A stretch of 64,000 bases of DNA from positions 1 through 64,000 of the forward strand of contig JBBDQU010000084.1 in NCBI GenBank assembly GCA_040905865.1, given 5' to 3'. The position numbers and the translations under genes are program-made. The notes under the pieces are model-generated. The model was not told where the DNA came from and made no database searches. It saw nothing but the letters and a program-made list of their open reading frames with translations. Every line of letters starts with the position of its first letter. Positions within the stretch are counted from its first letter, which is position 1. Positions 1 to 64,000 of the stretch are shown here, in pieces. The stretch comes from Alphaproteobacteria bacterium. GTDB taxonomy: Bacteria > Pseudomonadota > Alphaproteobacteria > UBA8366 > GCA-2717185.

Positions 1-20
1 GCAGGCCGGTACCGGCCTGC
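1..20. repeat. Perfect 20-bp palindrome at window edge
   Basis: The first 20 bases are an exact inverted repeat (half-site GCAGGCCGGT) and could form a GC-rich hairpin. It may be the terminator of a gene lying to the left of the window; no T-run follows on the plus strand. Its other flank is outside the window, so its role cannot be settled. Confidence 0.4.
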
Positions 21-99
21 CCGCTCCCAGTCCGACGGACAAAAACAAATCGTGTTAATCAAAATCACCCGAAGAGATTCTGATTAGAGGCGGCCTGTT

Positions 100-405
100 T
101 TAGTCGTCGTCACCGTAAATTTCGGCGGCGACGCGACCCGCGTTTACGGCTGTCGGCCAGCCGGAATAGAAGGCAAGATGCGTGATCATTCCGCCGATTT
201 CCTCTTTCGTCACGCCGTTATCCAGCGCCCGGCGCATATGCCCGCGCAGTTCATCGGTACGGTACAGCGCCGTCAGCACCGCGATGGTGATGAGGCTCCG
301 GTCGCGCTTCGACAGATCGGTCCGTTCCCATACATCGCCGAAAAGCACGTCGTCGCGCAGCTGGCCGAGTTTCGGGACCAGTTCATAAGGGGTCTTCTTC
401 GCCAT
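100..405 (-). CDS. Carboxymuconolactone decarboxylase (CMD) family protein
   Basis: The 101-residue product resembles the small all-helical CMD/AhpD-like fold. The run KRDRSLITIAVLTALYRTDE (about residues 33-52), followed by GHMRRALDNGVTKEEI and HLAFYSGWP, is typical of gamma-carboxymuconolactone decarboxylases. There is no CxxC pair, so an AhpD-type peroxidase role is unlikely. A longer frame extends upstream, but the ATG at 405 is preceded by AAAGGAG at seven bases' spacing, which decides the start. The true substrate is unknown; many such proteins are annotated as decarboxylases without proof. It is divergent from the monooxygenase gene at 595. Confidence 0.85.
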   Translation of the reverse strand: MAKKTPYELVPKLGQLRDDVLFGDVWERTDLSKRDRSLITIAVLTALYRTDELRGHMRRALDNGVTKEEIGGMITHLAFYSGWPTAVNAGRVAAEIYGDDD

Positions 406-594
406 AGTCAGGCTCCTTTCGCTGTTATCCGATTTGATTGCCGCCCAATCGGGCAGGACGGCACGGTGACTTTCCTCCCGCTGCACAAGGCAGCAGCGTC
501 CCGATAATCTATAGACCGCCGGTACCGGCACGTCGATGGTGCGGATCAAAGGGGGCAATTGTTCTCGCGCATTCGTTGATGATAACCTCGCTTG

Positions 595-1635
595 ATGCAT
601 ATCGGGATGTTCATGGAATTCGGGTTCCGCGACAACGGATCGGCCGAAGGCGCTTTCAGGGAGGGGTTCGCCCTTGTCGATGCCGCGGAATCATGGGGTC
701 TCGACAGTGCCTGGCTGTCGGAGTTTCATTTTTCCCCGGACAGATCGGTCCTTTCCTCCCCCATCGTCACGGCAAGCGCGATGGCGGCGCGCACCAGACG
801 CATGCGTATCGGAACGGCCGTCTATGTCCTGCCGCTGACAAATCCCCTGCGCATCGCCGAAGAAGTGGCGACGCTGGACCAGATCAGCGAAGGCCGGTTT
901 GATTTCGGCATCGGACGAAGCGGATTTGTGGGCCAGTACCACAGTTACAATATCGATTACAGTGAAAGCCAGGATCGCTTCTCGGAGGCCGTCGATATCC
1001 TGCGCGCGGCCTGGTCGGGTGAGAAATTTTCCTATAGCGGCAAATATTTTCAGGTCAACGATGCCCTCGTCGTTCCGCAGCCGGTACAGAAGCCGCACCC
1101 GCCGATGCGCATTGCCGCGGCATCGGCGGGCACGTTCGAGACTGTTGCCCGGCAGGGTGTCCCCCTCTTCGTCGGATTGCGCGGCGACGGGCTGGAAACC
1201 CTGAAGAACAGTATCGGCGTCTATCGCAAAACCTGGACGGAAGCAGGGCACGAAGGTGTCGGCAGCGTCTATCTGCGTGTCCCCATGTATGCCGCCGCAT
1301 CCCCGGGCGCCGCGCGGGAAGATCCGAAGAAATCGATCCTCTGGTATTTCGAGCGGCAGGCGAAACTGCTGGCGTCTGCCGGCCGGAACCGCGGCAGCGA
1401 GGGACAGGCCAGAACCGTCGCCACCCTGTCGGCGCTCTCCTACGAGGATATTCTGGAGTCCAGGGTTGCATTCGGCACCGCGGAACAGATCATCGACCGA
1501 TTGCAGGAATGGCAGGACGTCCTGGGGATCGACGGAATTATCGTTGAAACCAATGCCGGCGGCATGCTGAGCGAAGAACAGGTTCTCGCCAGCATGCGCA
1601 TCATAACGCACAAGATCATGCCCGCCTTCAAATAG
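595..1635 (+). CDS. Luciferase-like (LLM class) flavin-dependent monooxygenase
   Basis: The 346-residue protein has the bacterial-luciferase TIM-barrel pattern: an N-terminal HIGMFMEFG strand, LDSAWLSEFHF, then TRRMRIGTAVYVLPLTNPLR and EEVATLDQISEGRFDFGIGR, all characteristic of the LLM superfamily. Such enzymes use reduced FMN (or F420) to oxidise diverse small organic substrates; the substrate here cannot be read from sequence. A TTG one codon upstream (592) is an alternative start. It ends five bases before the convergent Nudix gene. A second, more distant LLM family member lies at 3457, so the region may serve degradation of an unusual compound. Confidence 0.9.
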   Translation: MHIGMFMEFGFRDNGSAEGAFREGFALVDAAESWGLDSAWLSEFHFSPDRSVLSSPIVTASAMAARTRRMRIGTAVYVLPLTNPLRIAEEVATLDQISEGRFDFGIGRSGFVGQYHSYNIDYSESQDRFSEAVDILRAAWSGEKFSYSGKYFQVNDALVVPQPVQKPHPPMRIAAASAGTFETVARQGVPLFVGLRGDGLETLKNSIGVYRKTWTEAGHEGVGSVYLRVPMYAAASPGAAREDPKKSILWYFERQAKLLASAGRNRGSEGQARTVATLSALSYEDILESRVAFGTAEQIIDRLQEWQDVLGIDGIIVETNAGGMLSEEQVLASMRIITHKIMPAFK

Positions 1636-1639
1636 GCCG

Positions 1640-2260
1640 CTACTTCCAGGCCCAGACCGGCTGCTCCAGATGCTCCACCCGCGTGGCGCGCCCGAAAAGC
1701 GCCACTTCCCGGAACTGATAGACCACCGCCGCAGTCGGCGCGTGCACCTTCGCATTGGCAATATTCAATCGAATGATCGGCCTGTCACTTTCCGGGATCG
1801 TGCCAAATTCCGGTGTATCGGCATGGGCAAGCTGCGACAGCGGCACGAAATGTACTTTCGCCACTTCCCGCGGGTCCGGCTTGACCGTGACATTCCCGCC
1901 GGCCCACATGACGACCGGGGTGATCCGGTACCCTGACCGGCTGGGATAATCGTCCAGCAGGCCAAGCACCGTCTCCTCCCCGATATCGACGCCGACCTCT
2001 TCCTCAAGTTCGCGAAGCGCCGCCTGGATTGCCGTTTCGCCCGGCTCCACGCGGCCGCCTGGCAGGGCAAATTGCCCTGCATGTGCATTTAACTTGTTGG
2101 CCCGACGCGTCAGGAGAAAAGCCGCCCCCGCAGGCGAGTCCACCACGGTTATGGCGACGGCCGCATGCTTGAGGCCGTCCGGCTGCGTACGGCGGTCCTC
2201 AAACGCGACGACATTCGCCAGCAGACGCTGTCGCAGCACATCATTGAACAGGTACGACAA
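1640..2260 (-). CDS. NUDIX hydrolase, CoA-pyrophosphatase-like
   Basis: The 206-residue protein contains a complete Nudix box: Gly69, Glu75, Arg83-Glu84-Leu85, Glu87-Glu88 and Gly90 follow the G-x5-E-x7-REUxEExGU pattern that binds the catalytic Mg2+. The preceding LLTRRANKLNAHAGQFALPG is typical of the NudL/CoA-diphosphatase branch, which cleaves CoA or related nucleoside diphosphate derivatives. Substrate assignment within Nudix enzymes is weak without a full alignment. It lies 32 bases downstream of the DsbA-like gene on the same strand and may share its transcript. Confidence 0.88.
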   Translation of the reverse strand: MSYLFNDVLRQRLLANVVAFEDRRTQPDGLKHAAVAITVVDSPAGAAFLLTRRANKLNAHAGQFALPGGRVEPGETAIQAALRELEEEVGVDIGEETVLGLLDDYPSRSGYRITPVVMWAGGNVTVKPDPREVAKVHFVPLSQLAHADTPEFGTIPESDRPIIRLNIANAKVHAPTAAVVYQFREVALFGRATRVEHLEQPVWAWK

Positions 2261-2292
2261 GGCCTGTTACCACCCGTAATGATGGCGCAGGG

Positions 2293-2895
2293 TCATTTGC
2301 GGTCCAGCGCGGCCTGCATGAGTTCAAGCCTGTCGTTGCCGAAATACATGTCATCGCCATCGATGAAGAAAGTGGGTGATCCAAACCCGCCCCTGGCAAT
2401 CAGATCGTCCGTCGATGCAAACAACTGGCGTTTGACCGCATCCGTAGCGATATCCCTGAAAAATCCATCCGGGTCCATGCCGACCGCCATCGCGATGTCG
2501 CGTAACACGTCATCCTGTGAAATGTCCCGGTCATCGCGCCAATAAGCCTCGAAACAGGCGCGCGCGTAATCGGAAATTTTTCCCTGCTCGATCGCGAGAA
2601 ACGCGCCGCGCAGGGCTTTTACGCTGTTCACAGGAAATACACTCGGTTTGACCATCTTCAAACCAAGGAATCGGGCCCAGTCCGCCATGTCCTTCTGGTA
2701 ATAGGCATCCTTGGACGCAATCGGGTTTTCGCGGCGCTGGTAGACACTCGGGTTCACCTTGTTGAAAACCGCGCCGACGAGAAACGGCTTCCAAACCAGT
2801 TCCGCATCGTTGCGGCCGCAGAAATCCTCTATCCGGTGACATGCAAAATACGTCCACGGGCTGGATACGTCGAAAAAGAACTCAATTTTTGCCAT
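2293..2895 (-). CDS. DsbA-fold 2-hydroxychromene-2-carboxylate isomerase family protein
   Basis: The 200-residue protein begins with FFFDVSSPWTYFACHRIE, the N-terminal signature of the kappa-class GST/HCCA isomerase branch of the thioredoxin superfamily, and has the cis-Pro region GGFGSPTFFIDGDDMYFG near residue 170. There is no CxxC at the N-terminal active site; the serines of the SSPW segment are expected to contact glutathione. Founding members isomerise 2-hydroxychromene-2-carboxylate in naphthalene degradation, but many homologues have unknown substrates. The start ATG at 2895 immediately follows the aldolase remnant on the same strand. Confidence 0.88.
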   Translation of the reverse strand: MAKIEFFFDVSSPWTYFACHRIEDFCGRNDAELVWKPFLVGAVFNKVNPSVYQRRENPIASKDAYYQKDMADWARFLGLKMVKPSVFPVNSVKALRGAFLAIEQGKISDYARACFEAYWRDDRDISQDDVLRDIAMAVGMDPDGFFRDIATDAVKRQLFASTDDLIARGGFGSPTFFIDGDDMYFGNDRLELMQAALDRK

Positions 2896-2921
2896 GTTCG
2901 CTGCACCCTAGGAGCTGTAAA

Positions 2922-3296
2922 TTATTGAAGAACGCGCCGCGCGCGGGCGCCGCCCATGATGAATGACGTATCCGCGCCGCCAAGGAAAAACCGCATGCCG
3001 CGCGTGACAAAGTCCGGCAGGATCGACTCGTCATAAACGCCGCCCAGCCCGGCCCATTTACCGGCTCCCTCCGCACTGTCAATGAACTTCTCGATTACCG
3101 CGACGAATTGCGTACTCCCGAACTGTCCCCGCATGCCCTTTGTTGCGGACAGGTCAGGCCGACCGACCAGAAGGTCGTCGACGCCATCCGCCGCCACGAT
3201 TTCAGCCGCATTTTCAAAGGACTCCGGCGTTTCGATCATCATGGCGACGAGCGTTTCCTGTAAGCGTCTCTTCTCAGAATTCACGACCGCAGTCAT
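2922..3296 (-). pseudogene. Truncated HpcH/HpaI-family aldolase (C-terminal half only)
   Basis: The 124-residue frame matches only the second half of the class II HpcH/HpaI aldolases: AMMIETPESFENAAEIVAAD carries the metal-binding Glu and LLVGRPDLSA the metal-binding Asp; then come QFGSTQF, LGGVYDESILPDFVTRGMRF and the closing MGGARAR. The first half of the barrel, with the catalytic His and substrate-binding Arg, is absent, and I see nothing like it in any minus-strand frame up to 3460. Full members are about 250-270 residues. An ATG at 3296 could still translate the fragment, but normal aldolase activity is unlikely. It was probably made by an internal deletion. Confidence 0.75.
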
Positions 3297-3456
3297 TTGC
3301 GCTACCTTCCTCGGAACCGCCGGTTTCGGCGTGTCTTTGTGATGCCGGCTGCGTATTCTGCGTGCGGTGATCGAATTTAGCAAACCTGGATCCCGAGCAT
3401 TTGACGGACCAGTCGTCACAGTTGCGCATTTGACAGAAATGAAAGGAACCGACGGC

Positions 3457-4284
3457 ATGCATATCGGCGTCGCCATGTTTTGTACGGATTATGCAATTCC
3501 GCCCGTTGCATTGGCCATCGCGCTCGAATCGCGCGACTTTGAATCCCTGTGGCTGCCGGAACACAGCCACATTCCCTTATCGCGCGCCTCCGCCTGGCCG
3601 CAGGGCGGCGAACTGCCGAAACGGTATTACGATGTCATGGACCCCTTTGTAACGCTGGGCGCGGCAGCGGCCGTGACAGGCAGATTGAAACTGGCGACCG
3701 GCATCTGCCTGGTTGCGCAGCGGGACCCAATCCAGACGGCGAAGCAGATAGCGACGCTCGACCAGATTTCAAACGGCCGGTTCCTGTTTGGGATCGGGGC
3801 CGGCTGGAATGCGGATGAAATGGCGAACCACGGCACGGTATTCGAAACCCGCTACAAGGTCATGCGAGAGAATATCGAAGCGATGCGCTGTATCTGGACA
3901 GAGTCCAAACCGGAATACCACGGCGAATTCGTCAATTTCGATCCAATGATGACGTGGCCGAAGCCAATCCAGAAGCCCTGCCCGCCCGTCATTGTCGGCG
4001 GTGAATTTCCCCATGGCGCGCGGCGGGCGTTATCCTACGGGGACGGGTGGGTTCCCCATGCCATGCGACCTGACTACGCGTTGCTGGACAAAATGCCAGC
4101 GTTCCGCGAAATGGAAAAAAGCGCCGGCCGCAGGATACCGGTCACCGCCTTTGGCGCACCACACGATCCGGATACATGGCGCGCATATGAAGACGCCGGG
4201 ATAGATCGTATCGTTCTAAGCATCGACTCGGAGCCGTCAGATATGGTACTGCCTAAACTGGATTCGTGGGCAAAGAGAATCTAG
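3457..4284 (+). CDS. LLM class F420/FMN-dependent oxidoreductase
   Basis: The 275-residue product has the hallmarks of the TIGR03619-like LLM oxidoreductases: MHIGVAMFCTDYAIPPVALA, FESLWLPEHSHIP, TGRLKLATGICLVAQRDPIQ, then QIATLDQISNGRFLFGIGAG and NADEMANHGTVF. These enzymes use F420 or FMN cofactors to oxidise varied substrates. The frame is open further upstream, but AAAGGA at 3442-3447 sits nine bases before the ATG at 3457 and favours this start. It is divergent from the aldolase remnant, which hints that the remnant's loss may have left this gene without its original pathway partner. Confidence 0.87.
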   Translation: MHIGVAMFCTDYAIPPVALAIALESRDFESLWLPEHSHIPLSRASAWPQGGELPKRYYDVMDPFVTLGAAAAVTGRLKLATGICLVAQRDPIQTAKQIATLDQISNGRFLFGIGAGWNADEMANHGTVFETRYKVMRENIEAMRCIWTESKPEYHGEFVNFDPMMTWPKPIQKPCPPVIVGGEFPHGARRALSYGDGWVPHAMRPDYALLDKMPAFREMEKSAGRRIPVTAFGAPHDPDTWRAYEDAGIDRIVLSIDSEPSDMVLPKLDSWAKRI

Positions 4285-4517
4285 ATTCTTCAATATCGAA
4301 TTTAGGCAGCGCCTGCCGGATTTTATCGGGTCTTTTAAATGTCAGGCCGCAAGAAACGCGTTTTGTTTAACGCGCGGTTGCAACGGGAATGCTGCGGCGT
4401 AAATTGCCCTTTTGTATACCGTAAACGAACCTGATAAGTTCCGGCGCCGCACTGGAGAGAGGTCCTGGAATCGCCGTCAAAAAACAGGCGCCCAGGGTGT
4501 TAGGGAGTATGAATAGA

Positions 4518-7500
4518 ATGGGATCGAACCGATATATCGCACCGCCGGGTTTCCCGGAAAACCAGGGACTTTACGATAGCCGCAACGAACACGACGCATG
4601 CGGCATCGGATTCGTTGCCAATATCAAGGGAAAAAAAAGCCATGCCATAATTGAGCAGGGGCTGCAGGTACTGGTCAATCTGACGCATCGCGGTGCCGTC
4701 GGTGCGGACCCCAAAGCCGGCGATGGCGCCGGTATCCTGATTCAGATTCCGGACGAATTCTACCGCCAGGAATGCGCGAAACTGGGATTCGACCTGCCGC
4801 CCGCCGGCGAATACGGCGTTGGCATGGTCTTTCTGCCGCGGGACGCGGATAGACGGAAATCCTGTGAGGACGCCATCGAGCAATATACGGCCACGGAAGG
4901 ACAAATTCTGCTGGGTTGGCGCGACGTTCCGCTGGATGATTCCGATCTGAGCCCCACCGTCAGCGAAAACGCCCCGGTTATCCGCCAGGTCTTCATTGGG
5001 AAAGGGGCCAACTGCGCCGACACGGACGCGCTTGAACGCAAGCTGTTTGTCATCCGCAAGCAGGCCACGCGGGAAAACGACGAAACCTCCAACAGCCTCG
5101 GCGATTTCTATTTTGCGTCCCTTTCCGCCCGCACTGTCGTCTACAAGGGAATGGTTCTGGCGAACCAGGTGGCGTCATTTTATCCGGAGATACTTGACGA
5201 ACGGGTCGTAACCGCGATGGCGCTGGTCCATCAGCGCTTCTCGACCAATACCTTTCCGGCGTGGCGGCTTGCCCATCCCTTCCGCATGATCTGCCACAAC
5301 GGCGAAATCAACACGATGCGCGGCAATCTCAACTGGATGAACGCCCGTCGCTACGCCATGAAGTCCGACTTGTTCGGCGAGGATCTCGATAAGGTCTGGC
5401 CGCTGATTCCCGAAGGCCAGTCCGATTCGGCCGGCTTCGACAATGCGCTGGAACTGCTGGTCCGGGGCGGCTATTCCCTGGCCCATGCGATGATGATGCT
5501 GATCCCCGAAGCCTGGGACAGCAATCCGCTGATGGACAGGCAGCGTCGCGCATTTTATGAGTACCATGCAGCGCTAATGGAGCCGTGGGACGGTCCGGCG
5601 GCGGTCGCATTTTCCGATGGCCGCCAGATCGGCGCGACGCTCGACCGCAACGGCCTGCGCCCGGCGCGATATCTGGTAACCGACGACGACATGTTGCTGA
5701 TGGCGTCCGAAATGGGCGTCCTGGACATACCCGAAGAGCGCATCATCCAGAAATGGCGCTTGCAGCCCGGCAAGATGCTGCTGATCGACCTGGAACAGGG
5801 CCGGATCATCGACGATGCCGAAATCAAGGCAGGGCTTGCCGGCAAACAACCCTACCAGGAATGGCTGGATCGCACGCAGATCGTCCTTGAGGATCTACCC
5901 GAAACCGGAGCGACGACGCCGGCAAGCAACACGCCGAGCCTGCTCGACCGGCAACAGGCGTTTGGCTATACGCAGGAAGACCTGAGGCAACTCATGGCGC
6001 CCATGGCGGCTACCGGGCAGGAAGCAATCGGGTCGATGGGCATCGATACCCCGCTCGCCGTCCTTTCCGACCGGCCAAAGCTGCTCTACACCTATTTCAA
6101 GCAGCTTTTCGCGCAGGTGACGAACCCGCCGATTGATCCGATCCGCGAGGAACTGGTCATGTCGCTGCTTTCGCTGATCGGGCCGCGCCCTAACCTGCTC
6201 GGTATGGACGAAAGCGGCGAATATAAGCGTCTGGAAGTCCGCCAACCCGTATTGACCAATGAAGACCTGGAGAAAATACGGACCATTGGCGATATCGCCG
6301 ACAACGCATTCCGGACGATCACGATCGACCTCACCTATCCGGCGGAACAGGGTGCGGATGGCATGCGGGACGCGTTGAAAGGCATTTGCAGCCAGTCCGT
6401 CAAGGCATGCGAAGAGGGTTACAACATTATTATCCTGAGCGACCGCGCGATCAGCGAGGACCGCATCGCCATTCCGGCGCTGCTGGGAACTTCGGCTGTT
6501 CATCATCACCTTACCCGCGCCGGCCTTCGAACCGGTTCCGGACTGGTGGTCGAAACCGGCGAAGCCCGCGAGGTGCACCATTTCTGCCTGCTCGCCGGTT
6601 ACGGCGCGGAAGCAATCAATCCGTATCTTGCCTTCGATACCCTGATGAGCATGCGCGATGACCTGCCGACCGAACTCAGTGAGTCCGAGTTAAAGAAGCG
6701 TTACATCAAGGCGGTTGACAAAGGAATCCTGAAGGTGATGTCGAAAATGGGTATTTCGACATACCAATCATACTGCGGTGCCCAGATCTTTGACGTGGTG
6801 GGACTGTCCAGCAATTTCGTCAAGGAGTATTTCTTCGGTACGCACACGGCCATCGAAGGCGTCGATCTGGAGCAGATTGCCATCGAAACCGTCGAACGCC
6901 ACCGAATCGCTTTCGGCAGGGACCAGATTTACGAGAAATTCCTCGATGCCGGCGGCGATTACATGTTCCGGATCCGCGGCGAAGAACATTACTGGACGCC
7001 GGACACGATCGCGAGCCTGCAACATGCGGTACGCGGGAACGCCCAGCAGAAGTATCAGGAATATGCCAAGCTCGTGAACGATCAGAGCCGCAAGCTCAAG
7101 ACTATCCGCGGACTGCTGGAGTTTCGCCAGGGATCTAATCCGGTACCGATAAATGAGGTGGAACCGGCCAGCGAGATCGTCAAGCGGTTCTCGACAGGCG
7201 CCATGTCGTTTGGCTCTATTTCGCGAGAAGCCCATGCGACTCTCGCCGTAGCTATGAACCGTATCGGCGGCAAGTCGAATACCGGCGAAGGCGGTGAAGA
7301 AGCAGATAGATTCAAGCCGATGGCGAACGGCGACTCCGAGCGTTCCGCCATCAAGCAGGTCGCTTCCGGGCGGTTCGGCGTGACGGCGGAGTACCTCGTC
7401 AACTCCGACATGATGCAAATCAAGATGGCGCAGGGCGCCAAGCCTGGCGAAGGGGGCCAGTTGCCGGGCCATAAAGTGGACGCGGTAATCGCAAAGGTGC

Positions 7501-9182
7501 GCCATTCAACGCCGGGCGTCGGTCTGATCTCGCCGCCGCCACACCATGATATCTATTCCATCGAGGATCTGGCGCAGTTGATTCACGACCTGAAGAACGT
7601 CAATCCCGAAGGCGACGTCAGCGTCAAACTGGTTTCGGAAATCGGCGTCGGCACCGTTGCGGCCGGCGTGTCCAAGGCAATGGCGGACCATGTCACGATT
7701 TCCGGCTTTGAAGGCGGAACCGGCGCCAGCCCCCTCACCTCAATTGCGCATGCCGGCTCGCCGTGGGAAATCGGCCTCGCCGAAACCCATCAGACCCTCG
7801 TTCTGAACAAACTGCGTGGCCGTATTGCCGTGCAGACGGATGGTGGCCTGCGCACCGGCAGGGATGTCGTGATCGGCGCAATGCTGGGCGCCGACGAATT
7901 TGGCTTTGCGTCCGCACCGCTGATTTCGGCCGGCTGCATCATGATGCGCAAATGCCATTTGAATACCTGTCCTGTCGGCATCGCCACCCAGGACCCGGAA
8001 TTACGCAAACGGTTCATAGGGACACCGGAGCATGTCATAAACTTCTTCTTCTTCGTTGCCGAGGAAGTCCGGGAAATCATGGCTGAACTCGGCTTCCGTC
8101 GTTTCGACGAGATGATCGGGCAGTCCAACCGGCTGGATCAATCCAGGGCTATCGCCCACTACAAGGCAAAAGGCCTCGACCTGTCGCGGCTGCTGTATAA
8201 GCCCGACGCGGCGCCGGGTGTTGCGATTTACAACAGCGAACGCCAACATCACAAACTGGCCAATATCAAGGACCGGTGGCTGATCGAACAGGCCTTGCCG
8301 GCTCTCGAACAGGGCAAGCCCGTGCGCATCGAAGGCGAAATCAAGAATACGGATCGAACGGTCGGCGCAATGCTTTCCGGCGCGGTCGCCAAGCGGCACG
8401 GCCACGCGGGGCTTCCCGAAGACACGATCTCCATCAAGCTAACGGGCACCGCAGGGCAGAGCTTCGGCGCGTTTCTTGCCAATGGCATATCCCTGGAATT
8501 GATTGGCGATGCCAATGACTATGTCGGCAAGGGACTGAGTGGCGGACGCATCGTCATTTCGCCGCCGCCGGAAAGCCAGATTATACCGGAAGTGAGCATA
8601 ATTGTCGGTAATACGGTCCTGTATGGCGCAACCGAAGGCGAATGCTATTTCCGCGGCGTGGCGGGAGAACGTTTTGCGGTGCGGAATTCAGGCGCCATCG
8701 CGGTCGTCGAAGGCGTTGGCGACCACGGATGCGAGTATATGACCGGCGGCATCGTTGTCGTCCTGGGGCATACCGGCCGGAATTTCGCCGCGGGCATGAG
8801 CGGCGGCATCGCCTATGTTCTCGACGAGGAAGGGAACTTCGAACAGCGCTGCAATCTCGCCATGGTCGAACTTGAACCGGTAACGGAAGAAGACGAAACC
8901 CTGGAAATAATCGGCCATCAGGGCGGCGACCTTGAAACCCATGGGAAGGTCGATGTCATGCGCGACATGACCCGGCATGATTCCGAACGATTGCACAAAC
9001 TGATCGAAGCGCATGTGCATTACACGAATTCAGCGCGCGCGAAGGAAATCCTGAATAACTGGGACGAATATCAATCGAAGTTCGTGAAAGTCATGCCCGT
9101 CGACTATCGTCGGGCGTTGCAGGAAATGCAGACCGCTCGCCTCACGGCATCGGATGCCGGGATGCAAGCGGAGGGAGTATAG
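4518..9182 (+). CDS. gltB: Glutamate synthase (NADPH) large subunit
   Basis: The product (about 1,554 residues) is the alpha subunit of NADPH-dependent GOGAT, which releases ammonia from glutamine and transfers it through a tunnel to 2-oxoglutarate. Cys28 in [18 protein letters not shown] is the expected N-terminal nucleophile of the class II amidotransferase domain, so a propeptide of about 27 residues would be cleaved. The central domain and the FMN-binding synthase domain follow; Cys1140, Cys1146 and Cys1151 match the [3Fe-4S] site, and the C-terminal beta-helix has repeated GG motifs. AGGGAG at 4502-4507 is ten bases before the ATG at 4518 and too close to the ATG at 4509. It is followed one base later by gltD. 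Confidence 0.98.
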
Positions 9183-9183
9183 T

Positions 9184-10602
9184 ATGGGAAAGATTACCGG
9201 CTTTCTCGAAATTGACCGCCAGGACCGGAAGTATGCGCCGGCCGCCGATCGTATTCGGCATTTTAAGGAGTTCGTTCTCCCCGTCGACCCGGCCCAGATT
9301 GCGCAGCAGGGTGCGCGCTGTATGGATTGCGGCATTCCCTTTTGCCAACAGGGCTGCCCGGTAAACAATATCATTCCGGACTGGAATGATCTGGTGTACC
9401 GGGACGAATGGTATGAAGCGCTGGACGTCCTGCATTCCACCAATAATTTTCCGGAATTCACGGGACGTATCTGCCCCGCGCCCTGCGAGGAAGCCTGTAC
9501 ACTGAATATCGACAATAACCCCGTCACCATCAAGTCCATCGAATGCGCGATCGTAGACAGGGGTTGGGATGACAATGTCATCGTCCCGGTCGTTCCCGAA
9601 ACCAGAACCGGCAAGAAAATTGCCATTGTCGGATCCGGGCCGGCAGGACTGGCCGCGGCGCAGCAGCTTGCGAGAGTCGGCCACGATGTCGTTGTCTTCG
9701 AAAAAAATGCCAAGTCCGGTGGGCTCTTACGCTACGGAATTCCCGATTTCAAGATGGAAAAGCACCAGATCGACCGCCGCATCGTGCAGATGGAAGCCGA
9801 AGGCGTCGAATTCCGCAACAATTGCCACATCGGTGTCGATATGCCGGCAAAAGACCTCATGGCCGAATACGACGCCGTCATTCTTGCCGGTGGCAGCGAA
9901 ACGCCACGGGATCTGAATGTGCCGGGCCGGGATCTTGAAGGCGTGGAATTCGCCATGGATTTCCTGCCGCAACAAAACCGCCGCGTAAGCGGCGAACCCC
10001 TGGGTCAGGTCGAGGAAATTTCCGCCAAGGGCAAGAATGTCGTCGTCATCGGCGGCGGCGATACCGGCTCCGATTGTATCGGAACGGCGTTCCGGCAGGG
10101 CGCCATTTCCGTGACCCAGTACGAAATCATGCCGATGCCGCCCGAAGAACCCGACAAAGGCACGACCTGGCCCAACTGGCCGCAAAAGCTGCGAACGTCG
10201 TCATCCCAGGCGGAAGGCGCCGTGCGGGACTGGTGTGTCTCCACATCCAAACTCACCGGCCGTAACGGCAAGGTCGATACGCTGCACGCCGTGCGCCTCG
10301 ATGAGAAACTGAAGGAAATTCCGGGGACTGGCTTTACCGTCAAGGCAGACCTTGTCCTGCTGGCCATGGGATTCGTTCACCCGACCCACGAAGGGATGCT
10401 TCAGGAACTGGGCGTGGAACTGAACCAGTTCGGCAACGTCCAGGCAAACACGGATGACTATCGGACGTCCCTGCCAAAGGTCTTTGCAACGGGCGACATG
10501 CGGCGCGGCCAGTCGCTGGTTGTCTGGGCGATCCGGGAAGGTCGCCAGTGCGCCCGCGCGGTGGACGAGTTTCTCATGGGTGCGACCACGCTGCCGCGAT
10601 AG
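9184..10602 (+). CDS. gltD: Glutamate synthase (NADPH) small subunit
   Basis: The 472-residue beta subunit of GOGAT passes electrons from NADPH through FAD to the large subunit. Cys46, Cys49, Cys54 and Cys58, and then Cys97, Cys101 and Cys105, are in the N-terminal region that holds the [4Fe-4S] clusters. [15 protein letters not shown] near residue 147 is the FAD dinucleotide fold, and [16 protein letters not shown] near 280 is the NADPH fold. GAGGGAG ahead of the ATG at 9184 overlaps the end of gltB, so the two are translationally coupled. A longer open frame from 9154 is excluded by this ribosome-binding site. Confidence 0.97.
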
Positions 10603-10625
10603 CGGAAAACAACAGGAATTATCGG

Positions 10626-11285
10626 ATGTCACGGATATCGTTAATACACGCCACACCGCTGGCAATAGCCCCGGTTGTCGCCGCCTTCCGGGACGAATGG
10701 CCTGACGCATCCGTGTTCAATTTCCTGGAGGATTCCCTGACGACAGATCTGAAGTCGGTTGGATCGATCGACGATTCAATCGTGCAGCGTTTCCATGCGC
10801 TGGCGCGCTACGCGACGGAAACGGGCGCCGACGGGATACTGTTCACCTGTTCGGCCTTTGGCGCGGCGATTGAGTCCGTTGCCGAAAAACATCCCTTCCT
10901 GCCGGTGCTCAAACCGAACGAGGCGATGTTCGAGGAAGCGCTCGAACGGGGCAACCGGATCGCGATGATCGCGACATTCGAACCAAGCGTACCGTCCATG
11001 CAGCGGGAATTCGAGGCAATGGCGCAGCGGATAAACCCGAAAGCGACACTTGAAACCGCCTGCGTGCCGCGGGCGATGGATGCGCTGGCGAGCGGTGACA
11101 CGGAAACCCATAACCAACTGATTGCGGCGGCGGCGAAAGAATTCGCGGACCGGGACGTTCTCATGCTGGCGCAGTTTTCCATGGCTTCGGCCCGCGCGAA
11201 TGTCATGGAAAATGTCTCCATACCTGTCCTGACCAGCCCGATGAGCGCTGTACGGAAACTGCGTCTGATGCTCGGCGCGTCATAA
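10626..11285 (+). CDS. Aspartate/glutamate racemase-family protein lacking the second Cys
   Basis: The 219-residue protein has the two-domain Asp/Glu racemase fold: [20 protein letters not shown] at the N terminus, [12 protein letters not shown] with Cys75 at the usual first catalytic cysteine, and a second half [13 protein letters not shown] in which the expected Gly-Cys-Thr of the second catalytic cysteine is Ala182-Gln183-Phe184. Two-base racemisation therefore looks unlikely; decarboxylase, isomerase or one-base chemistry are options in this superfamily. The substrate is unknown. It starts 23 bases after gltD and is 29 bases before the SDR gene, so a shared transcript is plausible. Confidence 0.82.
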
Positions 11286-11314
11286 CAGAAACGACGACAA
11301 GCAACGGAGACGTT

Positions 11315-12097
11315 ATGGTTGATCTGCGTGGAGAACTCGAAGGCAAGGTCGCGATTGTCACAGGAAGCGCGCGGAATATCGGTCGCGCGACCGCAGAGGA
11401 ACTGGCCCATGCGGGCGCCGCAATGGTCATCAACGCCGTACAGGCAAAGGATTTGTGCGAGGAGGTTGCCGAGGGCATCAGGGCGAAGGGCGGCAGGGCA
11501 ATCCCGTTTCTGGCGGATGTCCGCGATCCCGATGCCGTAAACGCCATGGCGGCAGCCGCCATCAAGGAATTCGGCGGCATAGACATCATGGTGCACAACG
11601 CCGCCGTACGCAGCAACATATCCTTCGAGGACATGGCCTGGGAAACGTTCCACGCCAGCGTCGATCTCTCCATCAATGGCTGTTTCCATCTCGCAAAGGC
11701 CGTCCTTCCCTCGATGAAGCAGCGGGGCGGCGGCAGCATTATCGGCGTGGGCGGCATGTCGTCTTTACGCGGTTCGGCGGGGCGGTCCCATGTCATGGCG
11801 GGGAAGATGGGCCTGAACGCTTTCATCCGTGGCCTGGCGCTCGACCTGGCAAAGTATAATATTCGCGCCAATCAGGTTGTTGTCGGCAATTTCGACACGG
11901 TTCGGGAAGGTAATCCTTCCTCGGCTTCCGCCGCAACGATCGAGGCAATGCGCAAGGCGGAAGGCGCAATTCCGCTGGGGCGGCTAGGCCAGCCACAGGA
12001 CATGGCGAATCTGATCCGGTTCATTGTCGGGCCCGGCGCGGAATACATGACCGGACAGACGCTGCACTCCAACGGCGGCGCCTATATGAACCTTTAG
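11315..12097 (+). CDS. SDR-family protein with substituted catalytic Ser and Tyr
   Basis: The 260-residue protein is a classical-length short-chain dehydrogenase/reductase: KVAIVTGSARNIGRATAEEL forms the nucleotide-binding fold, DIMVHNAAV matches NNAG, and Asn121 and Lys164 are retained. At the positions of the catalytic Ser and Tyr, however, the sequence reads Gly147 (IIGVGGMSS) and Val160 (HVMAGKMG). The reading is clear in the DNA and the rest of the protein is intact, so this is not a frameshift. A ribosome-binding site (CGGAGACGTT) precedes the ATG. Likely roles are a binding protein or an SDR with different chemistry; a 3-oxoacyl-ACP reductase label would be unsafe. Confidence 0.87.
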   Translation: MVDLRGELEGKVAIVTGSARNIGRATAEELAHAGAAMVINAVQAKDLCEEVAEGIRAKGGRAIPFLADVRDPDAVNAMAAAAIKEFGGIDIMVHNAAVRSNISFEDMAWETFHASVDLSINGCFHLAKAVLPSMKQRGGGSIIGVGGMSSLRGSAGRSHVMAGKMGLNAFIRGLALDLAKYNIRANQVVVGNFDTVREGNPSSASAATIEAMRKAEGAIPLGRLGQPQDMANLIRFIVGPGAEYMTGQTLHSNGGAYMNL

Positions 12098-12119
12098 ACC
12101 GCCCGTTTCATGCGCGCCT

Positions 12120-12148
12120 GCGGGCGGGAAATTGCCCGCATTTTCTTT
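12120..12148 (+). terminator. Probable intrinsic terminator after the SDR gene
   Basis: GCGGGC at 12120-12125 pairs with GCCCGC at 12134-12139 across an eight-base loop and is followed by the T-rich run ATTTTCTTT. It lies about 20 bases after the SDR stop codon and would end the gltBD/racemase/SDR transcript. Confidence 0.6.
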
Positions 12149-12362
12149 GCAGAACCGTTCGAAATACCGGATGTACTGTCTGCCGTGCTGGGGCTCATCA
12201 AGTTGACAGTTCACTATGGATACGCAAGCATCATTGCCTTGGATGCGAGCAGGTCTAAGATAAAATGGCATGATCGCAGAATACCGGGACGTGAAAAGCT
12301 CATGCCCGTAACATAGAATGCCAAGACCAAGTAGTTTGGTCGTTCAGAACGGGAGGAAGACA

Positions 12363-13910
12363 ATGATTTCCAGGAAACGTATGTTCGGCGGACGTCCGGG
12401 CAACTGGCTTACCGGCGCCGCCGCGATGGCCGCGGTATTTGGCGTTATGGCGACCGTGCAAACGGCCCAGGCGCAGAAAATTGTAACGGTCGTGCTATCA
12501 GAAGAACCTGAAGGTCTCGACGGCTGCAACTCCAATCGTTCGACCGTCGGGCGTGTGGCAAAACAGAATATTGTCGAAACGTTTACTGAGATCGACCCCA
12601 AGGATGGCAACATTACCCCGCGCCTCGCGACATCCTGGAGCAAGGTCAACGACACCACGTGGCAGTTCAAGTTGCGCGAGGGAGTCACCTTTCACGACGG
12701 CGCGCCATTCAATGCTGAAAACGCCGCGAAGGCCATATCCCGAACAATGGATTCCGGATTGGACTGCGAAACGCGTACAAAATCGTTCGGCGACTTGAAG
12801 CTGACCTCCAAAGTCATCGATGACTACACGCTTGAAATCAGCGCCAACAAACCCGTCCCCATCCTGCCGACCCGGATGGGTGTCGTATCGATTTCATCGC
12901 CGAATACCCCGACGGACAAGCTGGTCCTGAATCCGGTCGGTACAGGCCCCTACGTTTTTGAAAACTGGACTCCCGGCCAGGAAATCACGCTCAAGCGGTT
13001 TGACGGCTACTGGGGCGAAAAGCCCGAAGTGGAAGGCGCGCGCTATATCTGGCGCTCCGAGTCAACGGTCCGTGCCGCGATGGTAAATGTCGGCGAAGCG
13101 GACATTGCGCCGAATATCGCAGTGCAGGATGCAACCGATCCCAAAATGGATTTCAGCTATCCGAATTCGGAAACCACCCGGCTGCGCCTCGACCTGTCGC
13201 GTCCGCCGCTGGACGACAAGCGGATCCGCCTCGCCCTCAACTATGCATTCGACCGGGAAGCCCTTCGTGGCAGCGTATTGCCAAAGGACGTCGAGCACGC
13301 CACACAGATTATCGTGCCGAGTATCAATGGCCATAATCCAAATCTGAAGGTCATGAAATACGACCCGGACCTGGCGATGAAGCTGATTGCCGAGGCGAAG
13401 GCAGCCGGCGTACCGGTTGAGACGGAAATCGAAATCGTCGGGCGGACCAATATCTATCCGAACGGCACCGAGGCAATGGAAGCAATGATGGCCATGTTCC
13501 AGGCGGTTGGCCTGAACGTGAAACTTCGTATGCTCGAAGTCGGCAGCTGGTTGAAATATCTCACAAAGCCGTACGACGAGAATCGTGGCCCGATCATGCT
13601 TCAGGCAATGCACGACAACAACAACGGCGATGCGGTGTTCTCTATTTACAACAAGTTCGCCTGTGACGGCGCGCAATCGGCAATCTGCTTCAAGGACCTG
13701 GACGAAAAGATCGCCAAAGCCTCCACATTATCCGGCGATGAACGCCGCAAGGCGTGGCAGGAAGTCAACCGGATCATTTATGAAGATATCCTCTCCGACG
13801 TCTGGATGTACCATATGGTCGGTTATTCCCGCGTGGGAAGCCGGATCAACTTCACCCCCAGCATCTCGACCAACAGTGAACTTCACCTCGAGGACATAAC
13901 GTTCAAGTAG
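12363..13910 (+). CDS. ABC transporter substrate-binding protein, family 5 (peptide/opine/nickel type)
   Basis: The 515-residue precursor begins with a basic stretch and a hydrophobic segment ending in TVQTAQA, a typical signal peptide cleaved near residue 38, so the protein is periplasmic. The mature part has the SBP family 5 features: EEPEGLDGCNS, LATSWSKVNDTTWQFKLREG, TFHDGAPFNAENAAKAI, and NPVGTGPYVFENWTPGQEI. These proteins deliver di/oligopeptides, opines or other small molecules to a DppBCDF-like complex, encoded directly downstream. GGGAGGAAGACA before the ATG at 12363 fixes the start. The ligand cannot be named. Confidence 0.93.
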   Translation: MISRKRMFGGRPGNWLTGAAAMAAVFGVMATVQTAQAQKIVTVVLSEEPEGLDGCNSNRSTVGRVAKQNIVETFTEIDPKDGNITPRLATSWSKVNDTTWQFKLREGVTFHDGAPFNAENAAKAISRTMDSGLDCETRTKSFGDLKLTSKVIDDYTLEISANKPVPILPTRMGVVSISSPNTPTDKLVLNPVGTGPYVFENWTPGQEITLKRFDGYWGEKPEVEGARYIWRSESTVRAAMVNVGEADIAPNIAVQDATDPKMDFSYPNSETTRLRLDLSRPPLDDKRIRLALNYAFDREALRGSVLPKDVEHATQIIVPSINGHNPNLKVMKYDPDLAMKLIAEAKAAGVPVETEIEIVGRTNIYPNGTEAMEAMMAMFQAVGLNVKLRMLEVGSWLKYLTKPYDENRGPIMLQAMHDNNNGDAVFSIYNKFACDGAQSAICFKDLDEKIAKASTLSGDERRKAWQEVNRIIYEDILSDVWMYHMVGYSRVGSRINFTPSISTNSELHLEDITFK

Positions 13911-13938
13911 AGCGTCTCGACTTCGAATCCTGGAATCG

Positions 13939-13963
13939 CTACCCGGCCATGGCGGCCGGGTAG
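13939..13963 (+). other. Strong stem-loop between binding-protein and permease genes
   Basis: CTACCCGGCC at 13939-13948 and GGCCGGGTAG at 13954-13963 form a perfect ten-base stem with a five-base loop, 28 bases after the stop codon of the binding-protein gene. No T-run follows, so it is more likely an mRNA-stabilising or partly terminating hairpin that raises binding-protein yield over the membrane subunits, as is known for other ABC operons. That role is inferred. Confidence 0.6.
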
Positions 13964-14038
13964 TATCCACTGTACCGGCCATACCCCGCTAGAATCGCAA
14001 TTGCCAATCGAAAATCGGGGACGGCTGAGGGAAGGCTT

Positions 14039-14956
14039 ATGGGGCAATATCTCGGACAACGGGCGCTTCACAGCGGTATCGCCTTGATTGGCCTGATCCT
14101 GGCCGTTTTCTTTCTCGTCCGACTGACGGGAGACCCCACAGACCTGTACCTGCCGATCGATGCCTCGCTGGAAACCCGACGGGAATTCGCCCAGAAACAC
14201 GGGTTCGACCGGCCGGCAACCGAACAGTTCGTCCAGTTCCTGAAAGACGTATCCAATGGCGACCTTGGCTATTCCCTGCGCAAGCAGCGGCCCGCCATGG
14301 AACTCGTCCTTGAAGCTTATCCCACGACACTGGCCCTTGCCGGCGTTGCAATGACGCTGTCCATTGTCCTTGCGGTTATTGTCGGAGCTGTTGCCGCATA
14401 TCGTCCGGGGGGTATTTTTGACAGGATCAGCGGAATAGCGTCCCTCGCGGGCGCCAGTGCGCCCGATTTCTGGGTCGCAATAACCGGAATACTGTTGTTC
14501 GCGGTTACCTTCCGATGGCTTCCGACCTCGGGTATTGGTGGGATTGAATACTGGATACTGCCCATCTTCGTACTGATGCTGCGACCGTTCGGGCTGATGG
14601 TGCAGGTCGTCCGCGCATCCATGCTTGGCGCCCTGTCCTCGGCTTACGTCAAAACCGCCCGTGCGAAAGGCGTCCGCGAAACATCCGTCATTTTCGTTCA
14701 CGCCCTGCGCAACGCCTGCATTTCGATCGTCACAGTGGCCGGCGACCTGGCCGTCGGACTGATCAATGGCGCCGTGATCGTCGAGACGGTCTTCGGCTGG
14801 CCCGGCGTCGGGAAGCTGATGATCGATGCGGTCATCCAGCGCGATTTCCCGACCGTGCAAGCCGCCGTCATGGTAACGGCGACCGCCATTTTCCTCCTGA
14901 ATATCGTGATCGACCTGCTGTATCTGGCGCTCGATCCGCGCATACGCCACCAATAG
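14039..14956 (+). CDS. ABC transporter permease, DppB/OppB type
   Basis: The 305-residue inner-membrane protein has about six transmembrane segments and the DppB pattern: N-terminal QRALHSGIALIGLILAVFFL, a large periplasmic loop (DPTDLYLPIDAS), and the C-terminal VIVETVFGWPGVGKLMIDAV with the EAA-type contact to the ATPases (YVKTARAKGVRETSVIFVHA). GAGGGAAGGC precedes the ATG. It is the first membrane subunit after the binding protein and heads a run of tightly spaced transporter genes. Confidence 0.94.
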   Translation: MGQYLGQRALHSGIALIGLILAVFFLVRLTGDPTDLYLPIDASLETRREFAQKHGFDRPATEQFVQFLKDVSNGDLGYSLRKQRPAMELVLEAYPTTLALAGVAMTLSIVLAVIVGAVAAYRPGGIFDRISGIASLAGASAPDFWVAITGILLFAVTFRWLPTSGIGGIEYWILPIFVLMLRPFGLMVQVVRASMLGALSSAYVKTARAKGVRETSVIFVHALRNACISIVTVAGDLAVGLINGAVIVETVFGWPGVGKLMIDAVIQRDFPTVQAAVMVTATAIFLLNIVIDLLYLALDPRIRHQ

Positions 14957-14973
14957 TCCGGAGCAAAGACGGC

Positions 14974-15888
14974 ATGACAACGGCGGAACAGGAAGCATTA
15001 ATCATCCGGCGCGGCGTGCCGTGGTGGCGACTGCTGATGCGCGACAGGTTCGCTTTTGTCGCCGCAATCTGGCTCCTGATCCTTTTTGCCTGCTTCCTGA
15101 TCGGCCCCGAATTGTTCGGCAAGGCCGCGACGACGCTCAATCTGCGCGCCCGCAACCTGCCGCCGGGCTCGTTGGAGCATGGGTGGCTGATGCTTCTGGG
15201 TGGCGATGCTCTGGGCCGCAGCATGCTTGCCCGGCTGATCGTCGCCTCCCGGAACACACTGACGGTCGCTCTCTGCTCCGTGGTGCTCGCCATGATCGCC
15301 GGCGGCATCCTGGGTATGATTGCCGGGTATATCGGGCGCGGCGTCGGTCACGTCATCATGCGGTTCGCCGACATCCTCCAGAGTTTTCCTTCGCTGTTGC
15401 TGGCGGTTGTCGTTCTGTATGTGCTCGAGCCAAGCGTCACCAACCTGATTATCGTCCTGGCGATAACGCGTATGCCGATCTACCTGCGCGTTACCCGGGC
15501 CGAAGTCCTGGAAATCCGTGAACGGGTCTTCGTGGATGCCGCGAACGCACTGGGCGGCAGCAACTATCACATCCTGCGGCGCCATATAGCGCCGGTCGTC
15601 GCACCGACGCTACTGACAATCCTGACCGTCGATTTTTCGATTGTGATGCTGGCCGAGTCGAGCCTCAGCTTTCTCGGAATTGGTATCCAGCCGCCGGAAA
15701 TCACCTGGGGCCTCATGGTTGCGCAGGGTCGGAATTACCTGAGTCAGGCCTGGTGGCTCGCCTTCTTCCCGGGACTCGCCATCATGCTGGCGACGCTATC
15801 CGGTAATATTCTGTCCAACTGGCTACGAATCGTCAGCGATCCGGAGCAGAGATGGCGCCTCGAAACACCGAGAAACAGCAATGAGTGA
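14974..15888 (+). CDS. ABC transporter permease, DppC/OppC type
   Basis: The 304-residue inner-membrane protein is the partner of the preceding permease. It has the OppC N-terminal domain (LLMRDRFAFVAAIWLLILFA), the GTDALGR-like motif LLGGDALGRSMLARLIVASR, the EAA loop VFVDAANALGGSNYHILRRH and the C-terminal SSLSFLGIGIQPPEITWG. CGGAG lies upstream of the ATG at 14974. Its end overlaps the next gene by eight bases, indicating translational coupling to the ATPase. Confidence 0.94.
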   Translation: MTTAEQEALIIRRGVPWWRLLMRDRFAFVAAIWLLILFACFLIGPELFGKAATTLNLRARNLPPGSLEHGWLMLLGGDALGRSMLARLIVASRNTLTVALCSVVLAMIAGGILGMIAGYIGRGVGHVIMRFADILQSFPSLLLAVVVLYVLEPSVTNLIIVLAITRMPIYLRVTRAEVLEIRERVFVDAANALGGSNYHILRRHIAPVVAPTLLTILTVDFSIVMLAESSLSFLGIGIQPPEITWGLMVAQGRNYLSQAWWLAFFPGLAIMLATLSGNILSNWLRIVSDPEQRWRLETPRNSNE

Positions 15889-16870
15889 CGCCCCAGTCCT
15901 GAAAGTCGATGACCTTCGGATCCAGTTTCGCAGCGGTCGGGAAACAGTCCATGCGGTCAATGGCGCGTCCTTTCAGGTGAACGCGGGCGAAACTGCCGCC
16001 ATTCTGGGCGAAAGCGGGTCGGGAAAGAGTGTGACCGCATCCGCGGTCATGCGGCTTCTGCAAAGTCCCCCCGCCTATGTCACGGGAGGAACGGTCCGCT
16101 TCAAGGGACTGGATGTCCTGTCCATGCCCCTTGAGAAATGGCGGGAATACTGCGGCCGTGACGTCGCCATGGTATTTCAGGATGCGTTGACATCGCTCAA
16201 TCCTGTCTTCAGCGTCGGCTGGCAGATCGCGGAACTGTTCCGCACGCACGGCGTTGCGTCCGGCAGGGAAGCCGATGCCCGTGCGGTTGAACTGCTGGAA
16301 CGCGTGGGCATACCGGATCCCGCAACCAGAGCCAGGGATTACACCCATCAGTTTTCGGGCGGCATGCGGCAGCGTGTCATGATCGCCATGGCGATTGCCC
16401 TGGGACCGGACCTGCTGATTGCCGACGAACCGACAACCGCGCTCGACGTGACGGTCCAGGCGCAGATCATGGAATTGCTGGAAGGTCTGCGGCAGGAATC
16501 GGACATGTCGATGATCCTGATTACCCATGACCTTGGCGTTGTTGCCGATGTCGCCGACTATGTGGCCGTCATGTATGCCGGTCGCGTCGTCGAGAGCGGG
16601 CCGGTCTCCGATGTATTAAGCCGGCCCGGACATGCCTATACCCTCGCCCTGCTCGATTCCGTGCCCCAGGCGCGCGGAAAGGGCACAAAGCTGCGTCCCA
16701 TTATCGGCTCACCGCCGGATCTCGCCCGAATTCCGAAAGGATGCGCCTTCAATCCCCGCTGCCGGTTCGCCACCGATATCTGCCGGCAGGAAACGCCGCC
16801 CGGTATCGCCGTAGCCGCGGGGCGCGTCGCGGAATGTCACCATGCTGACCAGGTGTTTAATGATGGATAA
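15881..16870 (+). CDS. ABC transporter ATP-binding protein, DppD/OppD type
   Basis: The 329-residue ATPase has a Walker [12 protein letters not shown] near residue 46, Q-loop [12 protein letters not shown], signature FSGGMRQRV, Walker [14 protein letters not shown] and H-loop ITHDLG. Its C-terminal oligopeptide-transporter domain contains [20 protein letters not shown], with the cysteines that hold an iron-sulfur cluster in some homologues. It energises the permease pair upstream. It overlaps both dppC-like and dppF-like neighbours. Confidence 0.95.
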
Positions 16871-17894
16871 TGCCGCGACGACAGGTGCGGGCGACGATAC
16901 GCCAATTCTGGAAGTCCGTAATCTGGTCAAGTATTTCCCGGTCGGGAGCGGCCTTTCGTTCAGACGGAATACCGGCGTCGTCAAGGCCGTGGATGGCGTC
17001 AGTTTTGCGCTTCGTCCCGGCGAGACCCTCGGGCTGGTCGGCGAAAGCGGATGTGGCAAATCAACGGTCGCCCGGACATTGTTGCGGCTTGAAGAGCCGA
17101 CCGATGGCAGCGCCATGTTTCGCGGTCAGGATATCTTCAAGGCCCCGCCGCACGAACTGAAAGAAATCCGCCGGCGCCTCCAGGTCATCTTCCAGGACCC
17201 CTATGCGTCGCTGAATCCGCGCATGACGGTGGCGGAGATCATTGGCGAACCCTGGGTCATTCACCCCGGCGCCCTGCCGCCGGCGGAGCGTCGCGACCGG
17301 GTCAGGAGCCTGCTTGAAAGCGTCGGACTGCGCCGAGAACATGCGGAGCGGTATCCGCATGAATTTTCCGGCGGGCAGCGCCAGCGCATCGGCATCGCCC
17401 GCGCCATCGCACTGGAACCCGAAGTATTGATCTGCGACGAGCCGGTTTCCGCGCTCGATGTTTCGGTACAGGCGCAGGTCATCAACCTGCTGATGGAAAT
17501 TCAGGAACGCATGGGCATCGCCTATGTCTTCATCGCCCATGACCTTTCGGTCGTACGGCACATGTCGCATCGCGTGGCCGTCATGTATCTGGGCCGGATT
17601 GTTGAAATCGGGACCGAGGACGAGGTCTATAATCACCCGCGTCACCCGTATACCAAGGCCCTGCTTTCGGCCGAGCCGTCACTCGATTTTTCATCCGCCC
17701 GGAAAAAGCATCGGCGGATTATTCTCAAGGGCGAGGTGCCGAGCCCCGCCAACCCGCCGTCAGGTTGCCGGTTTCGAAACCGCTGCTGGAAGGCGCAGGA
17801 AATATGCGCCGGCGAAGCACCGCCGCTGGAACGCGCCGGCGGACAGATGACAGCCTGCTATTTTCCGGAAGACGATACGTCGGCGAAGTCTTAA
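16860..17894 (+). CDS. ABC transporter ATP-binding protein, DppF/OppF type
   Basis: The product (about 344 residues) is the second ATPase of the importer: Walker [13 protein letters not shown], signature [19 protein letters not shown], Walker [18 protein letters not shown]-loop IAHDLS, and the C-terminal domain [25 protein letters not shown] upstream of the ATG at 16860 supports this start; an ATG at 16863 and a GTG or ATG near 16842 are alternatives. It overlaps the end of the previous ATPase gene by eleven bases and closes the five-gene transporter operon. Its end is convergent with the CoA-transferase gene. Confidence 0.94.
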
Positions 17895-17952
17895 GGCCGT
17901 CGATTACGGGCTGCAGGCCTTGCGCCATTGCCGCTGTTCCCTCATTTCTTCG

Positions 17953-19128
17953 TCAGATAACGCCTTCCTCGGACAGCGCGGCGATTTCGCTTTCTTCCAT
18001 GCCAAGCCAGTCCGCGAAAACCGAACTGTTATCCTGGCCGATTTCCGGAAAAAATTCGAGGTCACTGGAGTCGTATTCCGACAACCGGATCGGCGACGTC
18101 GGCAGGACGATCTCGCCCAGTTCGGGATGGGTGCGGTTCACCAGCATGCCGCGTGCGTGCATATGCGGGTCATTACGCACATCGGCAATATTCCGGATTG
18201 GCGCAACGGGTATCTTGGCATCCCGCATTTTGCCGAATGCTTCGTCGCGGCTATGGACCTTGGTCCAGGCTTCGATCATTTCGTTTATTTCGGCTTCCCG
18301 ATCGTGCCGCTTGAAATTTCCTTCGTAGTCCGGGTCCCCCCTCAGATCCTCGCGTCCGATAACCTGCAGGACCCGGTCCCAATGCGTTTCCGCGACGCAC
18401 ATCATGGCGATCCAGCCATCGCTGCAGCGGTATCGTCCATAGGGTGTGGTGATGGAGGGCGTCTTGTCGCCCCGGCGCGGCGACAGTTTTCCGGTATTAT
18501 GGTAGGCGGTGAATTCGCTGCTGAGGGTGAAATACATCGCTTCTATCATCGCGGTTTCCACCAGTGTCCCCTTGCCTGTTGCATGACGGCCGAACAGCGC
18601 CTGCAACACGCCGGCATACATGTGGATCCCTCCCATGATGTCTATCGGCGTACCGCCCGCCCGCGCCGGCGGACCGCCCGCTTCACCGGTGATACTCATC
18701 AGACCGCAGGCCGCCTGGATGGTGTGATCCATGGCAAGCTGGTCCCGGTCCGGTCCGGACAGTCCATAACCCGTGGCGGATGCATAAATCAGCCGCGGAT
18801 TGATTTCCCGCATGACCGACCAGCCCAGACCCAGCCGATCCATCGTTCCCGGGGCAAAATTCTCCAGCAGGACATCGGCCTTCCTTGCCATATCCTTCAG
18901 GATTTCCTTGCCGCGCGGCGTCTTCAGGTCGATCGTCACGCTCTTCTTGTTGGAATTGAGCATCGCGAATGCCATCGGCGTCTTTTCGCCCTGCCGCCGG
19001 ATCCTGTCGCCGTCATGCGGTTCCACCTTGACCACCTCGGCGCCGGCCATGGCCATCAGGAACGCCGCATAGGGGCCCTGGTAAATCTGGGTCAGGTCCA
19101 GGACCCGGATACCGCTCAATGCCTGCAT
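17953..19128 (-). CDS. Class III CoA-transferase (CaiB/BaiF family)
   Basis: The 391-residue protein carries the family III signatures GIRVLDLTQIYQGPYAAFLM, VLLENFAPGTMDRLGLGW and NPRLIYASATGYG. Asp163 in GGTPIDIMGG is at the position of the catalytic aspartate that forms the acyl-CoA intermediate anhydride. These cytosolic enzymes move CoA between a thioester donor and a carboxylic acid such as formate, carnitine, mesaconate or benzylsuccinate; the acid here is unknown. It is the last gene of a minus-strand operon, 21 bases after the class I CoA-transferase beta gene, which ties it to the molybdoenzyme upstream. Confidence 0.92.
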   Translation of the reverse strand: MQALSGIRVLDLTQIYQGPYAAFLMAMAGAEVVKVEPHDGDRIRRQGEKTPMAFAMLNSNKKSVTIDLKTPRGKEILKDMARKADVLLENFAPGTMDRLGLGWSVMREINPRLIYASATGYGLSGPDRDQLAMDHTIQAACGLMSITGEAGGPPARAGGTPIDIMGGIHMYAGVLQALFGRHATGKGTLVETAMIEAMYFTLSSEFTAYHNTGKLSPRRGDKTPSITTPYGRYRCSDGWIAMMCVAETHWDRVLQVIGREDLRGDPDYEGNFKRHDREAEINEMIEAWTKVHSRDEAFGKMRDAKIPVAPIRNIADVRNDPHMHARGMLVNRTHPELGEIVLPTSPIRLSEYDSSDLEFFPEIGQDNSSVFADWLGMEESEIAALSEEGVI

Positions 19129-19149
19129 GATGTCCGGTCCATTTCCCGA

Positions 19150-19821
19150 CTAAAGCGCCGGCACGTCAAGAACGCGGCAATCCGGCGCGAAGGAAAGCGG
19201 CGCTGCCGTCAGTTCCTGCAGGCCGTCCCGGGACAGGCCTTCGATGATTTCGTGGACCAGAAAACCGCCAGGCGTCACCTCGACAACAGCATGATCGGTA
19301 TAGATCCAGTCGACGACGCCAATCCCGGTTTCAGGATAGCTGCATTTTTCCACCAGCCGGGGTTCACCGTCGCGCGTCACATGCGCCATGACGACCCAGA
19401 CCGATTTTGCGCCGACCGCCAGGTCCATCGCGCCGCCGACAAGTGGGCCCTTGTTGGGAATCATGGCGTCCCAGTTTGCAAGGTTGCCGCTCGACGAAAC
19501 CTGAAAGCCGCCGAGAAGGGTAACGTCGATATGGCCGCCGCGGATCATGGCGAAAGCCATCGCCGAATCGACCAGGGAAGCGCCTTCGCGCAATGTGATT
19601 TTCTGGCTCCCCGCATCGACAAAATCCAGATCTTCTTTTCCCGGTTCGGCAACGGGACCGACGCCGACAATGCCGTTTTCGGATTGAAAAATGATGTCAG
19701 CATCCTTGGGTGCATAATTGGCCGCGAGAACCGGCATGCCCATGCCGAGATTCACATACCAGCCTTCGCGGAGGCCCTGCGCGGCGCGCCAGGCAATCTG
19801 GTTTCTGTTCAATGGTGTCAT
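19150..19821 (-). CDS. Class I CoA-transferase, subunit B (3-oxoacid type)
   Basis: The 223-residue protein is the beta subunit of an alpha/beta class I CoA-transferase. YVNLGMGMPVLAANY and FQSENGIVGVGP contain the conserved Ser-Glu-Asn-Gly motif whose Glu is the covalent catalytic residue; GGHIDVTLLGGFQVS and GPLVGGAMDLAVGAKSVWVV are further family motifs. It resembles 3-oxoacid and 3-oxoadipate transferases (ScoB/PcaJ), but there are no beta-ketoadipate genes nearby to support the latter. TGGAG precedes the ATG, and it begins 17 bases after the subunit A stop codon. Confidence 0.92.
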   Translation of the reverse strand: MTPLNRNQIAWRAAQGLREGWYVNLGMGMPVLAANYAPKDADIIFQSENGIVGVGPVAEPGKEDLDFVDAGSQKITLREGASLVDSAMAFAMIRGGHIDVTLLGGFQVSSSGNLANWDAMIPNKGPLVGGAMDLAVGAKSVWVVMAHVTRDGEPRLVEKCSYPETGIGVVDWIYTDHAVVEVTPGGFLVHEIIEGLSRDGLQELTAAPLSFAPDCRVLDVPAL

Positions 19822-19838
19822 TATTTTCTCCAGAATTC

Positions 19839-20513
19839 CTAGCGTCCGTCCGGCAACTGGATAACGCGGTTAACGAAGATACCCGATATATCCGCGCCGT
19901 TCGGCGGCAGGGCCTCATCCTGCAGGCTCGTCACTTCAACCACCGAGGTTTTTGCCGCCATCGCCATGGAGGGGCCGAAATTCGCTTGCAGGCCCCGGAA
20001 GGCCACGTTGCCCCAACGGTCCGCGACATGGCCGCGCAACAGCGCGAAATCCGCCGTCAATGCCGTTTCCATCAGGCATTCCCGGCCATTGAACACGCGG
20101 GATTCCTTGCCTTCCGCCAGTTTCGTACCGACCCCTGTCGGCGTGTAGAACGCCGGAATTCCCGCGCCCCCGGCACGCAATCGCTCCGCAAAACTGCCCT
20201 GCGGCACCAGTTCCAGTGCCAGCGCGCCGCTTTGTATCTGTCGTTCGTAGATGCCCGGCTCCTTGCCCGGACTTCTGGCGGCGGAACAGATCGCCCTGGT
20301 GACCCGTTCATCGGAAAACAGCGATGGCGCCGTGTATTCGATGAAGCGAATACTGTTGAGGATCAGGGTCAGGTTGCGCGCACTGGTCCGTTCCAGCGCC
20401 CGCACCAGCGCAATAGGCAGTCCGGCCCCGCCAAATCCGCTCACCATGATGGAGCAGCCGTCGATCAACCCTTCCAACGCCTGTTCCACGGTCGCCACAC
20501 GCTTGTCTATCAT
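19839..20513 (-). CDS. Class I CoA-transferase, subunit A (3-oxoacid type)
   Basis: The 224-residue alpha subunit has the GSIMVSGFGGAGLP-like loop (CSIMVSGFGGAGLPIALVRA), which contacts CoA, and GGAGIPAFYTPTGVGTKLAE plus DFALLRGHVADRWGNVAFRG, both diagnostic. An upstream frame extension exists, but the ATG at 20513 (MIDKRVATVEQ) matches the usual family N terminus. It pairs with the gene at 19150. Position within an operon behind the molybdoenzyme suggests that the enzyme's substrate or product is a CoA-activated acid; this is inference. Confidence 0.9.
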   Translation of the reverse strand: MIDKRVATVEQALEGLIDGCSIMVSGFGGAGLPIALVRALERTSARNLTLILNSIRFIEYTAPSLFSDERVTRAICSAARSPGKEPGIYERQIQSGALALELVPQGSFAERLRAGGAGIPAFYTPTGVGTKLAEGKESRVFNGRECLMETALTADFALLRGHVADRWGNVAFRGLQANFGPSMAMAAKTSVVEVTSLQDEALPPNGADISGIFVNRVIQLPDGR

Positions 20514-20598
20514 CTGTTTTGTTCTGCCTCTGAAATTCAATCGCCCGCATGTTAGCGACCTTGACCGCGCGCAACCAATAGCCAATGCGCTATCGAAC

Positions 20599-23529
20599 TC
20601 AAATAGCCACCGGTTCTACCTTGCATAACAGCGTCTTCAGGTTGACCTGATCCGAAATGGCATCGCGCTGCATGCGGTCCGTCAGGAAGTTTACCGACTT
20701 CCAGGGATTATGCGGTTGCCGTTCGCCCCAGCCGATCGGTACATATGCCGCGCTCTTGCGGATACCCGGGGTCAGCCACGCGACCGCCTCAACCGAACCA
20801 TGCGCCGTGGTGACCCGAACGCGGTCGCCGTCAGCGATTTTCAATTCGCCGCCGCGTTCCGGATGCAGTTGAACATACATGTCCGCCCACATCTCCTGGG
20901 CCTGCCAGGCGTAATGGGTCCAGCTGTGGAAATGCGGGGCCGCCGCGCGGCCGGTGACGAGTTCCATATCAAAACCCTGATCGCGCAGCTTCGCGCCAGG
21001 CCCCGCCGCGTTCGTGCTGACAATTCTGGCAGTCGACGCGCCCGTCGCCGCGGCGAAGGGCGACAGCACCCCCATTTCGGCATCTGTCGCCAGAAGTTCC
21101 AGATACGGCAGGTCGATAAGCTGTTCCCGCTCGCTGAAGAATTCCGGCAGTATCGGCAGGCCGAGCTTCGCGAATTTCTCCGCCATTGGTTCTGTCCAGA
21201 ATTCCAGTCGTCCGCTTGGCGTCGGAAAGCGCTTTTCATTGCCGCGCAAGGATTCTTCCAGAAAGAGCGTCTCCAGTTCCGGCGAATCCGCGCGGGGCAG
21301 CGGATAGCGTCGCCAGCGGTATGGCGAGGCGCGCAACATATCCGTCGTGCAGCCGCGCAAATCGTCGCTGCGGGCGCACATGTGATCCCAGAATACAGCA
21401 GGCTCCTTGAATTCCTCTTTCAGGACGTCGTCGAAGCCGAACCGTTTGCCCAATTCGACCCAGATCCACCCGTCCGATTTCGCCTCACCGGGCGGATCGA
21501 TCAGCTTTTCGTTCCAGACCACACGCCTGTCGTCATTGCCGCGATTGACGCCGCCCCGTTCGATCCCGGTCGCGACCGGCAGCAGATAATCCGCATAGGC
21601 CGATGTCTCGTTCTCATACAGATCCATGTGCACCACGAGATCCAGCGCCAGCATCGCCGCACGCGCATCGTCCTGGCCGGGCCAGTGCGACATAGGGTTA
21701 TTGCCCGCCAGCAGAGCCTTGATAGGATAGGGCTTGCCGTCGCGCATCGCGTCGATCCAGCCGGCTGGGTTGCGCCGGACCATCGGCTTTTCAACCGGCG
21801 CACGGCGACTTTCCGGCAGTTCCGGGCTCATCGACGACCCGGACGCCATATTGAAAAAGCCGCCGCCGCGCCGCGCCCAGTTCCCTGTACAGGCCGCCAG
21901 AAACATGAACACCCGATTTGTCTGCACCCCATTGCTATGCTGGTTCAGTCCCCGGCTGCCGAAGATCATGCAGCCATCCGCCGCCGCGATATCCTCCGCC
22001 AGTTGCCTGATATCCGCCGCGGGAATATCGGTAATTTCCGCCGCCCATTCCGGCGTATAGCCGCGCTCCAAGATGTAATCGCGCCAGCGTTCCCATCCTT
22101 CGATCCAGCGCGCACAGAAATCGCTGTCATGCAGTTCGTTGCTGAAAATATGATGGATCAGGGCCAGGCCGAGCGCCATGTCGGTGCCGGAACGAATACC
22201 GAGCCATTTATCCGACTTGCTCGCCGTGACCGTAAACCGGGGGTCGACGGTCACCATCCTGGCGCCGTTCCTTATCCGCCAGTCATTGACCATGCCGAAA
22301 TAGACCGGCCGCGTTTCCGCCTGATTGTCGCCAATGAACAGGTACATGCCGGCGCTGCCGATATCATCCGGCGTATAGCTGTTGGGAATCAGCACCACGC
22401 CCTGCGTCAGTGAATAGGCAATCGCCTTGCCGGAAGAGCAGAGCGCTTCGGTGCTGCCGGCGTTCGGCGTCCCCCATAATTTTGCAAACAGCGGAACATA
22501 GGCTCGGGATGTCATCACCCCGGACCGCGTTCCCGCAAACAGCGCAACGGCCTCCGTCCCCCATTCCTCGCGGATCGCCCGCATCTTTTCGGCAATTTCG
22601 TCCAGCGCCTGTTCCCAGCTGATCCGTTCGAATCGCGATTCCCCGCGCGCGCCAACCCGCTTCTGCGGATACATCAGCCGGCCCGGATCGTTATAAATCT
22701 GCAGGGTCATCTGCGATTTCGGGCAAATTCGCCCCGCGAGCACGGGATCCTTGTCGTTCCCGGTTATCCTGACCAGCTTGTCGCCCTTGAAATGGTAATT
22801 CAGCGAACAGGCGTTGAAGCAGATATTGCAGCCGCCGGGTTCGACGCGATCCGCCGCCCGTGCATCCGCCGTCTCGCCATAGGGAAATTCCGTATCCGCC
22901 GGCCGCGCCGCGCCCTGCCAGGTCCCCGGCAGAGTCATCGCAACGGTTTGCAGCGTTGTTTCCCGCGTGCGCAGCGGCTCCAGATAGACTGTCCCCGGCC
23001 CCAGCAGATAATCGTCCGTATCGCGGATTATTCGCCCCGCCGCCCGGGCTTCGGCAACCAGCGTATCGCGTTCGCCAAAGCGAATCGCCATGCCCGGACA
23101 TACCGAGGCGCAGGCTGTCGTCTCGCCTTCCCCGCGATACGATACGCACAGGTCGCATTTCACGGCATGATGATCGGCGGCATCGAACCCCATCGCACCA
23201 TACGGACAGGCCAGAACGCATTCACCGCATCCCGTGCACCGGTCGTCATCCAGGCTGACGATACCGCTGACCGGGTCCTTGCCAATCGCTTTCGGACTGA
23301 CGGGGCAGGCCCGCAGACAGGCGGGGCGTTCGCAGTGCTGGCACATGGTCGGCAGGAATTCCAGTGCGGCAGCGTCCGTCCCCTGCAACCAGACGACCTT
23401 GTTCCGGTTCACAGAAGGGCCCAGGCCATGGGCCTGCTTGCAGGCGGCTTCGCAACTCTTGCAGCCGGTGCAGCGCTCCAGGTCGATCAGCAGCGCGAGC
23501 CGCCCCGGATTTTCGTCAAGTTCAGCCAT
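20599..23529 (-). CDS. Fused four-cluster ferredoxin / molybdopterin oxidoreductase
   Basis: The 976-residue protein joins two subunits usually encoded apart. Residues 1-150 are a DmsB/PadC-like electron-transfer domain with four cysteine quartets (Cys20-30, 63-75, 98-108 and 125-144). From about 230, a DMSO-reductase-family catalytic domain begins with Cys234, Cys237, Cys241 and Cys269 for a further [4Fe-4S] cluster; Cys364 in STEALCSSGKAIAYS is the likely Mo/W ligand. The C-terminal molybdopterin-binding barrel is complete. There is no Tat signal, so it should face the cytoplasm. The start at 23529 adjoins the stop codon of the membrane subunit. Its nearest named analogues may be PadBC phenylacetyl-CoA oxidoreductase or thiosulfate/DMSO reductases; the substrate is unknown. 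Confidence 0.93.
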   Translation of the reverse strand: MAELDENPGRLALLIDLERCTGCKSCEAACKQAHGLGPSVNRNKVVWLQGTDAAALEFLPTMCQHCERPACLRACPVSPKAIGKDPVSGIVSLDDDRCTGCGECVLACPYGAMGFDAADHHAVKCDLCVSYRGEGETTACASVCPGMAIRFGERDTLVAEARAAGRIIRDTDDYLLGPGTVYLEPLRTRETTLQTVAMTLPGTWQGAARPADTEFPYGETADARAADRVEPGGCNICFNACSLNYHFKGDKLVRITGNDKDPVLAGRICPKSQMTLQIYNDPGRLMYPQKRVGARGESRFERISWEQALDEIAEKMRAIREEWGTEAVALFAGTRSGVMTSRAYVPLFAKLWGTPNAGSTEALCSSGKAIAYSLTQGVVLIPNSYTPDDIGSAGMYLFIGDNQAETRPVYFGMVNDWRIRNGARMVTVDPRFTVTASKSDKWLGIRSGTDMALGLALIHHIFSNELHDSDFCARWIEGWERWRDYILERGYTPEWAAEITDIPAADIRQLAEDIAAADGCMIFGSRGLNQHSNGVQTNRVFMFLAACTGNWARRGGGFFNMASGSSMSPELPESRRAPVEKPMVRRNPAGWIDAMRDGKPYPIKALLAGNNPMSHWPGQDDARAAMLALDLVVHMDLYENETSAYADYLLPVATGIERGGVNRGNDDRRVVWNEKLIDPPGEAKSDGWIWVELGKRFGFDDVLKEEFKEPAVFWDHMCARSDDLRGCTTDMLRASPYRWRRYPLPRADSPELETLFLEESLRGNEKRFPTPSGRLEFWTEPMAEKFAKLGLPILPEFFSEREQLIDLPYLELLATDAEMGVLSPFAAATGASTARIVSTNAAGPGAKLRDQGFDMELVTGRAAAPHFHSWTHYAWQAQEMWADMYVQLHPERGGELKIADGDRVRVTTAHGSVEAVAWLTPGIRKSAAYVPIGWGERQPHNPWKSVNFLTDRMQRDAISDQVNLKTLLCKVEPVAI

Positions 23530-23531
23530 TG

Positions 23532-24314
23532 TCACCCGCCCCATGCGGCAAGATGCCACCAGGTTATCGGGCCGCCATCGGCGACATATCCAGCGAAAAA
23601 CGTCACCGTGATCACATGAACCGCGATGCCGCCGATCAATAGTCCGGCCGCGAGCAAGTGCAGCCGCCGCCAGTTGCCTAGGTCGCGCCCGACCGTACCG
23701 CGCGCCCCGACGGCTATCGCTTCACGATGCGACAGCCGGACATAAGCGAAGGTCAAAAAAGGGTGCCGAAACCAATGGGAACGGTTCGGTGAAAACAGCG
23801 CTTCATCGGCTGCGGGATCGAGCTGTTTCAACAGTTTCGTTTTCGCGTCGAGAATGCGGCGCAGCGCCACCTTGTCGACGGGACGTTCGGCGCGCAGTGC
23901 CGAACTGCGCGAGGCCATGACACGCGCCAGTTTTGCCGACCCGATGCTCCGCGCCCAGGCGCCCTGAATAATCAGGAAATAGACAAGCAGGACCAGTATT
24001 GCCGGCGGCCGCGTCCAGCCGCCGGCGCCGTGAATCGTCACCAGAACGGCGCCGGAAACGCCCGCCACGATATGGGCAACCAGCCATCGACGCGGCATGA
24101 CGGCATTGCCGCCGCGTTTCACGAAGGCATATGCCGCTGGCACAAACAGCATTGCCGCACCGGCGACACCCACCCAGTAAAGCCCGACGCTGCCGGCCGT
24201 CTGCCAGGCCGACGCCAGAAAAGGCTGCCCGGCATAAATCACCGCGATGAACAGCACTGTACAACCTACCGCCAAGACAGACCGTTGCCCGGCCCAACCG
24301 CTCAACATCCTCAA
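23532..24314 (-). CDS. Membrane subunit with two His pairs, likely di-heme cytochrome b-like anchor
   Basis: The 260-residue integral membrane protein has about five hydrophobic segments (roughly residues 12-28, 44-63, 78-95, 105-120 and 217-242) and a basic cytoplasmic loop of about 90 residues. His81/His95 and His219/His233 form two pairs, each 14 residues apart within a helix, the spacing expected of b-type heme ligands; heme binding is inferred. It is encoded first in the operon and ends just before the start of the molybdoenzyme, so it probably anchors that enzyme and exchanges electrons with quinones. I cannot assign it to a named family. Confidence 0.75.
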   Translation of the reverse strand: MRMLSGWAGQRSVLAVGCTVLFIAVIYAGQPFLASAWQTAGSVGLYWVGVAGAAMLFVPAAYAFVKRGGNAVMPRRWLVAHIVAGVSGAVLVTIHGAGGWTRPPAILVLLVYFLIIQGAWARSIGSAKLARVMASRSSALRAERPVDKVALRRILDAKTKLLKQLDPAADEALFSPNRSHWFRHPFLTFAYVRLSHREAIAVGARGTVGRDLGNWRRLHLLAAGLLIGGIAVHVITVTFFAGYVADGGPITWWHLAAWGG

Positions 24315-24419
24315 CCCCTTTTGCCGACTTGCGGGATATCGTATTCCGTCGGCTGCCGAAGGTCACGCCCCCGGTTCCAGTGAACACTGCCCGAATTCCT
24401 CAACGCCGCCGTCCGCCGG

Positions 24420-24448
24420 TTACGATCTCGCTCCGCAACCCCTATAAT
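24420..24448 (+). promoter_or_regulatory. Sigma-70-type promoter for D-2-hydroxyacid dehydrogenase gene
   Basis: A perfect TATAAT at 24443-24448 lies 17 bases after TTACGA (24420-24425), in the 213-base gap between the divergent membrane-subunit gene and the dehydrogenase gene. Transcription would begin near 24455, about 70 bases before the ATG. The -35 box is weak. Confidence 0.45.
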
Positions 24449-24527
24449 TGAAAACAGGAAATCAGACCGACAACCTCGGTTACGGGGGAAACGGGAATAA
24501 TCCAAGGAAAAGCCAGGGGCGACAACG

Positions 24528-25589
24528 ATGAAAAAAGTAAAGATCCTCAGCATTATACGGCTGAACGACAGCGACAAGAGAAAGATCGAGGCAGTCGATC
24601 CCGCCGTGGAACTGGTTGACGCCGGCGGCTGGTTCGATGGGGAATACCGGGAAACCTGGTCCCGATACGCCACAAGCCGCTATGTCGCTAATGGCTCCAA
24701 CGGAAAGGGTACCCGCGCGGAACGCGACGCCTTGCTGGCGGATGCGGAAATTATTCTGGCGAGCTTTCCCTTCCCTTTCGATATCCGGTCCCGTTCACCA
24801 AAGCTGAAATGGCTGCACCAGCGCCCCGCCGGCGCCAGCAATCTGCTCGATTGCGACCTGTGGGGCAGCGACGTGACGGTGACAACGTCCCGCGGCCTCG
24901 CCAATGCGGAGCCGATTGCCGAGTGGGCCATTGCCGGCATGATGTATTTCGCCAGGGATTTCAATCATGCCGAGGCGGACCGCGCCTCCGGAAACTTCGA
25001 ATTCGCCAAGTACCGGGGGCGCATGATCCGGGGCAAGACCGCCTGCGTTATCGGCGCCGGGGGTATCGGCCGCGAAGTCGGGCGGCTTTGCCATGCGCTC
25101 GGGATGAATGTCGTCGGCACGAAACGAACGGCTCCCGCCGCGGGAGAACGGCTTGCGGACGGATTTTCGGCACTCCATCCCGCCAGCGACTTGCATGAAC
25201 TGCTCGCCCAAAGCGAGTTTGTCTTTGTCTGTTGTCACTGGACACCGGAAACCACAAACCTGCTGGACGCCGAAGCCTTTGCCGCCATGAAACCCGATAC
25301 CACACTCGTCAATGTGGCGCGGGGTGAAATCATCGACGAGAACGCGATGCTGGACGCCTTGGATTCAGGTCATTTGCGCGGCGCGGCGCTGGATGTTTAC
25401 GTTGGCGAATTCGAAGGATTACCGTCGGACCGAATGTGGAAGCATCCCAGGGTTCTCATCACGCCCCATGTTTCGAACGCCACCGACGTCAATATGCACA
25501 AGGGCATCGACCTGTTTTGCGAATATCTTGACGATTACCTGAAGGGGCGGCCGCTGCGTAATGTCATCGACTGGGAGCGCACTTACTGA
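24528..25589 (+). CDS. D-2-hydroxyacid dehydrogenase family protein
   Basis: The 353-residue NAD(P)-dependent enzyme has the nucleotide fold CVIGAGGIGREVGRL near residue 170, the substrate-binding Arg in NVARGEIIDENAML and the catalytic His in ITPHVSN near the C terminus. The catalytic domain is split around it in the usual way. Members reduce 2-oxoacids such as hydroxypyruvate, glyoxylate or branched ketoacids; specificity is not visible. It is followed 68 bases later by a second family member on the same strand, so the two may act on related substrates. Confidence 0.92.
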   Translation: MKKVKILSIIRLNDSDKRKIEAVDPAVELVDAGGWFDGEYRETWSRYATSRYVANGSNGKGTRAERDALLADAEIILASFPFPFDIRSRSPKLKWLHQRPAGASNLLDCDLWGSDVTVTTSRGLANAEPIAEWAIAGMMYFARDFNHAEADRASGNFEFAKYRGRMIRGKTACVIGAGGIGREVGRLCHALGMNVVGTKRTAPAAGERLADGFSALHPASDLHELLAQSEFVFVCCHWTPETTNLLDAEAFAAMKPDTTLVNVARGEIIDENAMLDALDSGHLRGAALDVYVGEFEGLPSDRMWKHPRVLITPHVSNATDVNMHKGIDLFCEYLDDYLKGRPLRNVIDWERTY

Positions 25590-25657
25590 CTTGCGTCTGT
25601 TTCCGAATTACTGAGACTGGAAAAAAGCCGGACTGCATTATTCAGGACCAATGCATC

Positions 25658-26608
25658 ATGCGTATCGCCGTTATCAACGATTACAAGAACCTGGCGCGGG
25701 ACAGCGCCGACTGGAGCCAGCTGGCGTCCAGTCATTCCGTTGATTTCTATACCGATTTCCTTGCCAGCGGCGCCCCCGCCGCGGCGCGCCTCGCCCCCTA
25801 TGACGTCGTCGTCGCCGCACGGGAAGAAACCCGGTTCGACCGGGCGCTTGTCGAACAGTTGCCCAATCTCAAGCTCCTGGTGACCCACGCAACGCGCAAT
25901 GCCGCGTTCGACATGGCGGCGCTTGCAGAACACGGCGTCACGGTCTGCGGCACCGGATACGGCTTCGCCAACGCCACCGTTGAACTGGCATGGGGGCTGA
26001 TCCTGTCCCTATTCAAGCGGATCCCGGCGGAAGATCGCGGCATCCGCGACGGTGAATGGGGCGTCGACCTGCCGCTTGGCCTCACCGGCAAAACGCTGGG
26101 CGTCCTGGGCCTTGGCGACCTGGGATCGGGCGTTGCGGCGGTCGGAAAGGCGCTTCAGATGAACGTGATTGCGTGGAGCCAGAACCTTACCGATGCGCGC
26201 TGTAATGAAATCGGCGTCAGCCGGGTATCACGGGAGGATCTGTTTCGACAATCGGATGTCGTCAGCATCCATCTTGTACTCGGGCCGCGCTACCGCGGCC
26301 TTATCGGCGCGCCGGAACTGGCCATGATGAAACCGACCGCCTATCTGATCAACACCTCGCGCGGCCCCATCGTGGATGAAACCGCGCTCGTCGAAGCCCT
26401 GAAAACCGGGGTTATCGCAGGGGCCGGCCTGGACGTCTTCGATGAAGAGCCCCTGCCCGACAATCACCCGCTTCGCAGCGTGCCGAATACGGTCCTGACG
26501 CCACATCTTGGCGGACGCACAAAGGAAAACTTCGCCGCCCGCTACCATGATTGCCTGGAAAATGTCATGGCCTGGCTGGACGGCAATCCGATCCGGGTCA
26601 TGACCTGA
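25658..26608 (+). CDS. D-2-hydroxyacid dehydrogenase, D-3-phosphoglycerate-dehydrogenase-like
   Basis: The 316-residue protein has LTGKTLGVLGLGDLGSGVAA (NAD-binding GxGxxG near residue 147), the Arg motif LINTSRGPIVDETALVEAL, the Glu segment DVFDEEPLPDNHPL and the catalytic His in VLTPHLGG. It shares the fold with the preceding gene but is clearly diverged from it, with a shorter N-terminal region. Substrate unknown. Its end is eight bases from the convergent cupin gene. Confidence 0.92.
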   Translation: MRIAVINDYKNLARDSADWSQLASSHSVDFYTDFLASGAPAAARLAPYDVVVAAREETRFDRALVEQLPNLKLLVTHATRNAAFDMAALAEHGVTVCGTGYGFANATVELAWGLILSLFKRIPAEDRGIRDGEWGVDLPLGLTGKTLGVLGLGDLGSGVAAVGKALQMNVIAWSQNLTDARCNEIGVSRVSREDLFRQSDVVSIHLVLGPRYRGLIGAPELAMMKPTAYLINTSRGPIVDETALVEALKTGVIAGAGLDVFDEEPLPDNHPLRSVPNTVLTPHLGGRTKENFAARYHDCLENVMAWLDGNPIRVMT

Positions 26609-26615
26609 CGACCGT

Positions 26616-27182
26616 TCAGGCGGCCTTGCGTTTCCGCCGGGGGCAGGGCTTGACGGTTTTCGTTTCCGGGTCGAATTCCGAGCGCGCCGTATGGGCCAGG
26701 CTCCTGCCATAGATATGCAGTGACAGGGTCGTTGTGTCGCCGTCATTGCGCACGCTGTGAATGTCGTCCGGCATGAAAACCGCGATGTCGCCCGGCTCGA
26801 CGACTACTTCGTGGTTCGCATGGATGTCGGCAAAACCCGGCTTCGACCCGTCATCGCGGCGCAACCAGTTCACGTTGGTTTCCCGCCCGTCCAGTCCGAC
26901 CACGATTCCCCATGTCTGATGATCATGCGGTTTCACGCCGCGTCCGGGCAGCCAGGCGATCACTTCGACCAGCAAAGTATGGTCGGATTCCTCATGCAGG
27001 ATTGTGATGCCGAATCCCTGTTCCTCGCTGCATTCATAGTATTCAGGCTTTATCCAGTCCCTGTCGTCCTTCAATCGGCCGGCCAGCGGCGCCGCTTTCC
27101 GGAGAACCGCCCGGGGATCATCATGGGCCGCGACGATTTCCCTGAGATCCCTGACCAGGGCGGCGATTGAATAGGCAGGCAA
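26616..27182 (-). CDS. Cysteine dioxygenase-type thiol dioxygenase (cupin)
   Basis: The 188-residue product matches bacterial cysteine/3-mercaptopropionate dioxygenases: His86 and His88 in KPHDHQTWGIVVGLDG and His142 in DDIHSV would bind Fe(II), and Tyr158 in LHIYGRSL is at the position of the active-site tyrosine. Such enzymes add O2 to a thiol to make a sulfinate. The frame is open to an ATG at 27260, but GGAGGG at about 27187-27192 lies six bases before a TTG at 27182, and homologues usually begin at this LPAYS segment. I take TTG as the start. A taurine/sulfite-type exporter gene (56019) is far away and need not be related. Confidence 0.83.
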   Translation of the reverse strand: MPAYSIAALVRDLREIVAAHDDPRAVLRKAAPLAGRLKDDRDWIKPEYYECSEEQGFGITILHEESDHTLLVEVIAWLPGRGVKPHDHQTWGIVVGLDGRETNVNWLRRDDGSKPGFADIHANHEVVVEPGDIAVFMPDDIHSVRNDGDTTTLSLHIYGRSLAHTARSEFDPETKTVKPCPRRKRKAA

Positions 27183-27294
27183 GGCATTCCCTCCATTCAG
27201 AACTGGGTTGTCGGGGCACTCGTGCCGCAGTCGCTTCGTCGAGCGCAAAGCGTCTGTCAATCGGCATCTCCGGCCTGCGGCAGCGAAGCAACAG

Positions 27295-27326
27295 CCGGGA
27301 AAGCGGCGCGGTAGCCGCTTCCCCGG
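27295..27326 (-). terminator. Hairpin after dienelactone hydrolase gene
   Basis: Arms of 13 bases (27295-27307 and 27314-27326) pair with one mismatch around a six-base loop, seven bases after the stop codon of the dienelactone-hydrolase-like gene. There is no strong T-run in the minus-strand direction, so it may be a weak terminator or an mRNA 3'-end stabiliser. Confidence 0.4.
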
Positions 27327-27332
27327 TGGGCG

Positions 27333-28070
27333 CTATTTCAGGTTTCGGTCGAACAGGGCAAAAATCTTGCCCCAGGCACCTTCAGACTCTACCGGATTAT
27401 AGACCGCCCGCTGGGCAAACATGTAGCCGTGATGGGTACCTTTCGGCCGCTCCAGAATATACTTTGCGGAACTTGCCTTCAGCGCCTTCACGAATGCCTC
27501 GTATTCCTCCTCCGGCACGCTCTGGTCAACTTCCGCGAAGGAATAGAACAGTTCGCCCGCAGTATCGTTCAGCAGCCTGTGCGGCGAATCTTCGGCATCC
27601 GTCACCATCTTCACGCTGTACAGCGACGCGCCGCAGGCGATTCGTGTCGGATACCGCGCCGCCGCGGCCGTGACGTGCTGGCCGCTCATGCAATGCCCGA
27701 CAGCGCCGACCTTTCCCGGCGATGCCTTGGCCTGCGCGTCGATAAAGGCAAGAACCGCACCGGTATCTTCCACAACCCGCTGGATCGTCAGATGGTTCAT
27801 CGAAGCGCGGATAACGCCCGACATGCCGTCATCGCGGCGCGGCAGATTGAAGCGCACCGTCCCCAGCCGGTAATACATGTCGAAAATGACGCAGAAATAG
27901 CCCTGCTTCGCAATACGGCGAACATGGTTGAGCAGTTCCTCGCGATAACCTGGCGCATCCATGTAGAATATAATTGCCGGAAAATGCCCCGGTTCGTCCG
28001 GAACGGCGGTAAAGCCCGGCGCCTCGCCGAATTGCGTTGGAATGGTAACATGCTGTTCGATTAGTGCCAT
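27333..28070 (-). CDS. Dienelactone hydrolase family protein
   Basis: The 245-residue alpha/beta hydrolase has a cysteine nucleophile elbow, GAVGHCMSGQH (Cys127), with Asp182 in SFAEVDQSVP and His213/His214 in KGTHHGYMF completing a DLH triad. Dienelactone hydrolases open lactones in chlorocatechol breakdown, but most homologues have other or unknown ester substrates. AGGGGAG precedes the ATG. It lies 44 bases after the downstream end of the next alpha/beta hydrolase gene on the same strand, suggesting a small operon. Confidence 0.9.
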   Translation of the reverse strand: MALIEQHVTIPTQFGEAPGFTAVPDEPGHFPAIIFYMDAPGYREELLNHVRRIAKQGYFCVIFDMYYRLGTVRFNLPRRDDGMSGVIRASMNHLTIQRVVEDTGAVLAFIDAQAKASPGKVGAVGHCMSGQHVTAAAARYPTRIACGASLYSVKMVTDAEDSPHRLLNDTAGELFYSFAEVDQSVPEEEYEAFVKALKASSAKYILERPKGTHHGYMFAQRAVYNPVESEGAWGKIFALFDRNLK

Positions 28071-28114
28071 ATTATCGTCTCCCCTAGTCGTGATCTTTTA
28101 TTGACGGTTTTGGA

Positions 28115-28900
28115 TCAGGCTTCTGTCAGAAATGGCAGCACGGTCTCAAGCCACAGTTCCGGCGTCTGAACCGCCATGAAATGGCCGGACTCCGTTTCAA
28201 CATATCGGGCGCCCGGAATGGCGCGGGCGATCGGTTCGATCATCGCGGGCGGGCGCAGCAGGTCATGCCTGGCGGAAATTACCAGCGTCGGACAGGTAAT
28301 TTTGCCGTAGTCACCGGTCATATCCATATCAGCCAGCATCCGGTTGATCGCGGCAAAGCCGGACGGGTCATTCGCCAGCCAGCGCAACCGGTAGAGTTCG
28401 TAGCGCTCGCGGTTTCCACGCAATACTTCGGGATAGGACCGGTCGAGACTGGATTGCACCTGCGCACGCATGCCGTCGCGCTCGACTGCGTCCGCCCGCT
28501 CCAGAACCTGGGCACACCTGTCCTTCGAAACTCCTGTGGCGGGACTGCTGATCGCCAGTTTACTCACCCGTGCGGGGAACCGCGCGGCAAAGCCGAGAGC
28601 AATCGCGGCGCCGAGCGCCAACCCCGTGACATGGCAGGGCGCCGAAATCCCCAAACCATCCAGCAGGGCCGCGAGATCGTCCGCCATCGTATCCAGCGCC
28701 AGTGTCCCCTTGGCCTTCTCGGACAGCCCGAAACCACGCTGGTCATAACGCAATACGCGAAATTGCTTTTGCAATTCAGGAAGCACGTCGTCCCAGCTTT
28801 CGAGTGCGCCACCGAGCTCGTGAATCAGCACGAGCGTCTCGCTGCCCTGTCCGCTAAGCTCGTAGCGCAGGCTGACTCCGTTCACCTCAATCCACTTCAT
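28115..28900 (-). CDS. Alpha/beta hydrolase-fold protein with Ser-to-Ala nucleophile position
   Basis: The 261-residue protein resembles 3-oxoadipate enol-lactonases: LVLIHELGGALESWDDVL, LRYDQRGFGLSE, and the late acid/His pair in VISARHDLLRPP (Asp213) and ETESGHFMAVQ (His240). At the nucleophile elbow, however, the expected G-x-S-x-G reads Gly93-Leu-Ala95-Leu-Gly97 (codon GCG). Asp and His are kept while Ser is lost, so ordinary ester hydrolysis is doubtful. The start at 28900 (MKWIEVNGVSLRYE) is the usual family N terminus; a longer frame upstream overlaps the fhs control region. Confidence 0.87.
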   Translation of the reverse strand: MKWIEVNGVSLRYELSGQGSETLVLIHELGGALESWDDVLPELQKQFRVLRYDQRGFGLSEKAKGTLALDTMADDLAALLDGLGISAPCHVTGLALGAAIALGFAARFPARVSKLAISSPATGVSKDRCAQVLERADAVERDGMRAQVQSSLDRSYPEVLRGNRERYELYRLRWLANDPSGFAAINRMLADMDMTGDYGKITCPTLVISARHDLLRPPAMIEPIARAIPGARYVETESGHFMAVQTPELWLETVLPFLTEA

Positions 28901-29138
28901 CGAATCCCCCCAAACTCCGAAAATAGCCGTCATTTTCTGCACAGGATAAGAAATCGCGTTCACTGCGCGGTCACGCGTGATATTAACCCGGCAACGGCTT
29001 TTGGAAACAACGCAGATACCCTTGGCGATACCGTAACGCAAAATTATTTGGTAAAGTACTCGGAAATCGTCAAAATCAAGCAAACAACCAGCGAGCGTGC
29101 CGCCCGGTGCGCTAAACATCCACAAAGGAGGGGACGGA

Positions 29139-30815
29139 ATGGCTCCCAAGAGCGATATAGAAATTGCGCGTGAAGCAAAAATGCTGCCGATTCAGGAAAT
29201 CGGCAAGCGCCTTGGGATACCAGATGATGACCTCTTCCGTTACGGCCCCTACAAGGCCAAAGTCTCCTTTGATTACATCAACACTCTGAAGGACAAGCCC
29301 GACGGCAAGCTGATTCTCGTCACCGCCATCACACCGACGCCGGCGGGCGAAGGCAAGACCACGACCTCGGTCGGACTTGCCGACGGCCTGAATCGTATCG
29401 GTAAGAAAACCATTGTCTGCCTGCGCGAACCGAGCCTCGGCCCCTGTTTTGGGATGAAGGGCGGCGCCGCGGGCGGCGGCTACGCCCAGGTCGTCCCGAT
29501 GGAAGACATCAATCTGCATTTCACCGGCGACCTTCATGCCATCGGCACCGCCCACAACCTGCTGTCGGCGCTGATTGACAACCACATCTATTGGGGCAAC
29601 GAACTGGGCATCGACGCACGGCGCATCACATGGCGGCGCGTCATGGATATGAACGAGCGCGCGCTGCGTGACGTTGTCACCTCGCTGGGTGGGGTCGCCA
29701 ACGGTTTCCCGCGCCAGACCGGTTTCGACATCACCGTCGCATCCGAAGTCATGGCCATCTTCTGTCTCGCCCTGAACCTGAAGGATCTGCAGGAGCGGCT
29801 GTCCAGGATCGTCATCGGATACACCGGCGACCGGAAGCCGATATTCGCCAAAGACGTGCATGGACAGGGTCCGATGACGACGCTGCTCAAAGACGCGCTG
29901 ATGCCGAACCTGGTGCAAACGCTGGAAAACAATCCGGCCTTTATCCATGGCGGTCCGTTCGCGAATATCGCCCATGGCTGCAATACGGTCCTGGCAACCA
30001 CGACCGCCCTGAAACTGGCGGACTACGTCGTCACCGAAGCCGGTTTCGGCGCCGACCTTGGGGCCGAAAAGTTTTTCGATATCAAATGCCGCAAGGCGGG
30101 CCTGAAGCCGGCGGCGGCCGTCATCGTGGCGACCGTTCGCGCCCTGAAGATGCATGGCGGCGTTGCCCGGGCGGACCTCAACACCGAAAATACCGACGCG
30201 GTCCGCAAAGGTCTGGAAAATCTTGGCCGGCATGTGAGCAACGTTCAGAAGTTCGGTGTTCCCGCGATTGTCGGCATCAACCAGTTCATCGCCGATACGG
30301 ACGCGGAAATGGACGTCGTCATGGAGTACTGCAAGTCGCTGGGCGTCGAGTGTTTCGTGAACTCCCACTGGGCCGACGGTGGCAAGGGTACGGAAGCGAT
30401 CGCCGCCAAAGTTGCCGAGATTGCCGAAGGCGGTTCAGCCAGTTTCAAGCCCCTGTACAGCGCGGAACTGCCGCTGTGGGAGAAGATCCGCACAATTGTG
30501 AAGGATATTTACGGCGCCGATGACGCAACGGCTGATTCCGCGGTACTGAACCAGATTGCGCAGTATGAAAAGGAAGGTTACGGCAACTTCCCGGTCTGTA
30601 TGGCGAAGACGCAGTACAGTTTCTCGTCCAATCCGGACCTGAAAGGCGCGCCGTCCGGGTTCACCGTTCCCGTCCGCGAGGTACGGCTTTCCGCCGGGGC
30701 CGAATTCCTGGTCGCGATCTGCGGATCGATCATGACAATGCCCGGTTTGCCGCGCGTCCCCGCCGCGAACAGTATCTATGTGAACGACAATGGCGATATA
30801 GAAGGCCTGTTCTAA
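29139..30815 (+). CDS. fhs: Formate--tetrahydrofolate ligase
   Basis: The 558-residue enzyme makes 10-formyl-THF from formate, ATP and tetrahydrofolate. Residues 66-74 (PTPAGEGKT) form the P-loop, and [20 protein letters not shown] and [19 protein letters not shown] are diagnostic. Length is normal. AAAGGAGGGG is six bases before the ATG at 29139. It is followed in the same direction by formate dehydrogenase genes, so formate can be either assimilated into one-carbon units or oxidised to CO2; this pairing is the clearest functional link in the window. Confidence 0.98.
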
Positions 30816-30846
30816 GCCTGTTTCCCCTCTAGATCAGTAAACAGGC
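30816..30846 (+). repeat. Inverted repeat between fhs and formate dehydrogenase genes
   Basis: GCCTGTTT (30816-30823) and AAACAGGC (30839-30846) form an eight-base stem with a 15-base loop, filling most of the 36-base gap between the fhs stop codon and the next start. It could modulate readthrough or the initiation of the downstream gene. Confidence 0.4.
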
Positions 30847-30851
30847 GGAGT

Positions 30852-32558
30852 ATGATGACAGATACGGTATCAACAATAAGAAAACGGCAACATCCCGGGC
30901 GCGGTCGCGGTAAAACCAGATTGCACCCGAAAGGCCGGCAGGTCGATCCCGCGGTGCAGGACGAAGTTCGATCGCTGCTCGCGGGACGACCACGGGACCG
31001 CGACCTCCTCATCGAATACCTGCACCTGATCCAGGATTCGCAGGGCTGTCTGCCCTCGGCCCATCTCGTCGCGCTGGCCAGCGAGATGAACCTGCCGATG
31101 GCCGAAGTGTATGAGGTTGCGTCTTTTTACGCGCATTTCGATATCGTACAGGATGACGAAACGCGGCCCTCGGAAATCACCATCCGGGTTTGCGACAGCC
31201 TGACCTGTGAATTGTTGGGCGCGCAGGCGCTTCTCGAGACGCTTGGCGATAAATACGCCGGGTCGGTCCGGGTTGTCCCCGCGCCGTGCATGGGGCGTTG
31301 CGACAGCGCCCCGGTCGCGGAAGTCGGTCACAACCATGTTGTCAATGCAACGCCTGAATCGGTCGACGCGGTCGTAACCGCCCGCCATTTTCATCCCGCT
31401 ATGCCGGCGTATCGCAATTTCGAAGCCTATTGCGCCGACGGCGGATACGCCCTGCTGCGGGCCTGTCTGGACGGGCAGCGTACCGTCGAAAGTGTTCTGG
31501 CAACAATGGACGATTCAGGTCTGCGGGGTATGGGCGGCGCCGGATTCCCAACCGGACGCAAATGGCAGTTTGTCCGCGCCGGCGCGAAACCGCGCTATCT
31601 CACCGTAAATGGCGACGAAGGCGAGCCAGGCACCTTCAAGGACCGCCACTACCTGGAAACGGACCCGCACCGATTTCTGGAAGGCATGCTCATCGCGGCC
31701 TGGGCTGTCGAAGCGGATCGAAGCTACATCTATCTGCGCGACGAATATCCGCAGATCCGCGCACTGCTTTTGGCGGAGTTGCCGAAACTGGCCGCCGCCG
31801 GCCTGGCGCCCGAGGGCTTCGTTGAACTTCGCCGTGGCGCAGGCGCCTATATCTGCGGCGAAGAATCCGCGATGATCGAAAGTATCGAAGGCAAGCGCGG
31901 CCTTCCCCGCCATCGCCCGCCCTATGTCGCGCAGGTCGGCCTTTTCGGCCGTCCGACACTGGTCAACAATATCGAAACCCTGTTCTGGATTCGGGATATC
32001 CTGGAAAAGGGGCCTGGCTGGTTTGCCGACCACGGCCGCAACGGCGGCAAAGGCATGCGCAGCTTTTCGGTTTCCGGCAGGGTCGCGCAGCCGGGCGTGA
32101 AGCTGGCGCCGGCGGGCATTACCGTTCGCGAACTGATCGACGAATATTGCGGCGGCATGGCGGAAGGGCATACGTTCAAGGCCTACCTGCCCGGCGGCGC
32201 CTCAGGCGGTATACTGCCCGCGGCAAAGGGTGACCTGCCACTCGAATTCGGCAAGCTGGAATCCGAAGGCTGCTTCGTCGGTTCGCATGCGGTTGTCATC
32301 CTGTCCGACAAGGACAATATGGGTGATGTGGCGCGAAACCTGATGCGGTTCTTTGAAGATGAAAGCTGCGGACAATGCACGCCGTGCCGCGTCGGTACCG
32401 AAAAGGTCGTGGCCCTGATGAATAATCCGAAGTGGGATGCGGGGCTGCTGAATGAAGTCGGCCGCGCCATGGCGGATGCCTCGATCTGCGGCCTGGGCCA
32501 GGCCGCCGCGAACCCCGTGTTTTCTGTCCTGAAGCATTTCCCCGAGGAAGTGATATGA
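30852..32558 (+). CDS. NAD-dependent formate dehydrogenase beta subunit (fused NuoE-NuoF type)
   Basis: The 568-residue protein fuses a NuoE/FdsG-like [2Fe-2S] domain (Cys114, Cys119, Cys146, Cys150) to a NuoF/FdsB-like domain. The latter has GLRGMGGAGFPTGRKWQFVR and NGDEGEPGTFKDRH for NADH/FMN, and Cys506, Cys509, Cys512 and Cys546 for a [4Fe-4S] cluster. It would carry electrons from the alpha subunit to NAD+. The same two-gene architecture is known from Methylobacterium FDH1, whose alpha subunit uses tungsten; whether this one uses W or Mo is unknown. It overlaps the alpha gene by four bases. Confidence 0.94.
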   Translation: MMTDTVSTIRKRQHPGRGRGKTRLHPKGRQVDPAVQDEVRSLLAGRPRDRDLLIEYLHLIQDSQGCLPSAHLVALASEMNLPMAEVYEVASFYAHFDIVQDDETRPSEITIRVCDSLTCELLGAQALLETLGDKYAGSVRVVPAPCMGRCDSAPVAEVGHNHVVNATPESVDAVVTARHFHPAMPAYRNFEAYCADGGYALLRACLDGQRTVESVLATMDDSGLRGMGGAGFPTGRKWQFVRAGAKPRYLTVNGDEGEPGTFKDRHYLETDPHRFLEGMLIAAWAVEADRSYIYLRDEYPQIRALLLAELPKLAAAGLAPEGFVELRRGAGAYICGEESAMIESIEGKRGLPRHRPPYVAQVGLFGRPTLVNNIETLFWIRDILEKGPGWFADHGRNGGKGMRSFSVSGRVAQPGVKLAPAGITVRELIDEYCGGMAEGHTFKAYLPGGASGGILPAAKGDLPLEFGKLESEGCFVGSHAVVILSDKDNMGDVARNLMRFFEDESCGQCTPCRVGTEKVVALMNNPKWDAGLLNEVGRAMADASICGLGQAAANPVFSVLKHFPEEVI

Positions 32559-35323
32559 GTGACGCCGTTACCTTTACGCTCAATGACGCGACTGTCGAAG
32601 CGCAGCCGGGCGAAACGATCTGGCAGGTTTCGCAACGTCTTGGCATTGAAATTCCACATCTGTGCTATACGCCGGAACCGGGCTATCGCGCCGACGGCAA
32701 CTGTCGCGCCTGCATGGTGGAAATCGAGGGCGAACGGGTGCTCGCGCCGTCGTGCATACGGACGCCGACGGATGGCATGAAGGTCAATACGGCCTCCGAC
32801 AGGGCCAGGAACGCCCGCAAGATGGTTTTCGAAATGCTCGTTGCGGACCAACCGGCCCGCGAGGTGGCGCATGACCGGCAATCCAAGTTCTGGAACTGGG
32901 CGGACAAGGTCGAGGTGGCCGACAGCCGCCTGCCCGCCCACGGGCGGGTCGCTCCCGATTCAAGCCATATGGCGATGGCCGTCAATCTGGACGCCTGCAT
33001 CCATTGCAATCTCTGCGTCCGCGCCTGCCGTGAGGTCCAGGTGAACGATGTTATCGGCATGGCCTATCGCGGCCATGGCAGCAAGGTCGTGTTCGACTTT
33101 GACGATCCCATGGGCAACAGCACCTGTGTCGCCTGCGGCGAATGTGTGCAGGCCTGCCCGACCGGCGCGCTGATGGAATCCGCGCTGCTCGATGAAAATG
33201 GCGTCGGCAGGACGGATGCGTTGCGCGAAGTCGATAGCGTCTGCCCCTATTGCGGCGTCGGCTGCCAGCTCACCTATCAGATCAAAGGCAACGAAATTGT
33301 CGCCGTGCAGGGCCGTACGGGTCCGGCAAACGAAAACAGGCTATGCGTGAAGGGGCGGTTCGGCTTCGACTACGTGAAACACCCCCACCGCCTGACCAAA
33401 CCGATGATCCGCCGCGACGACGCGCCCAAATCCGCCGATATGGATATCGATCCGGCCAATCCGTGGACGCATTTCCGCGAGGCGACCTGGGACGAGGCGC
33501 TTGAACGGGCCGGTTCCGGACTGCGGACGATCCTCGACCGCGACGGCCCCAGCGCCATGGCCGGTTTCGGTTCCGCGAAGGGCTCCAACGAGGAAGCTTA
33601 CCTGTTCCAGAAACTGATCCGGACCGGTTTTGGCACCAACAATGTCGATCACTGCACCCGGCTGTGCCATGCCTCGTCGGTCGCGGCCCTGATCGAAGGC
33701 ATCGGCTCCGGCGCGGTGACTGCGCCGTTTACCGCGTGCGAGGATTCCGAGGTCATCATTGTCATCGGCGCCAATCCGACGGAAAATCACCCCGTGGCCG
33801 CAACATTCTTCAAACAGGCCGCCAAACGCGGCGCGAAGCTTATCGTCATGGACCCTCGCGGCCAGGCATTGCGGAAACAGGCAACGCATATGTTGCAGTT
33901 CAAGCCGGGGTCGGATGTCGCGATGCTGAACGCCCTGCTGAACGTGATCATCACCGAAGAGCTATACGACCGGCAGTATGTGGAATCCCAGACGGAAGGA
34001 TTCGAACAGCTCAAGGCCCATATCGTCGACTTCACCCCCGAGGCGATGTCGGAAATCTGCGGTGTTGACGCGGAAACCCTGCGGACGGTCGCACGCACTT
34101 ATGCGCGCGCGGAATCGGCGATCATTTTCTGGGGTATGGGCATTTCGCAGCACATCCATGGCACGGACAATGCGCGTTGCCTGATCGCCCTGTCGCTGAT
34201 TACCGGGCAGGTCGGACGGCCCGGTACCGGCCTGCATCCGCTACGGGGCCAGAATAATGTTCAGGGCGCTTCCGATGCCGGGCTGATCCCGATCATGTAT
34301 CCCGATTACCAGCCGGTCGGCTTGGAAGATGTGCGCAAACGGTTCGAGGATGCCTGGGGCACGCCACTGGACCCCAACCGCGGCCTGACCGTGGTCGAAA
34401 TCATGGATGCGGTCCATAACGACGTGATCAAGGGCATGTATATCATGGGCGAAAACCCCGCGATGTCCGACCCCGATGCGGACCATGCCCGGGCCGCACT
34501 CGCGAAGCTGGAATGCCTGGTTGTCCAGGACCTCTTCCTGACGGAAACCGCCTTCCATGCCGATGTCGTTCTGCCCGCATCGGCCTGGCCGGAGAAAGAC
34601 GGCACCGTGACCAATACAAACCGCCAGGTGCAGATGGGTCGTCGCGCCCTGGACCTGCCGGGGGAGGCCCGGGCGGATTGGTGGATCGTGCAGGAAGTCG
34701 CCCGTCATATCGGGCTCGACTGGAACTACAGCCACCCCCGTGAAGTCTTTGCCGAAATGAAGCTGGTCATGGGCTCGCTGGACAATATCACCTGGGAAAG
34801 GCTGGAACGCGAAAGCGCCGTCACCTACCCCGTCGACGGACCGGATGTTCCCGGCAACGAAATCGTCTTTGGCGATGGCTTCCCGACCGCAGACGGCCGC
34901 GGCAGACTGGTGCCCGCCAGCATCATCCCGCCGGGCGAAGTGCCCGACGACGAATTCCCCATGGTGCTGAGCACGGGACGGCAACTCGAACACTGGCATA
35001 CCGGGGCAATGACCAGGCGCAGCCAGATCCTGGACCACCTGGAGCCGGAAGCCGTCGCGCAGTTGTCTTCCCGTGACCTGTTCCGTCTGGGCCTGAAGGC
35101 GGGAGACATGATCCGCGTTGAAACACGGCGCGGCGCGATCGAACTGAAGGCGCGTGTCGACGGCGCGATACCGGAAGGCATGATCTTCGTGCCCTTCTGC
35201 TACGCGGAAGCCCCGGCAAACGTCCTGACCAATCCGCAACTGGATCCGTTCGGCAAGATTCCCGAGTTCAAATACTGTGCCGCCAGAATCAGCAGCGCCG
35301 CCGGGGCGGACGCCGCCGACTGA
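32555..35323 (+). CDS. fdhF: Formate dehydrogenase alpha subunit (Mo/W-bis-PGD)
   Basis: The 922-residue catalytic subunit oxidises formate to CO2. Residues 1-80 are a [2Fe-2S] ferredoxin-type domain (Cys37, Cys50, Cys53, Cys67); then come a NuoG-like segment and two ferredoxin clusters (HCNLCVRACREVQ and CVACGECVQACPTGAL), then CPYCGVGCQLTYQIKGNEIV, which starts the molybdopterin domain. Cys371 in DHCTRLCHASSVAAL is the metal ligand, in a Cys rather than Sec form. The C-terminal barrel has STGRQLEHWHTGAMTRRS. There is no Tat signal, in keeping with a cytoplasmic NAD-linked enzyme. No fdhD or molybdenum cofactor genes are in the window. Confidence 0.96.
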   Translation: MSDAVTFTLNDATVEAQPGETIWQVSQRLGIEIPHLCYTPEPGYRADGNCRACMVEIEGERVLAPSCIRTPTDGMKVNTASDRARNARKMVFEMLVADQPAREVAHDRQSKFWNWADKVEVADSRLPAHGRVAPDSSHMAMAVNLDACIHCNLCVRACREVQVNDVIGMAYRGHGSKVVFDFDDPMGNSTCVACGECVQACPTGALMESALLDENGVGRTDALREVDSVCPYCGVGCQLTYQIKGNEIVAVQGRTGPANENRLCVKGRFGFDYVKHPHRLTKPMIRRDDAPKSADMDIDPANPWTHFREATWDEALERAGSGLRTILDRDGPSAMAGFGSAKGSNEEAYLFQKLIRTGFGTNNVDHCTRLCHASSVAALIEGIGSGAVTAPFTACEDSEVIIVIGANPTENHPVAATFFKQAAKRGAKLIVMDPRGQALRKQATHMLQFKPGSDVAMLNALLNVIITEELYDRQYVESQTEGFEQLKAHIVDFTPEAMSEICGVDAETLRTVARTYARAESAIIFWGMGISQHIHGTDNARCLIALSLITGQVGRPGTGLHPLRGQNNVQGASDAGLIPIMYPDYQPVGLEDVRKRFEDAWGTPLDPNRGLTVVEIMDAVHNDVIKGMYIMGENPAMSDPDADHARAALAKLECLVVQDLFLTETAFHADVVLPASAWPEKDGTVTNTNRQVQMGRRALDLPGEARADWWIVQEVARHIGLDWNYSHPREVFAEMKLVMGSLDNITWERLERESAVTYPVDGPDVPGNEIVFGDGFPTADGRGRLVPASIIPPGEVPDDEFPMVLSTGRQLEHWHTGAMTRRSQILDHLEPEAVAQLSSRDLFRLGLKAGDMIRVETRRGAIELKARVDGAIPEGMIFVPFCYAEAPANVLTNPQLDPFGKIPEFKYCAARISSAAGADAAD

Positions 35324-35332
35324 CCATCACGT

Positions 35333-36283
35333 TCAGACGAGACCGGTATCTTCCGGCAGACCGAGCATGATGTTCATGTTCTGCACGGCCATGCCCGACG
35401 CGCCCTTGCCGAGATTGTCGATGAGCCCCATCACGACCGCCTGCTCGCAACCTTCGTTGCCGAAGACATGCAGGCGAAGCAGATTGGTATCGTTCAGGCC
35501 TTCCGGTTCCAACCCGGTCATCTTCGCGCTTTCCGCCAGGGGAACCACCGATACAAACCGGCAACCGGCATAATGCGCTGTCAGCGTCCGGTGAATATCC
35601 GACGGGGTCGGTCTGTTCGCCAGCGCCCATAATTGCAGCGGCACCTGCACGATCATGCCCTGACGGTAACGCCCCACGCTCGGCACGAAGAGCGGACGCT
35701 TCGTCAGCCCGGAATACCGCTGGATTTCCGGTACATGCTTGTGTTCCAGCGTCAGCCCGTAAACATTGAAGGGCGCGGTTGTGTAATTCGCGGCTGTCGA
35801 ATCCTCGTAAGAGGCAATCATGCCCTTGCCGCCGCCGCTGTAACCGGATACGGCATTGATCGTAATCGGTGTATCCGCGGCCAGTATTCCGCTTGAAACC
35901 AGCGGGTGCAGCATCGCGATGCTGGTCACGGCATAACATCCGGGATTGCTGACCCGCCTGGCGGCCGCAATCGCCGCGCGTTGTTTCTCCGAATGTTCAG
36001 AGAAGCCGAAGATCCAGTCATCCGCCACACGATGCGCCGTGCTGGCATCAATCAGCCGGGCGTTCGGATTGTCGACCAGGGCAACCGCTTCGCGCGCCGC
36101 AGGGTCGGGAAGACAAAGTATGGACAGGTCGGCATCATTGAGCGCTTCGCGACGTCGGGCGGAATCCTTCCGTTCCGATTCCGAAAGATGCAGCAGTTTG
36201 ATATCGCTGCGATCCTTGAGCCGCGCGTGAATCTGCAGCCCTGTCGTTCCCACTTCACCGTCGATGAAAACCGTCGATACCAT
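35333..36283 (-). CDS. argC: N-acetyl-gamma-glutamyl-phosphate reductase (type 2)
   Basis: The 316-residue NADPH-dependent enzyme of arginine synthesis reduces N-acetylglutamyl phosphate to the semialdehyde. The N terminus VFIDGEVGTTGLQIHARL is the type 2 ArgC nucleotide fold, and VSNPGCYAVTSIAMLHPL contains the catalytic Cys. GGAGGG eight bases before the ATG at 36283 fixes the start; a longer frame begins inside the preceding terminator. It follows rpsI, an order common in alphaproteobacteria. The T-run of the rpsI terminator ends only 15 bases ahead of its start codon. Confidence 0.95.
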   Translation of the reverse strand: MVSTVFIDGEVGTTGLQIHARLKDRSDIKLLHLSESERKDSARRREALNDADLSILCLPDPAAREAVALVDNPNARLIDASTAHRVADDWIFGFSEHSEKQRAAIAAARRVSNPGCYAVTSIAMLHPLVSSGILAADTPITINAVSGYSGGGKGMIASYEDSTAANYTTAPFNVYGLTLEHKHVPEIQRYSGLTKRPLFVPSVGRYRQGMIVQVPLQLWALANRPTPSDIHRTLTAHYAGCRFVSVVPLAESAKMTGLEPEGLNDTNLLRLHVFGNEGCEQAVVMGLIDNLGKGASGMAVQNMNIMLGLPEDTGLV

Positions 36284-36298
36284 TTCGATACCCTCCAT

Positions 36299-36332
36299 AA
36301 AAAAAATCGGACGCCCCGAAGAGGCGCCCGAT
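36299..36332 (-). terminator. Intrinsic terminator after rpsI
   Basis: On the minus strand ATCGGGCGCC (36332-36323) pairs with GGCGTCCGAT (36315-36306), with one G-U pair, followed by eight T residues (36306-36299). This is the most convincing intrinsic terminator in the window. It separates rplM-rpsI from argC. Confidence 0.85.
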
Positions 36333-36358
36333 CTGAACAACGACCCGAAACCCCGGGA

Positions 36359-36907
36359 TTAACGTTTGGAGAACTGGAAGCTACGTCGCGCTTTCGCCCG
36401 GCCATACTTCTTGCGCTCAACAACGCGCGAGTCGCGTGTCAGGAAGCCGCCCGCCTTCAGGGTCGGGCGCAATCCCGGCTCGAACACCGTCAGCGCCTTG
36501 CTGATTCCATGGCGAACAGCGCCGGCCTGACCTGATAGCCCGCCGCCGGTCACCGTACACATTACGTCATACTGCCCGTCGCGATTTACCGCCGAAAAGG
36601 GCTGGTTGATCATCATCCGCAGGACCGGCCGCGCAAAATAGGTTTCGATCGTGCGGCCATTGACAACGATGCGCCCCGCGCCCGGTTTGATCCAAACCCG
36701 CGCCACCGCATTTTTACGCTTGCCCGTCGCATAGGACCGTCCCTGCGCATCGACCCGCGCTTCGATGGGATCTGCCGTATCGGCGGATACGGCTGCCGGC
36801 TCGTCCGTCGGGGCAACGCCCGTCGCGGCGCCGAGATCCGCAAGACTGCGTATCGATTCGGGTCGCCGTTCGGCGCCGCCCGTGCCCTTATCGTTCTGTT
36901 CAGCCAT
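36359..36907 (-). CDS. rpsI: 30S ribosomal protein S9 with long N-terminal extension
   Basis: S9 binds 16S rRNA in the head of the small subunit, with its C-terminal arginine tail reaching the P site. The conserved body starts at [20 protein letters not shown] and ends [20 protein letters not shown]...FQFSKR. Before it is a roughly 55-residue acidic, Ala-rich extension; the protein is 182 residues against about 130 in E. coli. Extensions are usual in alphaproteobacteria, though this one is long. ATGs at 36913 and 36907 are both possible; the second has better spacing from AGCGGAG. Its start region overlaps the end of rplM. Confidence 0.97.
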
Positions 36908-36909
36908 TG

Positions 36910-37374
36910 TCATGCACTCCGCTTGTTCTTTTCATTCATCGACGCCACGTCCAGGATTTCCGGATTCTGCGCTTCGTGCGGATGCTCGCCGCCGGCGTAT
37001 ACGCGCAAGTTGGACATTTGCTGGCGCGCCAGCTTGTTCTTCGGCAGCATTCTTTCCACGGCCTTGAGAATAACGTTCTCCGGCTGCTTGCCCGACAGGA
37101 TATCGCCGGCAGTCCGGGATTTGATGCCGCCGGGATAACCGGTATGCCGGTAGTAAACCTTGTCCGAAAGCTTCTTGCCCGTGAGATGCACTTTTTCGGC
37201 ATTGATCACGATGACATTGTCGCCGCAATCCACATGGGGAGTGAAGTACGGACGGTGTTTGCCGCGCAGGATTTTGGCAATCTCCGCCGCCATGCGGCCC
37301 AGAACGACCCCGTCGGCATCGACGACAAGCCATTTTTTCTGCACGTCGGCAGGCTTCATTGAATATGTTTTCAT
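36910..37374 (-). CDS. rplM: 50S ribosomal protein L13
   Basis: The 154-residue product is L13, an early assembly protein of the large subunit: [52 protein letters not shown] and [16 protein letters not shown] are all standard. The ATG at 37374 is preceded by AGAGGAAAATCGAGG. It is cotranscribed with rpsI, and the two overlap or abut, in the conserved rplM-rpsI arrangement. The promoter candidate is at 37462-37489. Confidence 0.98.
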
Positions 37375-37461
37375 GGCCTCGATTTTCCTCTGACTGCGAT
37401 CCGCGCCACTACCGGGACCATTCAAGTTGTCCTTCATGACATCCGTCGCGAACGGGCGCGG

Positions 37462-37489
37462 AGTATGTCAGAAACGATTGGACAGTCAA
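37462..37489 (-). promoter_or_regulatory. Probable rplM-rpsI promoter
   Basis: On the minus strand TTGACT (37489-37484) is followed after 16 bases by CATACT (37467-37462), a form common for housekeeping promoters of alphaproteobacteria. Transcription would begin near 37455, about 80 bases ahead of rplM. Confidence 0.55.
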
Positions 37490-37530
37490 TAAGAATAATC
37501 ATGAATTAATATCACTAAATCATATAGTTA

Positions 37531-37556
37531 TTTAACGGTATTATAATACCGTTAAA
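37531..37556. promoter_or_regulatory. 26-bp perfect palindrome, candidate operator
   Basis: The half-site TTTAACGGTATTA is repeated exactly in inverted form with no spacer. Its centre contains TATAAT (37542-37547), so a protein bound there could block a -10 box. It lies in AT-rich DNA upstream of the enoyl-CoA hydratase gene and does not precede a T-run. The binding protein is unknown. Confidence 0.55.
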
Positions 37557-37793
37557 TTAAGTCCATAAAATAATGGCCTTATGGGATTTCGGCATGATTG
37601 TCTGCATCCCCTCTCGACCGGGACCGCGCCGTGAAAACCGGCAAGGCGCGAATGACCGAACAGGTGCTGCGGGAAAAGCCGTCGCAGGAGCCTGATGCGC
37701 CGGAAATTCCATTGTTTCTTGCGGACAGGCTACCTCTGCAACTACATTCAAACCTCTATCGAACAATCTGTAATCCGGGTAAAATTCGTCATC

Positions 37794-38606
37794 ATGAAAA
37801 GTTCCGCGCCTTCCCCCCTTGCAGAAACCGGGCTCCCGGTCCTGTTGCGCGACGACAGAGACGGGATCGCAAGGCTGACCCTGAACCGGCCGGAAACCCG
37901 CAATGCCCTTTCGCTTGAACTGATGGCTTCCCTGCGGCACGAATTCGCCGATATTTCGAAGAGCCCCTCCATCCGCGCGGTAGTTCTTGCCGCCAACGGA
38001 ACCGGGTTCTGCGCCGGGCACGACCTGCGCCAGATACGGGAAAATCCCAATCGGGCCTATTACGAAGCGACGCTTGAGGCATGTGTAGCGGTCATGCTGG
38101 CGATCATGCGGTGCCCGAAACCGGTAATCGCGCGGGTCCAGGGCATCGCCAGCGCGGCGGGTTGCCAGCTTGTCGCGACCTGCGACCTTGCCGTTGCGGC
38201 GACGGAAGCACGCTTCGCAACCCCCGGCGTCCATATCGGGTTGTTCTGTTCGACGCCCATGGTTGCGCTGAGCCGCAATATCGGCCGCAAGGAAGCGATG
38301 GAGATGCTGCTGCTCGGTGAACCGGTCACGGCAACCCGGGCGCGGGAAATCGGCCTCGTCAACCGGGTGGTTTCCGCCAATCTTCTTGATTCCACGATAC
38401 AGGAGATAACGGATTCAATACGGGCCAGGTCGCCGCTCACCCTGGCCATCGGCAAGGAAGCGTTTTACCGGCAGATCGAAATGACCGCGGAAGACGCTTA
38501 TATTTACGCGGGCGATGTCATGGTCCGCAATATGCTGGCAGAGGATTCCGACGAAGGCATTTCCGCATTTCTCGAAAAGCGCCCGCCAGTCTGGCGCGGA
38601 CGGTAG
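37794..38606 (+). CDS. Enoyl-CoA hydratase/isomerase family protein (ECHDC3-like)
   Basis: The 270-residue crotonase-fold protein has RLTLNRPETRNALSLELM, the oxyanion-hole segment GTGFCAGHDLRQ, and QGIASAAGCQLVATCDLAVA, the second oxyanion/active-site stretch. In GIASAAGCQL the usual first glutamate (in G-x-x-x-G-A/E-L hydratases) is not present, so the reaction may not be plain hydration. C-terminal MTAEDAYIYAGDVMVRNMLA is like ECHDC3-type proteins. The start at 37794 has no clear ribosome-binding site; an upstream start at 37695 is possible. It is followed after three bases by the CoA-binding protein gene. Confidence 0.88.
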   Translation: MKSSAPSPLAETGLPVLLRDDRDGIARLTLNRPETRNALSLELMASLRHEFADISKSPSIRAVVLAANGTGFCAGHDLRQIRENPNRAYYEATLEACVAVMLAIMRCPKPVIARVQGIASAAGCQLVATCDLAVAATEARFATPGVHIGLFCSTPMVALSRNIGRKEAMEMLLLGEPVTATRAREIGLVNRVVSANLLDSTIQEITDSIRARSPLTLAIGKEAFYRQIEMTAEDAYIYAGDVMVRNMLAEDSDEGISAFLEKRPPVWRGR

Positions 38607-38609
38607 ACG

Positions 38610-39089
38610 ATGCAGCATGACAGCTATTCCGACGACTACATCCGGGACATTCTCCGCGACACGCAGACCATCGCCATGGTCGGCGCCAGCACGAACTGGA
38701 AGCGCCCCAGTTACTTTGTGATGAAATACATGCAGTCGAAAGGCTTTCGCGTTATTCCGGTCAACCCGGGTTCCGCGGGCGAAGACCTGCTGGGCGAAAC
38801 CGTCGTAGCCTCCCTGTCGGATATATCCGTACCGGTCGATATGGTTGACATCTTCCGCAATTCCGAAGCTGCGGGGACAGTCACGGACGACGCCATCACC
38901 ATCGGTGCGAAAATCGTCTGGATGCAGTTTTCCGTGCGCAATGAAGCAGCCGCGCAAAGGGCGGAAGATGCGGGTCTCCGGGTTATCATGGACCGTTGCC
39001 CGAAAGTCGAATATTCGCGCTTGCACGGCGAGTTGGCCTGGAACGGGTTCAATTCCAGGATTATTTCCAGCAAGCGGCAAAAACGGTGA
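38610..39089 (+). CDS. CoA-binding domain protein (YccU type)
   Basis: The 159-residue protein is a stand-alone Rossmann CoA-binding domain: TIAMVGASTNWKRPSYFVMK, GFRVIPVNPGSAGEDLLGE and PVDMVDIFRNSEAAGTVTDD match the YccU family, related to the N-terminal domain of succinyl-CoA synthetase alpha. The domain binds CoA, but its cellular function is not established. It sits between the enoyl-CoA hydratase gene (three bases upstream) and the sulfhydrylase gene (seven bases downstream), so the three are probably cotranscribed. Confidence 0.92.
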   Translation: MQHDSYSDDYIRDILRDTQTIAMVGASTNWKRPSYFVMKYMQSKGFRVIPVNPGSAGEDLLGETVVASLSDISVPVDMVDIFRNSEAAGTVTDDAITIGAKIVWMQFSVRNEAAAQRAEDAGLRVIMDRCPKVEYSRLHGELAWNGFNSRIISSKRQKR

Positions 39090-39096
39090 ACCGGCC

Positions 39097-40404
39097 ATGA
39101 AGAAACGGGAGCCGGGCTTCGAAACCCTTGCGGTCCATGCGGGCGGCACACCTGACCGGGCCACGGGCGCGCGGCAAACGCCCATCTATCAGACCGCGTC
39201 CTTCGTCTTCGACGATGCCGAACACGCGGCCTCCCTGTTCAATCTGCAGACCCCCGGATTTATTTATTCGCGATTGACCAATCCTACGGTCGCCGCATTG
39301 GAGGAACGCTGCGCCGCGCTGGAAGACGGGATCGGCGGCACCGCGACCGCGTCCGGCCATGCGGCGCAAATTCTTGCGCTATTCCCGCTGATGTCGCCGG
39401 GCGACGAGATCGTGGCGGCGAACAAGTTGTATGGCGGCTCGATCAATCAGATGGGACACAGCTACAGGAAATTCGGCTGGAATGCCCTTTTTGTCGATCC
39501 CGACGATCCGGAAAATTTCCGCACCGCCATTACCGGGCGCACCCGAGCCGTTTTCATCGAGAGTCTGGCTAATCCGGGCGGGGTGGTAACCGATATCCGC
39601 GCCATCGCCGATATCGCGCATGAATCAGGTATCCCTCTCATCGTCGACAATACACTGGCGACACCATATCTATGTCGCCCGTTCGACCATGGCGCGGATA
39701 TCGTCGTGCATTCGACAACCAAGTTTCTCGCAGGCAATGGCACCGCGATTGGCGGGGTCGTCATCGATTCCGGCAGGTTCGACTGGCTGCAAAATGACAG
39801 ATTCCCAAGCCTGTCAAAGCCCGCGCCGGAATATCATGGCCTGGTCTTTGCCGAAACCTTTGGCGCATTGTGCTACACGATTTACGGCCATGCGGTCGGT
39901 TTGCGGGACCTTGGCGCCAGTCAGGCGCCCATGAACGCCTTCCTGACCCTGCTGGGCATTGAAACCCTGCCCTTGCGCATGGACCGTCATTGCGCCAACG
40001 CATTGGCGGTCGCGCAATACCTGGTCACGCATCCATCCGTCACCTGGGTTTCCTATGCCGGACTGGCTACCGACAAATACCATGCCCTCGCACAGCGCTA
40101 CCTGCCCAAAGGCGCCGGCGCCGTCATGACCTTCGGTCTCTCGGGCGGCTATGATGCCTGTGTCCGACTGGTGGAGCATGTCGAACTGTTCAGTCATCTG
40201 GCGAATATCGGCGATGCCCGATCCCTGATCATTCACCCGGCATCTACCACCCACAGACAACTGACGGATGCGCAACTCACCGCCTCGGGCGCCAGCGCCG
40301 ATGCCATTCGCCTGTCGATCGGCATCGAAACCGTGGACGACATCATCGCCGACCTGGATCAGGCGCTTGCCAGGGCCGCGGCAACCAGTCCCGTATCCGC
40401 ATGA
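39097..40404 (+). CDS. metY: O-acetylhomoserine sulfhydrylase / aminocarboxypropyltransferase
   Basis: The 435-residue PLP enzyme of the Cys/Met metabolism family makes homocysteine or methionine from O-acetylhomoserine and a sulfur donor. FETLAVHAGGTPDRATGARQ and PIYQTASFVF open the protein, VDNTLATPYLCRP holds the PLP-binding Asp, and the PLP lysine is in HSTTKFLAGNG. The C-terminal HPASTTHRQL is also typical. The long upstream frame (from 38845) is a shadow of the previous gene; the ATG at 39097 gives the family's normal N terminus. It overlaps the NrtR-like gene by four bases. Confidence 0.94.
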   Translation: MKKREPGFETLAVHAGGTPDRATGARQTPIYQTASFVFDDAEHAASLFNLQTPGFIYSRLTNPTVAALEERCAALEDGIGGTATASGHAAQILALFPLMSPGDEIVAANKLYGGSINQMGHSYRKFGWNALFVDPDDPENFRTAITGRTRAVFIESLANPGGVVTDIRAIADIAHESGIPLIVDNTLATPYLCRPFDHGADIVVHSTTKFLAGNGTAIGGVVIDSGRFDWLQNDRFPSLSKPAPEYHGLVFAETFGALCYTIYGHAVGLRDLGASQAPMNAFLTLLGIETLPLRMDRHCANALAVAQYLVTHPSVTWVSYAGLATDKYHALAQRYLPKGAGAVMTFGLSGGYDACVRLVEHVELFSHLANIGDARSLIIHPASTTHRQLTDAQLTASGASADAIRLSIGIETVDDIIADLDQALARAAATSPVSA

Positions 40405-41408
40405 GCAATTCTTCTTCCAACACCCTGATCCTGCTCAACGCTGTCATCCTTGCGGTGACGGCGGAGGTGCCGCGATTTCTCGTCACGCCCCATGGCGACC
40501 ACCTGCCGGAAGGATCCGGCCCTGCCCTGCCCTATGGCCCGTTTGAGCCCAGCCATCACCGGACCCTTGAAATCGCCCTGCGTGGCTGGGTCGAAGATCA
40601 GACCGGGCTGCCCATCGGCTATGTCGAACAGTTATATACGTTCGGGGATCGATACCGCGATCCCCGGGAACTGGCCGGCGGGCCGCGGGTTGTCTCCGTC
40701 GGCTATCTGGCGCTTATCCGCGAAGCCCCGCCCCCCGGCGACGCCGAATGGCTGGACTGTTACGACTTTTTTCCCTGGGAGGATTGGCGGGGCGGACGTC
40801 CCGGTATAATCGACAGCATCATTATTCCCGCGCTGGAAAAATGGGTCGAGGCGGCGCTAACCGAAAGTGAAAAATTTATCCGGAAGGAACGGGTATCCAT
40901 TGCCTTTGGCGCCGTGGAGGCCGGCTGGGATTCCAAACTCGTCCTCGAACGATATGAAATTCTGTATGAGGCCGGGTTGGTTGGTGAAGCTGACAGGGAT
41001 CATCACGCCCGGATGTCGGAACAAGGGGGTTTGCTTCGCGATCCTGAGTCCCGTCCGATGGAATGTGCCTCAACAGGAATGATGGCTGCACTGGACCATC
41101 GCCGCATGATGGCCACGGCGCTTGGCCGGATTCGGGGCAAACTGCGTTACCGGCCGGTGGTGTTCGAATTGCTTCCCGAAAAATTCACCCTGCTGCAACT
41201 GCAGCGCGTCGCGGAAAGCCTCGCCGGACTCAGTCTCCACAAGCAGAATTTCCGGCGTCTGGTGGTCAACAACCGGCTTGTCGTCGCGACCGGTAAGTTC
41301 GACCGGCAAGGCGCCGGTCGTCCCGCGGAACTGTTCCAATTCCGCCGGGATGTCCTTCGGGAAAGGCCGGCGCCAGGTGTCGGCATCCCAACCCGTTCCG
41401 CCAGCTAG
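40401..41408 (+). CDS. nrtR: NrtR-like Nudix-related transcriptional regulator
   Basis: The 335-residue protein has an N-terminal Nudix-like domain (VILAVTAEVPRFLV, YVEQLYTFGDRYRDPREL, VVSVGYLALIREA) with a degenerate Nudix box (ALRGWVEDQTGLP), and a C-terminal winged helix (HKQNFRRLVVNNRLVVATGK, then the RPAELFQFR wing). This layout matches NrtR, which senses ADP-ribose or related NAD metabolites and represses NAD-synthesis genes. A mid-protein insertion (about residues 130-240) makes it longer than typical NrtR proteins of about 220-240 residues. It lies directly upstream of nadA, with a candidate operator between them. Confidence 0.83.
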   Translation: MSNSSSNTLILLNAVILAVTAEVPRFLVTPHGDHLPEGSGPALPYGPFEPSHHRTLEIALRGWVEDQTGLPIGYVEQLYTFGDRYRDPRELAGGPRVVSVGYLALIREAPPPGDAEWLDCYDFFPWEDWRGGRPGIIDSIIIPALEKWVEAALTESEKFIRKERVSIAFGAVEAGWDSKLVLERYEILYEAGLVGEADRDHHARMSEQGGLLRDPESRPMECASTGMMAALDHRRMMATALGRIRGKLRYRPVVFELLPEKFTLLQLQRVAESLAGLSLHKQNFRRLVVNNRLVVATGKFDRQGAGRPAELFQFRRDVLRERPAPGVGIPTRSAS

Positions 41409-41445
41409 ATTTTTCCGATCCGTTTACCGGGGTCCAGGGCCCCTA

Positions 41446-41474
41446 TTGTCCCGGAGGAATAGAAATTTTATATA
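41446..41474 (+). promoter_or_regulatory. Probable nadA promoter
   Basis: TTGTCC (41446-41451) and TATATA (41469-41474) are 17 bases apart. Transcription would begin within or just after the inverted repeat at 41474-41490, so occupation of the latter should repress. Neither box is perfect. Confidence 0.45.
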
Positions 41475-41490
41475 TACTCAAATAGAGTAT
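41474..41490. promoter_or_regulatory. Candidate NrtR operator upstream of nadA
   Basis: ATACTC and GAGTAT flank a five-base AAATA spacer, forming a 17-base inverted repeat that overlaps the start of transcription predicted for nadA. Its position between an NrtR-like gene and nadA makes it a natural target of that regulator; the match to a known NrtR consensus was not checked. Confidence 0.5.
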
Positions 41491-41499
41491 TTAAATTTA

Positions 41500-41527
41500 G
41501 TCTGAAAGAGCATAAATAAGTTCAGAC
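41500..41527. repeat. Second inverted repeat in the nadA leader
   Basis: GTCTGAA (41500-41506) and TTCAGAC (41521-41527) are inverted across 14 bases, between the candidate operator and the nadA ribosome-binding site. It could be a leader stem-loop or a second protein-binding site. Confidence 0.35.
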
Positions 41528-41565
41528 AGATTAAAACCAATCGCTACCAGAAAAGGACGGAAGCG

Positions 41566-42582
41566 ATGTCGACCTCACTTGCCTATACACCGGAAATCGC
41601 CGCACAAACGGCGCATTTATACACCAGGGTCGAACGGGTCATCCCGGAAATCGAATGGCCGGTTTTTGCGCCGCAGATCGCCGCGATAAACGCATTGAAG
41701 AAAGAACGCAATGCCATCGTGCTGGCACATAATTACCAGACACCCGAAATCTATCATTGCGTATCGGATTTCGTCGGTGACTCGCTTGCCCTGGCGCGCA
41801 AGGGCGCGGATGTCGAAGCGGATATTATCGTCATGGCCGGCGTGCATTTCATGGCGGAAACCACCAAGCTGCTGAACCCTGAAAAGATAGTCCTGATTCC
41901 CGACCTCGGGGCCGGTTGTTCGCTGGCGGCTTCGATTACCGGGGCCGATGTCCGCGCCATGCGCGAGAAGCATCCTGGCGCACCCGTTGTCAGCTACGTC
42001 AATACGACGGCGGAAGTAAAAGCTGAAACGGATATATGCTGCACATCCGGCAACGCCGTCGAAGTGGTCGAGTCTTTGGGCGTCGACAAGGTGATCTTCC
42101 TGCCCGACGAATATCTCGCCATGCATGTGGCCAGACAGACAGGTGTCGAAATCATTCCCTGGAAAGGGCACTGCGAGGTCCATGAGCGCTTTACCGGGGC
42201 CGAGATCGATGCCTATCGCAAGGATTTTGAGGGATTGCAGGTCATCGCCCACCCCGAATGCCCGCCGGACGTACTGGATGCCGCGGACTATGTGGGTTCG
42301 ACCAAGGGTATGCAGGATTTCGTCACCCGCGAACAGCCGAAACGCGTGCTAATGGTTACGGAATGCTCAATGAGCGACAATGTCTCAACCGCCAACCCCG
42401 GTGTCGAGTTTATCCGTCCCTGCAACCTGTGCCCGCATATGAAGCGGATCACACTGGACAATATCCTGACCTCGCTTCAAACGCTCCAGCCGCGGGTCGA
42501 AATCGATCCGGTGATCGCCGCCCGCGCCAGGCGCTCCGTCGAACGCATGATCGAGATCGGGGGAAATAACCGTCAGTCGTAG
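41566..42582 (+). CDS. nadA: Quinolinate synthase A
   Basis: The 338-residue [4Fe-4S] enzyme condenses iminoaspartate with dihydroxyacetone phosphate to quinolinate in NAD synthesis. [26 protein letters not shown] and [20 protein letters not shown] are diagnostic; Cys118 (GAGCSL), Cys203 (KGHCEVHE) and Cys286 or Cys289 ([10 protein letters not shown]) supply the cluster ligands. AAAAGGACGG precedes the ATG. nadB and nadC are not adjacent here, as they often are. Its last ten bases overlap the convergent VOC gene. Confidence 0.97.
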
Positions 42583-42956
42583 TTGGAGACTTCGACGAGA
42601 TTGCCGTCGGGGTCGCGGAAATAAACCGAATTGATAGGCCCGATTGCCCCGCTGCGGGGGGTCGGGCCTTCTTCGATGGCGACGCCGCAGGCCTTCAAAT
42701 GGGCTATCACCTCGGCGACCGGCGTTTCCGTAATCAGGCAGAAATCGGCTGTGCCCTGGATATGATTCACGGCGCGGCGCGCCTCCTCCCAGCCAGCCGG
42801 CTGCAGGTTGATTTTCTGCTGCCCGAATCCCAGCGCCAGCCTGCCATTGCCGAACTCGATCCGCCGCATGTTCAATACCCGGACGTAGAAATCGCAGATC
42901 GTCTCTATATTGCTGCAGGGAATGACAAAATGGTCGATGCGCTCTATCCGGAACAT
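42573..42956 (-). CDS. VOC-family (glyoxalase/dioxygenase fold) protein
   Basis: The 127-residue protein is a single vicinal-oxygen-chelate domain: [20 protein letters not shown] at the N terminus (metal-type His), [11 protein letters not shown], and the C-terminal [20 protein letters not shown] with the conserved Glu. It resembles virulence-protein/YaeR-type VOC proteins; its substrate is not evident. The longer frame to 43055 is a shadow of the MFS gene. It begins four bases after the MFS stop codon and was probably cotranscribed with it. Confidence 0.88.
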
Positions 42957-42960
42957 GGCA

Positions 42961-44163
42961 TTACTCCGCGGGAATGACGGCGCTGCGGACGCGGTTCGGC
43001 GGCAACGCCAGCAACAGAACGAAGACACATGCCGCCGCCATGGCGATGCCCGCAAACAGCCAGACGAATCCGCCGGTCGCGCCCTTCACCAAGGCGACCA
43101 GTTCGATCGACACGGGCGCCGCGACAAACGCCAGCACGAACTTGATCCCGAAGGCGAGCCCGTGCTGTTTTGTCGGCGTGTAATGCGCCAGCATCATGTT
43201 CTCTGCCGGCAGCGCCGCGACATTCACCATGATCGCGAGCGCCGCAAACCCGACAATCCCGAATCCCGCACTGGCGGCCAGGCCGGCCATGACGATAATC
43301 TGCAGGAACCAGCAGGAGACATAAACAAGTTTCAGCGGGAATCTGTCCGCCAGAATTCCGCCGACAACCTGCATGATGCCGCCGAGAAAAAAGACGAAGG
43401 CGAATACCGCGCCGACTCCCATGGCGCCGTCACCCAGCACGCCGGAAAGCTGTTCCGTGAAGAGTTTCGGCAGCGCCGTCTGCATGACGTGATAGATCAC
43501 GCCGCCGATGAACATCGAAATGAGCAGCAGCAGGAAGACGCGGATCAGTTCCCCCCGGCTGGAAATGTGGCTCTTTTTAGCGGCTGTTCCCGTGTCGGAG
43601 ATCCGGTGCGCAATAATGAACCAGAGCATTACGGCGCCCGTCAGGACGCTCACAATTCCCGGCAGGATAAATGTCGCGCGCCATCCGGACAGGTCGATCA
43701 GGGCCCCCGCCACAAGTCCCGCGGCAGCCGTGCCGAAGCTACCGAAGATTCCGTTGACGGCGAGGGTTTTACCCACCTTCCCCGGCCCGGCGCCGCGGAT
43801 CATCCAGGGTATCCCCACGGGATGATAGATCGACGCGAATAATCCCAGCCCCGCCAGGGTTATGGTAATGAAGACGGGTCCGTCTGCAATGCCGGTCAGG
43901 ATGGACGATGCGCCGAGCCCCAGAAAGAACACCGCCATCATCCCCGGTGCGCTCCACCGGTCGCCCAGCCGGCCGGCCGGAATGGCGCCCAGCCCCAACA
44001 TGAGGGCGCCAAGCGTCCAGAGGCGCAGCAGTTCCTCATACGGCATCTGCCATAACGATTCTTCAGCCATCGTCACCACGGCGATTGCGAAAAACGCCAT
44101 GAACATATGGACGTAGAAATGGCCGATACTGGAAAACAAAAGCGACAGGCGCGCGGAACTCAT
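42961..44163 (-). CDS. MFS transporter
   Basis: The 400-residue inner-membrane protein has twelve predicted hydrophobic segments in two halves, with the MFS loop 2-3 motif GRLGDRWSAPGMMAVFFLGL near residue 64 and a second-half ADRFPLKLVYV. N-terminal FSSIGHFYVHMFMAFFAIAV is reminiscent of fosmidomycin-resistance/sugar-efflux-like members, but no substrate can be assigned. Its start codon overlaps the stop codon of the upstream formate/nitrite-transporter remnant (ATGA). Confidence 0.9.
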   Translation of the reverse strand: MSSARLSLLFSSIGHFYVHMFMAFFAIAVVTMAEESLWQMPYEELLRLWTLGALMLGLGAIPAGRLGDRWSAPGMMAVFFLGLGASSILTGIADGPVFITITLAGLGLFASIYHPVGIPWMIRGAGPGKVGKTLAVNGIFGSFGTAAAGLVAGALIDLSGWRATFILPGIVSVLTGAVMLWFIIAHRISDTGTAAKKSHISSRGELIRVFLLLLISMFIGGVIYHVMQTALPKLFTEQLSGVLGDGAMGVGAVFAFVFFLGGIMQVVGGILADRFPLKLVYVSCWFLQIIVMAGLAASAGFGIVGFAALAIMVNVAALPAENMMLAHYTPTKQHGLAFGIKFVLAFVAAPVSIELVALVKGATGGFVWLFAGIAMAAACVFVLLLALPPNRVRSAVIPAE

Positions 44164-44612
44164 TGACCTTTTTCCTCAGTGAGAGGACACCATGCCAGCG
44201 TCCGCCCCATACAAGCGCCAATTATGGGCATCGCATCGGTACCAGTAAATAGTACCGCGCAGATCGGGGTCACCTGTTTCGCGGAATTTGCCGCCATCGA
44301 CAGCCATAATGCCGGACCGACAAGCGCATTGCACAAGGCACCGCGGAACGCTTCCGCGCGTATGGTATCGCGACCTTCCCGGCGGCAATCTTCGCCGCTG
44401 TTTCGCCAACCGCGCCGTCACCAAGGGAAAAATGCCCTGCCAGCGTCACCGGCCCCGCCGCACCAAAGCGCCAATGAAATTCGCAACGCAGACGACGGTC
44501 CTGTTCCGCAGCAGTTGCGCCATACCCTGCCGTCTGCCCAGGCCAAAAGGCGCCAGCATGAACAGTTTCGCCAGGGGCAGCGCGCCGCCTTGGCAACACC
44601 CGCGATCTCCAT
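44160..44612 (-). pseudogene. Frameshifted remnant of a formate/nitrite transporter (FNT family)
   Basis: No single frame is coding, but successive minus-strand frames read like pieces of one FNT protein in order: MEIAGVAKAA (44612-44583); ALPLAKLFMLAPFGLGRRQG and LLRNRTVVCVANFIGAL (about 44584-44460); GPVTLAGHFSLGDGAVG and ETAAKIAAGKVAIP (about 44456-44360); and AEAFRGALCNALVGPALWLS (about 44360-44300), ending in a TGA at 44160 that overlaps the MFS ATG. The GNFIGAL, KIA-x-KV-x-P and RG-x-LCN-x-LV motifs are characteristic of FocA/FdhC-type channels. Several frameshifts, a missing first third and a missing last third show that it is decayed. The identification is by eye. Confidence 0.6.
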
Positions 44613-44676
44613 CCGTTCAGCGATTTTCGCCGGCGATTAGGCGTCCGTCAGCCCGTACTGCGTGTATTTTCCCCCG

Positions 44677-45003
44677 TCACGCTCCAACATCCCGCGTCTC
44701 TGTCTCAATCCAGTCCAGGAATTCCGGGTTTCCGTCATGGATCGGCAATGCCACGATGCACGGACAGTCGTAACTGTGCATCGTGTTAACCTTTTCAATC
44801 AGCGGGCTAAGCAGTTCCGCGCGGGTTTTGACGATCAGAACGGATTCCGTATCTTCCCGCAACTGGCCCTCCCAACGGTAGACTGACGTGACTTTCTCGC
44901 ACACGTTTGCGCAGGCAGCGTATCGTGAATCCACGAGCGCACGTGCGATTTGCAATGCCTCGGCCTTGTCGCTGGCGGTTATGTAAACGAAAAATGCGGA
45001 CAT
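44677..45003 (-). CDS. cutA: Divalent-cation tolerance protein CutA
   Basis: The 108-residue trimeric ferredoxin-like protein matches CutA1: FFVYITASDKAEALQIARAL, ACANVCEKVTSVYRWEGQL, TESVLIVKTR and YDCPCIVALPIHDGNPEFLD follow the family order. CutA was linked to copper tolerance in E. coli, but its biochemical role remains unclear. The start at 45003 gives the usual N terminus; a longer frame lies upstream. It is divergent from the small gene at 45115. Confidence 0.95.
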   Translation of the reverse strand: MSAFFVYITASDKAEALQIARALVDSRYAACANVCEKVTSVYRWEGQLREDTESVLIVKTRAELLSPLIEKVNTMHSYDCPCIVALPIHDGNPEFLDWIETETRDVGA

Positions 45004-45114
45004 TCTTCCCCTTCTTGGATATTGCCATGTTGGCCTTTGACGCCGACCTGCCGTAGGATAGCACATCCACCCTGCAATATAGCGGCGTTGCTGAATTCGA
45101 TCCGGAACGAACCC

Positions 45115-45393
45115 ATGGCCAGAAAATCCGATTCCACCAGCCAGTCACAGGCCGCGCAGCAGGACGAAATCGAACGCAAGCCGACAGCGGCACAACGCGC
45201 CTGGCTTCGGTGTGGCCTGGATCAGGCCGGCGGCAAGCTGCCGCTGTTCGACGCGGATGGCCAAAGGATCAAGGAGCGCACGATCCGCAGTTGTATCGAA
45301 CAGGGCTGGGCCGAACCCTGGTTCAACAATCCGATCAAGCCTGACTGGCTCGTCTGCAAACTCACCGAACCCGGGCGCGGTGTCGTCAGCTGA
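45115..45393 (+). CDS. Small uncharacterised protein, possibly winged-helix
   Basis: The 92-residue product is not one I recognise by name. After a polar N terminus rich in Ser, Gln and Lys, a compact domain (PTAAQRAWLRCGLDQAGGKL to PIKPDWLVCKLTEPGRGVVS) has the length and pattern of a small winged-helix fold: helix, helix, then a C-terminal strand pair ending in an LTEPGR turn. It is encoded 18 bases before the radical SAM gene in the same direction and may belong to its operon. Confidence 0.75.
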   Translation: MARKSDSTSQSQAAQQDEIERKPTAAQRAWLRCGLDQAGGKLPLFDADGQRIKERTIRSCIEQGWAEPWFNNPIKPDWLVCKLTEPGRGVVS

Positions 45394-45411
45394 CCGGACC
45401 GGACCAATAAA

Positions 45412-46908
45412 ATGGCTGAGCCCCCAGACCTGTTGCTCGTCAACCCGGGCGGACGGGAAAAAGTGTACCAGCAGCTTGGCGGCGACCTGACGGCCATTGA
45501 GCCGCCGCTCTGGTGCCGGCTGATCGCGGGCTACGCCCTCGACCGCGGCCATTCCGTCGAAATACTCGATTCCGAAGCCCTGGGCCTCGGCGTCGATGCC
45601 CTCGCGGCGGCGGTCGCGGCCCGCGCCCCGCGCCTGGTCGGCATGATCGTCTTCGGGCACCAGCCATCCGCGTCGACCCAGCAGATGGCGGCAGCCGGCG
45701 AAGCCTGCACCGCCATCAAGGCCATAACGCCCGATCAGCCGATCCTCATTGCCGGCGGTCATGTTTCGGCCCTGCCGGAACGCACGCTGGCGGAAGAAGC
45801 CGTCGATTTCGCCTGCAATGGCGAAGGGCCGGTTACGGTGCATCAATTGCTGGAAACGCTCGGGCGCGTCGACCTCGACTTCGCCCGCGTCGAAGGTCTC
45901 GTCTGGCGGGATGGAGACATAATCCGCAACAATCCGGCGGCGCCGCTGATCACGGATATGGACGGCGATCTGCATGGCAATGCGTGGCATCTTCTGCCAA
46001 TGCCCCAATACCGGGCGCATAACTGGCAATGTTTCGGCGACCTTGGCGCGCGCCAGCCTTACGCCTCGATCTACACTTCGCTCGGCTGTCCGTTCCGGTG
46101 CAATTTCTGCTGCATCAACGCGCCATTCGGCGCCAATCGCTACCGCATGCGCAGTCCGGCGGCCGTGGTCGCGGAAATTGACGTGCTCTATCGCGAGTAC
46201 GGCGTGAAGACCTTCAAGATCATTGATGAGATGTTCGTTTTGAACGACCGGCATGTCACCGAAATCTGTGAAGGCCTGGCAGCGAAATCTTATGCGCCGG
46301 ATCTCAATATCTGGGCTTATGCCCGGATCGATACGGTCAGGCCTGAGCGGCTCGACCTGCTGCGCCGCGCCGGCCTGCGCTGGCTGGCGCTGGGCATTGA
46401 ATCGGGCAGCGCCCATGTTCGCGACGGCGCCGAGAAATCCTTCGGACAGGATGACATCCGTGAAGTCGTCCGGCTGATCCAGCGCGCCGGAATCAGCGTT
46501 ATCGGCAATTACATTTTTGGCCTGCCCGACGACGATCATGAAACGATGCGCCAAACGCTCGACCTGGCGATGGAGCTTAATTGCGAATTCGCCAATTTCT
46601 ATTCCGCCATGGCCTATCCGGGGTCGCCGCTCTATACGATGGCTGTCGCGAAGGGCTGGGACCTGCCGGAATCCTGGAACGGCTATTCGCAGCACAGTTT
46701 CGATTGCCGCCCGTTGCCTACGGAAAACATATCCGCCGCGGATGTCCTGCGTTTCCGCGACGACGCCTTTCACGAATATTACGCCGCCAAACGCTATCTC
46801 GACATGGCGACGCAGAAATTCGGCGCCGAGACCCGCCGCCATATCGAACAGATGTCGGCGGCGCGTCTGAAACGGGCGCTGCTCGGCGATACGCGAAACG
46901 CGCCATGA
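45412..46908 (+). CDS. B12-binding-domain radical SAM protein
   Basis: The 498-residue protein joins an N-terminal cobalamin-binding Rossmann domain (LLLVNPGGREK; IVFGHQPSAST; ILIAGGHVSALPE) to a radical SAM barrel with Cys226, Cys230 and Cys233 in SLGCPFRCNFCC, and the SAM-contact segments FKIIDEMFVLN and LALGIESGS. This class B-like architecture covers methyltransferases and ring-forming enzymes, for example in hopanoid and glycan biosynthesis. The B12 domain lacks an obvious DxHxxG motif, so cobalamin would bind base-off/His-off, if at all. It overlaps the phosphatase gene by four bases; the substrate is unknown. Confidence 0.9.
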   Translation: MAEPPDLLLVNPGGREKVYQQLGGDLTAIEPPLWCRLIAGYALDRGHSVEILDSEALGLGVDALAAAVAARAPRLVGMIVFGHQPSASTQQMAAAGEACTAIKAITPDQPILIAGGHVSALPERTLAEEAVDFACNGEGPVTVHQLLETLGRVDLDFARVEGLVWRDGDIIRNNPAAPLITDMDGDLHGNAWHLLPMPQYRAHNWQCFGDLGARQPYASIYTSLGCPFRCNFCCINAPFGANRYRMRSPAAVVAEIDVLYREYGVKTFKIIDEMFVLNDRHVTEICEGLAAKSYAPDLNIWAYARIDTVRPERLDLLRRAGLRWLALGIESGSAHVRDGAEKSFGQDDIREVVRLIQRAGISVIGNYIFGLPDDDHETMRQTLDLAMELNCEFANFYSAMAYPGSPLYTMAVAKGWDLPESWNGYSQHSFDCRPLPTENISAADVLRFRDDAFHEYYAAKRYLDMATQKFGAETRRHIEQMSAARLKRALLGDTRNAP

Positions 46909-47576
46909 GCGCCAGGGCGAAGACACTTGTTTTCGATCTCGACGGCACCCTGGTCCATAGCGCGCCTGACCTGCATGCAGCATTGAACCGCACGCTGAAC
47001 GACGCGGGACGCCCCGACGTGACCCTCGAACAGGTGACCCGGATGATCGGCGACGGCGTCGCCGCGCTGGTGGCGCGCGGTTTCGAGGCCAGCGGCGGCC
47101 CCGCCCCGGATCCCGACGACGCCGTGTCCCGGTTTCGGGAATATTACAGCCGCGACACCGTGACCCTGACAACGCTGTACCCTGGCGTGCTCGAAACACT
47201 GGAAAGGCTGCGCGAGACCGGGCATCAAATGGCGGTCTGCACCAATAAACCCGCGGAACCCGCCATGGCCGTGCTCGACGCATTCGGGCTAAGCGGTTAT
47301 TTTTCGGCGGTGACCGGCGGGGACACGTTTGCCATGCGAAAGCCCAGCCCCGGCCACCTGCTCGGCACGATCGCGATGATGCAGGCCGATCCCGAACATG
47401 CGGTGATGATCGGCGACAGTCAGAATGACGTTCAGGTCGCCTTGAATGCCGCCGTGCCGGTGATCGCCGTCGCGTACGGATACCGCCGTATTCCGGCGGA
47501 AGACCTGGGCGCCGATATCCTGATCGACAGGTTCGACCGGGTTCCCGAGGCGCTGCTGCGCCTGGGCCTCCACTGA
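46905..47576 (+). CDS. gph: Phosphoglycolate phosphatase-like HAD hydrolase
   Basis: The 223-residue HAD-family protein has the nucleophile motif VFDLDGTLVHS, the motif II region VCTNKP, the Lys of motif III in RKPSPGHLL and the acidic motif IV MIGDSQNDV. The small helical cap domain follows residue 20. This matches Gph, which clears 2-phosphoglycolate; other sugar-phosphate substrates are possible. It overlaps the radical SAM gene by four bases (ATGA), so its product may dephosphorylate a compound made by that enzyme instead. Confidence 0.9.
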   Translation: MSARAKTLVFDLDGTLVHSAPDLHAALNRTLNDAGRPDVTLEQVTRMIGDGVAALVARGFEASGGPAPDPDDAVSRFREYYSRDTVTLTTLYPGVLETLERLRETGHQMAVCTNKPAEPAMAVLDAFGLSGYFSAVTGGDTFAMRKPSPGHLLGTIAMMQADPEHAVMIGDSQNDVQVALNAAVPVIAVAYGYRRIPAEDLGADILIDRFDRVPEALLRLGLH

Positions 47577-47638
47577 TTTCCATCGGGTCGCTTGACACCT
47601 GAACAGCCGGAACGTAAATCTGCGGCCGGAAACGGCAC

Positions 47639-47713
47639 GGGCGCGTAGCTCAGCGGGAGAGCACTGCCTTCACACGGCAGGGGTCACAGGTTCAATCCCT
47701 GTCGCGCCCACCA
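47639..47713 (+). tRNA. tRNA-Val (anticodon CAC)
   Basis: A full cloverleaf is visible: acceptor GGGCGCG pairs with CGCGCCC, the D arm is GCTCAGCGGGAGAGC, the anticodon stem CTGCC/GGCAG encloses TTCACAC (anticodon CAC), and the T arm is CAGGTTCAATCCCTG. CCA is encoded. It reads GTG valine codons. A T-run (47714-47720) follows. Confidence 0.97.
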
Positions 47714-47853
47714 TTTTTTTCAAGCACTTATCCGACCATACCAATGAACCGCCGCGGGATTCCCGGAAGCGATTTGGATTGAGTCACGCTGCCATGACGA
47801 ATTGTTCCTGCATCGCATAGCAACCTTCCTCGGCTTCGGTCGACGGTGACGCG

Positions 47854-50373
47854 TCAGGTCTTCGGCGTCTCTTCGAGCCCGATCGCCTGCAAGGAGATAC
47901 CGCGCTTGACGGCGCTCTCCCGCACAGCCGCCTGAAGGACCGGGCTGCGCTTCAGCAACTTCAGGAATCGCGCCTCATCGAAAACCAGCAGCATCGACGG
48001 CGCAATGGCGCGGACTTCGATGCGCCGGGGCCGCCGCATCAGAATCTGCACCTGGCCGAACATTTCGCCGCGCCCGAGACGCCATGTCTGCCCCGCCGTT
48101 TCCAGTTGGACCGCTCCGGAGGCAATGAAGTAGACGCTTTGTGCCCGCGCGTCCTTGCGGATGATCGTCTCGCCCACATTGACGTATCGCGTGACCAGCG
48201 ACCGGCTGAGTCGCTTCAGGGTACGAGCATCCAGATCGGCGAACAGCGGGAATTGCTGCACCAGTTCCGCCTTGCGCACCGCAAGATCGAGAGGCGGGCG
48301 CTTCTCCACCGCGATACGCCGCGCGTCCATTTCCTTCATCAGGGCGGTGTGAAGTTCCTCTCCGATCAGCCCGTCCTCGCGCATGGCGTCGTATTCGCGT
48401 TCCTCGAGGCGGAGCGCGATGCGCCGGATGAAACGCCGCTCGAGTTCCTCGGCGTAGCCGGGATATTGCAGCCGCAGCCCCTGCAACGCGGTGTCGACCG
48501 CCTCGAACCGCCGGTTTAGAAGCTGGCGCAGCAGGTCCGCGACGCGAAGTCCGTGAATGCGCCGGATGCGTCCGGAAATGAACCCGCTGAGATCGCGGAG
48601 GACCAGGCGCTGGGACAACAGCAGTTCGAACCGGTCGGCTGTCACCCGCCCGAGCAAGGTCGCCACGCCGAGCCGGCTGTGCAAGTAGACCGCGGCGCGT
48701 AGCGCCAGGCCATAGGCGAGACTTTTCTGCGCCACCCGGCGATAGCCGACCCGGCCGCCGGAGCGGGTCGCCTCGATCAGCCGGTCAGCCTCCGACAGCA
48801 TCCGGTCCGAGAGGCGCGAAGAAATCGTCCGCTCGCGGAATCGCGCCAGGATCGTATCGCGCTCCGCACCGGCCAGCGCGATCAGGCCCAGGGTCACCCG
48901 GTCCCGATCAAGGATCTCGGCGTTGGCCTCAGCCGATTTCACCGACTCCTCGAGCCGGTCTCCGAAGAGTTTCGCCTCCGAGCGCACAGTGTCCCTGGTA
49001 AGGTCGTAATTCTCGGTGGTCGTCGCCAGGTTCTCGCGCACAGTCTGCAGCGCCACCGCAACGACCTGGTTGGCCAGCGCCTGGTCAATGGGCGAGAGCT
49101 TGTCGAGCCCCAGCCTGGCAACGATCCAGCGCAGTGTCGCGCCCTGTCCGACAAGCGTGAACAGCGTAAAGCCTGTCGCAAGAATGCCGACGATGCGCTT
49201 CACCTCCACCGGCACGAGCCCGCTTTCGGTAACCGCCAGCGCCAGCGCCAGCGTGACCGCGCCGCGCAGGCCGCCCCACAGGATAGCGATACGGTAAGGC
49301 TGTTCGACAACCGGCGAAAGGCGCATGAGGGTGAGGACCGGCATCAACCCGAACAAAATCGCGGCGCGCGCCGCCGTCGCGGCAAGGATGACGATCCCGA
49401 TCAGCGCAAAGTCAGTGAACCGCGCATCTTCCAGAAGTCTGGGAATCAGAAGCGCCGCCAGGATGAAGATCATCGCCCCGGCCCAGTGCGCCAGCAGGTC
49501 CCAGACCTCGCGAAGGTTGGTCCATGCGGCCGGCCGCAGGCGGCCGGGACCTGTCAGGTTCAATGTCAGGGCCGCGGCGACCACCGCGATAACCCCGGAG
49601 GCGCCGATGCTCTGTTCCGCAATGATGTAGGCCAGATAGGGCAACGCGACGGAGACCGAAATCTGCGCCAGTTCGTAGCGCGCGAACAGCGCCATTGTCC
49701 ACACCGCGGCACGGGCGGTCGCCCACCCGACCAGCACGCCACCGGCAATCAGCACAGGGAACCGCGCCAGCGCGCCGCGCATGTCGGGATCGGGGGAGCC
49801 GGCCATGACGAACCCCATGAACAATCCGAACAGCGCGATCGCCGCCGCGTCGTTCAGCAGGCTCTCCCCCTCAATGATCCGGGCCAGGCGTCGCGGCGCG
49901 GAGATCGAGCGGAAGATGCTGACCACCGCGGAAGGGTCCGTGGTGGAGACGATCGCGCCGAGCAGGAGACAGGCGGCCAGCGGCAGCGTGCTCGACCAGT
50001 GCAGCGCATAGCCGACGGCCAGCGTCGCCACGATGACGGCAACCACCGCGAGAACCAGGATTGGCACCCAGTCATCAAGCATGCGGCGCACGTTGACGCC
50101 GAGCGCCGCCTGAAACAGCAGGGTCGGCAGCAGGACATACAGGAAGACATTGGACCGGATCGGCAGCGCCACGATCACCGCCGCCACCGGATTGAGCGCG
50201 TCGGTCAGATCGGTTCGGAGGAAAAAGATGGCGGACGAGCCGATCAGGATGCCCAACAGTGCGAGGATCACGCTGTAGGGAAGCTGCAGCCGGGCGGCTA
50301 GTGGTTCGGCGACGCCGATCACGACAAACAGCGATGCGATAATCGTTGTGATCAGAACAATGTCCATACCCAT
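47854..50373 (-). CDS. CPA1-type Na+/H+ antiporter with cyclic-nucleotide-binding-like domain
   Basis: The protein (about 839 residues) has an N-terminal cation:proton antiporter domain of about 12 membrane segments, with STTDPSAVVSIFRSISAPRR and EGESLLNDAAAIALFGLFM, the ND ion-binding motif of NhaP/SOS1-type exchangers. A long cytoplasmic region rich in charged helices follows, then from about 720 a cNMP-binding fold (FPLFADLDARTLKRL; VNVGETIIRK; SVYFIASGAVQLE; LGRGEMFGQVQILM). It would extrude Na+ under intracellular control. ATG at 50373 is chosen; GTG at 50406 and ATG at 50367 are alternatives. Codon use seems more GC-rich than in its neighbours. Confidence 0.9.
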   Translation of the reverse strand: MGMDIVLITTIIASLFVVIGVAEPLAARLQLPYSVILALLGILIGSSAIFFLRTDLTDALNPVAAVIVALPIRSNVFLYVLLPTLLFQAALGVNVRRMLDDWVPILVLAVVAVIVATLAVGYALHWSSTLPLAACLLLGAIVSTTDPSAVVSIFRSISAPRRLARIIEGESLLNDAAAIALFGLFMGFVMAGSPDPDMRGALARFPVLIAGGVLVGWATARAAVWTMALFARYELAQISVSVALPYLAYIIAEQSIGASGVIAVVAAALTLNLTGPGRLRPAAWTNLREVWDLLAHWAGAMIFILAALLIPRLLEDARFTDFALIGIVILAATAARAAILFGLMPVLTLMRLSPVVEQPYRIAILWGGLRGAVTLALALAVTESGLVPVEVKRIVGILATGFTLFTLVGQGATLRWIVARLGLDKLSPIDQALANQVVAVALQTVRENLATTTENYDLTRDTVRSEAKLFGDRLEESVKSAEANAEILDRDRVTLGLIALAGAERDTILARFRERTISSRLSDRMLSEADRLIEATRSGGRVGYRRVAQKSLAYGLALRAAVYLHSRLGVATLLGRVTADRFELLLSQRLVLRDLSGFISGRIRRIHGLRVADLLRQLLNRRFEAVDTALQGLRLQYPGYAEELERRFIRRIALRLEEREYDAMREDGLIGEELHTALMKEMDARRIAVEKRPPLDLAVRKAELVQQFPLFADLDARTLKRLSRSLVTRYVNVGETIIRKDARAQSVYFIASGAVQLETAGQTWRLGRGEMFGQVQILMRRPRRIEVRAIAPSMLLVFDEARFLKLLKRSPVLQAAVRESAVKRGISLQAIGLEETPKT

Positions 50374-50541
50374 GAATAGCTTGAGTCGCACCAATCGGTA
50401 AATCACGATCCACCGGAGGTCGGCGCCACGCTAACAGTTCACTCTGTCAAACCGACACGCCGCCCACCGGATGGGTGGCGCAACAGCTTCCTGTCTGCCT
50501 ACAATCCGGTCTTCGACGTGTTACACGCGGAGCAGGTCTCG

Positions 50542-51540
50542 ATGCAGATTACCGTTGGCGAAGCCAGGCAACTGGCGGAACGGGTCATGGTGGCCGCCGG
50601 ACATGATGTCGCGGAAGCGGCGGCAATCGCCGATCACCTGATCGACTGCGAACTCCGGGGGCTCAGCTATGGCGGATTGCCGCGCGCTTTGAGCGTTTTC
50701 GAACGCATGACGAAACCGGGCTTCATGCGCGGCGTCATCACCGTCGCGCATGAAACGCCGCTTTCCGCCCTGGTCGATGGACATAACAATATCGGCTACC
50801 TCGTCGGGTTGCGCGCGGCGGAAATCGCGATTGAGAAGGCAACCACCATGGGCATGGCAATCGTCGGGGCGCGCGACACCTGGCATACCGGCATGCTGTC
50901 GTATTACGCGGAAAAGGCCGCCCGCGCCGGGCTGGTGTCGATGATCGCCTCCAACGCCTCGCCCAATGTGGCGCCGCATGGCGGCAGCGAAGGGAGATTC
51001 GGCACCAACCCGATCGCCTTCGGCTTTCCCTCCCGCGACGCGCCGGTGATCTGGGATATCGGGACCTCGGTGATGATGCATGGCGAGGTGGTGCTGGCCG
51101 GCCGGCTGGGTCAGGAACTGCCGGAAGGCAGCGCCTTCGATCCGGCAGGCAACCCGACACGAGACCCCGCCCAGGCGCTGCAGGGCGCCATCGCCGCCTG
51201 GGGCGGGCACAAGGGCTCTGGCCTCGCCATCGTCGTGCAGCTGCTGGGCGCCCTGTGCGCCGTCCCCGCCATGCCGAAGGACATGTTCGGTTATGGCTGC
51301 CTGTTCGTGATGATGCGGCCGGACCTGCTGATGCCCGCCGACGAGTATAAAGCCAATGTCGCGGAATATGCCGACGCTATCAGGGCGACGCGCCCGGTTG
51401 CGGGCGGCGCACCGGTCCGCATGCCGTATGACCGATCCGTGGCGGAACGCAAGCGTCGGCTTGCGGCGGATTCCATGGAGATTGCGGATCCTGTTTACGA
51501 GCGGCTCAGGGAGATTGCCGATCCAAGGCTGAAAAACTAA
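50542..51540 (+). CDS. Malate/L-lactate dehydrogenase family (Ldh2/ComC-type) oxidoreductase
   Basis: The 332-residue protein belongs to the NAD(P)H-dependent family that includes ureidoglycolate, sulfolactate and delta1-piperidine-2-carboxylate reductases, distinct from true lactate dehydrogenases. It has RGLSYGGLPRAL, VDGHNNIGYLVGLRA, the His region GARDTWHTGMLSYYAEKA, PHGGSEGRFGTNPIAFGFP and GGHKGSGLAIVVQLL. It is shorter than the usual 340-360 residues, mainly in the C-terminal third. The ATG at 50542 is favoured over the GTG at 50518. Specificity is unknown; an enzyme working on a 2-oxo/2-hydroxy acid would fit the nearby aldolase and amidohydrolases. Confidence 0.88.
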   Translation: MQITVGEARQLAERVMVAAGHDVAEAAAIADHLIDCELRGLSYGGLPRALSVFERMTKPGFMRGVITVAHETPLSALVDGHNNIGYLVGLRAAEIAIEKATTMGMAIVGARDTWHTGMLSYYAEKAARAGLVSMIASNASPNVAPHGGSEGRFGTNPIAFGFPSRDAPVIWDIGTSVMMHGEVVLAGRLGQELPEGSAFDPAGNPTRDPAQALQGAIAAWGGHKGSGLAIVVQLLGALCAVPAMPKDMFGYGCLFVMMRPDLLMPADEYKANVAEYADAIRATRPVAGGAPVRMPYDRSVAERKRRLAADSMEIADPVYERLREIADPRLKN

Positions 51541-51702
51541 AACGTCTCAATTTGCTATCGCGGACGCTTCGGCGGGGATATACCGCTCCGACCGGGCAAA
51601 TCCCCGACAATACCGCCCCGTTGCATTCCCGAGGTGTTATTGACTTCATTCAGCCGCGCCCGTTAGCCTCACGTCCGTACCATGATGATCGGAGGAATAT
51701 CG

Positions 51703-51798
51703 GTGCCGCATCTCGAAGAAATACCACTCGGCGAACGCAGGACGTCGCCCGGTCTGGACGGTTCCGGTATCGAAGACCGGCAGGTCAATCCCGCCTGA
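51703..51798 (+). CDS. Short open frame coupled to the downstream amidohydrolase
   Basis: A GTG start with a strong GGAGG (51691-51695) seven bases upstream opens a 31-codon frame, whose TGA shares its last base with the ATG of the amidohydrolase gene. The peptide (starting VPHLEEIPLGERR, ending QVNPA) has no signal or membrane segment and I do not recognise it. It may be a real small protein, a leader peptide for translational coupling, or chance. Confidence 0.4.
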   Translation: MPHLEEIPLGERRTSPGLDGSGIEDRQVNPA

Positions 51799-52661
51799 TG
51801 GTGCACGCCGCCGATCCAGGCCCCAGGCCCCGTCTCATCGTCCCGCCCAAATCCTGCGAATGCCATTCCCATGTGTATGGCCCGGTTGAAAAATATCCCT
51901 ATGCCTCCGGCCAGGGACGCAGCCTGCATCCCGATGCCTCGGTCGCGGATTACCGCAATGTGCTCGATAACCTGGGCATCGAACGCGCCGTCATCGTCCA
52001 GCCATCCGCCTATGGTACGGATAACAGCCGGACGCTGGATGCCATGCGTGAGTTTGGCGCCGACCGGGCACGCGGAGTGGCGGTCTGCCGGCGTGATGTA
52101 ACACATGAGGAATTATCCGCCCTTCACGATGCCGGCATTCGCGGCTTCCGCTTCACCCGACAGGGCAACGATGTCACGCTCAACGACCTGCCCGTTGTCG
52201 CGCCCCGGATCGCCCCCTTCGGCTGGCATGTCCAGGTGCAGGAAAACGGCGAGGACGCCCTGTCGTGGCTGCCGCGACTTGCGAACCTGCCCGTACCGGT
52301 CGTCATCGATCATATCGGGCGCATGCCGAAGAATATGGACCTCAACGACCCCGGCTTCACCGCCTTCCTGAAACTGCTGGAGAGCGGAAACGTGTGGGTC
52401 AAGATTTCGGGTCCCTATTACGGATCCGCGGCGGGCGGCCCCTATACCGATGTCGTACCCCGGATCCGCAAGCTTGCCACCGTCCGGCCCGACCGGCTGG
52501 TCTGGGGCCTCAACTGGCCGCATCCGCAATTCGCCGCCGGCGAAAAGCCGGTGCCGGCACATTGCCTTGATATCCTGCTTGACGCGTTTCCGGACGATCC
52601 GGCCCTGCGGAAGGCAATTCTCGCGGATAACCCGGCGCGTCTGTACGATTTTCCCGACTGA
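51798..52661 (+). CDS. Amidohydrolase-family protein (LigI-like metal-dependent hydrolase)
   Basis: The 287-residue TIM-barrel protein has the strand-1 HxH motif SCECHSHVYGPVEKYPYASG, then ERAVIVQPSAYGTDN, VVIDHIGRMPKN with a conserved His, and RLVWGLNWPHPQ at strand 8. This matches the 2-pyrone-4,6-dicarboxylate lactonase/TIM-barrel amidohydrolase group; some members need no metal. The frame is open upstream, but the start at 51798 gives the same length as the paralogue at 53903 and lets it couple with the small frame at 51703. Substrate unknown. Confidence 0.9.
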   Translation: MVHAADPGPRPRLIVPPKSCECHSHVYGPVEKYPYASGQGRSLHPDASVADYRNVLDNLGIERAVIVQPSAYGTDNSRTLDAMREFGADRARGVAVCRRDVTHEELSALHDAGIRGFRFTRQGNDVTLNDLPVVAPRIAPFGWHVQVQENGEDALSWLPRLANLPVPVVIDHIGRMPKNMDLNDPGFTAFLKLLESGNVWVKISGPYYGSAAGGPYTDVVPRIRKLATVRPDRLVWGLNWPHPQFAAGEKPVPAHCLDILLDAFPDDPALRKAILADNPARLYDFPD

Positions 52662-53002
52662 CACTACCGGTGACCGTACCCGATAGGCGTAAGATTCCGT
52701 GCGACCGGCAAATCCTGCCAGAGTCAGGACTGAATTTGCCTGCGCGAACTCGCACATGCATGGCGTGAAATTCCAGAATATAGATTACTTTATTGTAACT
52801 AAACATATTTTCTGATTTTCCGGGTTGGCATCCCCATTGCTAAGGAATGGACTGAAGTTTGCGGCCACTTGTTAGCGGCGTTGCAGGCAACGGCAATTCC
52901 CACAGCATTCAGGGTCATGGCCGTTATCCGCAACATGCTTCCGGCAAAGCCTGAAGCAAACCGATAAACGGTCATATAAACCCTAGAAGGGGAAACACGG
53001 TT
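52662..53002 (+). other. Flagellin upstream region
   Basis: This 341-base gap holds no protein-coding frame I would support. Its left part (to about 52815) is increasingly AT-rich; a sigma-54-type promoter lies at 52825-52841; and the remaining 150 bases would form a long 5' leader with a small stem CGTTGC/GCAACG near 52892-52905. Confidence 0.6.
52825..52841 (+). promoter_or_regulatory. Sigma-54-type promoter for flagellin
   Basis: TTGGCAT-CCCCA-TTGCT places GG and GC twelve bases apart, exactly the -24/-12 arrangement of RpoN promoters. Transcription would start near 52852, about 150 bases ahead of the flagellin ATG. RpoN control of late flagellar genes is common in alphaproteobacteria. 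Confidence 0.72.
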
Positions 53003-53830
53003 ATGGCAGATAAAGTTGAACTTTCAGCAGCAATTCGATCCAACCTCCTGACCCTGTCCAGAACGACTGACCTGATCGACCGGACACAGGATCGCCTGTC
53101 TACGGGTCTGAAAGTCGCGTCCGCACTGGATGACGCCGCCGCCTTTTTCGCGGCGCGCGCTCTTACCAATCGGGCCGACGATCTGAACGGCCTGAAGGAC
53201 AATATCGATCAGAGCATCAGCACGATCGAGGCGGCGATCAACGGTATCGAAGCAATTACCGAACTGATCGAACAGGCCAAGGGTCTGGCGATTACCGCAA
53301 AAGCCACCAGCGACACCAATGAACGATCCTCCCTCTCGGTGCAGTTCAATGCGCTGCTGGATCAGGTCGACTCGCTCGGCAACGATGCCAGTTTCGGCGG
53401 CACCAACCTGTTGCAGACGACGCCGGACAATCTTGTCGTCAACTTCAATGAAGACGGCACCAGCGTCCTGACGGTCGCGGGCATCGATTCGTCGACAGCG
53501 GCAACAGGTCTGAATGTCGCGGCGGCGGCCAATGATTTTGTCGCCGATTCGGATATCGACCTGGCAATCACCGCGGTCAATTCGGCGATCACCACACTCC
53601 GGACGTCGGCGTCGACACTCGGTTCGAATGCGACGGTTCTTCAGACCCGTCTCAATTTTACCGAGGATCTCGTCAACACCCTCGAAGCCGGCGCCGGTAA
53701 ACTCACCCTTGCGGATCTCAACGAGGAAAGCGCCAACCTGCTTGCCCTGCAGACCCGTCAGCAGTTGGGCATCAACTCCCTTTCCCTGGCGGCGCAGAGC
53801 GAAAGGTCTATCCTGGCCCTGTTCGGCTAA
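53003..53830 (+). CDS. Flagellin
   Basis: The 275-residue filament protein has the conserved N-terminal D0/D1 region (AAIRSNLLTLSRTTDLIDRT; QDRLSTGLKVASALDDAAAF) and C-terminal D0 region (ALQTRQQLGINSLSLAAQSE; RSILALFG), with a short middle domain (GNDASFGGTNLLQT). It is smaller than enterobacterial flagellins but normal for alphaproteobacteria. It has no signal peptide, as expected for export by the flagellar type III system. AGAAGGGG precedes the ATG. No other flagellar gene is present in the window, so it is an isolated locus. Confidence 0.94.
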   Translation: MADKVELSAAIRSNLLTLSRTTDLIDRTQDRLSTGLKVASALDDAAAFFAARALTNRADDLNGLKDNIDQSISTIEAAINGIEAITELIEQAKGLAITAKATSDTNERSSLSVQFNALLDQVDSLGNDASFGGTNLLQTTPDNLVVNFNEDGTSVLTVAGIDSSTAATGLNVAAAANDFVADSDIDLAITAVNSAITTLRTSASTLGSNATVLQTRLNFTEDLVNTLEAGAGKLTLADLNEESANLLALQTRQQLGINSLSLAAQSERSILALFG

Positions 53831-53861
53831 CACCGCCGGCAGACCGATGGCCGCGAACCGG

Positions 53862-53889
53862 GCCGCTTTTCCCTTACGGGAGAAGCGGC
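53862..53889 (+). terminator. Hairpin between flagellin and the convergent amidohydrolase gene
   Basis: GCCGCTTTTCCC (53862-53873) pairs with GGGAGAAGCGGC (53878-53889) with one G-U pair and a four-base TTAC loop. It lies 31 bases after the flagellin stop codon, between convergent genes. No T-run follows, so it may act as a bidirectional stabiliser or weak terminator. Confidence 0.5.
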
Positions 53890-53902
53890 TCCGCGGCGTT
53901 CA

Positions 53903-54766
53903 TCAGGTATCGAAGCCGTACAGGATACCGGGATTGGTCGCGAGAATATCGTTGCGGATGTTCCTGTCGGGAACCCAGTCGAGCAACGGGTCGAGGCAAT
54001 CCGCTTCTTCCGGTTTATTGTCCAGCGGCGAGTTCGGATGCGGCCAGTTGGCCGCCCAGACCAGACGGTCGGGCCGGACCGCGACCAGCGCCTTCACCTT
54101 TTCGCCCGCGTCTCGATACAGCGGCGGGCCGTCAGTCGATTGCAGATACGGCGCGGAAATCTTCACCCAGCATTTTCCGCTTTCCATGAATTTCAGCAGG
54201 GCCCGGAAATCGGGATCGTTGACTCCGTTCGCCGCCGGCGTCCGGCCGATATGGTCGATAACAACATCGACGGGAAGATCCTTCATGTAGGGCATCGCAT
54301 CAACTATCCAGCTGCCATTGTCCTGGACCTGAACATGCCAGCCAAGCGGCGCGACCTTCGCGGCCATCGGCGCCAGATCGTCGATGGCGAAATCATCCAC
54401 CAGAAAGAAGAACCGCATGCCGCGAATACCGCCGTCATGCAGCCGCTGCAATTCGGCCGCAGACACGTCCGGCGCCGTTACGGCGACACCGCGCGCATTC
54501 TCCTGTCCCATTCCGGCAATGGCTTCCAGCGTCGCCCGGTTGTCCCGTCCGTAGGTCGACGGCTGAACGATAATGCCGCGCTCGAATCCGAGCCGCGCCA
54601 GCATCGTCCGGTAGGCGTCGAGCGACGCTTCCACATGATGAACGCGGCCGGGATGATGCGGGTATTTTGAAACCGGACCGTATATGTGCGAATGCGTCTC
54701 GCACGAGTTGGGCGGCGCAATCAGCTTGGGCTTACGGCCCGTCCCGGTCATAACCCGTTCCGTCAT
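53903..54766 (-). CDS. Amidohydrolase-family protein (LigI-like), paralogue of 51798
   Basis: The 287-residue protein has the same length and layout as the gene at 51798: SCETHSHIYGPVSKYPHHPG (HxH), RGIIVQPSTYGRDN, DVVIDHIGRTPA and RLVWAANWPHPNSP. Divergence between the two is moderate, which suggests an old duplication or separate acquisition rather than a recent copy. The substrate is probably a lactone or carboxylate. Cotranscription with the upstream D-threonine-aldolase-like gene (42 bases away) is likely. Confidence 0.9.
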   Translation of the reverse strand: MTERVMTGTGRKPKLIAPPNSCETHSHIYGPVSKYPHHPGRVHHVEASLDAYRTMLARLGFERGIIVQPSTYGRDNRATLEAIAGMGQENARGVAVTAPDVSAAELQRLHDGGIRGMRFFFLVDDFAIDDLAPMAAKVAPLGWHVQVQDNGSWIVDAMPYMKDLPVDVVIDHIGRTPAANGVNDPDFRALLKFMESGKCWVKISAPYLQSTDGPPLYRDAGEKVKALVAVRPDRLVWAANWPHPNSPLDNKPEEADCLDPLLDWVPDRNIRNDILATNPGILYGFDT

Positions 54767-54808
54767 GGCGTCGGTTCCTCCTGATGAATACGATCGGGCC
54801 CAGCCGGG

Positions 54809-55948
54809 TTACTGCAGCCGGCCCCGCGCCGTTATCGGCCATATTGCCTCGACCCGGCCGCCACGGACACAGACATACCAGTCATACATGTTGACGGTCG
54901 GATCGACATGGCCGGGAACGACCTTCACCTTGTCGCCGACTTTCAGGTCGCTGTTCCCGCCGCGCACCGATTCCGAAACCGACAGTTTGCCATGCTCGTC
55001 AGACGCGCCGACAAACTCGATCCCCGGAGTCTGCCACAGCAGCGGCAGGCCGGAATCGACGCTCAGCGCCTTCAGTCCCGCATCGAGAATGGCCCTGTCG
55101 CTCGCGGCCCGGCTCATCACGGTTGCGTATACGAACAGGCTGTTTTCGAAATCGTCGATCGGATTGCCGTCGCGGTTCAGATTGCGACCGTAATCCGCAT
55201 CCATGAAGATGTAGGAGCCCGCCTGCAGTTCATTGTAGACGCCGCTGGCCGCTTCGAACTGAAAGGTCCCGGTACCCGCGCCACCGACGATGCCGCATTC
55301 GATCCCGTTTTTCGCCAGCAGGGAAACGGTGTCCGACGTCATGGCGGATGCGGATTCAATTGCCTTGCGGCGTGCATCATATTCGCGGATATGCTGGGCA
55401 CTGCCGTGATAGGCCTGCAACCCGCCGAATGTCAGATGGCGCGCCTGGTCTATCTTCTGCGCCAGCGCCAGCGCCGGCGCCCCCGGCGGCACGCCGCAAC
55501 GCCCGGCGCCGACATCGATTTCGACAAGCACTTCCAACGTCACCCCGGCAGCGGCCGCCGCGGCATCGATATCCGCGATATTGCCCGCGTCGTCCGCACA
55601 GACCGCCATTCTGGCGCGCCGGGCCAGCGAGGCCAGCTTCGCCAGTTTCGGCGCGCCGACGATCTGGTTGCTGACCAGAACATTGTCCACCCCGCCATAG
55701 ACCAGGGCTTCCGCCTCCCCCACCTTCTGACAGCAGATTCCGACCGCGCCCAGCGCCATCTGTTGCAGCGCGATCACCGGACACTTGTGGGTCTTGGAAT
55801 GCGGCCGCAGGCGGACCGGGCTGCCCTTGATGGCATTCGCCATCCGCTTGAGGTTCCGTTCGAACGCATCCAGGTCGACCAGCAACGCGGGTGTATCGAC
55901 CTCCTCCACGGGCATGCCGATTGCCGCCGGCGCGGGAGTATACGTCAT
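54809..55948 (-). CDS. D-threonine aldolase / D-3-hydroxyaspartate aldolase-like PLP enzyme
   Basis: The 379-residue fold-type III PLP enzyme starts with PVEEVDTPALLVDLDAFERN and has the PLP lysine at Lys52 in VRLRPHSKTHKCP. VEIDVGAGRCGVPPG and GGLQAYHGSAQHI are usual for the DSD1 group, and PGHVDPTVNMYDWY near the C terminus has the His-x-Asp pair that binds the divalent metal in D-threonine aldolases. It should split a beta-hydroxy-D-amino acid into glycine and an aldehyde, or dehydrate D-serine; specificity is uncertain. Confidence 0.9.
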   Translation of the reverse strand: MTYTPAPAAIGMPVEEVDTPALLVDLDAFERNLKRMANAIKGSPVRLRPHSKTHKCPVIALQQMALGAVGICCQKVGEAEALVYGGVDNVLVSNQIVGAPKLAKLASLARRARMAVCADDAGNIADIDAAAAAAGVTLEVLVEIDVGAGRCGVPPGAPALALAQKIDQARHLTFGGLQAYHGSAQHIREYDARRKAIESASAMTSDTVSLLAKNGIECGIVGGAGTGTFQFEAASGVYNELQAGSYIFMDADYGRNLNRDGNPIDDFENSLFVYATVMSRAASDRAILDAGLKALSVDSGLPLLWQTPGIEFVGASDEHGKLSVSESVRGGNSDLKVGDKVKVVPGHVDPTVNMYDWYVCVRGGRVEAIWPITARGRLQ

Positions 55949-56018
55949 GTTTCCGCCTCCTGAAATTCAGTAATAGCGCGAATCTAGCTTACGGCTACCG
56001 CCGACGCAAAGCGGCTCG

Positions 56019-56744
56019 TCAGCGCAGCAAGGCGACAAACCCCATCGTCACCACCACCACCAGCACCGTCCATCGGAACAGCTTTTCCGAAATGCCGCTG
56101 AACGCCCGGCTGCCGATGAAAATGCCCGCCATGTAGGGCACCACCAGAACGACAGAAAGCCAAAGCAGCGGCAGTGTCAGCAATCCCAGCACCGCGTAGG
56201 CTATGGTCCGGAAAACCACCGAAAACGAAAAATACGCCATGATGCCCGCACGAACCTCGACCGCGGTATTTCGTCCCGCCATCAGGAATACGACAACCGG
56301 CGGCCCGCCAATATTTGCGGCCCCGCTCAGGAAGCCGCTGACGAGTCCTACCGGAATCGTCACGGCCAGCGTCGGCGTCCGCGCGTAGCGCCAGCCGCTG
56401 GCCAGCATGATTCCGGCGGAAATAACCAGTATTGCGATAAAGCGCCGCATATCCTCGGCGTCTATATGGCTCAGCATCCAGGCGCCCAATGGAAGAGTCA
56501 GCAGCGACGCGATTCCCAGCGGCGCCACGGACCGCCAGTTGGCATGGCGAACGGCCGTCGGCAGCAGGTATGCCGTCGCGGGAATTTCTATCAGGGTCAT
56601 GACCAGTACTGCTTCAATCGGACCATACAGGACCGCAAGGGCCGGAATGATGATCAGCCCGGCGCCGAATCCGATAAAGCCCCGTGAGAGCCCGGCAATA
56701 AAGACGGCAGCAATCGCAAGCGCCAGATTGAGGTCAGGTTCCAT
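56019..56744 (-). CDS. TauE/SafE-family sulfite/organosulfonate exporter-like membrane protein
   Basis: The 241-residue inner-membrane protein has about eight hydrophobic segments and the two internal TauE/SafE repeats. The first contains FIAGLSRGFIGFGAGLIIIP and the second LVSGFLSGAANIGGPPVVVF, both strong family signatures. Substrates in the family include sulfite, sulfoacetate and other small anions; none can be chosen here. It lies 36 bases downstream of the small gene at 56781 on the same strand. Confidence 0.92.
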   Translation of the reverse strand: MEPDLNLALAIAAVFIAGLSRGFIGFGAGLIIIPALAVLYGPIEAVLVMTLIEIPATAYLLPTAVRHANWRSVAPLGIASLLTLPLGAWMLSHIDAEDMRRFIAILVISAGIMLASGWRYARTPTLAVTIPVGLVSGFLSGAANIGGPPVVVFLMAGRNTAVEVRAGIMAYFSFSVVFRTIAYAVLGLLTLPLLWLSVVLVVPYMAGIFIGSRAFSGISEKLFRWTVLVVVVTMGFVALLR

Positions 56745-56780
56745 GCCGGAGGTCCGAAGACAAAACGATGCAGCGCAATG

Positions 56781-57083
56781 CTACTTCGTTTCAGATTCCG
56801 CCTCTTCATCTGCCTCGACAGCTTCCCTGGCTTCGAAATACTCCTCGACCAGTTGGAATATCGCCTCCGCGTCTTCCTCGTTGCTGACGACGAGATTGCT
56901 GCTGTCACCATAGACATTGAGAACATAACCGCGCTCGCCGCATATTTTCTCCAACGCCGTGGCAAACGGGGTAATGACGCTGTCGTTCAGGGATTCCGCA
57001 TTGTCATATTGCGCCATTAGCGCCAGCATCTCGTCGGCAAAATTTCTGGCATCGCTCCTGCCGCCACGCTTGCGTTTAGCCAT
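56781..57083 (-). CDS. Uncharacterised acidic small protein
   Basis: The 100-residue protein has a short basic start (MAKRKRGGRSDARNF), a central helical/strand region (MLALMAQYDNAESLNDSVIT; CGERGYVLNVYGDSSNLVVS) and a very acidic tail (about residues 78-100, Glu-rich). I do not recognise the family. The codon pattern, a G-rich stretch ahead of the ATG, and conservation-like hydrophobic spacing support a real gene. It is soluble, with no signal peptide. Confidence 0.7.
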   Translation of the reverse strand: MAKRKRGGRSDARNFADEMLALMAQYDNAESLNDSVITPFATALEKICGERGYVLNVYGDSSNLVVSNEEDAEAIFQLVEEYFEAREAVEADEEAESETK

Positions 57084-57207
57084 AAACGCCCCCCAATCCG
57101 GATCGCCCGCTCCCGTATCGTGATACGAGGAAGCTGCGCGCGGCGCAAGCGCATAGAATCATGCATCTCCCGGCCAGCATCTCTTACTGATATGCTATAG
57201 TTAAGAT

Positions 57208-57672
57208 TCAGCGGTTTGGCCGTTGGTCCGTCATGGCGGCATGCCTTCGGCGAATTTCCACGGGCCAGCGGGATTTTATATAGGCGAGCGCCGCCCAGAT
57301 TTCCCTGTCGCTGAGGATGCCATCGAATCCGATCATATCCGATTTGTAACCTGCCGGCGCCAGCGCCTCGGTGCCCAGCTTTGTCACCTGGAAATTCTGC
57401 GCATCGGAATGATGCCAGGTATGGCCGGTCTCGTCATGCGGCGGCGCCGGCAGTTTCCCGTCCGGCCCGCGCCGTTGCCAGTTCGGCTGGCCTTCCAGGT
57501 CGGCGCCATGGCATGCCGCGCAATGCACACCGTAGATTTCGCTTCCAAGGGCAACCAGTTCGGGATTGTCCGCGTCGGCAAAACCGGGGTCACGCCCACC
57601 GCCGAATATCAAGAGGATGACGCCGGTCACGACAGTCAGTAAAACGGCCAGTAGAATGTATCTTAGCGCCAT
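57208..57672 (-). CDS. Class I c-type cytochrome
   Basis: The 154-residue protein has an N-terminal hydrophobic segment (residues 4-23) that acts as a signal or membrane anchor, then HCAACH with Cys51, Cys54 and His55 binding one heme c. YKSDMIGFDGILSDREIW supplies a likely Met axial ligand and the C-terminal helix. It should face the periplasm and carry electrons. It resembles small cytochromes near oxidases or dehydrogenases, but its partner is not in this neighbourhood. Confidence 0.92.
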   Translation of the reverse strand: MALRYILLAVLLTVVTGVILLIFGGGRDPGFADADNPELVALGSEIYGVHCAACHGADLEGQPNWQRRGPDGKLPAPPHDETGHTWHHSDAQNFQVTKLGTEALAPAGYKSDMIGFDGILSDREIWAALAYIKSRWPVEIRRRHAAMTDQRPNR

Positions 57673-57837
57673 GTCACTACACAGTTGGTTCGATACGGCC
57701 TAACCTGAACCTTTATGCGAGGGGAAGGTCAAGCCGCCTTCAATACTTATATCCGAATCCGGAGGTCCTGGCGCGACCGTTGAATTTTGCCAGACATGCG
57801 ATACACCGGATACCGGAAGCACATGGAGTACGCCCCG

Positions 57838-59040
57838 ATGACCACCACCGATGCCCGTCCCCTGCCGCTTCATGGCATCAGGGTCGTGGAGTTCTGCCAG
57901 ACAATCATGGGTCCCTGCGCCGGACTGATCATGGCCGATCTCGGCGCGGATGTGATCAAGGTGGAGCCTGCCCCGGCCGGCGACAAGACCCGCAAGCTGC
58001 TCGGATTCGCCGCCGGATTCTTCGGCGCCTTCAATCGCAACAAGCGCGGCTTCGCCATCGACGTGAAAAGTGACGAAGGCCGTGCCGCAGCGCTCCGGCT
58101 GATCGAAACCGCCGATGTGGTCATCGAAAACTATGCGCCGGGTACGGTGGAAAAGCTTGGCGTCGGGTATGACGACTGCAGGCGAATCAATCCCCGCATC
58201 GTCTATTGCTCGCTGAAAGGCTTCCTCAGCGGCCCGTATGAAAACCGTCCGGCGCTGGACGAGGTCGTGCAGTACATGGCGGGTCTCGCCTATATGACCG
58301 GCCCGCCGGGCAGGCCCCTGCGGGCGGGATCCTCGGTGATCGATATCATGGGCGGCACCTTCGCGGTCGTCGGCATCCAGGCGGCACTTCGCGAACGCGA
58401 AAGCACCGGCGAAGGCCAGTTCGTCAAAAGCGCCCTGTTCGAATCCACGGCCTTCCTGATGATGCAGCACATGATCGGCAGCGCCGTGACCCACACCCCT
58501 TCCCCGCCGATGCCGGGCCGGGTCGGCGCCTGGGGCATTTACGAAACCTTCGCGACCGCCGACGGTGAAATGATTTTTATCGGCATCACCAGCGACAATC
58601 ACTGGCGCTGGTTCTGCGAACGGTTCGACCGCCAGGACCTGCTCGACGACCCGACGCTGGCGACAAACGAGGGACGGGTGCGGGAACGCGCCCGGACCCT
58701 GCCTATCGTTGCCGATATCATGAAACGATTCACCAAGGCGGAAATGTCGCAAATCTGCGAAGATATCAAGATACCTTTCGCGCCCGTGTCAAAACCCGAA
58801 GACCTGACCGACGATCCGCAGCTCAACGCCAACGGGCGCATGCTGAGTCTCGACCTGCCCGGCGCCCCGGGCACGAAAATTCCGCGCCTGCCGGTCGAGA
58901 TTGGCGACCACGACTTCCGCCTGCGCATGCAGCCGCCGAAAATCGGCGAACACAGCCGTGAAATTCTCATGGAACTAGGCTACGGCGAGGCTGAGATTGC
59001 GGCGCTCAGGGCGGCGGGGAAAACCGTCATTGCCGATTAG
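57838..59040 (+). CDS. Class III CoA-transferase (CaiB/BaiF family)
   Basis: The 400-residue protein has GIRVVEFCQTIMGPCAGLIM, LGADVIKVEPAPAGDKTR, VVIENYAPGTVEKLGVGYDD and the catalytic Asp in GSSVIDIMGGTFAVVG. It transfers CoA to an unidentified acid. It is clearly distinct from the copy at 17953. GGAG within the upstream frame lies nine bases before the ATG at 57838; starts at 57787 or 57823 would add a short tail. Its end overlaps the convergent 3-hydroxyacyl-CoA dehydrogenase gene by four bases. Confidence 0.92.
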   Translation: MTTTDARPLPLHGIRVVEFCQTIMGPCAGLIMADLGADVIKVEPAPAGDKTRKLLGFAAGFFGAFNRNKRGFAIDVKSDEGRAAALRLIETADVVIENYAPGTVEKLGVGYDDCRRINPRIVYCSLKGFLSGPYENRPALDEVVQYMAGLAYMTGPPGRPLRAGSSVIDIMGGTFAVVGIQAALRERESTGEGQFVKSALFESTAFLMMQHMIGSAVTHTPSPPMPGRVGAWGIYETFATADGEMIFIGITSDNHWRWFCERFDRQDLLDDPTLATNEGRVRERARTLPIVADIMKRFTKAEMSQICEDIKIPFAPVSKPEDLTDDPQLNANGRMLSLDLPGAPGTKIPRLPVEIGDHDFRLRMQPPKIGEHSREILMELGYGEAEIAALRAAGKTVIAD

Positions 59041-59912
59041 GACGGCAGCGGTTCATCATCTTCCAGATATTGCAGCAACCGCGCCAGCTTGCGCGCCGCG
59101 GCGCGCTTGTATGCCTCGGTATCCCGGCCACGCCAGTCATAGAAGCCTTCTCCGGTCGATGCCCCGAGATGCCCCGCCGCAACCAAGTCCTGCAGCAGTT
59201 TCACCGGCGTCCTCGTGTGGTACAGGTCCGGAACGACGCTGCGGTGGGTTGCGGCCGTCGTCTGCAATCCGCTGAGATCCTTCTGCAGCATCAGGCCGGT
59301 AATGCTCATACGCGGGCCCAGCATACGGCGAACAACCGCATCGATATCCTCCACCGTGCACAAACCGTCCTCGATCATCGCCAGCGCTTCATGCATCATG
59401 GCGTGCTGGATGCGATTGATCAGGAATCCGGCGACGGGGCGGTTGAGCACCAGCGCGCCCTGCCCGTTGCGCAGCAGGGCCGCCCGCACGGATTCCAGCA
59501 CATCATCACGGGTGGCGGCGGCGCGGATAACCTCGACCAGCGGCAGCGCGTCGGCCGGCTGCATGTAGTGGACGCCAATGAACCGGTCGGGATGCGCCAT
59601 CCGCGCCGCCATTTCCTCAAGCGGCAGCGACGACGTATTCGTTGCGATGATCGGACCATGGCCGTAACGCGCCTCGATTTCCGCAATCAGCGCATGCTTG
59701 AGGTCGATATCCTCGGGAACGGACTCGATAATGAAATCCGGCGCCATATGCGGCAAAGCGTCGAGAACGCGGATATTGTCCCGGTCGAAGGGCGGCACCT
59801 TCGACGGATCGCGGCTGACAAGCGTCACGTCATGGCCGCCGCGCGCAAAGCTGTTGACGATCCCCCGCCCCATCGTGCCGGACCCGACCACGACTGCCGT
59901 TCCGATTTCCAT
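59037..59912 (-). CDS. 3-hydroxyacyl-CoA dehydrogenase family protein
   Basis: The 291-residue NAD-dependent enzyme has AVVVGSGTMGRGIVNSFARG (NAD fold), FIIESVPEDIDLKHAL, IIATNTSSLPLEEMA, RFIGVHYMQPADALPLVEVI with the catalytic His, and the C-terminal domain NRPVAGFLINRIQHAMMHEA. It is typical in length for single-domain HADs. Many such proteins act on 3-hydroxybutyryl-CoA or on L-carnitine/L-gulonate-like substrates. GGGGGGC before the ATG at 59912 sets the start. Confidence 0.93.
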   Translation of the reverse strand: MEIGTAVVVGSGTMGRGIVNSFARGGHDVTLVSRDPSKVPPFDRDNIRVLDALPHMAPDFIIESVPEDIDLKHALIAEIEARYGHGPIIATNTSSLPLEEMAARMAHPDRFIGVHYMQPADALPLVEVIRAAATRDDVLESVRAALLRNGQGALVLNRPVAGFLINRIQHAMMHEALAMIEDGLCTVEDIDAVVRRMLGPRMSITGLMLQKDLSGLQTTAATHRSVVPDLYHTRTPVKLLQDLVAAGHLGASTGEGFYDWRGRDTEAYKRAAARKLARLLQYLEDDEPLPS

Positions 59913-60007
59913 CTTGCCCCCCCATTTTACCGTTGCTCCGCAAGACAGTATCATCCCCGATATCGAATTCGTCGAGTTCAGGAAGAGAAAACAAAGGGAA
60001 ACTTAGA

Positions 60008-61546
60008 ATGTCATACGAAGATATAAACCGGGACCTGGAAGAACGGCGGGCCAGGGTCCTGAAAATGGGCAAGCCCGAGGTCCTTGAACGTCGGCGAAAC
60101 GAAGGCCTGCTCGACGCCCGCCAAAGACTGGATTACCTGTTCGACAAAGGCACCTTCGTCGAATCCGGCATGATGGCGCAATCGGCGCGCCCCGAGGTAC
60201 GAGACAGAACGCCAGCCGACGGCAAGATTGCCGGGTATGGCAAGATCGATGGCCGCTGGACCGGCTGTGTTTCAAACGATTTTTCCGTGCTCGGCGCCTC
60301 AAGCGCGCTGAACAACCTGAAAAAAATGAAACATATCAAGAATGTCGCCACGCAGCGGGGCATGCCGCTGGTATGGCTGGGCGAATCTTCGGGCTCCCGC
60401 ATGCCCGACCGGATGGGGGCGCAGGGCCGCGCCATCATGGCGCAGGATCCCTATGAATACCGGCGCATGCGCGAAACCCCCTGGGTAACGGCGCAGCTAG
60501 GCGACTGCTACGGTTCCTCGACCTGGTATGCATGCATGTCCGACTTCGTCGTCATGCGCAAAGGCGCGACCATGGCGGTGGCGAGCAGCCGCGTGACCTC
60601 GCTCGCCATCAACCAACCGGTCACGAACGAGGAACTTGGCGGCTGGAAGATGCATACCGCGACCAGCGGACTGGTCGATACCGCCGTCGATACGGACGAG
60701 GAAGCTATCGACCTCTGCAAGCGCTTCCTTTCCTACCTGCCCGCCCACAATATGGAGGCGCCGCCGGTTGTCCCTGTGCCGCAGGGGTCGAACGATGCCA
60801 TCGAGCGCATCACCGACATTGTCCCGATCGAGCGGCAGAAGGTCTACAACATGCGCCACGTCGTGGAGGTCATCGCCGACCGCGACAGCGTGTTCGAAAT
60901 GAAGCCGCGCTATGGCCGGTCGATCCTGACCGCGCTGGCCCGGGTTGACGGCCGGACGGTCGGATTCCTCGCCAACAATCCCCTCTACAAGGGCGGCGCC
61001 GCGGATCCGGACGCCTGCGCCAAGGCGGCGAGTTTCCTTGTATTCTGCGATTCCTTCAATATTCCCATCGTCATGCTGGTGGATGTTCCCGGGTTCCTGA
61101 TCGGGGTCGACGGCGAACGAAAGGCGGCCCCCGGCAAGATCATCAACTGGATGAACGCCCAGTCGCTCTGCACCGTGCCCAAGATCACCATCGTGCTGCG
61201 CAAGAGCTACGGGCAGGCCTATGTCAACATGGGCGGCAACAAGAATTCCGACGAGTTCGCCCTGTGGCCGACCGCCGATGTCGGGTTCATGGATCCGAAT
61301 ACGGCGGTGAACGTGGTCTACGGGATCAAAAGGGAGGACGATCCCGAGGAATACGCAAGGCGGGTGGAGCAACTCGCCCGCGACGCCGCCCCCTGGGAAC
61401 TGGCGGCCATGTATGAGGCGCAGGACGTCATTGCGCCCCAGGAGACCCGACAGCATGTCATCAATATGCTGGATGTCCACACCATGCGCCGGACAAACGG
61501 CGTCGGCGAGCACCTGATGCGTACCTGGCCGACCAGCATTACCTGA
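60008..61546 (+). CDS. Acyl-CoA carboxylase beta subunit / biotin-dependent carboxyltransferase
   Basis: The 512-residue crotonase-superfamily protein is the carboxyltransferase of an acyl-CoA (propionyl-, methylcrotonyl- or geranyl-CoA-like) carboxylase. It has GRWTGCVSNDFSVLGASSAL, PLVWLGESSGSRMPD, and the C-terminal half IPIVMLVDVPGFLIGVDGER and ITIVLRKSYGQAYVNMGGN. Partner biotin-carboxylase genes are not in the window, so it may share one encoded elsewhere or form a decarboxylase. AAAGGGAAAC lies before the ATG at 60008; a longer frame from 59933 is unlikely. Confidence 0.92.
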   Translation: MSYEDINRDLEERRARVLKMGKPEVLERRRNEGLLDARQRLDYLFDKGTFVESGMMAQSARPEVRDRTPADGKIAGYGKIDGRWTGCVSNDFSVLGASSALNNLKKMKHIKNVATQRGMPLVWLGESSGSRMPDRMGAQGRAIMAQDPYEYRRMRETPWVTAQLGDCYGSSTWYACMSDFVVMRKGATMAVASSRVTSLAINQPVTNEELGGWKMHTATSGLVDTAVDTDEEAIDLCKRFLSYLPAHNMEAPPVVPVPQGSNDAIERITDIVPIERQKVYNMRHVVEVIADRDSVFEMKPRYGRSILTALARVDGRTVGFLANNPLYKGGAADPDACAKAASFLVFCDSFNIPIVMLVDVPGFLIGVDGERKAAPGKIINWMNAQSLCTVPKITIVLRKSYGQAYVNMGGNKNSDEFALWPTADVGFMDPNTAVNVVYGIKREDDPEEYARRVEQLARDAAPWELAAMYEAQDVIAPQETRQHVINMLDVHTMRRTNGVGEHLMRTWPTSIT

Positions 61547-61568
61547 ATTGACAGATTACCATTAATGC

Positions 61569-61607
61569 GTGAAGGTTGGTTGCTGCAATGCAGCAACCAA
61601 CCTTCAC
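61569..61607 (+). terminator. 18-bp perfect hairpin downstream of the carboxyltransferase gene
   Basis: GTGAAGGTTGGTTGCTGC (61569-61586) and its exact complement (61590-61607) enclose a three-base loop. A ten-base palindrome (ACTGTACAGT, 61606-61615) overlaps its right arm. There is no T-run. It is the strongest hairpin in the window and lies between the carboxyltransferase stop codon and the aapJ promoter; a terminator or a 3'-end stabiliser are both possible. Confidence 0.5.
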
Positions 61608-61617
61608 TGTACAGTGT

Positions 61618-61646
61618 TTGGCGTTTTCCCCGATTACTGTTCTAAT
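61618..61646 (+). promoter_or_regulatory. Probable aapJ promoter
   Basis: TTGGCG (61618-61623) and TCTAAT (61641-61646) are 17 bases apart. Transcription would begin near 61653, about 48 bases before the aapJ ATG. Confidence 0.5.
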
Positions 61647-61700
61647 TGGCGACACGCAAAAAGGGGGAAACACTTTGCGACAGAACCGGAGGACAGGGAG

Positions 61701-62717
61701 ATGAGAGTACGATCAGTAGTTATCGCAGCGGCAACAGCCACCATGGCGTTTGCGGGAAGCGCCCAGGCGAACCTGCTTGACGATGTAAAGGCGAAGGGTT
61801 TTATCCAGTGCGGAGTCAGTACCGGCCTGGCGGGATTTTCCGCGCCGAACGACCAGGGTAAGTGGGAAGGCTTCGATGTCGATGTCTGCCGCGCCGTGGC
61901 CGCCGCCGTCTTTGGCGATGCCGAAAAGGTCAAATTTACGCCGCTGACGACAAAGGAACGCTTCACCGCGCTGCAATCGGGCGAAATCGACGTGCTCTCC
62001 GCGAATACCACGTGGACCCTGACGCGCGACGTCAATCTGGGCCTCGAATTCATCGGGGTGAACTACTATGACGGTCAGGGCTTCATGATCCGCAAGGAAC
62101 TGGGTATCAAGAGTGCCAAGGAACTGGACGGCGCTTCCGTCTGCATCCAGACCGGGACGACGACCGAATTGAACCTCGCGGATTACTTCCGCACCAACAA
62201 CATGCAATTCACTTCCGTTGTCTTTGAAAAGGCCGATGAAATTCGGGTCGCCTATGATGCCGGCCGGTGCGACGTATACACCACCGACCGATCCGGTCTT
62301 GCGGCGCAGCGTTCACTGCTGAAGGCCCCGGACGAACACATGGTCCTGCCGGAAGTCATCTCCAAGGAACCGCTCGGGCCGTCGATCCGCCACGGTCAGT
62401 CCGAATGGGGCGATGTCGTCCGCTGGGCGCTCTTCGCACTCGTCATTGGTGAAGAATTGGGCATCACCTCCGACAATCTCGACAGCATGAAAACCTCGGC
62501 GAATCCGGAAATCCGCCGTTTTCTGGGTGTTGAGGGTGAAATGGGCAAGCAGTTGGGTGTTCCCGACGACTGGGCCTACAACATCATCAAGCAGGTCGGG
62601 AACTACAGCGAGGTCTACGAACGCCATGTCGGCGTAAATACGCCGCTGCAACTGGAGCGTGGCATCAACGCGCTCTGGACCGCGGGCGGTATTATGTACG
62701 CCCCGCCGTTCCGGTAA
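61701..62717 (+). CDS. aapJ: General L-amino acid ABC transporter, substrate-binding protein
   Basis: The 338-residue precursor has a signal peptide ending GSAQA (cleavage near residue 23), so it works in the periplasm. The SBP family 3 domain begins LLDDVKAKGFIQCGVSTGLA and contains GKWEGFDVDVCRAVAAAVFG, KFTPLTTKERFTALQSGEID and VLSANTTWTLTRDVNLGLEF, with strong likeness to AapJ of rhizobia, a broad-specificity amino-acid binder. CAGGGAG precedes the ATG at 61701. A strong hairpin separates it from aapQ. Confidence 0.95.
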   Translation: MRVRSVVIAAATATMAFAGSAQANLLDDVKAKGFIQCGVSTGLAGFSAPNDQGKWEGFDVDVCRAVAAAVFGDAEKVKFTPLTTKERFTALQSGEIDVLSANTTWTLTRDVNLGLEFIGVNYYDGQGFMIRKELGIKSAKELDGASVCIQTGTTTELNLADYFRTNNMQFTSVVFEKADEIRVAYDAGRCDVYTTDRSGLAAQRSLLKAPDEHMVLPEVISKEPLGPSIRHGQSEWGDVVRWALFALVIGEELGITSDNLDSMKTSANPEIRRFLGVEGEMGKQLGVPDDWAYNIIKQVGNYSEVYERHVGVNTPLQLERGINALWTAGGIMYAPPFR

Positions 62718-62730
62718 GAAGGCAGAACAA

Positions 62731-62756
62731 ATCAGCCGGCGCTCGCGCCGGCTGAT
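62731..62756 (+). other. Stem-loop between aapJ and aapQ
   Basis: ATCAGCCGGCGC (62731-62742) and GCGCCGGCTGAT (62745-62756) form a perfect 12-base stem, beginning 14 bases after the aapJ stop codon; CTCGTTTTG follows. As at 13939, it may limit readthrough into the permease gene or protect the aapJ message. Confidence 0.6.
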
Positions 62757-62830
62757 CTCGTTTTGACACGGCGGCGTGACGGTGGCACCCGGTACAACCG
62801 TCGCGCGCATGCCCCGGAACAGGAGTAATA

Positions 62831-64000
62831 ATGGCTATCGGCAGCGATACCCAAGGGACCGTGCGGCGCCCCAGCATCTGGAACGATCCAAAAACACGCG
62901 CCATCCTTTATCAGGCCATTGTCGTTGTCATTCTCACGCTGTTTGCCGCCTATTTCATAAACAATACCGCCGAAAATCTGGAACGGCGCGGCATTGCGTC
63001 CGGCTTTTCGTTTCTGAGTGCGCCGGCCGGTTTCGATGTCGGCATGTCGCCTTTTTTGAAATACGATCCCGCGACCGCGACGCACGGCACCGTGCTGATC
63101 GTCGGAATCCTCAATACGCTTCTCGTCGCTTTTACCGGAATAATCCTGGCGACGGTTGTCGGCTTCATCGTCGGGATTCTGCGGCTGTCGCCGAACTGGC
63201 TGGTCTCCAGGCTCGCTTATTGCTATGTGGAAACGCTGCGCAATATTCCGCTGCTTCTCCAACTCCTGTTCTGGTATGTCGCGGTCCTTGGAAGCCTGCC
63301 GAGCAAACGGGAAAGCATTTCCCTGTTCGACACATTCTTCCTGAATATCGAGGGGTTGTTCGGCCCGCTGCCGCTCCCGCAGCCGGGCTTCTGGGCCATT
63401 CCCGTCGCCGTCACGCTAGCCGTCGTCCTCGTCTTTGCCGTAAACCGCTGGGCGCGCCGCCGGCAGGATGCAACGGGACAGCAGTTCCCTGTATTTCCGG
63501 TGTCGGCCGGGCTGCTGATCGCGCTGCCGCTGATCACCGCGGCCGTCGCCGGCTTTCCGCTCGAATTCGAGCACCCGCAGCAGAACCGCTTCGGCTTGCG
63601 CGGCGGCATGATCATTCTGCCGGAATTCGCCGCCCTGGTGCTGGGGCTGAGCCTCTATACCGGTGCCTTCATCGCCGAAATCGTCCGCGCCGGAATCCAG
63701 GCCATCAATCGCGGACAGTCGGAGGCCGCGCATGCACTGGGACTGCGGCCCGGTCCGACATTGCGGCTGGTTATCATCCCCCAGGCGCTGCGGGTTATCG
63801 TTCCGCCCTTGACCAGCCAGTACCTGAACCTGACGAAGAATTCGTCGCTGGCGGTCGCCATCGGCGGCGCGGAAATCGTCGCGGTCTTCGCCGGCACCTC
63901 GCTCAACCAGGCTGGCCAGGCCATCGAGATCATCGCCATCACCATGGCGTTTTATCTGGCGGTCAGCCTGCTCATCTCGATGTTCATGAACTGGTACAAC
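62831..64000 (+). CDS. aapQ: General L-amino acid ABC transporter, permease AapQ (cut off by window end)
   Basis: The frame starts at the ATG at 62831, ten bases after AGGAG begins, and remains open to the last base (390 codons seen); AapQ is about 400 residues, so only the C terminus is missing. It has a HisM-type core: an N-terminal membrane segment, GTVLIVGILNTLLVAFTGII, ETLRNIPLLLQLLFWYVAVL, and the EAA loop EAAHALGLRPGPTLRLVIIP before LTSQYLNLTKNSSLAVAIGG. It is the partner of AapJ; aapM and aapP would be expected to the right of the window. Confidence 0.94.
   Translation, partial: MAIGSDTQGTVRRPSIWNDPKTRAILYQAIVVVILTLFAAYFINNTAENLERRGIASGFSFLSAPAGFDVGMSPFLKYDPATATHGTVLIVGILNTLLVAFTGIILATVVGFIVGILRLSPNWLVSRLAYCYVETLRNIPLLLQLLFWYVAVLGSLPSKRESISLFDTFFLNIEGLFGPLPLPQPGFWAIPVAVTLAVVLVFAVNRWARRRQDATGQQFPVFPVSAGLLIALPLITAAVAGFPLEFEHPQQNRFGLRGGMIILPEFAALVLGLSLYTGAFIAEIVRAGIQAINRGQSEAAHALGLRPGPTLRLVIIPQALRVIVPPLTSQYLNLTKNSSLAVAIGGAEIVAVFAGTSLNQAGQAIEIIAITMAFYLAVSLLISMFMNWYN

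Follow-up and report, generated by a model that had tools for sequence, protein, structure and literature searches.

A probable two-gene respiratory module of a fused iron-sulfur/molybdenum protein and a putative di-heme membrane anchor in Alpha- and Betaproteobacteria

Two neighbouring genes in an alphaproteobacterial contig (JBBDQU010000084.1), coding for a membrane anchor and for a fused iron-sulfur/molybdenum (Fe-S/Mo) protein, probably constitute a two-gene respiratory module that is independent of the CoA-transferase genes next to them. The whole stretch of DNA that was analysed (64,000 nt) is called the window in the following. At 17953–24314 it carries five genes on the minus strand in the order anchor, fused Mo protein, class I CoA-transferase subunits A and B, and class III CoA-transferase. 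This order, with 85 bases as the largest gap, had been described by an earlier reading made from the sequence alone (the sequence-only reading), and it is borne out by the coordinates and by the starts assigned by codon scoring (24308, 23544, 20513, 19821 and 19128). The anchor gene extends into the start of the fused gene, and the remaining gaps comprise 85, 17 and 21 bases. The five genes, together with a cupin gene, are:

23532–24308, minus strand: membrane anchor, 258 aa, with five predicted transmembrane (TM) helices and an invariant His quartet
20599–23544, minus strand: fused Fe-S/Mo protein, 981 aa (986 aa from the GTG at 23559), assigned by domain matches
19839–20513, minus strand: class I (3-oxoacid type) CoA-transferase subunit A (PF01144, NCBIfam)
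19150–19821, minus strand: class I CoA-transferase subunit B (PF01144, NCBIfam, SENG motif with catalytic Glu)
17953–19128, minus strand: class III (CaiB/Frc family) CoA-transferase (PF02515)
26616–27260, minus strand: 3-His cupin with kinship to thiol dioxygenases; its gene lies on the same strand as the fused gene, four genes upstream of it

Co-transcription of the five genes is plausible yet unproven: the 85-base gap between the fused gene and the subunit A gene holds no terminator-like site, but scanning the region for promoters and terminators gave no excess over shuffled sequences. Two D-2-hydroxyacid dehydrogenase genes are located on the plus strand (24528–26608), divergent from the operon; at one related locus (L007) a TauD-family dioxygenase takes the place of one of them.

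The anchor and fused genes are adjacent at 25 of 25 loci and at 12 of 12 further ones, giving 37 of 37 informative loci from Alpha- and Betaproteobacteria, and the association of the two genes is therefore not due to chance. Of the co-occurrence of all five genes considered in the sequence-only reading, the part concerning this pair holds at every one of these loci, while the transferase genes lie beside it in a single genus: only two further genomes, both of the same genus, keep the order of the five genes (L006 and L007, 94% and 86% identity), and no CoA-transferase gene adjoins the pair outside this genus among the loci examined. Within the window's order, 13 of 43 genomes have a homologue of the fused protein; the figures are 6 of 14 for another alphaproteobacterial order, 2 of 136 for a third, 8 of 399 for Burkholderiales, 5 of 385 for a class-wide sample and 1 of 398 for a phylum-wide one. 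These counts take in the window genome or the sample's centre genome where it lies within the sample. The pair is rare and patchily distributed across Alpha- and Betaproteobacteria, and the carriers known here are mostly metagenome-assembled genomes; one isolate that has it is Pseudohalocynthiibacter aestuariivivens RR4-35, on plasmid pRR4-35_5. Two copies of the fused gene with differing neighbourhoods are present in each of two genomes (G423, G425; L065/L067, L063/L066). Assignment of 91 flanking proteins to Pfam yielded 112 families and no common neighbour theme; the commonest family outside the genus-specific transferases was seen three times.

The fused protein matches PF13247 in its N-terminal part, followed by PF04879, PF00384 and PF01568, these three in this order and above cut-off. 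Its first ~230 residues contain four Cys quartets and resemble a four-[4Fe-4S] ferredoxin of the PsrB/DmsB type, and the C-terminal part is a molybdopterin oxidoreductase with a [4Fe-4S] Cys quartet of its own. The domain set and alignment to solved homologues place the protein in the DMSO reductase (Mo-bisMGD) superfamily. All 34 fused proteins checked have the four-cluster N-terminal signature and carry the Fe-S and Mo parts on a single chain, and a twin-arginine motif was found in none of them, in agreement with the fused four-cluster ferredoxin/Mo protein lacking a Tat signal that had been noticed in the window. When the proteins are aligned with PsrA, a formate dehydrogenase and an acetylene hydratase, an invariant Cys occupies the Mo-ligand position. 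This Cys is followed by S, A, G or D in all members and never by His, whereas in formate dehydrogenases the Mo-ligand Cys or Sec is followed by a catalytic His. AlphaFold models of the two proteins of the pair, calculated from 12-sequence alignments, were too poor for use (pLDDT 61 and 40).

PhsA and Thermus PsrA rank among the NCBIfam and PDB entries that the Mo domain matches best in sequence, and the fused protein falls far below every cut-off of the NCBIfam models for characterised subfamilies. Membership in the PhsA family was rejected (293 bits versus a cut-off of 694, and a position outside the PhsA/PsrA clade in the tree), and DmsA, NapA, NasC, ArrA, BisC and TorA were rejected by scores far below the curated cut-offs. 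In a quick tree, 32 fused proteins formed one clade with a support of 100, set apart from PhsA/PsrA, formate dehydrogenases and NasA; the deeper order of this tree is unsure because several references were long-branched. Sister to the fused clade is an unfused Mo subunit from Burkholderiales (L085), and the next branch is a Tat-signalled Mo oxidoreductase on a Streptomyces plasmid (L086, 3854–6379), which lies inside an arsenic gene cluster and is possibly an arsenic redox enzyme. A close characterised homologue with an unrelated substrate, which the sequence-only reading had named as counter-evidence, was not found, the L085 protein being the nearest with 37% identity over the Mo domain. Like the Mo part of the fused protein it is accompanied by a four-cluster Fe-S unit, encoded by the adjacent gene, but it has a Tat signal, a separate Fe-S subunit and a NarJ/TorD-like chaperone gene, and no such anchor. 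Two sets of Mo, Fe-S and chaperone genes are present in the L085 region (1–12169), along with genes for a cytochrome c, a porin-like protein and MoaA. Matches on Burkholderia and Novosphingobium plasmids are unannotated and were read as nitrate-reductase-like. Our literature searches retrieved no description of a fused Fe-S/Mo family.

The anchor carries H81 and H95 in TM3 and H219 and H233 in TM5, each pair as H-x13-H. The quartet is invariant in 26 of 26 aligned homologues and kept in 12 of 12 further ones, so that the His pairs at 14-residue spacing pointed out earlier recur in all 38 proteins aligned or scanned. The counts of Lys plus Arg per loop (2.4/0.8/3.3/1.5/15.6/0.2) indicate, by the positive-inside rule, a topology with the N-terminus inside, the C-terminus outside and the large loop between TM4 and TM5 inside. 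This loop of ~95 residues is conserved, and its predicted cytoplasmic location indicates that it lies on the same side where the fused protein must be. No Pfam family matched the anchor above cut-off; among 12 members of the anchor family, 10 gave a weak match to DUF4405 (best 8.6e-6) and two a match to Ni_hydr_CYTB. No match of the anchor to NrfD/DmsC was obtained, and comparing its profile against PhsC and the whole set of PDB sequences yielded no match either. The anchor shows the spacing for bis-His heme ligation, with two helices contributing two His each. It fits two stacked b hemes and is likely a di-heme b quinone-reactive subunit. We infer the di-heme content from the His spacing, since solely weak DUF4405 and Ni_hydr_CYTB matches were found.

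Based on these features, the fused protein would be located at the cytoplasmic face of the inner membrane and would convert its substrate at the Cys-ligated Mo-bisMGD centre. Electrons would pass through five [4Fe-4S] clusters to the five-helix di-heme b anchor, which would exchange them with the quinone pool. The cytoplasm-facing, probably quinone-linked and b-heme-anchored oxidoreductase put forward by the sequence-only reading is thus supported at the sequence level by the lack of an export signal, the predicted topology, the His quartet and the strict pairing. Cofactor content, quinone coupling and electron direction of the module are what we infer from these data.

NarGHI consists of a cytoplasmic Mo catalytic part and a five-helix di-heme b anchor, and the module resembles it in both respects; it differs in that NarGHI has a separate Fe-S subunit and Asp as Mo ligand in NarG, where Cys occupies the ligand position here. 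PsrABC and PhsABC belong to the same superfamily, have Cys-ligated Mo and provide the best sequence matches among solved structures, and PhsC is, like the anchor, a cytochrome b subunit of ~255 aa. However, PhsA is Tat-signalled and stands apart in the tree, the Fe-S subunit of PhsABC is separate, and PhsC has no detectable homology to the anchor. In PadBCD the Mo, Fe-S and membrane subunits are separate. This system likewise is a membrane-bound Mo/Fe-S enzyme of three functional parts, with a CoA-linked neighbourhood as found here in one genus, but the Fe-S and Mo parts are fused here and pad pathway genes are absent. SoeABC combines a cytoplasmic, Cys-ligated Mo-bisMGD protein SoeA (PMC10100899) with a four-cluster Fe-S unit and a membrane quinone subunit (PMC8076601, PMC10100899), three traits that the module appears to share. 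SoeA and SoeB are separate proteins, in contrast to the single chain found here, and SoeC is an eight-helix heme-free protein of the NrfD type, unlike the five-helix anchor with its His quartet. Judged by predicted architecture, the module is neither an SoeABC nor a PadBCD complex, because its Fe-S and Mo parts are fused, and for SoeABC also since the anchor is not of the eight-helix SoeC type. Its layout would be most like that of SoeABC or NarGHI, with catalysis inside and electrons passed to or from quinone.

Our tentative best guess for the substrate is sulfite, or another sulfur oxyanion or a sulfinate, set free when organosulfur compounds are broken down oxidatively; the module would then do the work of Soe with a complex of different build. 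Oxidised sulfur is the best recurring theme in the neighbourhoods, which give weak hints and are too variable to settle the matter; in most of them the Pfam tally of the 91 flanking proteins revealed no sulfur gene. At four loci from one genus of a different family (L044, L045, L112 and L113) a cupin of the cysteine/mercaptopropionate dioxygenase type, a TauD-like protein, the anchor and the enzyme are encoded on one strand. The TauD-like protein of L045 lacks at least two residues (His, Asn) of the taurine site of E. coli TauD. The cupin of the window has its best solved structure in mercaptosuccinate dioxygenase (8vni, E 2.2e-20) with the three His ligands kept; a cupin of this type is near the pair also in L006 and L007, and it is a possible functional partner of the pair. 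A TauE/SafE gene directly follows the pair in two genomes of another lineage (L051 and L053); as proof of sulfite this adjacency was rejected as weak, because there are about 10 TauE genes per genome. An isolate plasmid (L005) carries a sulfate-exporter-like gene near the pair. For Variovorax paradoxus B4, it has been proposed that the sulfite formed after mercaptosuccinate dioxygenase is oxidised by a putative molybdopterin oxidoreductase (PMC5373536), a possible parallel. If sulfite oxidation is true, heterotrophs would have in this module a sulfite sink that has so far gone unrecognised.

There is a small chance that the proteins represent a new quinone-linked Mo family, which arose by the Fe-S/Mo fusion, the loss of export and the gain of a new di-heme anchor and has a new reaction that serves as a plug-in step of varied catabolic pathways. 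For example, a sulfinate or a sulfinyl- or acyl-CoA intermediate may be oxidised. Much of the sulfur, nitrogen and carbon cycles is driven by the DMSO reductase superfamily, in which an inward-facing Fe-S/Mo fusion paired with a heme anchor that Pfam does not cover would be a hitherto unrecorded architecture. A module of two genes is small enough for expression and testing.

The transferases next to the pair belong to the families assigned to them before. The class I subunits both match PF01144 and exceed the cut-offs of TIGR02428 and TIGR02429 (264 versus 243.6 and 217 versus 128.5 bits), and the SENG motif with the catalytic Glu can be read from the sequence of subunit B. The class III protein matches PF02515 (1.5e-117), stays below every NCBIfam equivalog cut-off and has YfdE as nearest solved structure. 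A second class III CoA-transferase gene, unlinked to the operon, is found at 57823–59040 on the plus strand. In a Pad-like oxidoreductase the transferases would activate an acid, the Mo centre would oxidise (e.g., alpha-hydroxylate) the acyl-CoA, and the electrons would be passed to quinone. We regard this as unlikely, although the five-gene order is shared by three genomes of the genus and the transferases look complete. Across the order, a ctfA orthologue is present in 11 of 13 genomes with the enzyme versus 3 of 30 without it (Fisher p 4e-6), a correlation confounded by phylogeny and by the incompleteness of several genomes; a functional link may exist all the same. In other lineages, further CoA-related genes adjoin the pair, namely a MaoC hotdog protein (L052, L058) and an NDP-forming CoA synthetase (L077, L079, L081, L082), and a thioesterase and a CaiB are near it in L043, but such scattered neighbours weigh little because CoA genes are common in these genomes. 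Besides the lack of adjacent transferases outside the genus, the ctfA orthologues (50–67%) are unlinked to the enzyme in most relatives that have it and mostly form a stand-alone ctfAB pair. In L099 ctfAB lies beside DLH and enol-lactonase genes, which are homologous to those at 27333–28070 and 28115–28963 of the window, and this context fits an ordinary 3-oxoacid transferase. The transferases were thus rejected as an integral part of the module as a general feature, and the CoA-ester substrate with transferases loading and unloading CoA, as suggested by the sequence-only reading, was not borne out. We propose that they form a 3-oxoacid CoA-transferase module of their own, which became a neighbour of the pair in a single genus and says little on the substrate.

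The opposite direction of electron flow is quite improbable; in this case the module would be a cytoplasmic enzyme that uses quinol to reduce a sulfur, selenium, N-oxide or S-oxide compound, in the manner of a Psr/Phs enzyme turned inward. The matches of the Mo domain to PhsA and PsrA would fit it, and in NarGHI and PhsABC quinol is oxidised at a di-heme b anchor. Against it stand the score below the PhsA cut-off, the tree position away from PhsA/PsrA, and the neighbours in L044, L045, L112 and L113, which belong to O2-dependent enzyme families and therefore point to aerobic catabolism.

A formate:quinone oxidoreductase matching the formate genes 5–11 kb away is very improbable, and this identity was rejected for the fused protein: the Cys-ligated Mo-bisMGD centre, a TIGR01591 match of 287 bits and the one-carbon genes at 29139–35323 would suit it, but the cut-off of this model is 666 bits, the His after the Mo-ligand Cys is missing in every member, the tree separates the fused clade from formate dehydrogenases and NasA, and an NAD-linked formate dehydrogenase is already encoded in the window. 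The genes at 29139–35323 (plus strand) code for a formate-THF ligase, followed by a NuoE/F-like fusion and the alpha subunit of the NAD-linked formate dehydrogenase. Elsewhere in the window, the genes at 51798–52661 (plus strand) and 53903–54766 (minus strand) share a similar N-terminal sequence and are apparently paralogues in opposite orientation.
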